The position numbers and the translations under genes were made by a program. A DNA stretch of 64,000 nucleotides from Tubulanus polymorphus (lineage: Eukaryota > Nemertea > Palaeonemertea > Tubulaniformes > Tubulanidae): NCBI RefSeq assembly GCF_964204645.1, contig NC_134030.1:20527110-20591109 (forward strand), given 5' to 3'. This document shows positions 1-64,000 of this stretch, one piece after another; position 1 is the first letter of the stretch, and each line of letters starts with the position of its first letter. The notes beneath the pieces were generated by a model. That model worked only from the letters and a program-made list of their open reading frames with translations, was not told the origin of the DNA and searched no databases.

Positions 1-508
1 CTTTTTCAGCGAAGTTCAGGAACCGTATATTCACGCGACGAAATCTTAGACCGGTCTAAATTTGGTCTTCGTATTCAAATATTCATATTCGTATGCTTTG
101 AACCGTGTTTTAAACGACACTTGGAGTTTCAGCGTGATGGAATAAAATTCGCAATAAATGTCTAAACCTGACAGAGGATCGAATTGGTCAAATGAAGAAT
201 TTCTTGCTCTACTTGGAATCTGGAAGCAAAACGTCATCCAGGCCCATACTTAGCAGATGACGACATGTTGCGGGCCCGGTGACAAGTGAGTTTATCAACG
301 CGTGTCAAAATGCCATATGAACGCTCAAGAAAATTTGGTCCGGTCTAAATTTGGACCGGACTAGGTACGGACCCATTTAGACCGGTCTAACTAGTTGTCG
401 TGTGAGCGAACTAGTGTACTAGTTGTATGTTTCTCGTTATAGTGCATTGAAATACAGTGTCAATATTCAATATGCCAAGGCGTCACGTATAACTGCTTAA
501 AATCCAGT
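1..508. other. Non-coding left edge with ACCGGT palindromes
   Basis: I see no gene here. The palindrome TAGACCGGTCTAA occurs near 48-60 and again near 386-398. Between them, at about 338-365, GGTCCGGTCTAAATTTGG is followed by a near-inverse copy. Together these suggest a decayed inverted-repeat element of about 350 bp. The internal reading frames are short and look like nothing known. Confidence 0.35.
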
Positions 509-617
509 GTCCAGTTTTATAGACTGGTATTATCATAAACCCGGGGTTAACTCAATTGAAAATTAATTAAGTTAGCCCCCGGGGTAAAGTTAATACCAAT
601 CTATAAAACCGGGCCCA
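509..617. mobile_element. Small foldback/MITE-like element
   Basis: The two ends are near-perfect inverted copies of about 24 bp: CCAGTTTTATAGACTGGTAT on the left, and the reverse complement of TACCAATCTATAAAACCGGG on the right. An inner pair, ACCCGGGGTTAA and TTAGCCCCCGGGGT, extends the fold. There is no coding capacity. The motif ACCGGGCCCAGG at the right end recurs at 14440 and 15075, and inverted at 7170, so it belongs to a dispersed family. Confidence 0.6.
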
Positions 618-729
618 GGAATCAAATCGTGCTTTTGAAGATTTTTGGGCGTTTTTTTTCTAGCTTAAAATAAGAGGGATTGACCCTATCATTTATTTGG
701 TTGGTAAATTTCGTTTGATTTCTTTGTTT

Positions 730-792
730 TGATCGAGTGTCCCTTACAAACCCACCACACCTGCTGGGAGCGAAACAGTTAAAAGATTAAAG
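730..792 (-). pseudogene. Possible relic of the C-terminus of the protein at 54376-54762
   Basis: Read on the minus strand this stretch gives TVSLPAGVVGL followed by a stop. That resembles the end of the unidentified frame at 54762-54376, which finishes PVSFLAERPVGL-stop, and the downstream bases (GTGGGTTTGTAAG) also match. Nothing upstream is recognisable, so at most this is a short relic. The shared motif is short and chance has not been excluded. Confidence 0.25.
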
Positions 793-917
793 ATACTGAA
801 AACTTTAAAGTCGCGCAAAGTTTAAAGTTCGTATGGCATAATTGAAAAATATTTATTTAGGCGACGTTTACGTACCATGATGTCATTCTTTTTGCGATAC
901 CAACAATAAAGAATAGA

Positions 918-3900
918 ATGACGTTCAGTCATTTTGTTTATACCTGGATAGTCTTACTGCTAGTGATTAACGACACAGAAGGGCTTCAAACAAAGATTAA
1001 TTCAGGTAGGTCACTACAGTCATATTTATTGAAAGAATATATCGTTCTCTCAACCTCGCAGTGATTCGAACGCTGCCACATTCTCCCTCACAGGGAATTG
1101 AAACTGATGACATCGTGAGACTCTGCCACATTCTCCTTCGCAGGGAGTTGAACCTGATGACATCATGAGACTCTGCCACATTCTTCTCCCTCACAGGGCG
1201 TTGAACCTGATAACATCGTGAGACTCTGCCACATTCTCCCTCACAGAGATTTGAATCTGATGGCATCGTGAGACTCTGCCACATTCTCCCTCACAGGGAG
1301 TTGAACCCGATGACATCGTGAGACTCTGCCACGTTCCTCCCTCGCAGGGATTCGAACCTGATGACATCGTGAGACTCTGCCACATTCTCCTTCGCAGGGA
1401 GTTGAACCTGATGACATCGTGAGACTCTGCCGCGTTCCTCCCTCACAGGGAGTTGAAACTGATGACATCGTGAGACTCTGCCGCGTTCCTCCCTCACAGG
1501 GAGTTGAAACTGATGACATCGTGAGACTCTGCCACATTCTCCTTCGCAGGGAGTTGAACCTGATAACATCATGAGACTCTGCCACATTCTCCCTCACAGG
1601 GAGTTGAAACTGATGACATCGTGAGACTCTGCCGCGTTCCTCCCTCACAGGGAGTTGAACCTGATAACATCATGAGACTCTGCCACATTCCCCCTCACAG
1701 GGAGTTGAAACTGATGACATCGTGAGACTCTGCCACATTCCATCCTCACAGGGAATTGAACCTGATAACATCATGAGACTCTGTCACATTCTCCCTCACA
1801 GGGAGTTGAACCTGATAACATCATGAGACCCTCCACATTCTCCTTCGCAGGGAGTTGAACCTGATAACATCATGAGAGTCTGTCACATTCTCCCTCACAG
1901 GGAGTTGAACCTGATGACATCATGAGAGTCTGCCACATTCTCCCTCACAGGGAGTTCAACATTATTCAAAAACGAATGTTAATAAACTAGTATGTTTATA
2001 AACAAAATGAATTATTTACTTACGTAGAAGTAGTAATGTTTATTTTCTTGCAAGGCTTGCAAGGCTTGATAAAATCAAATAACTCTAGACTAGTGATGTG
2101 TTTTTTCAGATACATATTTAACGCCGCCGAACTCATAGAATAGTTCAGAGTTCTTCAATTCGTCTTAAATTTAGTATGATATGCTTAGGAAAATATCAAA
2201 TTCAAAACCAACTGATAACTTATCATTAGAGATAACGAAAAACATTTAACACGAAACAAAACATTCTTTATTTTGCTTCTTGATTAAGCTTCTCAGTAGA
2301 GTTCGATTCAGACCGCCATGTCTTTTGCAATCCTTCAACACAGTGAAGAATGAATCAAAAAACGATGTTTTAGGTCAATTGCCAGTTCTTTCTAGTCCTG
2401 AAATGGTATTTTATCAGATATTTACTATCAAGCCCGACTGAGCTAGGCCACCGTCTGATGCGCTCTCTCAAGTCAAGTTGAAATGGACATTTCCAACCGC
2501 TCTAAAAGGGCGCGTACCAAGACGCACGTGCCATGTTACTATTTATATATAAGGTCATCGACTAACTCGTCTTGGAACTAATGATGACCATGTTGCTCCG
2601 TGCATATCTTCGATGAAGAGTCACCCAAAAGGCTACACAAGTAATACGGACTGTATATAGGTATATAGTAGGACCTAATGAATATGTCAAATACTGATCG
2701 CTTATAGATAAATCCTTAACTTTAATATTTCAGCACCTGATGGAGTTGTACTGTACAGTGCGAATGTATTACCGGGTACAAGAATATTACGTATATTGTG
2801 TATTTGATATTTCAGCACCTGATGGAGTTGTACTGGACAGTGTGAATGTATTACCGGGTACTAGAATATTATTGTCGGAGGAAGGTAAAACTGTTCGTAT
2901 TACTTGTAAACAGAGCAGCTCTACAGCGACTAGACGTGTGCAACTACAGGTGAATAATGGAGCAGGAGGGACCTGGACTCCAATAAAACTCAGTATATCG
3001 ACAGTGTGGAAATTTGTACCCGAGGCTGGAAAACAGTATAAATGTGTGGCCACTAATTCAGCCGGAACGAAAGAAAGTAAACTCTTCAAATCGGATGTTA
3101 TCAGTTAGTATCTTTGGTGGAAAAACATTTCTCATGTAGGATGAAGCTAGTTGCCCTTGTCATGTTGGTAATTCTGGTCATAACTCCAGCTGGGCAAAAG
3201 TGCAGATCCGCACCTCTTATAAATAGTGCTGTAATATAACCTAACATCTACACCTAATGTAATGGTACTTAAAAGTTCTCTATACCAATGTTGTATCACT
3301 AACAATCTTCACCAATGTTGTGGGATTAAGGCTTTGTCGTGACTACTGGATTTCTTATATCGTGCTCTAACTAGTCATCAATGTTGGACTATCGGATTTT
3401 ATGCTACAGTTGCTCGGCCTATTTCTTCCTCAAGTTAGATGTTAAACAATTCTATCTGATATGATCACGTTTTGCTTTCCTTATTTTCCTTCTTACTCGT
3501 TTCATTCTCTCTTCTTTCTCTCTTTCGCTCTCTCCGTCTTCTCTCTCCCTCAATTCTTCTTCATGAGCAAAACCCTTAGACTTATATACCTATTTCCCAC
3601 ATTCATCACAAATTCCTAAGCAATGATCTCATCATCTTCTAACCTGACCCTATATGGTTTTCTTAGTCCCACTACTTCTACTCATACACATGAATATTTC
3701 TTAATTATTTTGTTTAAGGTATAAAGATAGATGAGTGTAGGCAGCTTGTTAAATCATTGGATTGTACTTGCAAAGCCGTTAGTAAAATTGGTGATTCAAA
3801 TCTAGCAGTGGCATGGTACCCTAACGGATTCGAAGATAAACGTCATGATTTCTTTTTTAGTCGGGCCCCAACGGTGCAAAAAATAATAGAAAATGGAATA

Positions 3901-4027
3901 ATCAACAGAATTTCGTTCGTATTATCGACGCTGGATTTTGCCACTGCGATTCAATGTCGTTTGTCGACGTACAATGGTATAAAACCGGCAAAAAGAATAG
4001 TACATCAACGTAACGTGGACGTAACGT
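918..4027 (+). CDS. Secreted or truncated immunoglobulin-superfamily protein, two Ig domains
   Basis: Exons are 918-1005, 2816-3103 and 3719-4027, all joined in phase 1 (donors GTAGGT, GTTAGT, GTAAGT; acceptors TTTCAG, TTTAAG). The product is 228 complete codons. Exon 1 is a signal peptide (starts MTFSHFVYTWIVLLLVI) and matches exon 1 of the receptor at 46897-42232 (FSHIVYAWAVLLLV). Exon 2 is one Ig-like domain with the Cys pair in RITC and QYKC. Exon 3 is a second, with CTC and IQCR. No stop interrupts the joined frame. The third and fourth Ig exons and the membrane exon of the paralogue are not found downstream, where transposons begin at about 4060. Reading through the last donor adds about ten residues and then a TAA at 4057-4059, which would make a soluble two-domain protein. 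It may therefore be functional and secreted, or a 3'-truncated pseudogene. Sequence alone does not decide. Confidence 0.7.
1043..1967 (+). repeat. 50-bp tandem array (about 18 copies) in intron 1 of the Ig gene
   Basis: The 50-base unit contains CTGCCACATTCTCCCTCACA and then GGGAGTTGAACCTGATGACA. Copies are mostly 1-4 mismatches apart, with occasional 1-3 base insertions. Read on the minus strand, most units contain GGTTCAACTCC or GGTTCGAATCC, which fits a tRNA-type B box, and TGGCAGAGTCT, which resembles an A box. About three degenerate copies lie in the same orientation relative to the gene in intron 1 of the paralogue (46620-46770). The array therefore expanded at an ancestral intron site. 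Frames that run through it are repeat artefacts. Confidence 0.9.
1968..2720. other. Rest of Ig gene intron 1, no recognised feature
   Basis: This is plain AT-rich intron sequence between the 50-bp array and the duplicated splice acceptor. I found no coding exon, RNA gene or inverted repeat in it. Confidence 0.5.
2721..2871 (+). repeat. Tandem duplication of a splice acceptor and exon start
   Basis: The acceptor and the first 56 bases of Ig exon 2 are present twice, 82 bp apart (exon starts at 2734 and 2816). The upstream copy begins ATTTCAG/CACCTGATGG, like the real one. Using it in phase 1 runs into TGA at 2805. The downstream copy keeps the domain open and is taken as the real exon. The shift of 82 is not a multiple of three. 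Confidence 0.8.
3141..3239 (+). CDS. Small signal-peptide-like frame inside an Ig gene intron
   Basis: A 32-codon frame inside intron 2 of the two-domain Ig gene begins MKLVALVMLVILVITPAG, then QKCRSAPLINSAVI-stop. The start is a near-ideal secretory signal: Lys at position 2, a 13-residue hydrophobic core and small residues at the expected cleavage site. It could be an alternative first exon, a tiny secreted peptide or chance. No convincing splice donor follows it (AAA/GTGCAG at 3199 is weak). No other gene in the window shares it. Confidence 0.3.
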   Translation: MKLVALVMLVILVITPAGQKCRSAPLINSAVI

Positions 4028-4062
4028 GTAAGTTCCCAACATTTCTATCGATATGTTAAGCC

Positions 4063-4262
4063 CAACGCACACTGCAAAACATTTGTTTCGCCGAAACAGA
4101 AAACACGTTTTTCAGAAAACGTTTTCTGCTTGTGAAAAACGTTTTTCAGTTCGGCCTTTTTTTGTTTTGCCTCCCCCGCACACGGCATAACAAAAAACAT
4201 CAAAAACGTTTTTTTCACGAGGAAAAAACGTTTTTTCGGTGCGGTGTGCGGTGTGCGTTTAA
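4063..4262. mobile_element. MITE-like element with AACGTTTT inner repeats
   Basis: Ends are inverted copies: CAACGCACACTGCAAAAC on the left and the reverse complement of GCGGTGTGCGGTGTGCGTT on the right. Inside, AAAAACGTTTTT-type motifs repeat in both orientations. It begins about 35 bp after the last Ig exon, so insertions here may have removed or displaced the missing 3' exons of the Ig gene. Confidence 0.55.
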
Positions 4263-4492
4263 GCAGCATGAAACCCAATAACAACAACTGAACAGCCTTT
4301 TTACAAATCAGCTTTTGGGGAATATTGTGGCGGCCTTTCGAGGTCCCCATTGTTGCTAACATCTTCCGCTCGTTTATTTGAAGCATAAGTTTTGATTGAA
4401 TATCAATAAGCTCGACAGTCCCTTGTTTGATGAATTATTAATATAAACATCATTATAAAGGAAATGAAACGCATATAAGGAGAGAATCCCAC
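4263..4492. other. Intergenic, no recognised feature
   Basis: I see AT-rich sequence with no conserved frame, splice pattern or inverted repeat. Confidence 0.4.
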
Positions 4493-4542
4493 AATGATAA
4501 TAAAAAGTCCGAAAATGAAACTTCGAGATAGTAGTTTATTTC

Positions 4543-4576
4543 AACGTTTCGACTATATCCTAATAGTCATCTTCAG
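4543..4576 (-). ncRNA. Hammerhead-ribozyme-like motif, U-type cleavage site
   Basis: On the minus strand the core reads CTGAAGA at 4576-4570, one extra T, a six-pair stem (GACTAT with ATAGTC) and GAAACGTT at 4550-4543. CUGANGA and GAAA are the two conserved strands of the hammerhead core. The palindrome ACGT would give a minimal stem III that is stable only as a dimer. The base after it is T, an allowed but weaker cleavage residue. Stem I pairing is poor, so activity is doubtful. Confidence 0.45.
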
Positions 4577-4906
4577 GAATAATGAGATACTACAGAAATT
4601 ATGAGATATATATACAATCCAGAGACAAAGAGACTAATTCAAGTAATCAGAGATGATACAAAATAAAGGAAAATTAACGTAGAAACAGTTACACGCTAAA
4701 ATAGGTTAAAGGGAAGCAAACTAAGGGGTGATTATAAACAACAATAGTGAGTATAAATATAAATGAAACTTAAAGTCAGTAGTAAAAAGAAAGACAAACT
4801 AGGGGGCACTTAAATTAAAACAAAGGTGAATACAAGTTAAGTCAGAGACGAAATTGATGAGAGAACAAATAACAAATAATCAAAGGGGAAATCAAGTGTT
4901 GAGTTT

Positions 4907-5103
4907 AACCAGTTTACAGAGGAATTTTGATATAAGTTTATTATGGGGTGAAAAACCATTGTTAAGGTTTACAACGTTGTTCGAATTTTCAATAATTAAT
5001 GCAGATTTCAAAAATTATTGAAAATTCGAACAACGTTGTAAACCTTAACAATGGTTTTTCACCCCATAATAAACTTATATCAAAATTCCTCTGTAAACTG
5101 GTT
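4907..5103. repeat. Perfect 91-bp inverted repeat, 15-nt loop
   Basis: The left arm 4907-4997 and right arm 5013-5103 are exact reverse complements with a 15-base spacer. The arms begin AACCAGTTTACAGAGG. Perfect identity implies recent origin or gene conversion between the arms. The sequence following the right arm (5104-5145) recurs in the same orientation at about 17275-17313. Confidence 0.9.
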
Positions 5104-5309
5104 TATTTTACGTCTTAATCAGTTGGATAGCAGGCACAGAGTGTTATGATAATTAGTTACAGTATACACAGAATAGAATCGAATATTATACTACTTGATT
5201 ACTCATACTTCATCAGATCGTAACTGAGATTGTCCTAAAATGACTTTTCTTTAACTACATACTTAATACAAAGGCCTATTTCTACAAACAAATAAACCCC
5301 TGTGAAGCT

Positions 5310-5575
5310 GGCTCCCGGTTCCCGGTTCCTTATTCGGCTCCCGATTCAAAATGCTGTTGAACCGGGAGCCGAATCGGGAACCGGGAACCGGGAGCCGGCT
5401 ACTGGTTCAGCTCCCGATTCAAAATGCTGTTGAACCGGGAGCCGAATCGGGAACCGGGAGCCGGCTACTGGTTCAGCTCCCGATTCAAAATGCTTTTGAA
5501 CCGGGAGCCGAATCGGGAACCGGGAACCGGGAGCCGGCTACTGGTTCAGCTCCCGATTCAAAATGTGAAGCTGGC
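5310..5575. repeat. GC-rich hairpin subrepeats, 66-73 bp
   Basis: The tandem units alternate GAACCGGGAGCCGAATCGGG with its inverse, so each unit can fold on itself. The same units appear at 6600-6770, 14870-14950, 15675-15895 and 16800-17055. Long frames encoding NREP-type peptides here and in those patches come from the repeat and are not genes. Confidence 0.85.
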
Positions 5576-5755
5576 TACTTATTCGCCAGGTGGCGCTGGT
5601 GTACACTGTGCTGTAGTCCAGACATTTCACGTAACTATGTCTACTCTGCTGATAAACAAACTCGACCTCGACCTTGACAAGAAATCGCCAGGTGTGGCGC
5701 GAGCCAATCCAGACGTCTAAACACGATTGCGTATGCGACCGCGAGACTCGCGGTC

Positions 5756-6625
5756 GCTATACGTCAGTAAGCTGCGTCTATTAATAACATAACTTGGTTT
5801 AAGAACGTGTGTATTGCTCGGTCGTTTTTCTCGTCACCGAATCGACTTCTTCATATGTTATTCGCCTCTTTAATCATTTAATCAATAAACCATCGATTGT
5901 TCCCGAGCTATAGGGTATTGATTAGTCAGCACTGAAAGGGTTAACAAGAGAGAAAGTTTCTAACGAAAGTTATCGAATCCCCAAGACAACAATATCTGCA
6001 AGCCCATGAAATTGTAAGATATAAAATAAACATACGCTTTCTGCCTACCGTATAAATCACCCTTCATGCAGGGTAAATCCATTGTCGAAGATGAAAAAAC
6101 AATCACTTCAATATTCTATTAAACTTAATATTTTCCTATCTATCAAATTCCATAGAAAAAAGACCGGGAACCGGGAGCCGGAACCGATTCGCTATACGTC
6201 AGTAAGCTGCGTCTATTAATAACATAACTTGGTTTAAGAACGTGTGTATTGCTCGGTCGTTTTTCTCGTCACCGAATCGACTTCTTCATATGTTATTCGC
6301 CTCTTTAATCATTTAATCAATAAACCATCGATTGTTCCCGAGCTATAGGGTATTGATTAGTCAGCACTGAAAGGGTTAACAAGAGAGAAAGTTTCTAACG
6401 AAAGTTATCGAATCCCCAAGACAACAATATCTGCAAGCCCATGAAATTGTAAGATATAAAATAAACAGACGCTTTCTGCCTACCGTATAAATCACCCTTC
6501 ATGCAGGGTAAATCCATTGTCGAAGATGAAAAAACAATCACTTCAATATTCTATTAAACTTAATATTTTCCTATCTATCAAATTCCATAGAAAAAAGACC
6601 GGGAACCGGGAGCCGGAACCGATTC
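5756..6625 (+). repeat. 435-bp tandem duplication
   Basis: The block starting GCTATACGTCAGTAAGCTGC occurs at 5756 and again at 6191, and the two copies are almost base-for-base identical (one visible difference is T versus G near 6032 and 6467). The right arm of the foldback (16190-16612, inverted) has only one copy. The duplication therefore happened after the arms formed. Confidence 0.85.
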
Positions 6626-7339
6626 GGCTCCCGATTCAAAATCATTTTGAATCGGGAGCCGAATCGGGAACCGGTAGCCGGCTCCCGGTTCCCGGTTCAA
6701 AACCATTTTGAATCGGGAGCCGAACCGGGAACCGGGAACCGGTGGCCGGCTCCCGATTCAAAATGTGAAGCTGGTTACTTATTCGATTCGAACAGGATTC
6801 TCTATTGCGGACAGGTAAATGTTATGATTGCGTAACTATGGTGTCTGCTCTCAAGTGCTAGCCGTAACCTTGACCACCAGTCGAGACGAGGCCAATCGAG
6901 ACGTCTAAACACATCGCGCAACCAGGTGTGCTGACCGCGGGCGTTGCCCGGAGCGTTGACCTGCATTTTGACTCGGCAACTCATAATATCTTCTTTCATT
7001 CATTGAAGGTTTTGTGAAATAAGCGAAATCCTCGGAAATTTCTTTCCTTTTAAAAACTGCCAGCTGCTGCTACTACGTCATCATTCCGATATGAGTGTAT
7101 GAAGCTACGAGATAGATTGTACGCGTGACTTGTGATATGTAGTTTTTCCCACAGCCAAATGGGTTAATGCCCTGGGCCCGGTTTAGGTGATAATTCGAAT
7201 TGAAAGTGCTTTATTCTAGTTAGTGAATTCGATGATTAAATCTATTTCACAAACGCTAATTAGGGAAGAATTTACTAATTAGAAGTATCTACAAATAGAA
7301 GTCTAATACCTGGACACAACAAATCACCAGGTGATGGCA

Positions 7340-8510
7340 CGAGCCAATTCAGACGTCTAAACACGATTGCGTAAACATGTCTGCTGATAAGAGCTATAGT
7401 TAACCTCTACCTCAACCACCGTAACAAAGTGGAAGCCAATGGAGACGTCTTAACAAACACCACGTGCGTGCCGATGTCTGCAACTCTAGTAAATATTTGA
7501 TCAGAACAGAATTAGAAAAGAATGGATTTATTTTCACCATTTCACCCAACATTTGAATGCTTGAAGAAGGATAAAATTATTTAAAATTACATGTTCAACT
7601 GAATGAATTTTTTTTAATACCTGTTTATTTGTTTAATTTGTTTGCAACGGAAAATTTTCAGTCTTTGGCAATAATGAAAATGTCTGCTGATTGTGAAACA
7701 CGAAACATTTGGACACATCAATTTATGACTAACCAATTAATGACAAACATTTAAAGGATTAAAACATAATTTCCGTGACCAGTTTAAGAAAATATGTCTG
7801 TCATTGATTCTTATGCCCCGCTCGAAATATTTTATTTGGTGAATCCCATTGTGTGTTCCTTGAGGTACCCCATAAAAAGTACGTATTGCAATATCGCTTT
7901 GAAATCCTTAATGCTTTGATATTTTGGAAAAACCTTTCAAACCTTCACGGCCGTTAGGCTAAATCTAAATTTCAGTTTATAGCGTAATATTTTCGTCAGT
8001 GTGCAATGGCAATCGTTTGAATGGCGAATAAATTCGTATTCAATTCAGATGTCTCTAACGCGTTTGCATAACTATGTCAGATGCTGGCGAGCGGTTACCT
8101 CGACCTTGGCCACCAGATAAGGCGAGCTGTCAATCAACACCACGTCTTGCCGAGGTCAGTGGTTTCAAAGTTGCTATGCGCAAGTATACGGTATTCCCCA
8201 GTCCATACGTCTTTTCGTATGTCTGGTGATCGAGCGGCAGATAACACTGCTCAATCAGATGGTCTAGACTGTGGCTTCTCTAATATCTGGACACATCCAA
8301 TCTTAAAAAACCACAATCTGCAAACATTTTCATTATTGCCAAAGTTGCCAAAGACTGAAAATTTTCCGTTGCAAACAAATTAAACAAATTAACAGATATT
8401 CATTGAAAAAATTCATTCAGTTGAACATGTAATTGTAAATAATGTTATCCTCCCTCAAGAATTGAAATGTTGGGTGAAATGGTGAAATGGTGATTGTTTT
8501 CTAACACATC
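7340..8510. repeat. Smaller inverted repeat nested inside the foldback
   Basis: Bases 7515-7700 and 8290-8500 are diverged inverted copies; both hold the run from TTTCACCCAACATTTGAATG or its inverse to GGAAAATTTTCAGTCTTTGG. The GACGTCTAAACAC motif and a GACCTTGGCCACCAG-like stretch flank them, as in the outer arms. This points to repeated insertion or duplication of one foldback family. Confidence 0.6.
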
Positions 8511-8830
8511 AATGTATTCAGTTATCGCGACTCACAGGATGATTTGACCGATCGGATGGATTTTATTTGTCAGTTTGCTAATCGACCTAAGTGACACCGC
8601 TTGCCCGGTCGTAAGAAACCAGGTGTCCTTTTATTTAAGCATATCAATCGGATTGCCCCGTGCTCTATTAAATATTGTGAATCTAGTTTTCAAAATGATA
8701 TTAGTTTTCTCTGCATGTCTGCCGAATATTTGTAAACGAAATTTGGCCAGCACATACCATGGAAATATTTATCAATAGAATAATAGAAATGATGTTTTAT
8801 TCTCTGAAGAACCATGTTGGTGCCGGGACA
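8511..8830. other. Foldback interior, nothing recognised
   Basis: I see no gene, RNA or repeat. A weak hydrophobic frame at 8575-8778 has no supporting signal. Confidence 0.35.
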
Positions 8831-8837
8831 TTTCCTC

Positions 8838-8862
8838 ACAGAGGGAGACATCTTCAGCGAAA
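8838..8862 (-). ncRNA. Degenerate hammerhead-like core
   Basis: On the minus strand CTGAAGA is followed by a weakly pairing GTCTCCCTCTGTGAG and then GAAATGTC. This is the layout of the hammerhead-like motifs elsewhere in the window, but the stem and the ACGT step are damaged. It sits just before a tRNA-like sequence. Confidence 0.3.
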
Positions 8863-8873
8863 TGACCAGAACT

Positions 8874-8946
8874 CAGCGGTCTAGTGGTTAGCGTGCTCGG
8901 CTGGCATGCTGGAGTTCGCAGGTTCGAGTCCTGCTAGGGTTAGGGT
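8874..8946 (+). repeat. tRNA-like sequence (tRNA pseudogene or SINE head)
   Basis: It has an A-box-like TAGTGGTTAGCG and an intact T arm, GCAGG-TTCGAGT-CCTGC, with the B box GGTTCGAGTCC. The anticodon stem is mismatched and the 5' end cannot pair with the 3' end, which instead runs into TAGGGTTAGGGTTA. A functional tRNA is not supported. It is probably a tRNA-derived repeat. Confidence 0.5.
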
Positions 8947-9296
8947 TACGGTCGGGCTGATGATGTGTTTATATTTAGGGTTTTCTGTTATTTCACAGAA
9001 AACCCTATTGATATCCGCGTGATTATTATTAGGGTTTTCTGTTATTTCACAGAAAACCCTATTGATATCCGCGTGATTATTATTATTATTATTTTCTTCC
9101 ACACTATTTTTACCAAAAGAACATAGGCTTTGTTACCTTACCGCTGTTTCATATACAATCCATATAATATCGTTCAGCTCACTGAGATCTACAAATAGCC
9201 CGCGTGTTTTTTCACGAATCATCGTTACAAAAGCGCTGTCGGGCCGTAAACATCGAAAATTTAGCCCCATTCAATGGGGCGACATGTTTTTCGAGT

Positions 9297-9680
9297 CGTC
9301 AATTCATTATTTTGGTTTTATCGCCCGCGACAATTCAATATTTTGGTTTTATCGCCCGCGATAATTCATTAATTTGGTTTTATCGCCCGGGACAATTCAA
9401 TATTTTGTTTTTATCGCCCGCGACAATTCATTATTTTGGTTTTATCGCCCATGACAATTCAATATTTTGGTTTTATCGCCCGCGATAATTCATTAATTTG
9501 GTTTTATCGCCCGGGACAATTCAATATTTTGTTTTTATCGCCCGCGACAATTCATTATTTTGGTTTTATCGCCCGCGACAATTCATTATTTTTGTTTTGT
9601 CACCCGTGACAATTCAATATTTTGGTTTTGTCACCCGCGACAATTCATAATTTTGGTTTTGTTGCCCGTGGTTTTGTCGG
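9297..9680 (+). repeat. 31-bp tandem array, about 12 copies
   Basis: The unit is ATTTTGGTTTTATCGCCCGC plus an 11-base link (GACAATTCATT), and copies differ by a few bases. It lies inside the hairpin-ended element. The related element at 34.9-37.5 kb has a different degenerate array at this place, so each copy grew its own tandem array. Confidence 0.85.
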
Positions 9681-9689
9681 AACATTAAG

Positions 9690-10022
9690 TTTTTTGGTCG
9701 AACAGTGTGTTAAGGTCGTTTTGGAGTTTACTCGGTCTGGTATATTTTGGATTACTGTGTATGTCATTTGTCAGGAGATTAAACAGAAGACGACTTAGGA
9801 TACTACCTTGCGTGACTCCACTAGTTAGACCGTCTCATTCCAAGATGAGGCGTTCCGTTGATTTCGGTTACAAGTTTCCGTTCAGAGATAACTGCTGAGC
9901 CATTTGGGCGACCTATCATTGATACTGTTTCCTAATAGCCTGTTTAGTAATGGCTGATGTTGAGCCTTATCAAATGCTTTGTTGAAATCCACCGTTGAAC
10001 AGGATTCTAAGACTGTGCAGAA
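9690..10022 (-). pseudogene. LINE reverse-transcriptase fragment
   Basis: On the minus strand the translation includes FNKAFDKAQHQPLL and, after frame breaks, WLSSYLSERKLVTEINGTPH. These match the palm region of CR1/Jockey-type non-LTR reverse transcriptases. It is frameshifted and lacks the catalytic YADD block. An inverted copy lies at 34951-35270. Confidence 0.6.
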
Positions 10023-10950
10023 AACCCATTATCGCTGCTTTGCAGCTATATTTCAGTTTGTTATGATTTTATATGTTATACTTAATCCAATGCCTAATTC
10101 TAATAATTATTCATATTTTGGCCAGGGTTATTAAGTACCAAATCTGAATTGTCACATCTACATGAACACCCATCAAATAACTGTGACGTGTTCCCCCCCC
10201 CCCAAAAAAAAACTCCAACCAAGATTACGCTGGTTGAGTGCATAGAAACCACAGGGTTCCAGGTGTGTAATGATGAGAAGCTGTAAATGTAGCGTGACCA
10301 GAGCGCTTCTGTTAAACATCAATCTACAAGCGCGTAGATGAACTGAGAATACTGCCTCCCGAGCGCAAACAAATTAATTGATTGTTCCCAGTCATAAAAC
10401 GCTTTTAGTGCACGAGCAATGCAACCCCCAGTGATAGGAGAATGAATGCAACGTAAGTCACTCAAGCCGCCTGTATCCGCCATGGCACTTTTTTCGTATG
10501 CTGCGTAAAATGGTTATGGTGGGATTCGAACCCAATAGCTTGTGATAAACTAGACACCTAAGTAATCGAAATACCGCACAGAAATCAACATCCTCCTATT
10601 TCAATTTCCGGAATATTATTTCAGAATTAATTTCTAGTATATTATCAATCAGTGATTATGACAGATGTGAGCGTTCACTTTAAATGTAAGTAAGTTTGGA
10701 CGAATTTTGGTGGCCTATCTCAGATGAAAGCCTTGACTATTTACTACAAAATAACACGAACTTGTAATGCATTGAAACAAACGGCAAATGAGCTATTCCG
10801 TTATATCTATCGCGATGCCCCGATGCCGATGGCCGCCCGAAGATTGATGTCTTGTTGGTTGGATTTTACTAGGGCTCAGTATTGTCCCTTGCGGTAAATG
10901 AGCGGTTAATTGGTCGGTAATTAGATGGTAATTAAGTGGTAAATTGTCTA

Positions 10951-11008
10951 TTTGATATCGTCGGTTGTTTAGCGGTTAAATAACCACTAAACAACCTACG
11001 ATATCAAA
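10951..11008. repeat. Palindrome
   Basis: TTTGATATCGTCGGTTGTTT on the left pairs with AAACAACCTACGATATCAAA on the right across AGCGGTTAAATAACCACT, which itself pairs partly. It looks like the centre of a small foldback element. Confidence 0.7.
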
Positions 11009-11647
11009 CAATATCCGGCTAATTACCGACGTATAGGATTGACGACGATTTTCCGACGACGAACTTCCGACAGAAATGAGATAGGGGCAAAATCGTCGGA
11101 TTTTATTACCATGGTAGCAACAATACACGTAGTTTATATAATGACGTTCAAATTCCATTTCTAATCACGATTTTCGACTACCTCCACATTTCTTAACCCC
11201 GAGATATTTCAAATTGATTGATTGATCGATTGACTTCTGAACGTGAACAAATGATTTTCCATCCTTATAATTCCATTGAAAAATTCCACATGTTCAGATA
11301 TTTTTTATATAAGGTTTATGAATGATTGATATTTTGAAATGTTAGTATTATAGCATTTTTATTTTATAGCAAGTGTGCATTGATTCATTGCATATTTCAT
11401 TGCGATAACATCTCAAACAACAATTGTCCAGTACATCGTTACCTCAGGCTAGTAGCATATTCACACAATACAGATGTCGGATTGTGGTTTTTGAGTATAA
11501 CAGATTCCATTGAAATTGGTTTAAGTCGTATGTGTAACTGGGGTAGCTCGTTTGCGCTGTGATTTTCATTACACACAGTCAATGGAGTTGATACCCTGGG
11601 GAAAACGAAATCGACAAGAAAGAATATGGTCTTGCTGACATGGTTCT

Positions 11648-11684
11648 ACCAGGGAAGTGTGATGACACATCACACTTCCCTGGT
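11648..11684. repeat. Perfect 17-bp hairpin with 3-nt loop
   Basis: ACCAGGGAAGTGTGATG, ACA, CATCACACTTCCCTGGT. The stem is perfect and moderately GC-rich in AT-rich DNA. Function is unknown. No flanking repeat links it to a transposon. Confidence 0.75.
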
Positions 11685-12312
11685 TCTACTGAGTACTTTT
11701 GTGCCTATGTTTCGTAGAATAATTGGAACACTGAACTTATTACTTTTGCTAGAGCAAATAACATGTTTTGCCGACTGTGACGAACTGCTGCAGACATCAA
11801 CAAAACAAATCAGAATTATAATTCGACAGAGACGTGTTCACATTTAGGTTGTTAAATAAATGGAGCTGACGGTGATGGGTCACAGTTGTATTTCCCACAA
11901 ATGGCAATACATTTCAAACCGACCAATAACTTTCATTAACGACATAACGTAACGACACATCTGAATTTCTTCCGGAAAGCAAAGTAAAATTAGGTGACAA
12001 TTGGAACTATTTAATTTCGCGCATTGAAACATACATACGCTTTAAGCGGCGTGATCAGTACGCACAATAGGGAGCATTTATTGATTGCTAGAAAAGCGAT
12101 AAACTTGTCGTGTTGTATTGCTATAATACTTAACACTGCATTTTCACATTTGTGATCATACGTACTAATTTCCCCTGGAGCGGTGCCCCGGCAACAGTGC
12201 GTCAGCAACAGGTGGGATTCTCACGCGTATCTCATTGAGCGGTGATGAGTGATAACAGATATCAATTTCTTCACACGGTCAGCTTTTCCGATATCAAAAT
12301 AGTAGGTCAGCA

Positions 12313-12477
12313 TCATTGCTTGGTGACGTAGCTACGATAGTCCCAGTTGATCGTGTCATCACGTCTGGCGCAACCTCGGAAATCCTCTCGATGACAGACA
12401 CTGTCCAATAACCATCGGATCGCCTCTCTGGCGCCATACTTGCGTGGGTTTGATTGCAGCCCACCGAAACTCTTGCT
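12313..12477 (-). CDS. Possible coding exon in a GC-rich patch, unidentified
   Basis: A patch clearly richer in GC than its surroundings is open in all three minus-strand frames for more than 40 codons. One frame ends TKQ-stop at 12313 and contains GAREAIRWLLDSVCHRED and DDTINWDYRSYV, which has a globular-protein-like composition. I recognise no family. There is no clear pyrimidine tract before it on the minus strand, so a splice acceptor is uncertain. It could be an exon, a processed remnant or chance. Confidence 0.25.
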   Translation of the reverse strand, partial: SKSFGGLQSNPRKYGAREAIRWLLDSVCHREDFRGCARRDDTINWDYRSYVTKQ

Positions 12478-13469
12478 TCAGCGTCTCAAACGTTTTTTCT
12501 TTTGGCCACATGGCCAATGAATTGTACTTTTCGTGATTGATAAACGCAATGCTTATTTCGCAAAGGAATGATTTCTTATAAATGCGTCGTTCATTTACTC
12601 TTCACTTTGTTTACACAGTTCACCAAACTCACTGTTGCTTTTTTCACGGTATGTCGGTGATAAACCTAAGCACGTATGCGCTCTCTAGCGTATACAATTG
12701 ATATATACGTATCCAATTGATAGTCATAATTTGTTCCCTCTTATATATCACGGCTATATGATGCACCCACTAACATGTATGTTTATCATATCATATACGA
12801 TGGCACCAACAATACTTTAGAAATCATTAATTTAAAAAATCTTAAATACCCCTTTTAAATGAATAGAAACTGAGTAAACAGTAAGCTTTCAACAGAGATG
12901 ACGCCAGGAACACGTACCTGCACACATCTAGATACAGTGAGCACCTGCTCAAACTGCCGATTTATAAGTGTATTTCAGGAAATGACTGAAATGATAATCA
13001 GTAGCATATTATAACTTGTGAACATATTACTTCATAGAAAAAGTATGACATGATATTCTATTAATTGTACATGTGCCCTTTAAGCAAGTAGAATCAACAT
13101 CGCGGATTGAATCCTTCATTGTAAAGGAGACATGCTGAAACTTCACTATCATTAAGTTCCAAACTTTTTCTTTTTTCATTCCAGAAATTATATAACTATG
13201 CCTTTAAAATTCCAATAAATCGACCCTCTAAACCTTCGACCTTCATTATATATGACTCATCAACGATATTCGAGATATATCAAAAATTTTGAAATTATGT
13301 ACTTTTACAAAGGAATTCCGTTGGTAGTAATAAGTTGGAAAACTGTTCCGATTCGACTTTTTTTACTAAAACACCCTAAATCGATTCGGCGCTATGGTTT
13401 AAGTTACAGCGCATCATCAAATACATCGAAAAACCAACCGATGACCTCTCGTAACATCTCTATTCATGG

Positions 13470-13740
13470 CCGTCGGAACAGGGGCGGCAGGGGCGGCCAA
13501 AGCCGCCCCACTTTTTTGCTTAACAAAATATTTTTCAAAAGCACGCTGAACCGCGTAGCAGCTCGTCGTTCTCTGTACTAAGTGGTTGGCTCACCGCTTC
13601 TCGTGCTTCTGTGAGTGAGACCGTGAAATGGCCCCAAAACGCATCTCCGGCGATTGAATTTTCAAAATTTTTCTAGGGGAGGGCCCCTAAACCCCCTTCA
13701 GAAATAAGCCTCGCCACTTAAAAATTCCTTCCGACGGCTC
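13470..13740. mobile_element. DNA-transposon or MITE fragment with GCCGTCGGAA ends
   Basis: The left end GGCCGTCGGAACAGGGGCGG and the right end CTTCCGACGGCTC are short inverted repeats. Inside are a G-rich run followed by GCCGCCCCACTTTTT and, towards the right, GAGGGCCCCTAAACCCCCTT. No transposase frame is seen. Confidence 0.45.
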
Positions 13741-14369
13741 TGCTATTACCTTTTGACATTTCATTCGTTCCAGGTTTTCTATTCTCACATGGCGCGAGTA
13801 TACGATATTCCTCAGTCCAGACGTATTTACGTAACCATGTCTCGCCTGAGATAAGCGATAGCTAACCTGACCTCGGTCACTAGGCTAATCGAGACGTCTG
13901 CGTGTGCAGATTTCAGTAGTTTCACAGTTGCTATGCAACCACAGTAACCATTGGATTAGAATACATATGAATATATTTACCTACACTACAACCCTTTCTT
14001 CCAAATTATCCACATGTTTTCGTTTTCTAGTGTGTTATAATATTTACGGAAAATATAATACTCAACAAAAAAGGCGACTATAGGTATGTATGTATATATA
14101 GGTGATTCAGACGGTGGGCGGACGTCTCGATCGAACGCCTGTTCATTTGACGATGTCACAATTTTGATCTTGTTGATCGCATTTTCACCAGAGTCGGGTT
14201 TCGGGTTTCACGAAGGGGAATTTAAGCTCCCCCTAATTCCGGTGTGCATAATTAGCGACGGGGCTGGTCATTTTATTAATGATAGTTTTTTCATCGTATA
14301 GGAATAATGCAATAATTAATTTGGAATTAACTTCGGAGATAATTACAATTAATTACTTTTCCCTAATTA

Positions 14370-17066
14370 GCGTTTGTGAAAGAGATTTAATCATCGAATT
14401 CACTAACTAGAATAAAGCACTTTCAATTCGAATTATCACCTAAACCGGGCCCAGGGCATTAACCCATTTGGCTGTGGGAAAAACTACATATCACAAGTCA
14501 CGCGTACAATCTATCTCGTAGCTTCATACACTCATATCGGAATGATGACGTAGTAGCAGCAGCTGGCAGTTTTTAAAAGGAAAGAAATTTCCGAGGATTT
14601 CACTTATTTCACAAAACCTTCAATGAATAAAAGAAGATATTATGAGTTGCTGAGTCAAAGTGCAGGTCAACGCTCCGGGCAACGCTCGCGGTCAGCACAC
14701 CTGGTTGCGCGATGTGTTTAGACGTCTCGATTAGCCTCGTCTCGACTGGTGGTCAAGGTTGCGGCTAGCACTTGAGAGCAGACACCATAGTTACGCAATC
14801 ATATCATTTACCTGTCCGCAATAGAGTCGAATCGAATATACCAGCGCCACCTGGCGAATAAGTAGCCAGCTTCACATTTTGAATTGGGAGCCGGGAACCG
14901 GGAGCCGGCTACCGGTTCCCGGTTCCCGATTCGGCTCCCGATTGAAAATGATTTTCAAATATGTTGACAATATTTCAATACACATTTCAATAGCCAACTT
15001 CATATCGCTGACAAAGGTAAACCAATTAACTAACCCGTATTAAGCATTTTCCATTAGAATTATCACCTAAACCGGGCCCAGGGCAGAAGAACTAGTAACA
15101 TATAACAAATCATGCAGTACATCTTTCTCGTATCAGACCGATGATGCTCACATCGCAGTATTCTCCACTATTACATTCCCCAGAATTGACGTCATCCGCG
15201 TCTCTGTAGGCAGACAAAATGAAATTAGGTCACCGGCGTCTCTGTAGTCAACGAGCAACAGCTGACGCTCACATCGCGCAAATGTTTGTTTTCATCATCG
15301 CGCGCAGTGACGTCACGCGGAAAGTCCAAACTTAATGGTAGAAAAGTCTACCTAAACTTTATCGTATCGGCACGAAATCTATTCGTTAACACAGATCAGA
15401 CCATCCTCTTTCAATCCATACCACTCAACGCGTAATCGAAGCCACACGAACGGAGATTACGCGCTACAAAGTTAATACGCTATGGCTTAGCCGCTTATAG
15501 TATAGAATATAGTTGTATATAACTGTGTATATTGAAGTCACGCGCGTGCTGTTAATTCAGACGTCTCGATTAGCCTGGTGGCCGAGGTCAGGTTGCACTC
15601 ATCAGACATAGTTACGTAATTATGTTTACCTGCTGTCCGCAATAGAGTCGAATCGAATAAGTAGCCAGCTTCACATTTTGAATCGGGAGCTGAACCAGTA
15701 GCCGGCTCCCGGTTCCCGGTTCCCGATTCGGCTCCCGATTCAAAATGTTTTTGAATCGGTAGCTGAACCAGTAGCCGGCTCCCGGTTCCCGGTTCCCGGT
15801 TCGGCTCCCGATTCAAAATGGTTTTGAACCGGGAACCAGTAGCCGGTTCCCGGTTCCCGATTCGGCTCCCGATTCAAAATGATTTTGAATCGGGAGGAAA
15901 TCGTCACACGCGTGGTGTTAATTCAGACGTCTCGATTAGCCTGGTGGCCGAGGTCAAGGTTGCACTCATTTCAGCAGACATAGTTACGTAATTATGTTTA
16001 CCTGCTGTCCGCAATAGAGTCGAATCGAATAAGTAGCCAGCTTAACATTTTGCAATTGAGACGTCTAAACAACCATTTTATCTCTGCGCCAATGTTAGTG
16101 GTCTCACTGTTTTACCATGCAGCCGTGGTAACTATTGGATAAGAATTTTGTGTGCGATCTCATTTCAAGCTATTTTCGGTTTAGGGATGAAAAAAATGTT
16201 CTTTTATGTTTTCTATGGAATTTGATAGATAGGAAAATATTAAGTTTAATAGAATATTGAAGTGATTGTTTTTTCATCTTCGACAATGGATTTACCCTGC
16301 ATGAAGGGTGATTTATACGGCGGGCAGAAAGCGTCTGTTTATTTTATATCTTACAATTTCATGGGCTTGCAGATATTGTTTTCTTGGGGATTCGATAACT
16401 TTCGTTAGAAACTTTCTCTCTTCTTAACCCTTTCAGTGCTGACTAATCAATACCCTATAGCTCGGGAACAATCGATGGTTTATTGATTAAATGATTAAAG
16501 AGGCGATCAAAATATGAAGAAGTCGATTGGTGACGAGAAAAACGACCGAGCAATACGCACGTTCTTAAACCAAGTTATGTTATTAATAGACGCAGCTTAC
16601 TGACGTATTGCGACCGCGAGTCTCGCGGTCGCATACGCAATCGTGTTTAGACGTCTGGATTGGCTCGCGCCACACCTGGCGATTTCTTGTCAAGGTCGAG
16701 GTCGAGTTTGTTTATCAGCAGAGTAGACATAGTTACGTGAAATGTCTGGACTACAGCACAGTGTACACCAGCGCCACCTGGCGAATAAGTAGCCAGCTTC
16801 ACATTTTGAATCGGGAGCTGAACCAGTAGCCGGCTCCCGGTTCCCGGTTCCCGATTCGGCTCCCGGTTCAAAAGCATTTTGAATCGGGAGCTGAACCAGT
16901 AGCCGGCTCCCGGTTCCCGATTCGGCTCCCGGTTCAACAGCATTTTGAATCGGGAGCTGAACCAGTAGCCGGCTCCCGGTTCCCGATTCGGCTCCCGGTT
17001 CAACAGCATTTTGAATCGGGAGCCGAATAAGGAACCGGGAACCGGGAGCCAGTTTCACAGGGGTAA
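14370..17066 (-). mobile_element. Right arm of the large foldback element
   Basis: This is the inverted partner of 5297-7290: GC-rich subrepeats at 14870-14950, 15675-15895 and 16800-17055, single-copy spacer at 16190-16612, and the GGGCCCGGTTTAGGTGATAA stretch (inverted) near 14435-14452. It holds about 1 kb not present in the left arm (about 14950-16060). This includes two copies of a block with TCAGACGTCTCGATTAGCCT at about 15557 and 15926. The arms differ by these duplications, not by large divergence. Confidence 0.6.
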
Positions 17067-18825
17067 CAAATAATCATTAGCCGTCATTTTAGATTAAATA
17101 CCTAATCTATAAAAATTGACTCTCAGTACCAAATGTACGTGTTACATAAAGGTCTGATTTCTCAGCTAAGCCTAGGTACACATTTATGCCAAAACATATA
17201 TAAGATTTAACTATGAAAAATGGATGTAACTCACCTGAAAATTCAAACGATTGAATTTATGTGTTAATACCAGTTTATTTTACGTCTTAATCAGTTGGAT
17301 AGCAGGCACAGAGTGATCAAATCTGTGCTGCCAAAAACCAAGTTGATTAAGACACTCCCATCAAGAAATTATTGACCAAAACTTCTAGCGATTGGTTCAT
17401 CCAAAATTTATTAAGACACTAATTATTTAACATGTTAAGACACTAATTACCTGATGAGAGCTAAACTAGTTGCGAGGGCAGGTGAGTTGAGAGTTGTTTA
17501 TATTGCTATTACATCACTTATTCAAAAATAGTGCCAGTTCGCTAGGTAGACAAAATACTCAATAAACAAGACAGCCTACTTGAGCTGCCAAAACTGTATC
17601 CGGGTAAAAGTGACAAACAAACATAAGTAAACATAAAAACACAATCCGCAGTTCCAGATAAAAATACTCCTTGCTAAAAGTGTATGTGACTATAGCCATG
17701 GATGACCGTGACCGACCCAATGGTACTACGAGAAAGTTATTGCCTGATGTTGATGGTCTAAGTCGCCGCGAACCCTCAGCAACCTGACAGCGAAGAAACT
17801 GATGCAAACTAATTTTCGTTTGATTCTACCTGATAATAAAAATTAAAATAGTGACGGATTATATCTAACTCTAAAAGCGATGACAAAGATCTTTTTTCGA
17901 ATTATCTCTTTCAAAAAATGATGTAATTATTACGAGTCATTATTGTCCAAGTTACGATAAGTGAATGTTAGGCATTATTGTTGAATTCCGTAGAAAATAA
18001 AAAGCCATCACCTGCATAACTTTTGAATTTATCTGAAGCGTTTGAACCCCTTACTTTCTCTTTTAATCTTTACAAACGTGAGATTATTATGTTAAATGTA
18101 TATGTGGCATCTCGTAATTCAATATTGAACGAAATCATCCATCACATTTCCGTTGATGCTATCAATACTGAACTGTTGGTCCATGGCTCCAGCCTCAAAC
18201 CATTAGCTTTAAATGTAATCATTTAAACCACGGTCCAAAATTTGTATATTACTCAAAACGGTTAGAATAAGACATATAGATCATATCACACCTTAACAAC
18301 CATGACATCGAGGGAATAATTTATTTGTTTGTTTATTCATTCATGTATTTATCTATTCTTTTACTCTTTAAAATAGGCTTAATTGTAAACTGATTACTCA
18401 CCTCATCATCTCACCATACATCTCCCTTATCGAAAATTACCACCAAAATAAAAATTAATTTTCAATCAGTACATCCTATGAGTTTCATGCTCCTTATATG
18501 TAACTTACCGATGTATCTTTAGGTAATGTTTCAGGAATAGATAAATTTCATCGTTATTGCAAATCATTTGTAGAACGAATCGATTTCTGTGCTCCAAAGT
18601 AAAATGTACTTGGTTGATCCGACTGGACGCGTGGTCCTTCGGTATTTCTTCTGCTCCACTTGTCGAACATACGTTACCCCCGAAATTATCATCCCCTCAA
18701 TCCATACCGTGCCTGTTGTGTGTCAGCGAGCGGGAATAATGTGAGAGAGTGTCTGGATGACCAAGTAACAGGCAATTTGCTTCATTGGCCCCCTCAATTG
18801 ATATTATAACATTTCATATTGTTCG
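17067..18825. other. Intergenic, little recognised
   Basis: The run TTTTACGTCTTAATCAGTTG and its continuation at 17275-17313 repeats, in the same orientation, the sequence just after the perfect hairpin at 5104. Otherwise I see unique AT-rich DNA. Frames at 17559-17807 and 18023-18226 show no motifs. Confidence 0.4.
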
Positions 18826-19125
18826 TGTACAAACACGTGTAACTGTGTCGAAGATGAGTTGCACTTCATCTTAACGTGTAGTAAATTCAACAAGGAAGAA
18901 ATTTAATTTGGTAAGTGTTGGTGTAAATAATGTAAATATTATTTTTAATGATATAGGTTGTCAAGCGGAATTGGTAAATTCCGGAATTCTTTGTAATTCT
19001 GGTATATTGTATATATGTATATATTGTTTTCCTTTTCTTCTGTTTCGCTGTCCATTGACGATCATGTCATTTAATATGATGAATAAACCAACTAACCAAC
19101 TAAATTCTGAATGTACATCCACTGT
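18826..19125 (+). pseudogene. 3' end of a LINE (short relic)
   Basis: The translation NTCNCVEDELHFILTCSKFN near 18832-18892 fits the C-terminal Cys-rich block of many non-LTR retrotransposon ORF2 proteins. It breaks off at a stop. About 180 bp later the tail GATGAATAAACCAACTAACC resembles a LINE 3' end with a short repeat. Confidence 0.45.
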
Positions 19126-19719
19126 ATAGTTTTTGAATCGTGTTAAACTTCTTTGTAAATAAAGATCTGAGTTATAAGTGCTTATAAGTGAGTTATTGAG
19201 CTTTTACATTTCGAGCCTCGGGACGTTTGGTCCTCTAGTTTTCATAATTGGAATGATAGTGAATTTGATACAGAGGAGAGAATTGATGAATTATCTATTA
19301 TTGTAACAGGTTAAAGTTCTCCGAGTTAAAATCCCCCCAAATTTGATTTCACGGCTAGATATGATAAAATACATGTACTCAATATTCTTATCTTGAAAAA
19401 CAGAAAATACTTCAAATTTCAGAAATTTCAAATTTTCGGTGCTGTATTTCACAATATACACCTTGGATAATCTGTGACTTTTAACAAGCGACATGCATAC
19501 AAAATGATATCATCGTAGTTTTGAAAATTTCTATGAAGAAATCTAGATTTGAAGTGATAGTAGAATATCCATGTACCCTGAATATTATTGTAAAAAGTTT
19601 TATTTAGGTTTTATACCTGAGTTTGATAGAAAACCGAACGTGGGGGAATTTTTACTAGGGGGATTTTTAGCTGGGGAACTTTTACCGAGTGGGATTTTTA
19701 CCGGGGGATATTTACCTAC

Positions 19720-22700
19720 ATTCATTCTACAAGACAGAAACTGCTACCAACTCGAGGATTTGTGTTCAACATACGTCTAATGTCTATTTCAACTTGACTT
19801 GGGAGCATAACAAGTGGCCTAGCTCAGTTAGTTTTGGTGTTACATACCTGATAAAAGTCTTAAAAGTCGAAACCAGTTCACATTGCGTCTAGGGGATACA
19901 TTGTCCTTTTTGAATGCAATAATCAATGAATACTTCGGTTTGAATAGCATCAGTTCTGAGGATTAAACCATTCACAGGGGCCTATATCGTGTTCACACTA
20001 GCTAGATTTCATCATGGACGAAGGGACGTTAAACGTGGCGTGAGGATCCAGAGGATCCAGCCGTCTAAGAGTCCATGATTTCATTAGGGATTTGCGATGT
20101 TGAGAAGTGACGCTACGGCGCAGGTTTGCCGGACTTATATACAATAACTCTACAACTTGCTACAGGATTTTCACGCGATTCGAATTTTCGCTCAGGTACC
20201 TAGAAAAAACCTTTATTCCACCATAAGATCGTCCTGTCGACATAATTTCAGTTGTAATATACAACTTCTCCTTTGTTTTTAATGTATTGAATTTGTCATT
20301 TTTTAGGCCATTCCTCAATTACTCACCAGGCCCTGATTGCTGCATAGAGTACTGCAGACCATCCTCACTTGAACCTGAACTTGAACCCAGAACCTGATTT
20401 CCGTCAATGCGCGTGCTGCTGATTAAACTAATCTGGCCCGATAGAACTAAATGCTGCAGCCTGGATTGCACATCTTCATAAGGAGAAGACAACTTATCGA
20501 AATTGTCAAGGAAACTGCACTCATAAATTGGTGAGTAGATATTTTGGCAACCATCTCCGCCATCATCACACTAAACCTTTTGAGCCAGTCAGTCCAAAGA
20601 TTTCCGTTTGAGTTAGTAATTCGAATTTATTGATTTTCTATTGATATTGTTTTAAGATATATCTGCGATAATTGATAATTATCATATTTTCTCATGATCA
20701 TTTATGATTATCATCATTATTACTGATCACATTAAATGTCATCAATCACGGAACACAACTTATTGGTAGTAATCATTCTATGTTGAAATATATCTCGCTT
20801 CTTAATTTACATCAGCATTTTTGAATAGTGATGAACACGCTCGTATTGCTGTGAAAATCTGTTTCTTCATTTTTTGTATAGTCTAAAAATGAAAGATATG
20901 AGTTCCAGTCGAATAATCAGACAGTCAATATACTTGGACTTGCATAAGGGCAGTTTGAATCTTTAAATCATGTATTATCTAAATTACCAATATCTTGTCA
21001 TAAAAGATAACGATCATGAGTACATTTGGAATTTTACAAAATCGTATAATAGATAATATTCTTCAACCTATATCTATGTTTTTGACATTTGAACGAACGG
21101 AAATACCTTTGTTCAGTGCATGAAAAAAAGACGTATGTCTGGTTGAGCAAACCACAATATCAATCGAAGATAACATCCTGACATCCGGAATAAAACAATA
21201 GCTATTTGTTTTTATTGATATGGAGGGTTTTTGCTTAATCATATTATTTACTATATTGAAGACTGAAAATAATCTCAAACCATTTATAACATATGTATGG
21301 GTTCCTAGTGTCCATGCAATTGGCCACATACAACCATACCACCACGTTTCTAGAATTATTTGCGACGTTTATCATCTTTATCCTGTCAAACCTTTGGATT
21401 TTTATGGTTCAAGGGCTTTAAGTTTTCGGATGAATTGGGACCTGTGTTAGTATTTATCACCATTGTTTGAATTTGAGCAACGCAGTCAAATCGAAGCAAT
21501 TGTCAAAGCAATTTACTTTTGAATTAGTCGTTTTCTGTGATATTCAATTGTCACTATCAAGTGCACGTGTCCTTGTGGAGAGAGTACCTTCGGGTATCGT
21601 TATGAGCTAGAAATTGCGCGATTTGTTTCGACAAAACGTCAAATTCCATGACATCATTAAAAAAATAAGCATGTGAGAAAGTACTTCAATATCATCTAAT
21701 ATCATCATTCATTTTATGCTAAAATGATATGATACCGGCCGATTATGAGAAACGGGTTACTTTTGTAAACTGCAATAAGATTTGTAATCAAGTTAATTTC
21801 CATAACTACCGGGTGAACTTTTGAGCTCAGCAAAAATGAGAAACAAGGTATCAATGTTTTGTCTACTGGTAGCATGTCCAAGGAAACGTGATACTTGCAC
21901 ATCATGATATTCATCCAAAGCATCGATAGTTATAAATACAAAAGTTGCAAATATATTTTCTGAAAAAATGTTTGGAATATTCGAATGTCCTTTTTGTTAG
22001 AATACCATGTTGTACCGTTATCAGCTTATGAAAGTCCGCGCATTTTGATTCTGGATCTTCTCAAATTGCATGATTCAATTTATATACATGTAGTACCAAT
22101 ACCAATTCATGTTACGTGTCCATTAGTTTAAGGACCTAATGAATCACCACTCCAATGACGTATACGAAATATACTAAAGCTGATATCAATCAGACTGTGG
22201 TTGTTCGGTGTTAAGAGCGGTCCGCGTCGCTATTAATTCAATCTTTAAACATAACGTATTTGTTGTGCTACAGAAGTCGATACTTGAAAAAAAAACATCT
22301 CTATGATCATGACTTGCTAGTGGGTGCGCTTTTACGGCGACGATTCCTCACCCGAGTCCAGCATGACGTATAGCGCCAGTGTCCGCCGAACTGCCGCGAT
22401 GATTAAACATAGGCTATCAACACGAAAAGAGTTAAAGATTTTTTCTATGGCATTAGAGAGGTGGCTAGCCACCCTATTCAACCAAATGTTCTAGGAATGA
22501 ATTTCAATTTGTTACAATTTTTCAGTGAGTAATAACGACTTGGTTTGAAGACGCGTTCGAAAAGTAGATTATTATTGCATTGATAAATCTATTCGTTTAG
22601 AAGGAATAAATGATGTATGAGGTTTGATTTGTTGCACAAATATGTTTTGCTCGCATGCCATCGAAATGATTATCCGGGTTGCTCCCCCTTCCTAGGGGTG

Positions 22701-23405
22701 TCACTCACGCATCAAACCTTAACTATAAATATTGTTTGTTAAAGTCAGAATTTCTTTTTGTGTATTGAATTACTGTTTTCTTTTTCAGATCAGCTATTCC
22801 TCACTTCCCATCATCAGCACCTGATTGCTGCCAATACCACGGGGCTGACTGAACCAACGCTGCTTGAGAACATAAGAACTAATCCTTGTTGCTCCACGCG
22901 GGTATGAATCGGTGGTGAGTAGATTTGTTTTTAACAGAAAATGTCATGTATCAAAATTAAATCATAAGTTTTAATGGTGAGCGTCGCAATTCTATTTTTC
23001 TAGATGAGCCTTTCTACCTCCTCGTTACTACAGCAACTACAGCTCATTGGGCTTTAACCCTTCCCAACATCTCCACTCAAGACCTAATTGCTGCCTAAAC
23101 CAGCCTGGCCCAAACATACAATCCTCATGACGTAATTGCTGTTGGGATGTGAGAACTGTAGCCTGGATGTTACATCGCCCGAAGAAAAGTTAACTGATCG
23201 AAAAAATCCGTGCAGCTTCGCTGATGAATTGGTGAGTAGACATTTTAACTGTTTGTTGTATCGGAAGTTAGGTCGGGTCGTTACAGCAAACTCAGATACA
23301 GTTAGTTCCTTACACTCCTCTTAACTCGAATTAACTTGTGACCAATTTGTGTTTGAGTTTAGGTGATGATTCAAGTTTTTCGAATGAAGCTGATATTCTA
23401 TTGTT
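19720..23405 (+). repeat. Left arm of an inverted segmental duplication
   Basis: Segments match, inverted and in the same order, the right side of the window: 19730-20570 with 39055-38100, 20640-21010 with 32010-31660, 21730-21830 with 31420-31310, and 22820-23400 with 27450-27250. Identity is moderate with many small indels, so the duplication is old. The largest gap in the pairing is the 6-kb insertion at 32.1-38.05 kb in the right arm. Confidence 0.65.
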
Positions 23406-25570
23406 GAAATTATTATGAAGTTAGGTCGGGTTTAATCTTATCAAACAGACTTTCGTCACAAAGATGCAGCGGAATTTCTCTAAACTCGAATCGTTTTGTA
23501 ACCAGTGATGTATAGTGGGAGTTACGGTGATCATTCTAATCACTCCCGTATTCAAGAAGTATTTTTTGTTTCAATGGTTTTAAAGATCTAATATTTGTAA
23601 ACAAGTAGATAACGATGATGAGACTCGAAAGCATTTGCCATAAGTGGAGTGTCAAAATGTTGGGCAATTTGTCAGATAAAGAAACCTTTGATCTATTCGA
23701 TAAACTTAATGACGAAATATTATCAGTAAAACCGACTTTTTATCAACCGGTTCATTTGTCCAGGACATTCATACAGTATTTTTAGAATAGTCGAGTTAGG
23801 GCTTTTGACTGTGGTCACATATCTTAAGTTTAAAAATTTGTTTAGAAAAATCAGTCTCCCTTGTCTCGCGAAAGTGCGCTGATAAGATATATCGGTTTTT
23901 GTAATTACACAATATTATTTCTGATCGATTCGAATTGTATTGCAAAATTTAGACAGTCCCGCGTGCACACTGTCCCGGTTGAATACATATCGTCCCGCTC
24001 AACACCGTCCCGGTTGAATACACACAGTCCTGGTTGAATACACACCGCCCCGGTTGAATACACGCCGTCCCAGTTGAATACACGCCGTCCCGGTTGAATA
24101 CACGCCGCCCCGGTTGAATACACGCCGTCCCGGTTGAATACACGCCGTCCCGGTTGAATACACGCCGTCCCGGTTGAATACACGCCGTCCCGGTTGAATG
24201 CACGCCGTCCCGGTTGAATACACACAGTCCCGGTTGAATACACACCGCCCCGGTTGAATACACGCCGTCCCGGTTGAATACACGCCGTCCCGGTTGAATA
24301 CACGCCGCCCCGGTTGAATACACGCCGTCCCGGTTCAATACACGCCGTCCCGGTTGAATACACGCCGTCCCGGTTCAATACACGCCGTCCCGGTTGAATA
24401 CACACCGTCCCGGTTGAATACACTCCGTCCCGGTTGAATACACACATTCCCGGTTGAATACACACCGTCCCGGTTGAATACACACCGTCCCGGTTGAATA
24501 CACGCCGCCCCGGTTCAATACACGCCGTCCCGGTTGAATACACTCCGTCCCGGTTGAATACACTCCGTCCCGGTTGAATACACACAGTCCCGGTTGAATA
24601 CACGCCGTCCCGGTTGAATACACGCCGTCCCGGTTGAATACACGCCGTCCCGGTTGAATACACACCGCCCCGGTTGAATACACGCCGTCCCGGTTCAATA
24701 CACGCCGTCCCGGTTGAATACACACCGACCCGCCTGAATACACACCGACCCGGTTGAATACACACCGTCCCGCCTGAATACACGCCGTCCCGGTTGAATA
24801 CACACCGTCCCGCCTGAATACACACCGTCCCGCCTGAATAGACGCCGTAATTTCTAATAGACACTGTATAATTTTATTCTTTATTTCAGATAAACGAAGG
24901 GAAGAGGTGGAGATGCTTGATCAGAACGAGGTGGTCAGCTCACCGAACGCAAAGAACAACTGAAATGGAGCACTCCGTATCAGACAAACATTAAAAGAAG
25001 TGTAATTTCATTAGTTAACACCTTCAATATACAATGAATCTTCATTCTTATCTAATCTTATGTTTGTGGATTGTTTCTTTTGGGCCAATGTTGGTCAGCA
25101 AAAGAATGATCAACAAATCCAATTCTGAGACAAGTATTTGGCGTTTTCTTAGGGGAACGTTCTACTAATACCGTTGTTCCCCAAGTAGTGATTCCAACCA
25201 TCATGATTGCATAATCTGGAGATGTGCACGGTTTTGTAAATACGAGCCCGTGAGAAATTCAAGTATTACTTAAATCCAAGACAAATCCTAAAAAATTCTC
25301 TTCCCAAGATTGAAATTATTCCAGGAAATTTGATTTGATATTTGGCCGAGATATTACGCCCAATGATAGCATTCTCAATGGCATTTCACGAATTTGATAA
25401 TGAAATTGTAATGATGTAATGACATCACTAATTGTTCTAAGAAAATGTTGGCGTCAAGTAAGAAGCATTGTGACATTAATAAAGATTGTGCAATGTAGTA
25501 CTTTGTCGATCATATATTGTAGACCGCAGTTTGTACTTGATGTACAATAAACTTTAAGTAAATTACTATC
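20307..25570 (+). ncRNA. Candidate spliced long non-coding RNA (plus copy)
   Basis: Exon-like blocks are 20307-20530, 22789-22914, 23004-23231 and a terminal block from 24890 to about 25570 with AATAAA at 25546-25551. Internal blocks have pyrimidine-rich TTTTTAG, TTTTTCAG or TTTCTAG acceptors and share the donor GGTGAGTAGA. Each of the three internal blocks opens with a diverged CCTGATTGCTGC motif, so they look like duplicates of one exon. No frame stays open across them or between the plus and minus copies, and indels are not multiples of three. Splice sites and poly(A) signal are retained while reading frames are not, which favours a non-coding RNA or a dead gene. The first exon is unknown. 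A frame in the terminal block (DKRREEVEMLDQNEVV) is not kept in the other copy. Confidence 0.4.
23950..24845. repeat. 20-bp minisatellite, about 45 copies
   Basis: The 20-base unit is CACGCCGTCCCGGTTGAATA with small variations (CACACC, CACTCC, GGTTCAATA, CGCCTGAATA). Since 60 is a multiple of 20 and of 3, all minus-strand frames stay open for hundreds of bases. The frame at 24864-23905 and its companions are therefore repeat artefacts. The array sits in the last intron of the candidate RNA, ending about 45 bp before its terminal exon. Confidence 0.95.
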
Positions 25571-26480
25571 AATGTTGTCTATATCAATTTCTTGTGGATA
25601 TCATGAATTGATAATACGAGCTGGGCCAATCAGATTCGAACGTTGTCATCTTCAAAGTATGGATTATAAAGCAGGCTTGAATGGGGTTCGAACCTAATTT
25701 TGCGTATCGATGATGATGAGCAAATTAGAGGAACATTTCCCCAACCTGATAAGGATTTAGACAGACCGCTATCATAGCTACAGCGGCCGGTATAATAGTA
25801 GCCACTATATTCAAAACGTTTATGAATTTATGCATGTGTCAGTCTGCAGCGTGGGCTGTGCGAACCCAATCGTCGTAATTCGAATCTGGATCCCGGCCAA
25901 ACTTAAACTCAAGTAGATGACTAAGATCACCAGGCCTCAGGTATTCTATCGGTAGACTTGATAAGAATTGTCAAGTAGATATCACACTTGAAGAGAGATT
26001 CGGACTGATACCTACATTACAATTCATTTTTGAACCTTAATTACCACCAAAAAAACTAATGAGTTTGACTATTTCGCATGCCTGAAAAAAGCTTCACCTA
26101 TTCGAATTCATCTACCTACAAGAAACGACATTTTTCAAACTCGGCATAAGCAGAGATTGAAGTCCTTTAATAGCACCAGCAGCAGATGAGGAGCGTCCTT
26201 ACAATTTCCAAGCTTTACAACTCAATACATGTAATATTTTAGTTATAAATGAAGATGGCACCATCATTTCATTGTACCCTACTGATTTTCTGTTTTTGAC
26301 AATTGTTTAAGAATGGTTCTCGCAGAATTGACAAAATGATATCCTAATAAACAAACGTGACACAAAATAAATTGAACTTAATTCAAAATCTCAATAACTC
26401 TATTCGGAATTTATGAACGATTTCAGCCGTGTACAGAAGCCCACAACAGAATCACGCAGGAACCAACACAAACGAGGTTT
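25571..26480. other. Intergenic near the pivot of the inverted duplication
   Basis: I see no gene. Two loose tRNA-like stretches (GGGGTTCGAACCTAAT near 25685 and GTAATTCGAATCTGGATCCC near 25875) have no foldable tRNA around them. Confidence 0.4.
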
Positions 26481-26484
26481 ATTT

Positions 26485-26725
26485 CATTTCATAATCGGTT
26501 TATTTTATATAGATTGCACATAAATACGACTTGAGTGTCATAACCCATCTGATAATAACTTGAACGATATGATCGTAATACGCAGCTTGATTGAAAGGTC
26601 AAAAGTGAACGAGGCGGCATATAAAAAACCCAGTCAAAATCTTTCCTTAACATGGAATGGCTCCAGTAAAAGATAATTGCACATAAATACGTCATGACTC
26701 ATCTGATAATGACTGAGGTTTGCCG
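26485..26725. repeat. Internally duplicated block, inverted copy at 29885-29990
   Basis: TTGCACATAAATACG occurs twice (about 26515 and 26678), each followed by a CATCTGATAAT-type stretch and GAAAGGTCAA. The reverse complement of 29885-29990 matches the second unit (ATTGCACATAGATAC, CTCTGATAAAGACT, GAAAGGTCACG). This adds to the inverted relations across 19.7-39 kb. Confidence 0.5.
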
Positions 26726-27249
26726 TAGTTGGCTGAAAGGTCAAGTACAAAAAAAAAAAACATTCAATAAATAGTCAGTCGTTTACATTATGGAATCGCT
26801 GGTAGACCGGAGCGCCATCTTGTGCCCGCGCAACGAGTTACTCGTAGGTTTCCTGAGAAAACTCTACGACAAGTGTATTCAGCGAAGGCGACATCTATGG
26901 CGTCGTTTAGAACCACAATCACAATCCCCCAATCCGGGGCCGTACATTTTATAACATCATTACAACAAGAAACCATTACGTGAAAAATTCAAATCCGACC
27001 TTTTCAAAAATTGTGACAATTCTAGTCGCCATAACGACCGTAGAACATAACTATTTTATAAGCTCTATTGGGCTTTTATTTATCTAAAATTCGCAAGGAG
27101 ACAATTACGAATAATTTTCAAAATATGAACGAATAATTTTAAAGTTGCGTAGTAGGCAGTTTCTTAGGAGGAGATGACTTACATTCACTTAAATTCAAAT
27201 TTCAACTGGAAAATAGGAAAACTAATCATCAAAATATTTCGTAAAGCAC

Positions 27250-27452
27250 AGAATATCAGTCAAATTTGTATCATTTCAAGTATCACCTAAACTCAAACAC
27301 AATCACAGGTTACAGATTAATTTGAGGTAAGAGGAGTGTAAGAAAACAACTGTATCTGAGATTGTTGTAACGAGGGGCCATATGTTTAATAGATAGCGGG
27401 TCTGAATTGGTTTAGTCGGCACGAATTGGCAGTAATCAGATCCTGGGTACAA
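27250..27452 (-). repeat. Inverted partner of 22820-23400
   Basis: On the minus strand CTGATTACTGCCAATTCGTG and what follows match the second exon-like block of the plus copy, and 27390-27250 matches intron sequence 23270-23400 including TTACACTCCTCTTA. It is a truncated second minus-strand copy of the candidate RNA locus. Confidence 0.55.
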
Positions 27453-27536
27453 AGAGCTTACTTGAAAAATATAATTCTATTCGAGTTTCGACCAGTTTAA
27501 ATGTATGTGGAATGAGCCTTTTAAACATAATTTCAG

Positions 27537-28366
27537 GATTTCAGGAATTGAGCTACCGGACAGCCGAGTGTAACCCGATGGTTGTTTGGTCGCCCTTTTG
27601 TCGAACTTTGCGTTAAAATGTATCGAGGTAATGGTAAATGGAACGATGTTATATGCCATAATTTGAAACCAGGAAGAAAGACACTCTAAATATTTGGATG
27701 GATATATGAAAGCTGTGGGTACTGGAGTGTGTAATGGGTAGTGTAGTGTGATCTGTGTGCATTTTGGTGGCCAGCACACAGATCACATTGTTCATTGGGG
27801 TTTAGTCCAGGACTCGCGAGATTTTCAACAACACGGAAGTAACGTGTAATAAAGATGACTTGAATTGCATGACTACCTACCACCCCTCATTATTGTTGGA
27901 AAACTAAACGTTCCGCACTGACTAAAAATTAGTAATAACATTTTAGAAATGGCCGGAATTTTAACTTAGGTTATATCTCTTTTTTATTTTACAATTGCGA
28001 TTGGTATAATTTTTTTTTAAACGGCCGTTAAGGCTTCATGTTTCGTCTGCAATTCACTGCAAATAGTTACGCAACTACGCACATTTCAGTGTTTTTGGCA
28101 GCTGTACACTCAATCGGCACCGTTCGTGACTAGCTTCACTGCGGAATTATCATTAATTAACATCGCCATATCACATCATCAACTTATATTGTGCCTTAAA
28201 ACCCTAACAGCCGAAATAATTGAAATACACACACGATTTCTATCATTGAAAATTGAGAGAATGGCCGTGTTTGTGTTCTGCTGCTTCGCGTAAATCCCGC
28301 GGGGTGGCGCCACCGCGCGGAGTGGGGCCGATACGTCCAGCTATTTGTTCGAAGGATTGTCAATAG
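27537..28366 (+). pseudogene. Dead C-type-lectin last exon split by an insertion
   Basis: After an acceptor ATAATTTCAG, bases 27537-27671 encode the last exon of the CTLD family (ATGQPSVTRWLFGRPFVE, then GKWNDVICHN), but a TGG codon early in it has become TGA. The exon breaks at 27671 and resumes at 28337 with PAICSKDCQ-stop, ending 28366, followed by family 3' UTR (GACGATATGAACATCTTG). About 665 bp was inserted between. No upstream CTLD exons are seen. It lies on the plus strand, opposite to the cluster at 49-64 kb. Confidence 0.8.
27672..28336. mobile_element. Insertion inside the CTLD pseudogene exon
   Basis: This is the DNA between the two halves of the broken lectin exon. It includes a short inverted pair around CTGTGTGC...GCACACAG at about 27752-27786. 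No terminal repeats or coding frame are evident, so its class is unknown. Confidence 0.45.
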
Positions 28367-28773
28367 AAATAACGGGGACGATATGAACATCTTGCAAGTT
28401 CACAAAAAATATTTTGTAGTGGCAATACAGTCGTCCTCTGACCTACGATAGACTTTTGAAGTTAAATCAATGTTTTTTACACTCTGGCGTAATATTAATC
28501 GTTGTTGCTCGGTCGGATGATTGAACACAGTTAATATTATCCAGCGCACAACAGTCGCCACATTACCGATATTCATCCAGTATTCCTGTTCCGTCGATAT
28601 GGACTGTGCGGCTACGTATAATCCTGGACTCGAGTCCATGGTATGATGAGGGACCTGCGATACAGCCTTTTTTTTCTTGCACATCCGCGTTCACGCCTCA
28701 CCGAGAGCTCCGGTCAAATTGAACAATGCCTAGAGAGTATATTTCCACATTCATATGAATTATTTACCAATAT
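28367..28773. other. Intergenic, no recognised feature
   Basis: Lectin-like 3' UTR runs for a short distance, then unique sequence. I saw no gene. Confidence 0.35.
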
Positions 28774-28911
28774 TAAGATAAAATCCCCCTAATTACAAAT
28801 TAAAATAATTCTAAAATCGAGAATTTATTTATTGAAACAATCTAAAATATATGAACACGACGTTTCGATCTCACCCTAGAGATATCTCTCTTCGACCGAT
28901 GTTGCACCATA
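28774..28911 (-). mobile_element. One-armed relic of the hammerhead-containing palindromic element
   Basis: It begins TAAGATAAAATCCCCC like the other copies and has the arm block AATCGAGAATTTATTTATTG, then on the minus strand the core GATCGAAACGTCGTG. The CTGACGA strand is replaced by TCGAAGAGA, and the second arm is missing. Its arm sequence is closest to the copy at 39796-40000. Confidence 0.6.
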
Positions 28912-30600
28912 GAAGATCTGATTCTTTCAACTCAAGGAAAGTGATTCAACACGATCGACATAACACTGGAATAGGTTTGCAGTAACTAACGGTTCAATTC
29001 ATTTAGTCCTATGTACTTTTTAGCCAATTTGGATTTGATTGTAATTGAAACTCTGGAACAAAAGACAAGTTGAAAAAACACAAGTTATGCTTGATTCTCA
29101 TGTTCAAATTTAATTCAAATTCAAATTTATTTTATTACATCATATTTACAAAACATATCATTGGTTCATACAGTAATAAAAATTAGGACAGAACAAATAT
29201 TATTACAGAATTTCCAAAAAGGCAATGAATTTCTATTACTAAATGAACATTATTTTTCTAATAACTCAGATCAAGTGTGACTTTCCCGTTTATTAGGAAA
29301 CACACGCAAATAGTGGAATAGGTTTGATTTACACACATGTTGCAGGTATCAATTGTTTATCGCTATAGAATTTGTAATCCATAAAAGCCAAAATCAACAT
29401 CAGCCGGAAACCCAGACCAGATCAATTCATAATTTATTGATTGAATCTACACTACAATATATGTATTTATTCAAATATTTCAATGAAAATATTAACTTCT
29501 TAAATCTATTCTCAATCATAATACGTTCTTATCTGTGAATTCACTCAATCTATCGACTCAGCAGGTGCTTAAGATGAGTTCTTAATAGGACAGATCCATT
29601 TTTAAGCGTGGTGATAATACAGTATCATGATGTTTGAATGCCAAAATAAATGCCTGGTCAAATAAATTAATATTTGTTGATTATACGTCCGCGTATGTTC
29701 GGTTTCAAAGCTGATCATATTTGACGTTTACACAGTGGTAGCATATTAGGTTCGAATCTGTCTAGCATTTTATTCTATGTATCGATATTTCAATTTAATA
29801 CAATTCCCATCTTTCTGAATGGCTTTGCAGAAAACCCGTCATCGCTGCTTCGCAGCTATATTTGACTGTTTTTTTTGTTCTTTCCCCTCTTTCACGTGAC
29901 CTTTCAACGAGGTACAAAAGTCAACCTCGTTTAAGTCTTTATCAGAGGAGTCATGAAGTATCTATGTGCAATTTTCTGGAGCGATAACATGTTTACGATT
30001 AGATTTTTATTGACTATTGTCAATTCGATTATACATAGGCTACGCGTACTAGCGCGCACACGTCCTTGTGTTGTTTGTCATAGTTAACATCATAAATAGC
30101 GCCACCCGCGGGTTGAATATGAACTATACGCACGGAGTGAAGGATATATAGATAACTATTCCGCTAACTATTACAGCTTATTCATACTCCTTTTTTCAAT
30201 AAGTAACATCTCAGGTCGTTATATGTATACTAAAATTTCTTCTGGTTAAGAAATCACGGAAAGTACAATTTTGATGGCATTTGCCCTTTAAGATTTTAGA
30301 CCACTTTTGGACTTAAGACTCGACTATGGAACTGGCCACTGGAGATTATATGCCATTTTAGACTGCATTTGTTTGAAACTGTGTAGTTTAGATGTTTTGG
30401 CTTTTGCAAATGAGTGATTCTTTATTTAGTCTTGATTCTGCCCACTTAACCTTCTATGAATCGAAACTCTGAAAAAAAACTCACGCCCTCGTCCCGTACA
30501 AGTTATATACGTATAAGTGAATAATCCTTGGATTTAAAAAGAAACAATTCAGCCGCCCTCGTCATGTCTAGAAAAGAGGTTTGGATGAGAAAGGTATTAA
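28912..30600. other. Intergenic, mostly unrecognised
   Basis: Apart from the terminus relic at 29826-29868 and the inverted block at 29885-29990, I see unique AT-rich DNA. A frame at 30528-30845 starts with a secretory-looking segment but lies antisense to the terminal exon of the minus-strand candidate RNA and is not treated as a gene. Confidence 0.4.
29826..29868 (-). repeat. Terminus relic of the hairpin-ended element
   Basis: GCAGAAAACCCGTCATCGCT followed by GCTTCGCAGCTATATTT matches the ends at 10022-10064 and, inverted, at 34909-34950. No second end is nearby. Confidence 0.6.
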
Positions 30601-31309
30601 CTTTGATTGGCCTAATATTTATTGTACATTATCGTACTGTTTTTGCGCTCGAAGGTGTCGCTTTGCTAATTTGCACTCTATTTGGTGTTCGATGGGGGCA
30701 AATTACGGGGTGCTCCGGCTTGCAGACGAACATGTCAGTTGTTCTTTGCGGTCGGTCAGCTGACCACCTCGTTCATCAGATTTACCACCACATTACCACC
30801 ACTTTCCTTCGGGTATCTGAAACAAAGAATTATTATCTGAAATAAATCGAACCGAAATTTACGTTGCCATGGAAACGTAAAAATTGGATGGTTGCCATAG
30901 AGATCCAAGCTGGCTCCCCTTCTAAAATTGATTGTTAAGTTTGTATGAACATCTGGGCCAATTTTCGTGATTTTGTCCACCCGGTAACAATATGACTCAA
31001 AATTGTCGATAAGCCACCCTACTAAAATGGACGAGACCGACCCTGGTATGCGATTAACAGATAAATGCGAGATATAGAAGTTCTCTATAGTCTTTCATCG
31101 ATACAATATTTCAGTTAAATTTTCGAACTGATTAGATACAGCGTTTCCCACGTCCATACATTTCAGGTTTTTAAAATACTTAAGTAATAATCCATCAATT
31201 TTATTAGTTTACCGCATATCTAGCCTGTGCATTACTTTTTTTAGAAAACGTGGTCCCTGGGACTTTGTCAACCAGGCCATAACAGACCTGGAGCTGATTA
31301 CAAATTTCA

Positions 31310-32010
31310 TTGCAATTTACAAAAGTGACCCGTTCACCCGACATAATTAATTCTAGCCAAAATAACAGATAAGTATTTATCTGACCTCCATGCTCATTGA
31401 GTTTTTCCGTATGAGGTAATCCAATTTGACGTGATGCCAAAACAATTTGTGCAATTGCAAATATCCACAATTACATGGATGAAGAAAAATAAAACAATTG
31501 CATTAGACACTAAGGTATTTCCATTCGTTTAAAAACATAGATATTGGTGGGAAAAAATGTTATCCACGAGAAATGATTTTTTTTTAAAGTTCGAAATGAA
31601 CTCTAGTAGTATTTTACCTTTTATACCAGTGGAAGCTTGAATTACAGATTAACCGGTATGAAAATGTTTGGTAATTTAGATTATACATAATTTAAAGATT
31701 CAAACTGCCCTAACGTAAGTCCAAGTTCAATACTGCCTGATTCTTCGATTCAAAACCCTACCTTTTATAAGCGCGTTCACCCCTTATTCATAAATCAGCA
31801 TAAAATTTTTCACTGTCGATAAAAAGTGTTTCGTAATTTTCAGTAATGACAAAAGTAACATATTATATACTAATGTATGATAGTGTAATTAACAGTAGTT
31901 ATAATGATGATACTCAATGATCAAGAGAAGACATGATAATTATCACAAATTGCTGACAAGCGATTGCAATAGGATATCAATTAATTCGATTTTCTAACTC
32001 AAACAGAAAT
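31310..32010 (-). repeat. Right-arm blocks of the inverted duplication
   Basis: On the minus strand 32010-31660 matches 20640-21010 (TTGGACTTACGTTAGGGCAG versus TTGGACTTGCATAAGGGCAG), and 31420-31310 matches 21730-21830. The latter holds an 85-bp block around TTTTGTAAACTGCAATAA that also occurs at 51670-51725, so that piece is a dispersed repeat. Confidence 0.6.
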
Positions 32011-32138
32011 CATAGGCTTCAGTTGATTCCAGTAAGAAGCAGTTTACTGTATTTGTTAGCTGTTACGAGGGTTTGTTTAAACCTGACCTAACTTAAGTTT
32101 CATAAAAAAAGTTAAAATGTACACCAAATGTAGAATGC

Positions 32139-32590
32139 AGTTAAGTAGTGAGTATCGGTGATGGTGGGGAGTGTAGTGATGTTGTAGAGTAATGATCGAG
32201 AGGATGATAATGGAACTGTTTATAGTCATGAGGATGTAGATGGCGGTGATGGTGGAGAGTGAAGTGCCGGTGGACATTGTAGTGATGTTGTAGAGTAATG
32301 ATCGAGAGGATGATGATGGAATTGTAATGTCATGAGGATGTAGATGGCGGTGATGGTGGATAGTGAAGTGCCGGTGTAGATTGTAGTGATGTTGTAGAGT
32401 AATGATCAAAAGGATGATAATGGAACTGTATAGTCATGAGGATGTAGATAGCGTGATGGTGGATAGTGAAGTGCCGGTGGACATTGCAGTGATGTCGTAG
32501 AGTAATGATGGGGAGGATGATGATGGAATTGTATAGTCATGATGATGTAGATGGCGTGATGGTGATAATGGCGGGTCTTAACACTTACCG
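32139..32590. repeat. About 104-bp tandem repeat, four copies
   Basis: GATGTTGTAGAGTAATGATC recurs at about 32178, 32284, 32388 and 32491 within a GATGATG-rich unit. His-rich minus-strand frames here are repeat artefacts. Confidence 0.85.
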
Positions 32591-32689
32591 TCATTAGTTT
32601 TTATGACTGGGTAATGTAGGTTCCGGTCACGCGATTGGTACTGTCCGTTGTTGTTTCTAAACTAAGCCTCCTCTCACGAATATGCCTAT

Positions 32690-32900
32690 AACGGAACTTT
32701 TGTTAGGTGGCATATAGATTTCTTAGGACATCTTGGGACATAGCCCCATCTAATGAGAAATACGTGCTATTAGTAGTTGATAGCTATTCTCGATGGTGGG
32801 AAGGTTTCGCTCTTAAATCTCAAGAGGCCACAGAGGTAGCTAAGGTGCTTTATAACGAAATTTTTTATTTCCGTGTTGAGCAACATGGATTACGTCTCGA
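32690..32900 (+). pseudogene. Gypsy-type integrase fragment
   Basis: The translation WHIDFLGHLG, a frame break, then KYVLLVVDSYSRWWEGF and EVAKVLYNEIF matches the start of the integrase catalytic core of Ty3/gypsy elements, including the first catalytic Asp context (VVDSYSRW). It ends at the point where LINE sequence begins. It is a dead scrap. Confidence 0.7.
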
Positions 32901-34912
32901 CTCGCAGCGTTGGTTCAGTCAGCCTCGTGGTATTGGCAGCATCGCGGATTTAGATGAATCCGCACCGATTATTAGTCTTGACGACCTTGATCAAACTACT
33001 GTAGCCAACGCGTCGCCCATACAACACGACATTGGGGAATTTAACTAATTTGCTAAACGATTGTTACAGTAAAACTAAGCCGGTGTTTCGAATGAAACCT
33101 AAGAGGCCACGACAGGATAACAAGATTTGGTTTGGCCCCGAATGTAAGTGTAAAAGGCTCGAATACCAAAAAAATCGTACAAAAGATCCGCGCGGAAATA
33201 TAAGAAACGAAGTTCCATAACGATCTACGATCCCAGTCGAATAACCCGAGAAAATTCTGGTCGATGTTGAACAGAGATCAGATGAATGGAGACGAAAGTA
33301 ACATCGACATCGAAACGCTGACGAAACACTTCGAACAATTAAACTCTACTGATCATACAGACATAGAAGACGAAATCATCATTCCGCCCGAAACAAATGC
33401 CCAAATTAACTGTCCGATAAGTGAGAGTGAAACACTCAATGCAATCAAGAAACTCAAAAACAATAAGGCCGTCGGTATAGACTCAATCCAAAACAAACAA
33501 TTAAAATTTAGTAGCGAAAAAATGTTATCCCTATATACAGAATTTTTCAATTTAGGTCTTGAAACGAGGTTAGTTCCAGAATCATGGGTAACAGGAAGAA
33601 TTAAGCCATTGTATAAAAATAAGGGTAATCGTCGTGGTCCGGACAACTACCGTGGCATCACTTTGCTGAGTTGTGTGGGTAAATTATTTAAATCGATTGA
33701 ATGCACGTTTAAATGAGTATTCCGAAAGCGTGCGGTTGTTAAACGAAAATCAGGCTGGTTTTTGGAGAAAACATTCTACCGCAGACCATATTTTCACACT
33801 AAAAGCACTTGTGGATATCGTAATAGCCTACAAAAAATCGTTCTATTGTTGCTTTGTGGATTATAAAAAGGCGTTGATACTGTGCCCCATTCTGAACTAT
33901 GGTCTACGCTCATGAAAAATAATTTGGACGGAAAAGTATTTACAGTTATCAGAAATATGTATAGTATCGCGAAATCTTGCGTTTTTGATGGTAATGAATA
34001 TTCGGATTTCTTTAGTTGCAACATAGGTGTCAGGCAGGGCAAGAATTTGTCACTTCAGAATCGCTTCAAAAATTTAGAACTTTTCCCGTATGGTTTTAAA
34101 ATGGGTGACGAAATAGATGAGTTGGTTAACATGCTCAAATTGGCAATCCTTTTGTACGCTGATGACACAATAATAATGTCAGACAGTGCTAAAAATCTAC
34201 AACAAGGACTCAATTGTTTAGGCCAATATTGTGCAAAAAATAAGATCGCGGTCAATGTGAGAAAAACATATATATATTATTGTTATATTCAATAAAGGAA
34301 CCAACAAAACAAATGAATTACTACAATTCACGCTTAATAATGAAACTGTTGAAGTCACCGATCAGTATCCGTACCTAGGTATCATATTTAAAAAAATGGT
34401 AATTTCGCTTAGACTAGAAAGAATTTATATGACAAAGCACAGCGCGCCATGTTCGCACTGATAAATAAAACTAGGTATCTCAAATTGCCTCTAGATATGC
34501 AATTTAAGTTGTTTGATGCACTAGTTACACCAATAATTCTATACGGATCCGAATTATGGGGGTTTGAGGACACACATTCAACCGAACTTTTACATTTAAA
34601 ATTTTAAAGTATGCAATGAATTTGAAATCGACAACTCCTTCTGTTATTGTGTATGGTGAAACAGGTAGATTACCATTAAACATTCAGATAAAACTACGTA
34701 TGATTAATTACTGGTGCAAAATGGTAACGTGTAAAAAAATTCGAAAATCAATTAAATAATGTATGGTATTTTGTTCAATCTGTATAGAAATAACCAACTT
34801 AGCTCAAAATGGATTGAATCCATTCATAACATATTAAATGATTGTAACTTAGGTTACGTATGGACGATCCAAGATCCAGTAGATGTCAATGGTTTAAATA
34901 ATTATATGAAAA
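32901..34912 (+). pseudogene. LINE ORF2, 5' part (reverse transcriptase), frameshifted
   Basis: In successive frames the sequence reads through the linker (WFGPECK), the RT fingers (AIKKLKNNKAVGIDSIQNKQ, then GNRRGPDNYRGITLLSCVGK), the palm (GFWRKHSTADH, FVDYKKA), the catalytic LLYADDTIIMSDSA block near 34150-34190, and the thumb and connection regions (GSELWGFED). At least four frameshifts or stops make it inactive. The reading resumes at 37488 after an inserted element. The element lies in the right arm of the inverted duplication and is absent at the matching place near 20.57-20.64 kb. Confidence 0.85.
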
Positions 34913-34950
34913 TATAGCTGCAAAGCAGCGATAACGGGTTTTCTGCACAG

Positions 34951-35270
34951 TCTTAGAATCCTGTTCAACGGTGTATTTCGACAAAGCATTTGATAAGGCA
35001 CAACATCAGCCATTACTAACTAAACAGGCTATTAGGAAACAGTATCAATGATAGGTCGCCCAAATGGCTCAGCAGTTATCTCTGAACGAAAACTTGTAGC
35101 CGAAATCAACGGAACGCCTCATTTTGGAATAAGTCGGTCTAACTAGTGGAGATCCTAAGTCGTCTTCTGTTTAATGTCCTGACAAATGACATACACAGTA
35201 ATCCAAAATATACCAGACCGAGTAAATTTCCAAAACGACCTTAACACGCTGTTCGACCAAAAAACTTAAT
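34951..35270 (+). pseudogene. LINE reverse-transcriptase fragment inside the nested element
   Basis: FDKAFDKAQHQPLLT and LVAEINGTPHFG are palm-region matches, frameshifted. It is an inverted copy of 9690-10022, carried by the same element family, and differs from the host LINE at 32.9-38 kb. Confidence 0.6.
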
Positions 35271-35800
35271 GTTCCGACAAGGAAATCGTGTTCGAGTGAA
35301 AACAATTCAGTTTGGTTGAACAATACGCTTTTTTTAACCAAAACTTTCTTCATTCTGACAAAAAATGTGTTCGAATAAAAAGCTATGTTATTGTTGAAAT
35401 TAAAAACTTTTTGTCCCGGCAAAAAAATTTGGTTGAGCGAAAACAATTTTTCCGAACGAATGTTGTGAATGAAAACAATTCTGTTCGATTGAACGAAATA
35501 CTTAATACTTTTGGTTCGGAGAAAAAACTTTTTACAATATACTTGTTCGAACGAAAAACTTAATGTTCAGACAAGAAAATTCAGTTCAAATTAAAACGAT
35601 TCTGTTCGATCGAACGATTGTTCGAACGAAAAACCTTTCGTTTAGAAAAAAAAAGTTTGTTCTACTTTGTTCAAACGATTTTTCAAATTGGTTCAATCGA
35701 AAAGAATATTATTGATTTGAACGAAATAAATTTTGTTCCGACGAAAGAATTTTCAAGCGAAAGGTCTTTTGAACGAAAAAAAGATATTTCTGGGGCTCCG
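35271..35800. repeat. Degenerate GTTCGAACGAAAAAC array
   Basis: Variants of GTTCGAACGAAAAACTT recur about every 30 bp with much drift. It occupies the place that holds the 31-bp array in the related element at 8.97-10.06 kb. Confidence 0.6.
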
Positions 35801-35811
35801 CAGTAACTTAA

Positions 35812-36130
35812 AGCCGGACGTAGGTTGGTCTTGTGACACGATGCGATCCTCGCGTTGCATCGCAAGTTTCGGTGCAAGTCGGTTGCAATACGATTGTGTG
35901 CGACTAGTTTCTGCCAGTCGCAAGAGCGCGTAGGTCGGTTGTGACAGTCGTGTCGCGTCGCAGAAAGTAGAACGCGTGTGACTCCTTGTGACTGGCGTTG
36001 CTGACAGTCGCAACCCGTCGCAAGGGAGCGTAGGTCGATGAGTCGTTGTGACACAATCGTCGCTGGCGGTCGCAGTGAATGGCGTCGCAGTGCGTCACAA
36101 GTCGTTGCAAAGCCGACCTACGCCCGCCTT
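35812..36130. mobile_element. GC-rich MITE with GGCGTAGGTCGG-type ends
   Basis: The left end GCCGGACGTAGGTTGGTC and right end (inverse of GCCGACCTACGCCCGCC) are inverted repeats of about 20 bp. The interior is rich in GTCGCA and TGCGAC in both orientations. It has no coding capacity and lies inside the nested element. Confidence 0.6.
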
Positions 36131-37180
36131 AACTTATTAGGAATTAATGAAATACCAGTTTCATATATGATGAAAAAACTCAAATGAAAAGTCTTATAAA
36201 GCTGTCTGCTCAGACGAAATTTTCAAAAAAAAAATCTTCATTTTTGCCAATAAAATAGATAATTGTGATTGATCGTTGCAAGTCAGAACCAGTTAATGAC
36301 TAATTAACATGCATTTTAATAAATCTGGTTCCTCCTATACAGTGAACTTAGCTTTAACCTAGTAGAGGCTACTAGCCTATGTAGGCCTATGTATATGCGT
36401 AGGCCTAACATCCGGACAGATTGGTCGTAGGCCTATTGAATAACAACCCTCCTAAATATCTTAAATTTTGTTTTGAAGTTCAATCCAATGAGTCCGTTAA
36501 TAACCGCAACATTTATACTGTGTTTGTTTGAGACAGTAAATGTCAGTACCGGTAGGCCTAAAGCCTTAAGGTCGCGTAAAACTCGATAAACACTTCAAGC
36601 GACACAGCGAACGATCTCCTTTCCCCCACAGCGAACGCTTACTCCGAATGTCAAGTGTGAGTCCAGCATAAGGATAGGAGTATGTTATATACTTGTATTT
36701 AGTAAATACCTTGTGCATTTGACAATGATCGGTATGTACTGTAGGAAATATAGAGTATTGATGGTATTGAAATAGAGGTTGAAGCCCGCGGCCGAATAAA
36801 GTAATATATTCTTTTATTTTGATACCTCGTCGACATAACAGCTTTTCTCCGCTATATCTCTTCGGCGTGTTTAGTTTAGGCCTACGACTCCCCGGTACAC
36901 TTAAGATTTATCTTAGTAAATACACGGTTAATTTGGTAAAGAAAAATAGGTATTGTTAAACTCGCAGCTGATCCCCGGAACGACGATGTAGTAACACACG
37001 TCGATTCGTCGATGTTTACGGCTCGAAAGTGCTTTTAAAATCTAAAGAAGTAAATTTCCAGTGTATCGGTAATATGATTTGATGGGGAAAATGGGCTATT
37101 GTTAAATTACTGTTTGAAGACCGCGGCTGAATGTGAAGTCTGCGGCAATAAATTAGTTCATTTATACTTGAATTGATAAT
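36131..37180. other. Nested-element interior, with an AGGCCTA cluster
   Basis: I see no gene. AGGCCTA occurs five times within 36380-36440 (and near 36550 and 36875). Two related blocks with CCGCGGC-type cores and AATAAA-like runs occur near 36785 and 37120. Confidence 0.4.
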
Positions 37181-37189
37181 CGAAGTGAC

Positions 37190-37488
37190 AGTCGGCCTGC
37201 GGGTTGATTTCGGGATGACGACTCGAAAAACATGTCGCCCCATTGGATGGGGCTAAATTTTAGATGTTTACGGCCCGACAGTGCTTTTGTAACGATGATT
37301 CGTAAAAAACACGCGGAGTATTTGTAGATCTCAGTGAGCTGAACGATATCATACGGATTGTATCGACAACAGCGGCAAGGTAACAAAGCCTTAGTTCTTT
37401 TAGTGAAAATAGTGTGACATAAAATAATAATAATAAGAAACACGCGAATCTCAATAGGGTTTTCTGTGATGTAACAGAAAACCCTAAT
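37190..37488. repeat. Right end block of the nested element, inverted copy of 8966-9300
   Basis: GACGACTCGAAAAACATGTC through the terminal AACAGAAAACCCTAA matches the inverse of 9300-8966. It includes GGCCCGACAGTGCTTTTGTA and an ATA/ATT microsatellite just before the final hairpin. Confidence 0.75.
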
Positions 37489-38012
37489 TATTCCTTAAAG
37501 ATCAATTTATTCAACATTGGCGGAACGAAATGTCTACAAAAGATAGATACCCTTTGTAATTATAGACTGATTAAAAAGAATTTTGAATTTGAAAAATTCC
37601 TTATTGAGTTACCGTCGAAATGCTGTAACTATTTGCTACGATACCGTGCCAATAATCATTATTTTCCGATTGAGAAGGACAGATATACGAAAAAGAAAGA
37701 AGAAAGACTATGTACAATATGTAATTCAGACGATATCGGTGATGAATACCACTACTTAATGATTTGTCATTCTCACACCGAGCTGAGAAGAAGACACATA
37801 ACTAGTTATTATAACGATAATCCCTCCGAGCTAAAATATTACGAGTTATTGAATACGAATGATCCGAAATTATTAATGAATATAATTGATATGTTGAAAT
37901 GTTCTGTAAATATTTAGTTTTTTAAATAGTGTGTTGATATAAATGTTTTTCTATATCCTTATACAATTGACATTGTCAGGATGAATAAAGTTATCTTAGT
38001 TACTTAGTTAGT
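37488..38012 (+). pseudogene. LINE ORF2, 3' part and tail
   Basis: The frame continues from 34905: LKDQFIQHWRNEMSTKDRYP, a break, LPSKCCNYLLRYRANNHYFP, then the C-terminal zinc-binding block CTICNSDDIGDEYHYLMICH, and a stop at about 37917. The 3' tail carries GATGAATAAAG and the short repeat TTAGTTACTTAGTTAG typical of LINE ends. It belongs with 32901-34912, and a later insertion separated the two. Confidence 0.8.
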
Positions 38013-38099
38013 CTTTGAAATGCGTCAAGATGAACATCCAAATCTGTCAACCAACGTATTATATGGAATAATTTTCCTACACCCTTGTACTATTACCCA

Positions 38100-39056
38100 G
38101 TATTCCAATAAATTGTCTACTCACCAATTCATAAGTGTAGCTTTTTGGACTATTTCGATCAGTTATCTTCTACTTATGAATATCATCTGCTGCATTCAGA
38201 TCTATCGGGCCAGGTTGGTTTAATCAGCAGCATGCACATTTGACGGAAATCAGGTTCTGGGGAAGTGAAGATGGTCTGCAGTACACAATATTGCAATCAG
38301 GTCTTGGTCAGAATCTGACCTGAAAAAAATGACGAATTCAAAACATTACAACTGACTTTATATCGACTCGGCGATCTAATATTTGAATAAAGGTTTTTCT
38401 AGATACCTGAGTGAAAATTCGAGTCGCGTGAAAATCCTGTAGCAAGTTTGTAGAGTTATTGTATTTAAGTCCGGTAAACCTGCACCGCAGAGAACCACAG
38501 AGAAGCGTCACTTCTCAACATCGCAAATCACTAATGAAATCATTGGCTCTAAGACAGCTGGATCATTTGATCTCACGCCGATCCCTTCGTTTTAGAGTCC
38601 ATGATGAAATCTAGCTAGTGTGAACGCGATTGGGCCTATGTGCACCTGCTCTGTGAATGGTCTAATCCTCAGAACTGATGCTATTCAAACCGATGCATTC
38701 ATAGATTATCGCATTCAAAAAGGACAATGTATCCCTATGAACACAATGTGAACTGGTTCCGTCATAAGGCAATTCAACGGACAGTGAAAATAGTCTAGGA
38801 CACCAGCGCGACTAGCTGGATAATGCCATATCGACCCAATACATATTTTACTGAAAAATTGTTCAAACACGTACAATATATACAGAAGAGGCTACCTGAC
38901 CCTGTTTGAGGCAGAGTCTTTGCAAAATCTTTGCAGCACCATTGCAATCGATTATCATCGGCATTTTAAATTGATTCCACGGTATACCTCAAATCAACTG
39001 GGCATTAGTTGAACACAAATCCTCGAGTTGGTTACAGTTTATGTGTCGGTTTTCAG
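38100..39056 (-). repeat. Right-arm block of the inverted duplication (partner of 19730-20570)
   Basis: On the minus strand the block starts with CCAACTCGAGGATTTGTGTT and runs through AACTGGTTCCG, CTATTTCATC-like and TCAACATCGC-like stretches to the exon at 38319-38125. It pairs with 19730-20570 at moderate identity. Beyond 39056 the similarity stops. Confidence 0.65.
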
Positions 39057-39795
39057 TTTAAGTTTATTGTTCCACAATTAATACTTAATGCACGGAGCAC
39101 AGAGTAGTTTACAAAATAATAACAACAGCATATTACACTATTGATACCAAAAAAGTTACAAGATGGAATATCGCAACTTTAAACATATGATGATAAACCA
39201 TTTTTAACAAATAATGCGAAATCACTCAAGACTTTACTTGTAGAATTTATAAAGTCGTGAAAATTGGCCTCGTAATCTCCAAAAGCGAGCGTGGATAAAT
39301 TTTAGACGTATATCCGAAAGATGTGCAATTTGATATGTATTGTAGGCTATACAGAATTCCTCGCATTGATAACAACAAAAACGTTGAAGTGATTCTGAAT
39401 TTCACCTTTTCTTTCGCGCGTTCAAAGTCAAATCGACACTTTTCGATGGATTTACGTGACCAATTTCTGGCTGCCGATCAAATCTGCGATAACAATTTGA
39501 AGACTGCCTTGATATGAACTATTATGAATAGTGAATCTTGTTCAGATGCCTTTAAAGTGGTATAAGGATGGTAATTTCGAGGAAAAACTGCAGTAACGTA
39601 TGATATATTCAAGTGAAGCAGAAAAAATCTACCGAAGGATTTCTTGTTGACCAATTTCTGCAATGCACTGCTGTACTTATCTACGCTCAAATGGAGTAAC
39701 GTATGGATAATTTTATTGTGTGTATCTGGGTCCAAAGTTGAGAAATCAAGAGGTCGGTACGATAACCACACTACAACGTGGTGAACAGATGATAC
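39057..39795. other. Intergenic, no recognised feature
   Basis: No conserved frame, splice pattern or repeat was found. Confidence 0.4.
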
Positions 39796-40000
39796 GATAA
39801 AAACCCACCATTTAAAAATTAAATGAAATCTATAATAGAAAATATAAGAACACGACGTTTCGATCTCACACTATCTCACACCCGACGATGATCTCTAGTG
39901 TGAGATCGAAACGTCGTGTTCTTATATTTTAGATTGTTTCAATTAATAAATTCTCGATTTTAGATTTCTTTTAATTTTTAAATAGTGGGTTTTTATCTTA
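39796..40000 (+). mobile_element. Palindromic element with mutated hammerhead-like core
   Basis: The ends GATAAAAACCCACCATTTAA and its inverse near 40000 are inverted. The arms hold AACACGACGTTTCGATCTCA on the left and its inverse on the right, so nearly the whole unit folds back. The central core reads CCGACGA at 39892-39898 (canonical U4 changed to C), stem GATCTC..GAGATC and GAAACGTC at 39908-39915. The change should kill ribozyme activity. Confidence 0.7.
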
Positions 40001-41165
40001 AAATCAAGAGGTTCTTTCTTTCCGACTTTTCTTCCGTTGTGTGGAAGCCTAGCACAATAAGCAATTTAGTTTAACCGCCCACAAGACGCGGGCCCAGCCT
40101 TTTGTCGAGTTTAAAATGAAAATTCCCTCGTTTTAAAAAATCTAAAGGTGATTTCATACTAAGGGATTCTAACCCTTTAGACAAATTCAAAAGATACAGG
40201 GGATGGCTTTTTACTATCTGCGTTATTTAACAACATTGCCTAAAATTCACTTATATCGTGACTAAACCAATAATGATTCGTAATAATTACTATGATTTAT
40301 GAAAAAAAACTAGAATGAACGGTTTGATCGCGAATTCTAGAAATAATTAGCAGCAGCGGAATTGGTCCATAATCAGAAAAAAAGATCTTTGTCATCGATC
40401 CTAGAATCAGATATTTTGATTGCTATTTGGATTAATATTATTATCAAATGATTATTGGTTTGCATAGGTTTGTTTGCAGGCAATTGGATCATTAGATTTA
40501 TCGCCCAATAAGCTGTTAGTATCACCAATGTGTACGCCATGGTCATCCATTTCATACGTAGGCTATAATGAAAAACAATAAACCAAGCATTAAGTTTCGA
40601 TCATCCGTGAGTGAAATATCGAACTAGGTACTAATCCGGATCGGTTTGATACCGATTTTCAATTATTCCAATTACATCCCAATTATAATACTATTGTAAA
40701 GACCACTACAAACAAGTCATAGCCAAATTAATCCTGCCAAAGAAATAAGAAATTGTCAAAGAAATTGTATTTCAGAACAGATCGGAACATGTCATGAGCT
40801 ACAACTTAATTTGCAAATAAATGTGGACCTTACAAAATATGAATATTTACAAAACATGCATAGGTGCCAGTTGTGCGAATCCGATAGTTCGGCAGTCTTC
40901 AACTCCTTCCACGAGTCATTTTGATTGAAACAACAACTGAGATTTCGAGATGCTCCCTGAAGAGGTTTGAGTTACTTTGTCTAGCCCATCCTAAAATTGG
41001 AACTGTGATTGTTCACGCCATATTATATAACTTAATCCACATTTATTCAGGATGCGTTCAACATTGATTATACATTTAGGATGATAATGACCTTAAGAAG
41101 AATTTTGATTTTGTTCACTTTGTTTTAGTCAACACAGCTAACCATTCTTGCCAAGTAACTTTTAA
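40001..41165. other. Intergenic; one small hydrophobic-start frame
   Basis: The only thing seen is a minus-strand 60-codon frame at 40555-40373 starting MKWMTMAYTLVILTAYWA, which looks like a secretory signal. It has no splice donor after it, no relative in the window and an unlikely mature part. I do not call it a gene. Confidence 0.35.
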
Positions 41166-41169
41166 TATT

Positions 41170-41440
41170 CCTCTATTAACATATATTTCAACTGGATGCT
41201 CTATATACTCTATTAGAGGGCGGTATTATTTTCAAGCCTAACATATGTCTTATGGATTTTAGATGTAGCCTTTCAAAACATTTATAATACTCAAAACCCC
41301 AAAACTTACAGCAACTACAGGAACTATACAGCACAATAGGTAGGACTGGCTTTACAAGTTCAAGTTGGAGGTCGATAGGTAAATTCAATGATCTAAATCC
41401 ATGCAAAAGCCCGAACATTTGTGCATGATCACGTATTTGG
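41170..41440 (-). pseudogene. LINE ORF2 fragment (post-RT region)
   Basis: On the minus strand it reads MFGLLHGFRSLNLPIDLQLE and later FWGFEYYKCFERLHLKSIRH, matching the region after the reverse transcriptase (compare LINKTRYLKLPLDMQFKLFD and GSELWGFED in the LINE at 34.45-34.57 kb). It is broken at both ends. Confidence 0.7.
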
Positions 41441-41706
41441 ACTATTGCTTGAGTAAAGTTACCGTTTTTTTTAAATGTAACGCCGATATTTCAATTTGTT
41501 CAAGTTATATTTCGCTTGAATCAAATTGGTGACATGGCTTTTTGTTACAGCCGATGAAAATAAGAAGCTTATTGTTTTGCATAAGTTGAGTGATGATTTG
41601 TTTATCGTACTGTACTCATTTAAACAACTTTAGCACTTCTATATCTGCTCAGCTGATTCGGTATACCTTGGAGTGATCATTTGAAATTAATGGTAGAACG
41701 ATATGA

Positions 41707-41920
41707 TAAGATAAAAATCCACTGTCTACAGATTAAAGAATGTCAAAATCAAGAAGTTTATTTATTCGAACAATCTTAAATATATAAAACACACCTGACG
41801 ATGATCTCTAGGGTGAGATCGAAACGTCGTGTATTTTATTTATTTTAGATTGTTCGAATAAACAAATTTCTTGATTTTGAAATTCTTTTAATTTGTAGAT
41901 AGTGGGTTTTTGTTTTATAT
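41707..41920 (+). mobile_element. Palindromic element with intact hammerhead-like core
   Basis: The inverted ends (TAAGATAAAAATCCACTGTC and the inverse GATAGTGGGTTTTTGTTTTA) are diverged from each other. Inner arms TTTATTCGAACAATCTTAAA and its inverse flank a central ribozyme-like core at 41795-41828. It encodes no protein. It is a second member of the family at 39.8 and 49.85 kb. Confidence 0.75.
41785..41838 (+). ncRNA. Hammerhead-ribozyme-like motif
   Basis: CTGACGA lies at 41795-41801, one extra T, then stem II GATCTC with GAGATC around TAGGGT, then GAAACGTC at 41821-41828. Stem I is strong: CACAC upstream of CTGACGA and GTGTA after the predicted cleavage C41828 pair at 1-4, mismatch at 5, and pair again for five more A-U pairs. 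Stem III is only the palindrome ACGT, as in Penelope and retrozyme-type hammerheads that cleave as dimers. The extra T before stem II departs from the textbook fold, so activity needs testing. Confidence 0.6.
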
Positions 41921-42231
41921 TCCAAGGTATGCTGTGTTATCAGCATATGCCAATGTAATAAGTTTTAATTAGCATGACATTAATCAGTATTCTCCCCCAT
42001 TTTAAAACCGCATGGGAATCCTTAAGGTTGGAACAGCCATTATGAATCTAAATAGAATTATTCAAAGTCATTTAAATACACTACAAATAAAAATGAATAA
42101 ATCATGGATCTGAATCATAAGTCAAATACTGTCCATAATACAAATAATGTCCAAATCGACCGCATTTGATTTCGCAGGATTATTGTTATGTTTTTAGTTT
42201 CAAGGTTAAAAGAACTTACCGGGACCGGAAT

Positions 42232-45200
42232 TTACTGCTGAGCCATTGTATAATGAGGCTTTCTATTCAGCGCTGAAAATTTTAAATAATACAACTTTCT
42301 GCAGTTACTGAAAATCGGTATCAGATCGAAGACAGGTTTTTTAAAAGAACTCACCGCAACAGATACAGTGACATAGCTCATCCTGTGTATCGCCCGATGG
42401 AGCTTGTTTTGTGCAGACGACTGTAAGTGAAAAACAAAAGATTATTTTATTGTGCAGTAACTTCACCTTTTTCCTTTTGATAATGGGCCTTTCATAAGTG
42501 CATTGATTTTCAACTTCCCTATGTTTTTACCGGTACGTGATATTTGAATTTCGCTGATTATCAATACGCAGGGAGAAGCGTCCAATTTCCATGGAACTTA
42601 CATTCGCCAATTCTACATGGTTCTTTAACATTAGGTTTTCTTGGCACCACTGTTATTAGAAACAATACAGCATTTTATATCAGTAGTTTGTCGTTCATAG
42701 TTTTTCAGATTTAATGATGGTTTCATGTAAAACTTACAGTAGCGACAACGCCGCATTATAAACAGTACTATCAGAATCGGTAATATCAGTATTCCGATTA
42801 CAACACCGAAAACCATTCCTCCAGTCCATTCTTCTGGAATTGAAATTTAGACATATCAGCAATTGGATTAAATCATATAGAGCTGGAAATAATTCTGTTG
42901 TAAGTAATGAGCTAAGTAACAGCAATTAATTTCGAAGCCAGTAATGGCAGTATAACAACCCAGCAACAAACTCTATTGCTCAATTCCCTTTAGCAGGAAC
43001 TAATAATAATCGAATCTAAATAAGTCAGTATTTGGATACATTGTATGCGCAAGCAAAAATAGATGTTTCGTAACTTTTGGTATTTGTGACAAACATCCAT
43101 CGCGAGCTCATATTAATTCATCAAAAGGAGGAAAAGTAAAATCCGGTTCATGAATGGTTTGGGTCTTACCCGTTTCATCTGTTCTTGTAGAAATCGGACT
43201 GATTGGAACATTGGAATGATAACCAGCGACATCGATAACGCTTTCATTTTTATTGTCTGCCAGACACCGCCCTCTATAGTCAGTTGTGGTTCTATCTACA
43301 ATTGGTATCGTTATGCTCCACTGATAGTTTGATAGTTTTTGAACGACAGCTGGAGGGTCACATGTAACTTGTTGAGTCAATGGGTTACTATTAACTGTAA
43401 CAATATACACTGCATTTGTTTCATTTTCGCTGCCTCTCTTGAAATCGGGTCTAAAATCTGAAGGAGAGAACAAAAAAAAATTGAAAACATAACATGCAGG
43501 AACTTATGTCATAGTAAACAACGTTCATCCTCACAAGGACAGATTCGAGCTTGATTACATTGCCAGACAATGCACCGTTCTTCCGAGAATGGACACAAAC
43601 TTAGAGGAAATTTTCCTGATACGTTTTCCAATTATCATGATATACGATGAGTTACTATTATCTCGGGCGACGCTCCCGGAGTTTGGTAATGCAGCCCGAA
43701 GACGGTGGTTAACTCAATCTAAAGCTAAATACTGGCATAATTCTGATAGCAAACAATTACCGTGAGGAAAAGTTAAAACCAAATTTGATATCGTCGTTAA
43801 CTACAATGACAATAATCTGATCAAATTGAAAATGTTTCGCATCAGTAGTGTTTTACTAAACGGCGTTTTGAAATATGCTCCGAATTTGAACAAGTTTAAC
43901 TCATCTCGGCGTATAGTGCAGGTTAAACTGATGGCATCGTGAAAATTTCAGGGTTGATAGAAATTCAGAAAGATTTCTAAAATACGACAAATAAATCTGT
44001 TACTTACAATGAACAATGATTGGATTAAATTGTCGAGGTTTCGGATACGTTAGGTTCTCCTTTACAGCACATCGAAATGACGTTCCATTGTGCAGATTGA
44101 AATAGGCTTCAAACTGGTACGTGGTGTTGAAACCCCCCTCGACAGGTTCTCTTTGAGGTTGTGGATCAGGAATTGGCCCCCATTGTTCAGAACCTCTTCT
44201 TTTCTGTTGGTATATAACTGTAGGATCAGGTCTACCACCTTCTGTTCTACAAGTATATTGTACATCTTCTCCTTCGTTTCTTATTTCGGTGAAGTTACCA
44301 CTTGCCTGGATCACGTGAGGAAAGTCTGAATAGAAATAAGCAAACCTCTAGTACGAAACTGCATATCAACCATTGAACAGCAACTCACAATCTGATAAAT
44401 CTCAGGCACGAGCTGTACGAAAATTATGAGATTTTTCAAATAATAATTAGTTACTCCAACACTAGGTTAAAAGAATTTTAGTCGTCAGACCGCTGCAGAA
44501 TTTTCCCGAATGCGTCATCTATTGGTGATGACTAATCAGAAATATTGGAGAAATGAATTTCAAAAGTCCAGGCAGGTTAAATTCAAACATAAAATGAAAT
44601 TTAAAAATATATATGAGCTAGTAGAAAATTAGGTTTGGTAATCATGATTTTTCAGGTTGAGAAATTTGAGGGTATTTGGTCCTAGATGAACACCCCTCTT
44701 AAATGCATCAATACAATTATTCAAGCTAGCCTGTAAAGAGCATTTCAGTTGTTATCGGGTATCAAACAATTTAACTCTCCGATGGAAATTTCAAAACTTA
44801 CACGTTACGTCCATTCTATTTTGATGTTCTATTCTATGTGCTAGTTCTATATTGTTATACGTTACCAAACGACACTGAATAGCATCTGCATAGATCATAC
44901 TCAATGGTTCTATCTCAATTGTGTTGATAACTTCATTATTCACAATAGCTGAGTGAGCTTGCTTTGGACGTTTGACTAGCAAGAATTTATTTCGATTAGT
45001 TTCATCGAATCCGTTAGTGTACCATTTCACTGTCATAGCTACATTACCAATCTTACTAACGACTTTACAAGTGCAAGCTAAAGATTGGAATTGAGCCAGC
45101 TTACACGGGTCTTCAAGTATGTTTATGCCTAGAGATAGATATAGAGATGTTAATAGTCAAAACTTAGAAAATGCGATTGATCTAAAAAATTACTCGAGAA

Positions 45201-46897
45201 ACATAAAAAATAGACTATATCAAGAGCTTACTAATTCTAAAAATAGAAAGGTGACAAAATGAAACATTTATCAAAATCGGGGGATGAATACAAAATAAAC
45301 GACGATGTATATTTGTACCCTACTTGTAACCTACGAAGGTTTATTCCTAGAGATAGATATAGAGATGTTAATAGTCAAAACTTAGAAAATGCGATTGATC
45401 TAGAAAATTACTCGAGAAACTCGAGAAAAAAAAAGCTTACTAATTCTAAAAATTGAAAGGTGACAAAATGAAACATTTATCAAAATCAGGGGGGATTAAT
45501 ACAAAATAAACGACGAATCTCTAAACAGTATAGATATACATTTGCTTCTGCCGGTAATGAAGAGGCAAGATCGATAGATCCTTACATATTGCCTATTTGT
45601 AACCTACTTGTAACCTACGAAGGTTTTAAAGGCAATATGTAGGGATCTGCCTACCTTGCCTCTTCATTGCCGGCAGAAGCAAATTGACATTGGCGCGAAA
45701 AATCTTCCCTAGAGAAATGTTTCTAAATGGTTGTATTTCAAAGGCACTTCGGGGCTATGCGAACATAGTTTTCGCTGGTGTCATGATTCAATATTGAGTC
45801 ACTTTGTTTACGAAATTGGTAGCTTTTTTTGCACGATCGCAAAACACGTTTTCGGTGATGGCTGAGGTTTTTGAATAACTTTCAAGAAAAAATTATCATC
45901 ACAAAATCATTGTCAATAACCCTAGATAATCTTTTCCTACTAACAGCCATATAATTATGAGTCGGGACACTCAGGTGGTTATCCAGGCCGAAATAGAAGT
46001 TAGTTCACCTTATATATTTTAGCAACAGAATCTGGTTTCCTTCATCTGTAACCTGACGCCACATTTTTATCGATGCTGAACTGTAAGCGTTCAAACTGGG
46101 GTTATGGGCAGAATTGTCATCATTTAAGAAAAACTGTTTAACTCCATTCTGCTTGAAATGCATTTCCACGTAGAAGAAGCAGTCTAATACTCACTGATTA
46201 CATCCGATTGGTAGATTTTACTGTCTTTCGTTTCTTCTGAATTTTTGGCCAAACATTTATACTGTTTTCCAACCTCAGGTACAATTTTCCACACTGTCGA
46301 TACACCGGTAAGAGGTAATGGAGTCCAGGTCCCTCCTGCTCCACTGTTCACTTGGAGCTGGAATTCTACACCAGTCGCTGCAATGTTGCCTTGTCTACAA
46401 GTAATACTAACATTTTTACCTTCTTGTGCCAGTAATATATTTGTACCCGGTAATACATTCACACTGTCCAGGACAACCCCATCAGGTGCTGAAATATTAA
46501 AGTTAAAAGGATTTATATACAAGTGACCATAATTTCACATAGTCATAACGGCCTACTCTCTGCATTACGCGGCTATTGGATGATTTAATGTGTACGGTAC
46601 TTCTTTTATAACCATGAATATAGACACGGAACCTGCCATCGTCCAGGTTCGAATCCATGCGAGGGAGGAATGTGGCAGAGTCTTGCGATGTAATCAGCTT
46701 CAAATCTATACGCGGAGGAAATGATAGAGTTTCAAGATGCCATCAGTTGTGAGAGAGGAGGAATGATTGCTATTTCAGTGAATGTGATCTTACTTACGTG
46801 AATTAAAGTTTGTCCAGTTAAGTTGTCCAGCTACAGTGTTATAGCTCACCAACAGTAAAACTGCCCAGGCATATACAATATGACTAAAAATCATCAT
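42232..46897 (-). CDS. Immunoglobulin-superfamily transmembrane receptor, four Ig domains
   Basis: Nine coding exons: 46897-46798, 46488-46195, 45128-44802, 44325-44008, 43457-43170, 42833-42738, 42649-42602, 42420-42355 and 42272-42232 (stop TAA). All junctions are phase 1 with GT..AG borders, giving 525 residues. Residues 1-24 are a signal peptide (MIFSHIVYAWAVLLLV). Four Ig-like domains follow, one per exon, at about 34-131, 132-240, 241-346 and 347-442, each with a Cys pair (for example SITC/QYKC and YTCR/FRCA). N-glycosylation sites include NWT, NVS, NFT, NGT and NLT. A membrane span lies at about 448-470 (GVVIGILILPILIVLFIM), then RRCRYC. The tail is short and Cys-rich (ECFVC, LCHCICC). 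A cell-surface recognition role is inferred from architecture. The last exon is the least certain, because a donor-like CCG/GTAAGT follows its stop. Exon 5 can also be read through its donor for about 20 codons to a stop. Confidence 0.75.
45120..45500. repeat. About 220-bp tandem duplication in the receptor intron 2
   Basis: TAGAGATAGATATAGAGATG followed by TTAATAGTCAAAACTTAGAA occurs near 45130 and again near 45350, each followed by a copy of AAAGGTGACAAAATGAAACA. The first copy starts at the acceptor of exon 3. Confidence 0.75.
45531..45690. mobile_element. Foldback element in the receptor intron 2
   Basis: TTTGCTTCTGCCGGTAATGA at 45540 and the inverse of TCATTGCCGGCAGAAGCAAA ending near 45684 are long inverted ends, continuing inward with GGCAAGATC and ATATTGCCT pairs. 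It has no coding capacity and is a MITE by structure. Confidence 0.75.
46620..46770 (-). repeat. Degenerate copies of the 50-bp unit in receptor intron 1
   Basis: On the minus strand GACTCTGCCACATTCCTCCC followed by TCGCATGGATTCGAACCTGG is the unit that forms the large array at 1043-1967. About three diverged copies are recognisable. Both Ig genes therefore carry it in intron 1 in the same orientation, and one expanded. Confidence 0.8.
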
Positions 46898-47820
46898 TCC
46901 TTTTCTCTTGTTTATACCTATGGATTATATTGCAAGTACTTCACATTTACACTCAAATGAATATCTTTCAATTAGGCCACACGGACTCAAACCATACTCA
47001 ACCAGCGCGACTTATTTTTAAAGTTTTCAATATCTTTATTCGAATAAAAGTTATAAAAATAAAGCCTATTGATCACAATGTTTCCAAGTGTCTAGAAAAC
47101 AGGCTTATATTGTTTATTTATTTATTCATTATAGTGACATGTGTAATATAAATACATATGATGTGAGTCAATCACCTTAACCTGCAACCAGCCCAAAGGT
47201 GGACTTACAAGTCCCTCTATACACAACACAGTTGGTATAGGTTAGCCAACCACAGTTCTTTTTATAGAATGCAGAAATACAAAGGTACAAAAAAATAAAA
47301 CAAAAAAAAACAAATATTTTCTATTATTACCCTTCTTGCCCTCCCTCCAATTCATTTCGTTAGGCCTATGCATACATCTTTCATACGGATCAGTTATGTG
47401 TGATATTCATGCACATGGCCCGAGCCGAGCGTGACCCATTATCCTTAATATGTATAAGACATCTGAATGCATCAAAAAATGTATTTACTCATATAGATTA
47501 ACTTATGAATATTCAATCATTTCGGAGGAACCATTTTCTTGGACACACTGTATAGTGTTTGATAAGCTTGGTCGTCTGTTATTTCTACGTGAAAATCCCT
47601 TCTCTCTCGGCTATTCCTGACCGTGACACTTATGAACTAACCTGACTGAATAACGCGTTTAATCCGCGCCGATACTGGCGACTTGCGAGGTGATAAACCG
47701 GATATATCCGAAAAATTCGCCATTAGCCGCCTGATGTCACTGGAAATCCAATCATGCAACGCTACATAATTAACATATCCAGCTGACCAATCACGTATCG
47801 TAAATTTTTCAGTCCGCAGA
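46898..47820. other. 5' flank of the Ig receptor, no other gene seen
   Basis: The receptor promoter must lie here, but I see no convincing TATA or initiator. An A-rich run occurs at about 47285-47320. Nothing else was recognised. Confidence 0.4.
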
Positions 47821-47824
47821 GGCC

Positions 47825-47832
47825 GTGACGTC
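47825..47832 (+). promoter_or_regulatory. Full CRE palindrome TGACGTCA
   Basis: A perfect cAMP-response element lies 9 bp upstream of the candidate start codon at 47842. Full CREs are common in broadly expressed promoters close to the start site. On its own an 8-bp match is weak evidence. Confidence 0.3.
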
Positions 47833-47841
47833 ACACCATCA

Positions 47842-47922
47842 ATGGCGGCAAAGCGATACAGTGAAGAAAGGGAGAGATTTATTCCGAGAAATGTACGCAG
47901 TAATCCTAGTATCTCCAAATAC
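47842..47922 (+). CDS. Candidate first coding exon, product unknown
   Basis: An ATG in a good context (ATCAATGGCGG) opens 27 codons beginning MAAKRYSEERERFIPRNV and ending at a consensus donor, TAC/GTAAGG, in phase 0. A full CRE lies just upstream. The charged N-terminus looks like a cytosolic or nuclear protein and resembles nothing else here. No continuing exon is visible on the plus strand in the remaining 16 kb, so either the intron is very long or this is a chance frame. It would be divergent from the Ig receptor. Confidence 0.3.
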
Positions 47923-48780
47923 GTAAGGTTTTTAATTGATCTATTTAAATGAACATCCTACACTAGTACTAGATAGATTCATAGTTAAGCGTGAGTCGGT
48001 TCATTTATTTCTCTATAGATATAATCAATACATACGTAAGAAGACCTATTTCTACTACCCGTGATTGAAGTAATATCAACATTTATCTTTGTATGATTAT
48101 TCGTCACCTTTGTTCTAAATATTGTTTTATAATCTTAACCCCTACCAGCGGAAAAGGATATCCCATATCAATTGAATTTCTTTCATCCACACCGTAGCAT
48201 CAATCACCAAAGACTGAGATAGGCACTTGGGTGAAAAACTGAAAAAAAAAAATTTCTAACCCATCCTGACCCCCCCCAACACGCCCCCCCCCCCTACAGA
48301 AAAGGCTGTTGGTATGATTTTTTACTGATTTTCACTAAATAACATCATAATCTTCGATAAAAACGCGAAAAATCGGGGTTAAAAACAATTTGAAAAAAAT
48401 CGAATTTTTCGGAAAATACCTTACGTAGGGGGCGGTGCAAGCGTGTACGCAGCGAAAGGGTTAAATGACCGAAGAGATATTCAAAAAAAAAGATTTTTTT
48501 TGTAATTTTGACCGGATCCCGGTGAAGCTTGTACGCGGGCACGCAATGAGGAAAAACGGCTGTCCCTATAGAGCCGCGAAGTCCATATAAAAGATCCCCT
48601 TTTCGGGCGATTGACCTTGGAATCTTCTCCCCAAGACTTTTGTTTAGAATGTGGTGAAATTGTGACCATATTTCATTCCTAATTTTCAACCAGGAAAGTG
48701 CTCAGAATGCAAATAAAAGCATCTAAAATTTCAAAATTACCTGGAGGAGGGTGCGTTAGTAGTAACCCAATATTCGATGT
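47923..48780. other. Intergenic, no gene recognised
   Basis: A short C-rich low-complexity run occurs at 48268-48295. Minus-strand frames at 48345-48689 share no motif with known families and have no splice or start support. Confidence 0.4.
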
Positions 48781-49321
48781 GCGTCTCCTATTCCAAAAGC
48801 TAGATCCACCGCTGCTGCAGAAAACCCCTTATATAAAGTAGCACAACCTGTAATGATGATTATGACAAGCCAGCAGGTTACACGTATTTAGAAAAAGCTG
48901 AGTTATTTCCAAAAGTTTGAAGTTGTGTGGATGTTATTTTCATACCGCTGCAAGTAAAACGTAATCAGACTTAATTTGAATAGTAATTTTCTTTAATCGC
49001 GCTTTTCCAGTTTTGCACGCTTGCAATTAATGAGTTGAAGTCCCGGTTCGAATGCCATATTTTTCGTTACCAGTTTCAGGTTCAGTGCTCTGGAAAATAC
49101 TAACAGTGTCCAATACGGTAACGTCCTGGGGATAATAAAATGAAAATCAAATTTTGAATAAAAAATCCTATTTTTGATTCAAAAAATTCCCAGGACGCTT
49201 CCGTGCTCCAATCATCCATCCGTGTAACAACAAAATAGGTCGACAAAGTGATTAAAAACATAGATCCAACAAGAAGTCTATCGTAGGTCATAAGACGACC
49301 GTATCGCCGCTACAGAATAGA

Positions 49322-51870
49322 TTTATTTTCTTTTTTTTCAATACCGAACAAAATGTGAATTCGTGATAATATCGTAGTGAAGATGTTCATATCGTCCCCG
49401 TTCGATTTCTACTGGCAGTCCTTCGAACAAATAGCTGGTTTCTGATTCCGGCATCCAATATCGTTCCACTCACCACTACCTCCATACATTTCAACGCAAC
49501 GTTCGATACTAGAACCACTCGGCTGTCTGGGGGCCCATCTCGTGTAATTCTGCAAACAGGTAATAAAACAACTTCGTGCGGGCTCTCTAAAGGGTGCATT
49601 AGATTTTGAAGGGGTACACGACGGTCGTACCCCTCCGCCTCTGTGTTCGCCAAGATGTTTTTGTGTGTTAAAGACCGGTCACAAGCACGCGTACAGGCCA
49701 GAACAAGAGGCACCCATACACGCTCTTACTTACGTAAACAGTTCATGTAGATTTCGGGACCACACCTTACAGATGACCTTACTGTTCGCTAGATGGCGAA
49801 CTAGTCGAAGGTTGCTACTCTAACTGCACTATGGCATGTAAGATAAAATCCCACTATTTACAGATTAAAAGAATTTAAAAACCAGAATAGACCTGACGAT
49901 GATCTCTAGGGTGAGATCGAAACGTCGTGTCTTTTAAATATTTTAGATTTAATAAATAAATTCTGGTTTTTAAATTCTTTTAATCTGTAAATAGTGGGAT
50001 TTTATCTTATTATCCGTTCACCACGTTTGAGTGTGGTCATCGTTCTACTAGGGCATGCTTTAGAGCTGTCTTACAGTCGTTGAAATGGCCAAACTGATAG
50101 ATTTTTGTGAAATTTTCTTTGCTTTTGGAAAAATTGCCTAAAATTCCCCACATCCCGCCAACTGAAGGGAGGGTCGATCGAAGCTTCGTTGATGTGTACA
50201 TCGATGTTATTCGAGAGAATATTTCTAGAAACGACGAACTTACCGTTGTTAAGGTAAGCGATGGGCGCTGTTTCCAAATACCGAGCCAAACAGACGGCAC
50301 GTCATCGGGTATAAGACCTAAAATGACGACATTATTGTTTAAGTTAAAAAACCATGATCGCCAATCCCCCGTATAAAACGGCATATTCCATACACACTCC
50401 GGGCTACATTATTTTCCTCCAAGCTATCGATTCTGGCTAGTTTCGAAGTCTCACAATGTTGGCGTTGCGGCAAAATTTCCGGAAAAAACTTGAAGCATTT
50501 CGTGTTTCCAGCCGGGGTCCAACCGTCATCACAAACACACGCTAAAACTATATATACATCCATACGACACAACGATTAGTATCTACAATAGGTTAACCGA
50601 AATTTCCCCTTTGATCAACTATATATTTCCTATTTTATTCTATTTCACGCAACCCTGCTTCTATTGGATTTCAGATTTTCTATTGCATAAGATACGTATC
50701 ATAGTTTGCTTTGCTTCAAATAACTTCAGTTTGTAACTTTTCTGAGCCCGAATCTTGTATCAAATCTTATAATTAGATAAGGCTTATATTGTTCTGGTCA
50801 GTTTATCCATTATCTAATATCTCTCGAGTTTTTTTTTCATTATTTCGAGTGCATTGCTCAAAATAATCGTTTTCTGCGCAAGTTTTCAAAGTTGCGACGT
50901 GACAAATGGCAGATAATATCCCAAAAACGCGGTTAAAGCTGCCTGATAGCTATATTAATAAGTGACAACTATAATGGTATATTCACCTGCCGTTGTAGAA
51001 CAGACCAGTAACAGAGTCGATATTATCAGCTTCATATTCGACGGGTCAACGTTTTTCTCTTATCTGAAACTAAAGGCATTGATATTTTTAGTAGCTTGCC
51101 TTAAGAAAAATATGTGAAAATATGGGTCTTTTAAAGTTCGGTTTTGCTCCATAAGTTTCGTTTTGCGTTTTCCTATAATCGAGGTCACTCATGTAAGAAT
51201 TATTGCATATCACCCTTATCAGCCACCATACTTATGTGCGTAGCGTACGAACTATAAATATTGATTGTGTCGAGAATCAATCAGGGAACTACGGAAAATC
51301 ATCATGGCAGCGCAATGATAATTTATACTACGGATTTGTTCATACCTCACAGCAAAATCATCCCTATAATATCAGCGTAATTAGCATTTTTTATAAAGTT
51401 ATCTTTTTCTAATTTGTTTTTGCCAAGAAAGAAATCACGAAATTCAATGAAATTTCGATTCTGTATCTAATCTTTTATTTTTCCTTTTTTCGATCGGTTG
51501 CCAGTTAATTCGAAGCTGAAAAATTCGATACCTAGGTTCTGATCTCTGCTGAGATTTTAAGTTGACCCGGCCGACCGCCCATACGTGTTATATCTTAAAC
51601 CGTGTACATTATTTTAAGAAAATATTGATCAAGTTTATTACCATAATAGACCTGGCAGTTATTGGTATGAACTTCTTGCAAATTTTATTGCAGTTTACAA
51701 AATGACCCGGCCGATTAGGAGAAACAAAGTATCATTTTTGATTGCCAAATATTACATTTCTTATTAAATCTAGATTAAAACGAATCGGATAATTGGAAAA
51801 AATGTGTGAAGCTATAATCAAAACATTTCGTTTGCGAAATCGTTTAATCGCCAGTATAACTTAACTTACC
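49322..51870 (-). CDS. C-type-lectin-domain protein, secreted (cluster copy 1)
   Basis: A 5' UTR exon ends at 51870 with GTAAGT. Coding exons are 51035-50987, 50547-50398, 50317-50244 and 49549-49409 (137 residues), with junction phases 1, 1, 0. AATAAA is near 49327. Residues 1-16 are a signal peptide (MKLIISTLLLVCSTTA). The CTLD follows: CVCDDGWTPAGNTKCFKFF, QHCETSKLARIDSLEENN, VWLGIW, then ERCVEM, EWNDIGC and PAICSKDCQ. Six canonical-position Cys plus a final Cys fit a long-form CTLD. The sugar-specificity motif is QPS rather than EPN or QPD, so Ca-dependent sugar binding is uncertain, although WND is kept. The intron after exon 2 is only 80 bases. Intron 3 hosts a hammerhead-containing element. 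Exons read intact, so it is probably functional. Confidence 0.8.
49840..50009 (+). mobile_element. Palindromic element with 50-bp perfect ends and hammerhead-like core
   Basis: The left arm 49840-49889 and right arm 49960-50009 are exact inverse copies (start TAAGATAAAATCCCACTATT). The centre holds CTGACGA at 49893-49899, stem GATCTC..GAGATC and GAAACGTC at 49919-49926. It lies in intron 3 of CTLD copy 1, antisense to that gene, so the plus-strand ribozyme sense would not be in the lectin pre-mRNA. The perfect arms suggest it is the youngest copy. No target-site duplication is obvious. Confidence 0.8.
49888..49932 (+). ncRNA. Hammerhead-ribozyme-like motif in CTLD intron
   Basis: The core is identical to the one at 41795-41828. 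Stem I is weaker: C-G, A-U, a G-G mismatch, A-U. The predicted cleavage follows C49926. Activity would again require dimerisation through ACGT. Confidence 0.55.
51660..51730. repeat. Dispersed block shared with 21730 and 31310
   Basis: TTTTATTGCAGTTTACAAAA followed by TGACCCGGCCGATTAGGAGA matches the blocks near 21730-21830 (inverse) and 31310-31420. Three copies in unrelated settings make it a transposon piece of unknown type. Confidence 0.5.
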
Positions 51871-54189
51871 CGCCTTGTCAGTAGTTTCACGATATGATAA
51901 ATGATTATTGTTTGTATCATACGCAGGTATGAACGCGCGGTATTAACGATTTTGCATTAAAACATGTGCGCTGAAAGTATATATCGGTGAGGCTTTTTAA
52001 CGACACTTGACTCGTGGATGTGGCCATTTTCGAGAACAGTTTTGATCAATAATTGGTTGTTTTTATACAATCAGTTAGCACGGTTAAAAATGTCACATTT
52101 TCATTTTGCACATAGATGTGTAACAAACATTGCATATATGTACATATACAACGTTCAATTTTGCTCAATTCCCAATCAAAAGCGAATACCAAAACCTTCC
52201 TTAAGCAGAGCTGAAAATCATAAAAGTACTGGAAATTGAGTGAACCCTTTATTCGGGTTTGTCCAGTAATTTATCGGGTCCACTTGAACTTCACATCTTT
52301 ACAGTTCAAAGCATTCAAGGGAGAAACTATTGATGCATAATTTTGAATGAATTTCCTGTAAAAATTTGTCATGCCTAGAAAACTTCGTAATTGTTTGACA
52401 TTGGATGGAACTGGAAAGCTGTTAGCCTCAAACCAGCAGATATAGGACATATTGTGCATGTACGAATATTGTACGAATGTCTTGCGTCAAGTCCAGCGCC
52501 CACCGCCAGTTTCGACTAATAGATCGTGACTTCAGACTTTTTATCTATCGTGTAGATGCGAGTATGCAAAATTGAGTTGAAGTCCCGGTTCGAATCCCAT
52601 ACTAAACGAAACTAGTTTAAGGTCCAGTGCTCTGAAAAATACTAACAGTGTCCAATACGGTTACGTCCTGGGGATAATGAAATGAAAATCAAATTTTGAA
52701 TAAAAAAATCCTATTTTTGATTAAAAAAATTCCCAGGACGCTTCCGTGCTCCAACCATCCATCCGTGTTACAACGAAATAGGTCGACAAAGTGATAGATA
52801 TTCAAAGTGTAAAAACATTGATCCAACAAGAAGTCTATTCTAGGTGATAAGACGACCGTATCGCCGCTACAGAATAGTTTTATTTTCGATACCGAACACA
52901 ATGTGAATACAAGTGCTGTGGAGATGTTCATATCGTCCTCTCGTTCATTTCTATTGACAGTCCTTCGAACAAATAGCTCGTTTCGGACTCTGGCATATAA
53001 CATCGTTCCATTTACCATTACCTCGATACATTTCAACACAACGTTCGACAAAAGGACGACCATACAACCATCCGTTTACACTCGGTTGTCCGGAAGCCCA
53101 ATTCCTGAAATCCTGCAAACAGGTAATGAAACTATTTCCTTATGAATCAAACAAGTATAAGTTATATAGATTAATATCTAAGGATAAAACAAGGTCGGAT
53201 CGAGGATTCTATGAAGGGGTGGACCTTGATATTGGAATGGGCATTAACTTTGAAAAGGACAGATTTGGCAGGCTGGGGTGGGTTCTGATGGGTCTCACAC
53301 AGAAGATTTGAGAAATACAATCGTTGTTCTTGGCCTTGATAGGGTCTATTTGGATTTATTTTTAGTCTGCAAAAACCTTTTCCGGGCTTTTTGAAGGGCA
53401 CATTGAACTTTGAAGTGTACCCGGTCGACCCCCTCCGCCTCTGTATACGTCAAGATGTTTTCCTTTGAGTCAAAGAGCAGTTACAAGTACGCGTACCGGC
53501 CAGCCAGAACAAAACGCACCCTTACACACAGTTCAAGTAAAAATTCGATGTAGTCACGTGGGGAGTGACGATGAAATCCTCGAAACAACCTCGAATTTAC
53601 CGTAATGAGGTCAAATGATGAGCCCCGTTTCCAAATACCAAGCCAAACAGACGGCACGTCATCGGGTATTAGACCTAAAATGACGACAGTATTGTTTAAG
53701 TTAAAACATGATCGCCACACCTACATATAAAACAGCATATTCCATCACGTACATACTCTACATTATTTTCCTCCAAGCTATCGATTCTGGCCTGTCCCGA
53801 AGACGCACAATGTTGGCTAGGCGACAAATATCTAGGTGAAAACATGAAGCACTTCGTATTTCCAGCCGGGGTCCAACCGTCATCACAAACACACGCTGTA
53901 ACTATATATACATCCATACGACACAACAATTAGCGATAACTCAAACATCATCAGCAATCCAAAATTTCCCCCTCTTAATTTATAAAACGCACTGATCAAA
54001 ACACCTCTTTCTCTGTTCGAATTCTATACTATAATCACCATCATAAAATATATTTGCTCTTAATTTGTTTAGTTTGTAACGGTTTCCTCACACATATTAC
54101 TAACTATTTCTGGTTGAGTATCAAATCTCATTACTCGTCGTTTTGGTCTCTATATTTATCTCAGAATTCTATTATGAGATTAAGTGTAT

Positions 54190-54262
54190 CAAATCAAGTG
54201 CATCAAATCAAATGTATCAAATCAAGTGTTACAAATCAAATGTATCAAATCAATTTGATTAC
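54190..54262. repeat. ATCAAATCAAGTGT-type minisatellite
   Basis: Repeats of about 11 bp (TATCAAATCAA) lie inside intron 1 of CTLD copy 2. The inverse sequence forms a longer array at 60660-60865 upstream of copy 3, so both belong to the same duplicated background. A GAAACGTC near 54280 has no CUGANGA partner. Confidence 0.7.
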
Positions 54263-54375
54263 TATTACGGTAAAGTCGAAACGTCGAATAGAATATTTTA
54301 AATCTTGAAATAGGGATTGGCCCGTTGTTCACTTGATTCGTAGATTTGTTTGGTTTTGTTTTGATTTGGTGAAGC

Positions 54376-54762
54376 TTACAAACCCACCGGTCGCTCCGCC
54401 AGGAACGAAACAGGGGTTTGATTTTTGAAATCGGAATTCGAAGTACAGATATAGTTGTGTGATCGGCGGTCCAAATTAAAGAATTTTTTGTTTAAATCGA
54501 AGTACATAATTGGGAAATTCGGTCCCAGTTCATTCAAACGATCTTCTAACCAGTCTGAACCGGCAAGCGACTGATTGGGGTCAAATAGGATATCAACGTA
54601 CTCTCTTTGTTTTAAGTGTGGGGTTTTATATCCGGTTCGATAGTAGAATATTAGCGTTATTTGTGTTTCTACTAGTTTACAATCAAAACCAAACCTCAAA
54701 CCGATCAGACAATGTAAGCCTAATTCGCCCGCTTTTTCGGTGGTGAATTCGGGTTCAAACAT
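54376..54762 (-). CDS. Unidentified 128-codon frame in a CTLD intron
   Basis: The frame runs from MFEPEFTTEKAGELGLHCLI through IFYYRTGYKTPHLKQREYVD, ILFDPNQSLAGSDWLEDRLN and NFPIMYFDLNKKFFN, and ends PVSFLAERPVGL-stop. Its composition and length look like a real protein piece, but I recognise no family. It lies in intron 1 of CTLD copy 2, same strand, in a stretch of about 900 bp missing from copy 4. Similar C-terminal endings (SLPAG plus VGL or a variant) occur at 730-792 and near 58660-58700, so it may be a multi-copy gene or transposon protein of which this is the best-preserved part. Confidence 0.4.
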   Translation of the reverse strand: MFEPEFTTEKAGELGLHCLIGLRFGFDCKLVETQITLIFYYRTGYKTPHLKQREYVDILFDPNQSLAGSDWLEDRLNELGPNFPIMYFDLNKKFFNLDRRSHNYICTSNSDFKNQTPVSFLAERPVGL

Positions 54763-55383
54763 TGAATTACAACAAAATTGAACTCAAAATGTGTCATTGT
54801 TAGTTCAGTAATCCCCAGACCAGACAACTTGATATCTCAAATTTTAGTTTAGTAGTTATCACCTAAAGTCCAGCGGTCTAAACTGTTTAATATAATTTGA
54901 CATCGAAAATAGTAGTTCAAGCGGCAGTGAAATAGAGTATATATTTCGATGATTTTGGAAAACGTCAGTAATCGAGATGTTAAAAATAGACGAAAATATT
55001 CCCAAATAGTTGTCGTAGATCTGGAACCAATCGCCCATAGTTTCCAAATCAAAAGTAAAAATGCGTAAAATTCCTTACGCTTTTTTTTCACTTTCTCTTT
55101 GCTCCATGGAATACTTTTCAGGAAGTTTTCTAACATAAATGATGGATAGTAATATCAATAAATGACAATTATATTGGTATATTTACCTGCCGTTGTAGAA
55201 CAGACCAGGAACAGAGTCGATATCATCAGCTTCATATTCAAAGAGTCTACCTTTTTCTTATTGAATCTGAAACTGAAGGCATGTACATTTTTAGTAGCCG
55301 TTCTACTTGCTAAAAACAAAACATAGGTCCCTTATGAACTATGAATATTGAAATCATTTATTTCCCAGTATAATTTACTTACT

Positions 55384-55760
55384 CGTTCTATCAGCGAAAT
55401 TGATATGTAAAATGATTATTATTTAGTATCATATATACGGGCGTGTTGACGATTTTGCACAAAACAGTCGCGCTGAAAACAAACATTGATGAGGATATTC
55501 GGCACTTGATTTGAGTAAATAATATGTGGTAGTTTTCGGGGACAGGTTTAATCAATTATCGGTGGTTGAATGATTATTGTTTAGTGTCCTATATACGGGC
55601 GTGTTGACGATTTTGCATAAAACACGCGCGGTGAAAACACGCATTGGACGTGAGGCTTTTTCGACACTTGACTCGAGGACGCGGCCATTTTCAAGAACAG
55701 TTTTAATCAATAATTGGCTGTTAGCATACAGTCAGTTAGAACGGTTCAAAAGTGCCATTT
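55384..55760 (-). promoter_or_regulatory. Putative promoter region of CTLD copy 2, internally duplicated
   Basis: This is the flank upstream of the 5' UTR exon of copy 2. The box GTTTTGTGCAAAATCGTCAA (minus strand) and a TATATACGGGC stretch occur twice, about 160 bp apart (about 55438 and 55596). The same double arrangement is upstream of copy 4 (63751-64000), and single related boxes lie upstream of copies 1 (about 51940) and 3 (about 61120). Conservation of flank together with genes suggests control sequence, but it may just reflect recent duplication. Confidence 0.4.
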
Positions 55761-57330
55761 CCACATAAATATATGGCATTCGTTGCATACGTGTATCTAG
55801 GTAGACGTTCTTCTTTCATGCAATGGGAATTCCATAAAAGAAAACGTTTTCGAAGAAGAAACTCTGTTTTTGTACTGGTAATTTTTACTAAAGAAATCGA
55901 CTTAAGACATTAATGATTCGTACCAAGCGCCGGTTATAATATACCCGCTACTGTGGCAAGTGAGGATCCACCAGGTGACGTCTGTCAGTTACTGTATTTC
56001 TTCTGCAGTTCAATTAAATCCACTTTTAAAACTGAATTGAAAGATTATTTTATTCTACGTAAGATTTCAGAGAACACGTGATGAGATTCGGCACCGATAC
56101 TGTGGCAAGCGAGGATCCACCAGGTGTCGGTAGTGGTTACTCAGTTATTGTACTTCAGTTACTCAGTTACTTCAGTTACTGTACTGTTCTTCTGCATTTC
56201 AGTTCAATTCGAATCGACTTTTCTCATAAGTAAATCATTCGTTTTCAGTAAAATCTATACCATGCACCGATTGAGAAAGGGAATCTTTTATCTATCCGAT
56301 AACTTGTTTGATAATTCTCGGATTTAGAAGCCTAACAACCAAGCCTTAACGTCATGTCATCTTTGTCATTTTGTATTGACAGACTATCTATCGAACAATA
56401 GCAGGCTTGTTACCCCGGCAAAACATCGTTTAAAAAACGAACAAAATATTTACCAGTTTTGATACTATTTCAAGGCAAGATTCTTCTGTTGCGGGCATCC
56501 CTGCACTCGTTTCTTGATCGACTCAATTCTGGTAATCCGTGTAACCAATAATGAACGGGCTCACGAGATTCTATCCGTCAGTGCATTATATCATGAAATA
56601 TGGCGGAATGGGGTTTTAGCTTCGCCTTATACTTTCATATTAATTGGTTGATTGGTGTCACGAATTTACAAATGTTCTCATCCGCGCCCCGCACCCACGT
56701 AGGAAAACCCGACAACGAGCTGAGAGCTTTGTAGAAATATCCTGCAATAATCGTCGGTTCAGAAGATTTTATGACTAAAGGCTTTAATTTAATACATATT
56801 CCTTAAGGTTTCATTTTATCATTTCCGTCGATGTGCTTCATGAAATTTGGACTGATTACCATTCACATATAGACGTCTCGTTCAAGGCGATCTCAATATT
56901 CAACACCATCGGGTAAATCTAAAAAGAATCTTGATAGCTTGTCTGATCGTAACCTTAGCGTCGTAAAGATATCCGGCCTGTGATGTATTGCTCGCAAATG
57001 TCACGATTTTCATTTGTAGATAAATAAAGTCGCAGGGAAATCTTTTTGAACGTTGCTTGGGTGGTTTTCTGACGGCTCGCAAAACGTAATAGACATTTTC
57101 TGAAACGTGTTTTTCATCAGCAATCTCTGAGCTCTTGCGACTATCGAGTAAAATTGCCGGTTCGAATCCCGTATAGTTAATGTACCAGTTTCAGGTTAGA
57201 ACGTAAGCGCGCTAGAAAATGCAAATTATGTCTAATCATCCGACTGTGCAAGAACGGAATAAATAACTGAGTGTTCGATTTTCAGAGAATTAATCGTCGA
57301 ACAACTTCAGAAGTCTATCATTGGTCATAA
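55761..57330. other. Intergenic between CTLD copies 2 and 3
   Basis: A short duplicated motif, TGTGGCAAGCGAGGATCCAC and its near copy, occurs at about 55952 and 56101. A CCGGTTCGAATCCCGTA B-box-like stretch near 57150 is shared, in diverged form, with 49040 and 52580 and belongs to the duplicated 3' flank. No other gene is seen. Confidence 0.4.
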
Positions 57331-57358
57331 GACGACCTATAACCGCTACAGAATAGTT

Positions 57359-60300
57359 TTATTTTCGATACCGAACAAAATGTGAATTTGTGATAACATC
57401 GTAGTGAAGATGTTCATCATATCGTTCTCGTTCATTGACAGTCCTTCGAACAAATAGCTGGCAGGAAATTGTAGCATAGAACATCGTTCCACTCACCACT
57501 ACCTCCATACATTTCAACGCAATTTTCGTAAACAAAACGACTATTCATCCACCATCGGGTTCTACTCGGCTCTCCGTGAGCCCAATTCCTGAAATTCTAC
57601 AAACAGGTAATAGAATTACTTCCTTATTATTCAAACCGGTATAAGTTATATAGATTGATAAACAAGCACAAACCAAGGTCGGATCGAGGATTCTATGGAG
57701 GGTTGGAACTTGATATTGGAATGGGCACTCAGTTGGAAAAATGGCAGATTTGGCAAGAATGCCGGCACCAAGCCATTAATAGGAGTCATCACTAAATATC
57801 TCGATTTGTTCTATTAAGAAACGCAATCTTATTCTGATAAGTTGACATGCTGAACATGATAACAGAGATAAGAATATATCACTGTTAATTCGATAGAAGA
57901 CATAATGTGAGTTTTATTTAATCTTTGCATGTAGAGCTTAAGCCAAATAAATTTCAAATGTTAAAAAAAATAAAAGACATGAAATGTTTTATTGAAATAT
58001 TTGAAAACATGTATATGTAAGTTGTAGATCGCCGATAAAGTACTATTATCAATTTAATTATAAAATAAATTTATTCTGTTCCTGGGCCGCTGATGATATC
58101 ACATCTTAAGGACTTGAAAATCCATATACTAAACAAAACAAAAATAATGATGGACAACAAACCCAGTGAAAGTTTTTAAGTAGCCGAATAAACTGAGCAG
58201 TCACTTCGTCATTAGAATCAAAGACAATTTGTGTTCTCTCCACTGTATTTGCAGAACCTGGTTTACATTGTATGATCGAGCTTAAATCAAGCTTAATCAG
58301 CTTCTTTATCCGTCACACACAAATCGTCAGTAAATTCCAAGATTTCAAGACCGACTGGCGATAACAATAAGCCTCTGTAAGCGTCCGTTCGTTTTCTAAT
58401 CGTTTGTCTGTTATTAGAGGAAGAATATGTTGTAGAGCTATTCGAATATGCACAAGTCATACGTAAGTTAGTTTTAAGTCAAGTTAGTTTCCCGGATGAT
58501 ATGGTTCCCAGTTCAACATGTTTCATTCTAATAAATATTTCAGAGAATCGACACCGAATCATTAACAACCCGAGGTTTAAAGAGAACGCAGTTCTACAAG
58601 ACTCGAGAACAGATGTCAACATGACTTGAAGGACTGAACTACGGTTTTAGATTTAAAAATCGAGTCGCCTGTCTCGTTACCGGCAGGAGGCTTGTGTGAC
58701 AAAGTTTGTAAGGAAAATACTAATAATTACCATATAACAATGAATCAAATAATCTAGATGGGCAGTCGTTCTTTTTAAGTTGTAATTTTTAAAAGTGGGT
58801 CAAAGCACGCGTACAAACCGTCAGAACGAACGGGCGACAAGACATACCATGAACGTACACGAATGTTTCGTGATTTTGAATACGGATGAAGTCATTATGT
58901 AGAAGTAGATCGGGCTGATCGTGAGAATTATTGCTACAATGAAGAAATTACCGATTGAAAGTTGAACGTCGAATACCCGGGGCTGGCATAATCCCTGAAT
59001 CCCAGGTAGGCGGAATCCGCATAAGCAGGTATCAGACCTGAAAACGATAACAGTATTATATCAGTTCAATATCTCACCCCCCCCCCCCATAAAACACGGT
59101 ACATGACATATTTCGGCATACATACTCTCAGCCACGTTATTCTCTTCAACGCTATCTACCATGGCCAGTCTGGAAGCGATGCAATGTTGATCTGGTCGGA
59201 GATATAACGAAGAAAGCTTGAAGCATTTCGTGTTTCCGGCTTTTGTCCAACCGCCTTCGCAAACACACGCTGAAACTATATCCAACGATTATCAAATTCT
59301 ATCGGATCATTTGCATGCGGTCTACACGGGTTAATAAGCCTAATATGGAGCGATGTGGCCGAGTTGTTTGAGCGTTCGCTCTGGAAAGCCAGTGAAGTCA
59401 TGTGAAGTAGTGTCCATAGGCGATACACTTTTCCTCATTTCCTCTTTCCATCCAGGAGTGAATAGGTACCTGGCCTGATAGATGACTCCTGAGCGCCTAG
59501 TAGCTGATCGGATTTAACTTCTCCCCAGGGAGAGATGATTGATACACGGAATAGAGTTATAGGCTGACGGTAATAATGCTGGAAAGTTAAGCGCTCTGAG
59601 CAGCTCCGTTGGATTAAGTGCTTTACGAGACAAATATTTACTTTGGATAGCAATAATGCTAATACAAACGACAAATTATCTTTCATTCTACCGTTTTATT
59701 TCCCGTTAAGTCACATCCTTTTTCTATCATTCATATCATTTCTTTTTCTTTTTCTAGATTCGATTAATTAGCTTGATATTTGTGAAGTTTTGGTTCGGAA
59801 AAATGGACGATCTTAATAAATTTGAAACAGTCGCACAGCCTGAAACATTTGCTTTTTCTGCAAAGCTTACTGCACACAGTTTTTCATTAACTTTAAACCG
59901 GTGAATATTTTCTACAATGGAACAGGTGCTATACACTTTTCAAAATTAATTTATTTGATTCTAACTCATATTTACTATCCATAGTTTGCTTAGCTTTATT
60001 TATTTGTGGCAATTCATATTGATATATTATTTTACCTGCCGTTGTAGAACAGACCAATAACAGTGTTGATATTATCAGCTTCATTTTCGACGAGTCAACT
60101 TCTTCTTTTATCTATAACACTGATAAGGTAAACAGATACGCGTTTTAACTGTTTATTGAAAGATTAAGCCTATTATGGGAAGTGCATGGTCCTTGCATAT
60201 TTGCTGAGTTGAAAATCAACCAGGGAATTATACACAAAGTTTCATTGGTCATATGCGCTTAATATATATCTACTTAATATGTTCTTTGTTTTTGTTTTTT

Positions 60301-61064
60301 CGTTCTAAATTGTTACGGTTCAGTCTAGAACTAACTTTTAACATCGTTAACGTTCATTTTCCGTTTCGTTCACGTTTACAGCGGAAATCAATTGGCGTTT
60401 AGGAACGAAATTCCAGTCGCGTGTACGGCGTGTACGGCGCGTACGGCGTCTACGGCGCGTACGGCGTGTACGGCGTGTACGGCGTGTACGGCGCGTACGG
60501 CGTGTACGGCGTGTACGGCGCGTTTCAATTGGAACGATAAACGACAACGCGATGCAATTATCATTTTGAAACGCCATAATTGATGACGTAGTGCACATGA
60601 ACTCACACAAAAACCCTCAACGCATACTATCCAAAAAACTTTATTGTGACGGATTTTACTGCGCCAAAATATAATTGAATTGATACACTTGATTTGATAC
60701 TTGACTTGATATTTGATTTGATGCACTCGATTTGATATTTGATAAACTCGATTTGCTATTTGATTTGATGCACTCAATTTGATATTTGATAAACTCGATT
60801 TGATATTTGACTTGATACACCTGATTCGATATTTGATTTGATACACTTGATTTGATGCCCGATTTGATGAATTTCAAAGTAAAAATACATGAATATATTA
60901 TATCAACACGGTAATCACCAGGATAGATCGTAATTTGATTTCCATTTCACTTATTGTACAAATCGTGTATTCGAATTTTTCCTAGGCCGTTTTGTAATTT
61001 CTGGACATTTCGACTAAGAACTCTATTTATAATCACTCTTCCCCGGCATATGATTTTACTTACC
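57359..61064 (-). CDS. C-type-lectin-domain protein, secreted (cluster copy 3)
   Basis: A 5' UTR exon ends at 61064 (GTAAGT). Coding exons are 60084-60036, 59275-59126, 59037-58952 and 57596-57432 (149 residues); AATAAA lies near 57364. The signal peptide is MKLIISTLLLVCSTTA. The CTLD reads CVCEGGWTKAGNTKCFKL, QHCIASRLAMVDSVEENN, AYLGFRDYASPGYSTF, NWAHGEPSRTRWW, ENCVEM, EWNDVLC and PAICSKDCQ. It is the most diverged copy, with exon 3 longer by 12 bases and EPS in place of QPS. All exons are open and phases 1, 1, 0 are kept. Introns hold a SINE, a 9-bp repeat and a minisatellite. It is probably functional. Confidence 0.8.
58550..58720 (+). pseudogene. Possible relic related to the frame at 54376-54762
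   Basis: Inside intron 3 of CTLD copy 3, on the opposite strand, AATCGAGTCGCCTGTCTCGT and the following TACCGGCAGGAGGCTTGTGT resemble the end of the 54376-54762 frame (CCTGTTTCGTTCCTGGCGGA). It has no open frame. The match is short. Confidence 0.2.
59355..59665 (+). mobile_element. tRNA-derived SINE
   Basis: The head GCGATGTGGCCGAGTTGTTT and GAGCGTTCGCTCTGGAAAGC resembles the 5' half of a Ser/Leu-type tRNA with an A box. The B box is not intact. The body ends with AAGTTAAGCGCTCTGAGCAG and TTACGAGACAAATATTTA, a tail style seen in many SINEs of aquatic animals (an AAGCGCT-type block before an AAAT end). It lies in intron 1 of CTLD copy 3, antisense. Confidence 0.65.
60419..60522. repeat. 9-bp GTGTACGGC tandem repeat, about 11 copies
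   Basis: The unit is GTGTACGGC or GCGTACGGC. As 9 is a multiple of 3, every frame stays open, giving Arg/Thr or Ala/Val/His runs that are not a gene. It lies in the 5' intron of CTLD copy 3. Confidence 0.9.
60660..60865. repeat. TTTGATACACTTGATTTGAT minisatellite
   Basis: GATTTGAT and GATATTTGAT units with TACACT or AAACTC links repeat over about 200 bp. It is the inverse of the array at 54190-54262. Minus-strand Ser/Asn/Gln/Ile-rich frames across it are artefacts. Confidence 0.8.
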
Positions 61065-61442
61065 CGCTTCGTCAGCAGTTTCGTGATAAATGTTCAATTA
61101 TAATTCGGCCGGAATAATATTGAAATTGCATCGATTTTTTGCGAAAACACATGTTTTGACTGCAAATATGAATGAAACGTTTTAGCACTTAATTTGAATA
61201 AATATTCCCTAGGTGCGGTTGGGTGGATGACTGTTAAAATAATTGTTACATATGAAAGCCCTGAAGTATGGAAGCCCTAAACGACCGATTGCGAAATCAC
61301 CAGTTATGTTTTTTTACGAAATTCTGTTTGACGATATTACGAGTTACGATTTGGACGATTATCGATTGGCCACTACAACAGTTCGGTTGTTCAGAACTTC
61401 AACAGAGACATTTTAAAAAAACAAACTTATCATCCACGTTCT

Positions 61443-61690
61443 CATGTGTTCGGAACCTCACCTGAGACATTTCTAATCGAAAATGAACTACAACCACCAG
61501 ACATTAGACATTTTATCAGCACACTTCCAAAAACTGATCATCCACACTTCACATGTGTTCAGTGCATCACCTGAGACATTTCTAATTGAAAATGAACTAC
61601 AAACACCAGACATTAGACATTTTATCAGCACACTTTCAAAAACTGATCGTCCACACTTCACATGTGTTCAGAACTTCACCTGAGACATTT
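61443..61690. repeat. 109-bp tandem repeat, 2.3 copies
   Basis: CATGTGTTC begins units at about 61443, 61552 and 61661, and each holds CACCTGAGACATTTCTAAT and GACATTAGACATTTTATCAG. Frames through it are artefacts. Confidence 0.85.
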
Positions 61691-61878
61691 TTAAAATGAA
61701 AATTAACTGCAAGCACAGGAACAAAAATATGAAAGCCTCATATATTTTGCATGGAACATCTGTCCAGAATACAAACAATATTTCGAGTTTAATCAACTAT
61801 TGGCGGTTCATGAGTGGTCTATGGTCATGAATATACAGATATCGAAACCACATATCTTTTGCGAGAAATCAATAAACT

Positions 61879-61898
61879 ATATATATATATATATATAT
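61879..61898. repeat. (TA) microsatellite
   Basis: About ten TA dinucleotides lie just beyond the poly(A) signal of CTLD copy 4. Confidence 0.9.
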
Positions 61899-61916
61899 CA
61901 AAGTTTATTGATTGGT

Positions 61917-63750
61917 TTTATTTTTCATACCGCACAAAATACATATAAGATAAGAGATATCGCAGTGAAGATGTTCATATCGTCCTCTCGTTCATTTCTA
62001 TTGACAGTCCTTCGAACAAATAGCTCGTTTCGGACTCTGGCATATAACATCGTTCCATTTACCACTACCTCGATACATTTCAACGCAACGTTCGAAAAAA
62101 CGAAGACCATACAACCATCCGACTCCACTCGGCTGTCCGGTAGCCCAATTCCTGAAATCCTGCAAACAGATACAAAAAACTTCCTTATGAATCAAACCAG
62201 TATAAGTTATATTAATATCTATGGATAAAACAAGGTCGGATCGAGGATTCTATGAGGGGATGGAATTTGATATTGGAATGGACATTAACTTCGAAAAGGA
62301 CCGATTTGGCAATGCGGGCTGCGAGCGAAGCATTGGGGTGGGTAATGCATCTCCCACGGATGATTAAAAATGGTCCATTTGGATTTATTGTTAGTCTTTT
62401 CTTAAATTTCCCAATGCAAAAAAATCTAATAACACATAAAAACCATCTTGTATACGTCAGGATGTTTCCTTTGTTTCAAAGAGCGGTCTAGCGCACGCGT
62501 GAAGGCCAGAACTAAAGGCAACATACACGCGCTTACGAGCAAAGCTGAGCTACTTAATTTTCCGCTAGATGGCGAACTAGTCGAAGGTTGCTGCTCTAAT
62601 GCATTATGGAATGCTTTAGAGCTGTCTTACAGTCGCTGAAATGCCCAAACACGGATAGTTGGCGAAAAAGATGTTTGAAAAATTTTCTTTTCTTTTGGAA
62701 AATCCCCCACATCTCGAGAAAATCAACTCTTTCGTTGGTGAATAAAAAATCATTTTTATTCACCAACGAAAGAGTTGATTGAAGCTACTTTGATATATAG
62801 AATCACGGTACATATAGGACAATGTTATTCGAGAGAATATTCCTAGAAACGACGAACTTACCGTAGTGAGGTCAAATGATGAGCCCCGTTTCCAAATACC
62901 AAGCCAAACAGACGAAACGTCATCGGGTATTAGACCTAAAATGACGACAGTATCGTTTAAGCTAAAACATGATCGCCACTCCTCTGCATAAAACAGCATA
63001 GTCCATCACGTACATACTCTGAGCTACGTTATTTTCCTCCAAGCTATCGATTCTGGCTAGTTTCGAAGACGAACAATGTTGGCTTTGCGGCGAAATTTCC
63101 GGAAAAAACTTTAAGCATTTCGTGTTTCCAGCCGGGGTCCAACCGTCATCACAAACACACGCTGTAACTATATATACATCCATACGACACAACGATTAGC
63201 GATGACTCAAACATCATCAGCAATCCAAAATTTCCCCCTCTTAATTTATAAAACGCACTGATCAAAACACCTCTTTCTCTGTTCGAATTCTATACAATAA
63301 TCACCATCATAAAAGACAATTGCTTTTAATTTGTTTAGTTTGTAACGGTTCCTTGCCGCCTAGTACTAACTATTCATAGCAGTCGTAGATCTGGATCCAA
63401 TCGACTTTCGTTTCTCAATCAGACAAAATCCATTAAATTCCACACACTTTTTTCGTTTAAGAGCTTTGCCCAATGAAATAGATTTCAGGAAGTTTTCTAA
63501 CATAAATGATGGATAGTAATATCAATAAGTGACAATTATATTGGTATACTTACCTGCCGTTGTAGAACAGACCAGGAACAGAGTCGATATCATCAGCTTC
63601 ATATTCGAAGAGTCTACCTCTTTCTTATTTGATCTGAAACTGAAGGCATGGACATTTTTAGTAGCCGTTCTACTTGCTAACAACAAAACATAGGTCCCTT
63701 ATGAACTATGAATATTGAAATCATTTATTTCCAGGTATAATTTACTTACT
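61917..63750 (-). CDS. C-type-lectin-domain protein, secreted (cluster copy 4)
   Basis: A 5' UTR exon ends at 63750 (donor GTAAGT). Coding exons are 63602-63554, 63167-63018, 62935-62862 and 62159-61998 (144 residues, phases 1, 1, 0); AATAAA is at 61922-61917. The signal peptide is MKLMISTLFLVCSTTA. The CTLD reads CVCDDGWTPAGNTKCLKFF, QHCSSSKLARIDSLEENN, SLIPDDVSSVWLGIWKRG, NWATGQPSGVGWLYG, ERCVEM, GKWNDVICQSPKRAIC and a final SKDCQ. WND is kept and the EPN/QPD position is QPS. The 82-base intron after exon 2 explains the frame change seen when the two halves are read straight through. Copy 2 is its closest relative. Confidence 0.8.
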
Positions 63751-64000
63751 CGTTCTATCAGCGAAATTGATATGTAAAATGATTATTGTTTAGTATCATA
63801 TATACGGGCGTGTTGACGCTTTTGCACAAAACAGTCGCGCTGAAAACAAACATTGATGAGGATATTCAGCACTTGATTTGAGTAAATAATATGTGGTAGT
63901 TTTCGGGGACAGGTTTAATCAATTATCGGTGGTTGAATGATTATTGTTTAGTGTCCTATATAAGAGCGTGTTGACGATTTCGCATAAAATATGCGCAGTG
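63751..64000 (-). promoter_or_regulatory. Putative promoter region of CTLD copy 4
   Basis: This is nearly identical to the flank of copy 2 at 55384-55650, including both copies of the TTGACGATTTTGCA-type box (about 63810 and 63970). The window ends inside it. The high identity extends well beyond any expected control site, so it mainly marks a recent segmental duplication. Confidence 0.4.

What the first reader, a model, noticed from the sequence alone, without database searches (positions are those of the whole stretch)
39796..50009. Family of palindromic elements with a hammerhead-ribozyme-like core at the centre
Four members (28774-28911, 39796-40000, 41707-41920, 49840-50009) share TAAGATAAAATCCCACTATT-like ends and inverted arms, and all but the one-armed relic at 28774 have the same centre: CTGACGA, a six-pair stem and GAAACGTC. 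Two cores are intact, one has U4 changed to C, and one has lost the first strand. Known hammerheads of this minimal-stem-III type sit in Penelope-like elements and retrozymes. A MITE-like foldback unit with the ribozyme exactly between long inverted arms looks different. A transcript could be a long hairpin whose loop cleaves itself, or could dimerise through ACGT.
Basis: partly seen in the sequence, partly recalled or inferred. Interest (0 to 1): 0.8.

Follow-up and report, generated by a model that had tools for sequence, protein, structure and literature searches.

The report
Two-ended Penelope retrotransposon insertions, ribozyme-centred
The palindromes with a hammerhead-like ribozyme in the middle are short copies of the start of a Penelope-like jumping element, apparently copied inward from both sides of the broken DNA, and their ends suggest that each side uses a different fixed starting point on the RNA.

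Summary
In detail: three hammerhead-like cores between inverted arms, plus one relic. It is not a MITE. I read 170 copies of the family from the same 268-Mb genome. Some continue upstream into a Penelope-like (PLE) ORF; the repeat is the PLE's pLTR, with a 36-nt tail on one side, between target duplications of mostly 10-14 bp. The ribozyme is central because it lies at the RNA's 5' end, where two cDNAs from the two target strands often stop and are joined. In 26 of 26 independent copies chosen without regard to the tail, one arm starts beyond the tail and the other just before it; 0 of 121 two-armed copies have two tails. A second PLE family gives the same in 5 of 5 palindromes. In 47 of 112 copies the tail-less arm reaches further by 20 nt or more, which fold-back priming cannot give. 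PLE hammerheads, inverted pLTRs and the two start sites are published; one site per strand was not found in what I searched. Copies do not conserve the ribozyme, and 3 of 286 arm ends fall at its cut site.

The parts
49833..49838 (.). left target duplication of the 49.8-kb copy (GGCATG; ACTAxGGCATG if one mismatch is allowed)
   Evidence: for GGCATG; longer form read
49839..49888 (-). tail-less arm, started at the inner site and reaching reference position 74
49891..50047 (+). tail-bearing arm, reference positions 5-161, with ribozyme and tail
49893..49927 (+). intact hammerhead-like core
50012..50047 (+). 36-nt tail with the AC-rich stem-loop (CACCAC...GTGTGG)
50052..50057 (.). right target duplication of the 49.8-kb copy
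39743..39754 (.). left target duplication AAATCAAGAGGT of the 39.8-kb copy
39757..39873 (-). tail-bearing arm of the 39.8-kb copy (tail about 39757-39790), reaching reference position 21
39876..40000 (+). tail-less arm of the 39.8-kb copy from reference position 1 to the inner site
   Evidence: match runs to 40005
39882..39916 (+). hammerhead-like core with U4 changed to C
40001..40012 (.). right target duplication AAATCAAGAGGT of the 39.8-kb copy
41691..41794 (-). left arm of the 41.7-kb copy; a tail with its hairpin missing seems to lie at its outer end (TAGAACGATA)
   Evidence: the tail remnant is read by eye
41795..41923 (+). right arm of the 41.7-kb copy with intact core 41795-41829; no target duplication found
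28774..28883 (-). single tail-less arm, relic
   Evidence: match 28745-28883

Best explanation
The palindromes are insertions of a Penelope-like element, family A here, made by target-primed reverse transcription from both sides of a staggered cut. The RNA is thought to start at TCACACC, 29 nt after a TATA box, so the ribozyme occupies its first 44 nt. Reverse transcriptase starts inside the RNA at two sites that bracket a 36-nt AC-rich stem-loop (the tail): an outer site (reference position 161) and an inner site (about 126). The 3' end of one target strand primes at the outer site, that of the other strand at the inner site. Both cDNAs head for the RNA 5' end, often reach it, and are joined there, often at short shared sequences; this puts the ribozyme in the middle and makes the two arms. 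Shown from sequence: PLE identity, fixed outer ends, one-sided tail, target duplications, variable inner junctions, ends piled up at the TCACACC start. Inferred: the transcription start, the enzyme's part, the order of the two strands, and that usually both cDNAs come from one RNA or from RNAs of one source copy (in a minority from two).
For: PLE: translation of L067 gives a GIY-YIG-like segment; a search with it finds 150 listed matches, at least nine of which lie on the same strand about 170-260 nt upstream of a tail listed or 34 (for example C3:12537948-12538259 and tail C3:12538488); L175 (558 aa) has RVT_1, and family B L176 (841 aa stop to stop) has RVT_1 and GIY-YIG; A and B are 57% identical over 548 aa. 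Tail: 686 places with up to 2 mismatches, 0 for the reversed pattern. Ends: of 30 loci picked by arm similarity alone, 26 independent ones all have one arm ending at 151-161 and the other at the inner site, 123-141 by BLAST; among all 121 independent two-armed copies 112 have the tail-less arm ending at 119-145 (mode 126), 9 end shorter, 0 have two tails. Family B: 5 of 5 palindromes end at 1095-1098 on one side and 1132-1139 on the other. Target duplication of 8 bp or more, exact, in 89 of 117 two-armed copies against 0.22% in shuffled pairings. Against fold-back: in 47 of 112 copies the tail-less arm reaches at least 20 nt further than the tail arm, 22 the reverse, and the two reaches are uncorrelated (Spearman -0.08); 5 tail-less arms run on into the PLE 3' region. 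RNA start: 138 of 286 arm ends lie at positions 1-5; TATATATA begins 29 nt before that point in L175 and before the 988 end in family B. Two templates in a minority: 7 of 45 well-kept pairs differ at two or more of 8 subfamily sites.
Against: 44 of 140 tail-selected loci have no detected second arm. In some of these the left end may lie outside the 500-600 nt fetched, but others, such as L039 with a 14-bp duplication, look one-sided, so priming from both sides is not obligatory. Nine two-armed copies have a tail-less arm that ends short of the inner site; they were not examined one by one. The 2024 in vitro study of an Anolis PLE reports no difference in start site between the two strands (PMC11167929). 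Ends were mapped with BLAST, so each carries a few nt of uncertainty. No RNA data were available. The symmetric target motif is clean only if the TA that the tail shares with the target is counted as target.
Confidence: 0.8

Rival explanations
1. Fold-back priming: the 3' end of the first cDNA (or of an antisense transcript, as proposed for rotifer Penelope elements) folds back and primes the second arm on the first.
For: Arms of one copy are much more alike than arms of different copies: 40 of 550 subfamily-site comparisons differ against 37% in shuffled pairs. In 36 of 126 two-armed copies both arms end within 9 nt of each other. PMC3846280 (passages) argues for self-priming from palindromes at inverted junctions.
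Against: A folded-back copy cannot hold sequence that its template lacks. In 47 of 112 copies the tail-less arm reaches at least 20 nt further than the tail arm while the tail arm alone holds the tail; each arm then has sequence absent from the other. The reaches are uncorrelated. 7 of 45 well-kept pairs mix subfamily markers.
Confidence: 0.08
2. LINE-like twin priming in which both target strands copy one and the same RNA molecule, one after the other.
For: Most arm pairs agree at subfamily sites, and many junctions share short sequences (by eye).
Against: The region between position 1 and the inner site is copied twice, so the first cDNA would have to be displaced; 7 of 45 well-kept pairs carry markers of two templates. 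The rate expected from mutation alone was not modelled. As I recall it, LINE-1 twin priming gives inverted parts that do not overlap.
Confidence: 0.3
3. A MITE-like or foldback element of its own, inherited as a unit, with a working ribozyme at the tip of a long hairpin.
For: The units are short, numerous and palindromic, and the ribozyme sits at the centre.
Against: The junction differs from copy to copy; the tail is on one side only; target duplications are 10-14 bp in 71 of 83 copies; the same sequence forms the 3' region of a PLE with an ORF; the core decays no slower than the arms.
Confidence: 0.03
4. A retrozyme-type element that spreads through ribozyme-cut, circularised RNA.
For: Hammerhead of type I in a short repeated unit; three arm ends fall exactly at the predicted cut (position 41: L041, L056, L058).
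Against: The copies contain the ribozyme uncut and begin at its 5' edge; 3 ends at position 41 against 1.0 expected from the other internal ends, P = 0.08, and 138 ends at positions 1-5; no tandem head-to-tail arrays with the spacing of the unit were seen in the loci read; the ORF belongs to a PLE.
Confidence: 0.04

Closest known systems
Poseidon PLE of Anolis carolinensis (PAc), Frangieh et al. 2024, PMC11167929 (read: parts 1 and 2 of 4 of the text, plus searched passages)
   Same: GIY-YIG plus RT; both target strands cut and extended; RT starts at two internal RNA sites that bracket the tail and lie in an AC-rich stem-loop; hammerhead near the ORF start with ATG at the start of stem II; uncut RNA is the main template.
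   Different: There no start-site difference between strands was seen in vitro. Here the two sites are used one per side in all 26 independent arm-selected copies and in 5 of 5 family B palindromes. The target motif here is AAC/GTT-like, not ATT.
Penelope families of the rotifer Adineta vaga, Arkhipova et al. 2013, PMC3846280 (passages only)
   Different: That paper reads the inverted repeats as self-priming, probably on antisense RNA; the copies here contradict this for many insertions. No hammerhead is mentioned there (0 occurrences in the search of its text).
Minimal type I hammerheads of PLEs and Terminons (passages in PMC6155905 and PMC7229834; the 2014 original paper was not seen)
   Same: Type I order, almost no stem III, location in the pLTR.
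   Different: Nothing in principle; family A has in addition a competing fold that pairs GACG with CGUC.
LINE-1 twin priming (recalled; listing of PMC2837659 only)
   Same: Both target strands prime, the insertion is flanked by target duplications, and one part is inverted.
   Different: Here both arms start at fixed RNA positions and overlap in sequence.

Membership tests
Penelope-like element (EN-containing) | ORF with RT and GIY-YIG domains | tested here: met
   Family B ORF: RVT_1 and GIY-YIG above cut-off. Family A L175: RVT_1 above cut-off, GIY-YIG not reported by Pfam at E <= 0.001, but 57% identity to B over 548 aa that include that region.
Penelope-like element (EN-containing) | pLTRs in direct or inverted arrangement and an optional one-sided tail of 30-40 bp | tested here: met
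   Direct pLTRs with identical hammerhead sequence at L176:997 and 3855; inverted pLTRs in 121 of 165 independent family A copies; tail of 36 nt on one side.
Penelope-like element (EN-containing) | target duplication of variable length | tested here: met
   89 of 117 two-armed copies, control 0.22%.
Minimal PLE hammerhead ribozyme, type I | CUGANGA and GAAA core with paired stems I and II | tested here: met
   Two intact cores in the window; families A and B keep the core while 6 of 10 stem pairs change on both sides, 40 of 40 cells paired (four sequences, in effect one comparison of two families).
Minimal PLE hammerhead ribozyme, type I | self-cleavage | not testable with these tools
   Needs an in vitro assay. 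No Rfam hammerhead match. Arm ends at the cut site are not significantly enriched.
MITE or foldback DNA transposon | inherited terminal inverted repeats and short fixed target duplication | tested here: not met
   Junctions differ between copies, the tail is on one side only, duplications range from 6 to 15 bp.
Retrozyme | monomer bounded by ribozyme cut sites, circular RNA | tested here: not met
   Copies start at the 5' edge of the ribozyme, not at the cut: 138 against 3 of 286 arm ends. Circular RNA itself could not be tested.

The most novel reading that the evidence does not exclude
PLEs can insert by paired two-ended reverse transcription with a division of labour: within a dimeric complex on a twofold-symmetric AAC(N10-14)GTT target, one target strand always primes at the RNA site outside the tail stem-loop and the other always at the site inside it. 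The one-sided tail, the inverted pLTRs and the palindromes long noted in PLEs are then one and the same signature of how the second strand is made.
Probability: 0.55. Interest if true: 0.7.

Novelty: new member of a known kind. Interest (0 to 1): 0.5.

Why it matters
How PLEs complete insertion is described as unknown in the 2024 study (PMC11167929). Hundreds of young palindromic copies in one genome act as natural end-point records of that reaction. They suggest one start site per target strand and argue against fold-back priming for many insertions, and both claims can be tested with the existing in vitro assay. They also show why a ribozyme can sit at the centre of a palindrome without being a new kind of element: it is at the RNA 5' end where the two cDNAs meet.

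Tried and rejected
Rfam scans gave no hammerhead match; the high-scoring matches at 39.8 kb are microRNA-type models fitting any long hairpin, all below gathering score. A tandem PLE array on contig C75 (spacing about 4,494 bp) turned out to be repeated surrounding DNA with one old copy per unit, not a head-to-tail PLE array. A test for ribozyme-cut templates (excess of arm ends at position 41) was not significant: 3 of 286 ends, expectation 1.0, P = 0.08. A first arm-concordance estimate on 72 pairs (28 of 318 differing) was replaced by 121 pairs (40 of 550). Self-priming, MITE and retrozyme readings were considered and rejected as told under the rivals. The first description of the target motif as AAC/GTT weakened on the left side when the tail overlap was taken out (left flank then reads about AAYA); no genomic background for these motifs was computed.

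Dropped rows: L011, L016, L017, L020 and L122 as segmental duplicates of other loci. One search's duplication count (117) was made before this drop. Listed places not read: 10 of the 40 scored, 16 of the 100 listed (of 686 counted), and those not named below. L187 of family B has a second match on the other strand that is cut off by the end of the fetched stretch and was not judged.
Full report
Observation. The long core pattern with up to 3 mismatches is found three times in the window and in none of 100 shuffles. At 49.8 kb the arms are 50 nt and identical; at 41.7 and 39.8 kb they are 90% and 85% complementary over about 60 nt.

What it is. A search of the window's own genome (G000, 267.8 Mb, 77 contigs) with the 49.8-kb palindrome lists 102 matches in 40 scored candidates out of 1,417 first-look candidates. 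One end of each copy carries an extra conserved sequence, ATCCGTTCACCACGTTTGAGTGTGGTTATCGTTCTA, called the tail below. A 32-base stretch of the tail occurs 686 times with up to 2 mismatches, and its reversed control 0 times. Reading 80 places around tails showed that some copies continue upstream of the ribozyme into a reading frame with the GIY-YIG-like segment CGVYKIPCFGCDKIYFGETSRDLKTRISEHKKD (L067). A search with this segment lists 150 matches: one family at about 84-98% identity (A) and another at about 59-66% (B). At least nine family A matches lie on the same strand about 170-260 nt upstream of a tail listed. L175 of family A has an RT domain and L176 of family B has RT and GIY-YIG domains. 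The two proteins are 57% identical over 548 aa. L176 carries its hammerhead twice, in direct pLTRs at 997 and 3855. So the repeat is the pLTR of an endonuclease-bearing Penelope-like element.

The ribozyme. Families A and B share CTGANGA, GAAA and CGT at the same places. Of the ten pairs of stems I and II, all are paired in all four sequences aligned, and six change on both sides between A and B. This is in effect one comparison between two families, but it fits a selected structure in the source elements. In the inserted copies the core departs from the majority base in 4.2% of cells against 2.25% for the rest of the repeat, so the copies do not keep it; CpG loss may add to this. The lowest-energy fold of a family A monomer is not the hammerhead but a hairpin pairing GACG with CGUC (-16.3 kcal/mol); family B folds into stems I and II.

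How the palindrome arises. I mapped 170 family A loci on one real copy (L046; position 1 = the T of TCACACC, predicted cut after 40, inner boundary near 126, tail end 161). Thirty were picked by arm similarity without the tail (L001-L030) and 140 by the tail (L031-L170). After dropping five segmental duplicates, 121 of 165 have two arms; before that, 96 of the 140 tail-selected loci did. Among the 26 independent arm-selected loci, all have one arm ending at 151-161 and the other at the inner site (BLAST puts the latter at 123-141, the higher values being flank letters that happen to match, as the target duplications of L007 and L008 show). Over all 121, the tail-less arm ends at 119-145 in 112, ends shorter in 9, and there is no copy with two tails. 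Family B was read at 20 places: 5 are palindromes, and all 5 end at 1095-1098 on one side and at 1132-1139 on the other.

Both ends lie in duplicated target DNA: 89 of 117 two-armed copies have an exact duplication of at least 8 bp against 0.22% of shuffled pairings; with letters shared with the tail taken out, 71 of 83 measure 10-14 bp. The three letters after the right duplication are GTT in 24 of 84 and those before the left one AAC in 18 of 84. This would be a twofold-symmetric target. The caveat is that the left side reads about AAYA when the tail's own TA is left out, and no background was computed.

The inner junction differs from copy to copy. The tail-less arm reaches at least 20 nt further toward the RNA 5' end than the tail arm in 47 of 112 copies, the reverse holds in 22, and the reaches are uncorrelated (Spearman -0.08, P = 0.38). 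Five tail-less arms even run on into the PLE 3' region. An arm made by folding back on the other could not contain sequence the other lacks, so two separate reverse transcriptions are needed in these copies. Arms of one copy usually match: 40 of 550 comparisons at 8 subfamily sites differ, against 37% for shuffled pairs and 3.4% at other sites. In 7 of 45 well-kept pairs two or more subfamily sites differ, which suggests two RNA templates; the rate expected from mutation was not modelled, and the alignment of L092 has gaps.

Why the ribozyme is at the centre. Of 286 arm ends, 138 fall at positions 1-5, 40 at 6-14 and 104 at 15-118. Position 1 lies 29 nt after the first base of a TATATATA box in L175, and the 988 end of family B lies 29 nt after its own. 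I infer that the RNA starts there and that both cDNAs run off its end. Nineteen forward and five inverted arms read through into the PLE 3' region, so longer RNAs also serve and the ribozyme is not an absolute stop. Only three ends lie at the cut site (P = 0.08), so uncut RNA is the usual template. The same was concluded in vitro for the Anolis PLE (PMC11167929).

Limits. Of the tail-selected loci, 44 of 140 show no second arm; some are long copies whose left end may be outside the fetched stretch, but some look one-sided, such as L039 with a 14-bp duplication. Two-ended insertion is therefore common, not obligatory. No RNA data were at hand.

Compared with what is known. PLE hammerheads of minimal type I are known (PMC6155905, PMC7229834; passages). 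Inverted pLTRs with a one-sided tail and target duplications are known from rotifers and were read as self-priming, probably on antisense RNA (PMC3846280; passages). The two internal start sites that bracket the tail, and cutting and extension of both target strands, were shown in vitro in 2024, with no strand difference in start site (PMC11167929; two of four parts and passages). The pairing of one site per strand, and the use of long tail-less arms to exclude fold-back, I did not find in six searches of the open-access library. The library lacks most subscription papers and preprints, so this is no proof of absence. The object is thus a new member of a known kind; the mechanistic reading is the part of interest.

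Noticed in passing
window 4475-4930 (-) and 5080-5103 (+): Fragment of the second PLE family (B), about 98% identical to L176, with a short piece in the opposite orientation beside it.
   Followed up: partly
window 33204-34295 (+): Reverse-transcriptase reading frame in two pieces; the second piece matches RVT_1, and it was not hit by the PLE proteins, so probably another retroelement, perhaps a LINE.
   Followed up: no
window 24005-24848: 20-bp tandem array, 42 copies, 92% matches, with long open frames on the minus strand.
   Followed up: partly
window 5306-5677 (+) and 16647-17073 (-): Two repeats in opposite orientation whose frames read LPVPGSLFGSRFKMLLNREPNREP-like units.
   Followed up: no
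L068, L125, L135: Three copies whose second arm begins at reference position 36-42, about at the predicted ribozyme cut, instead of the inner site; possibly copies of the cut-off 5' leader, but too few to judge.
   Followed up: no
G000 contig C75: Repeated unit of about 4,494 bp, each with one old family A copy and surrounding DNA.
   Followed up: partly
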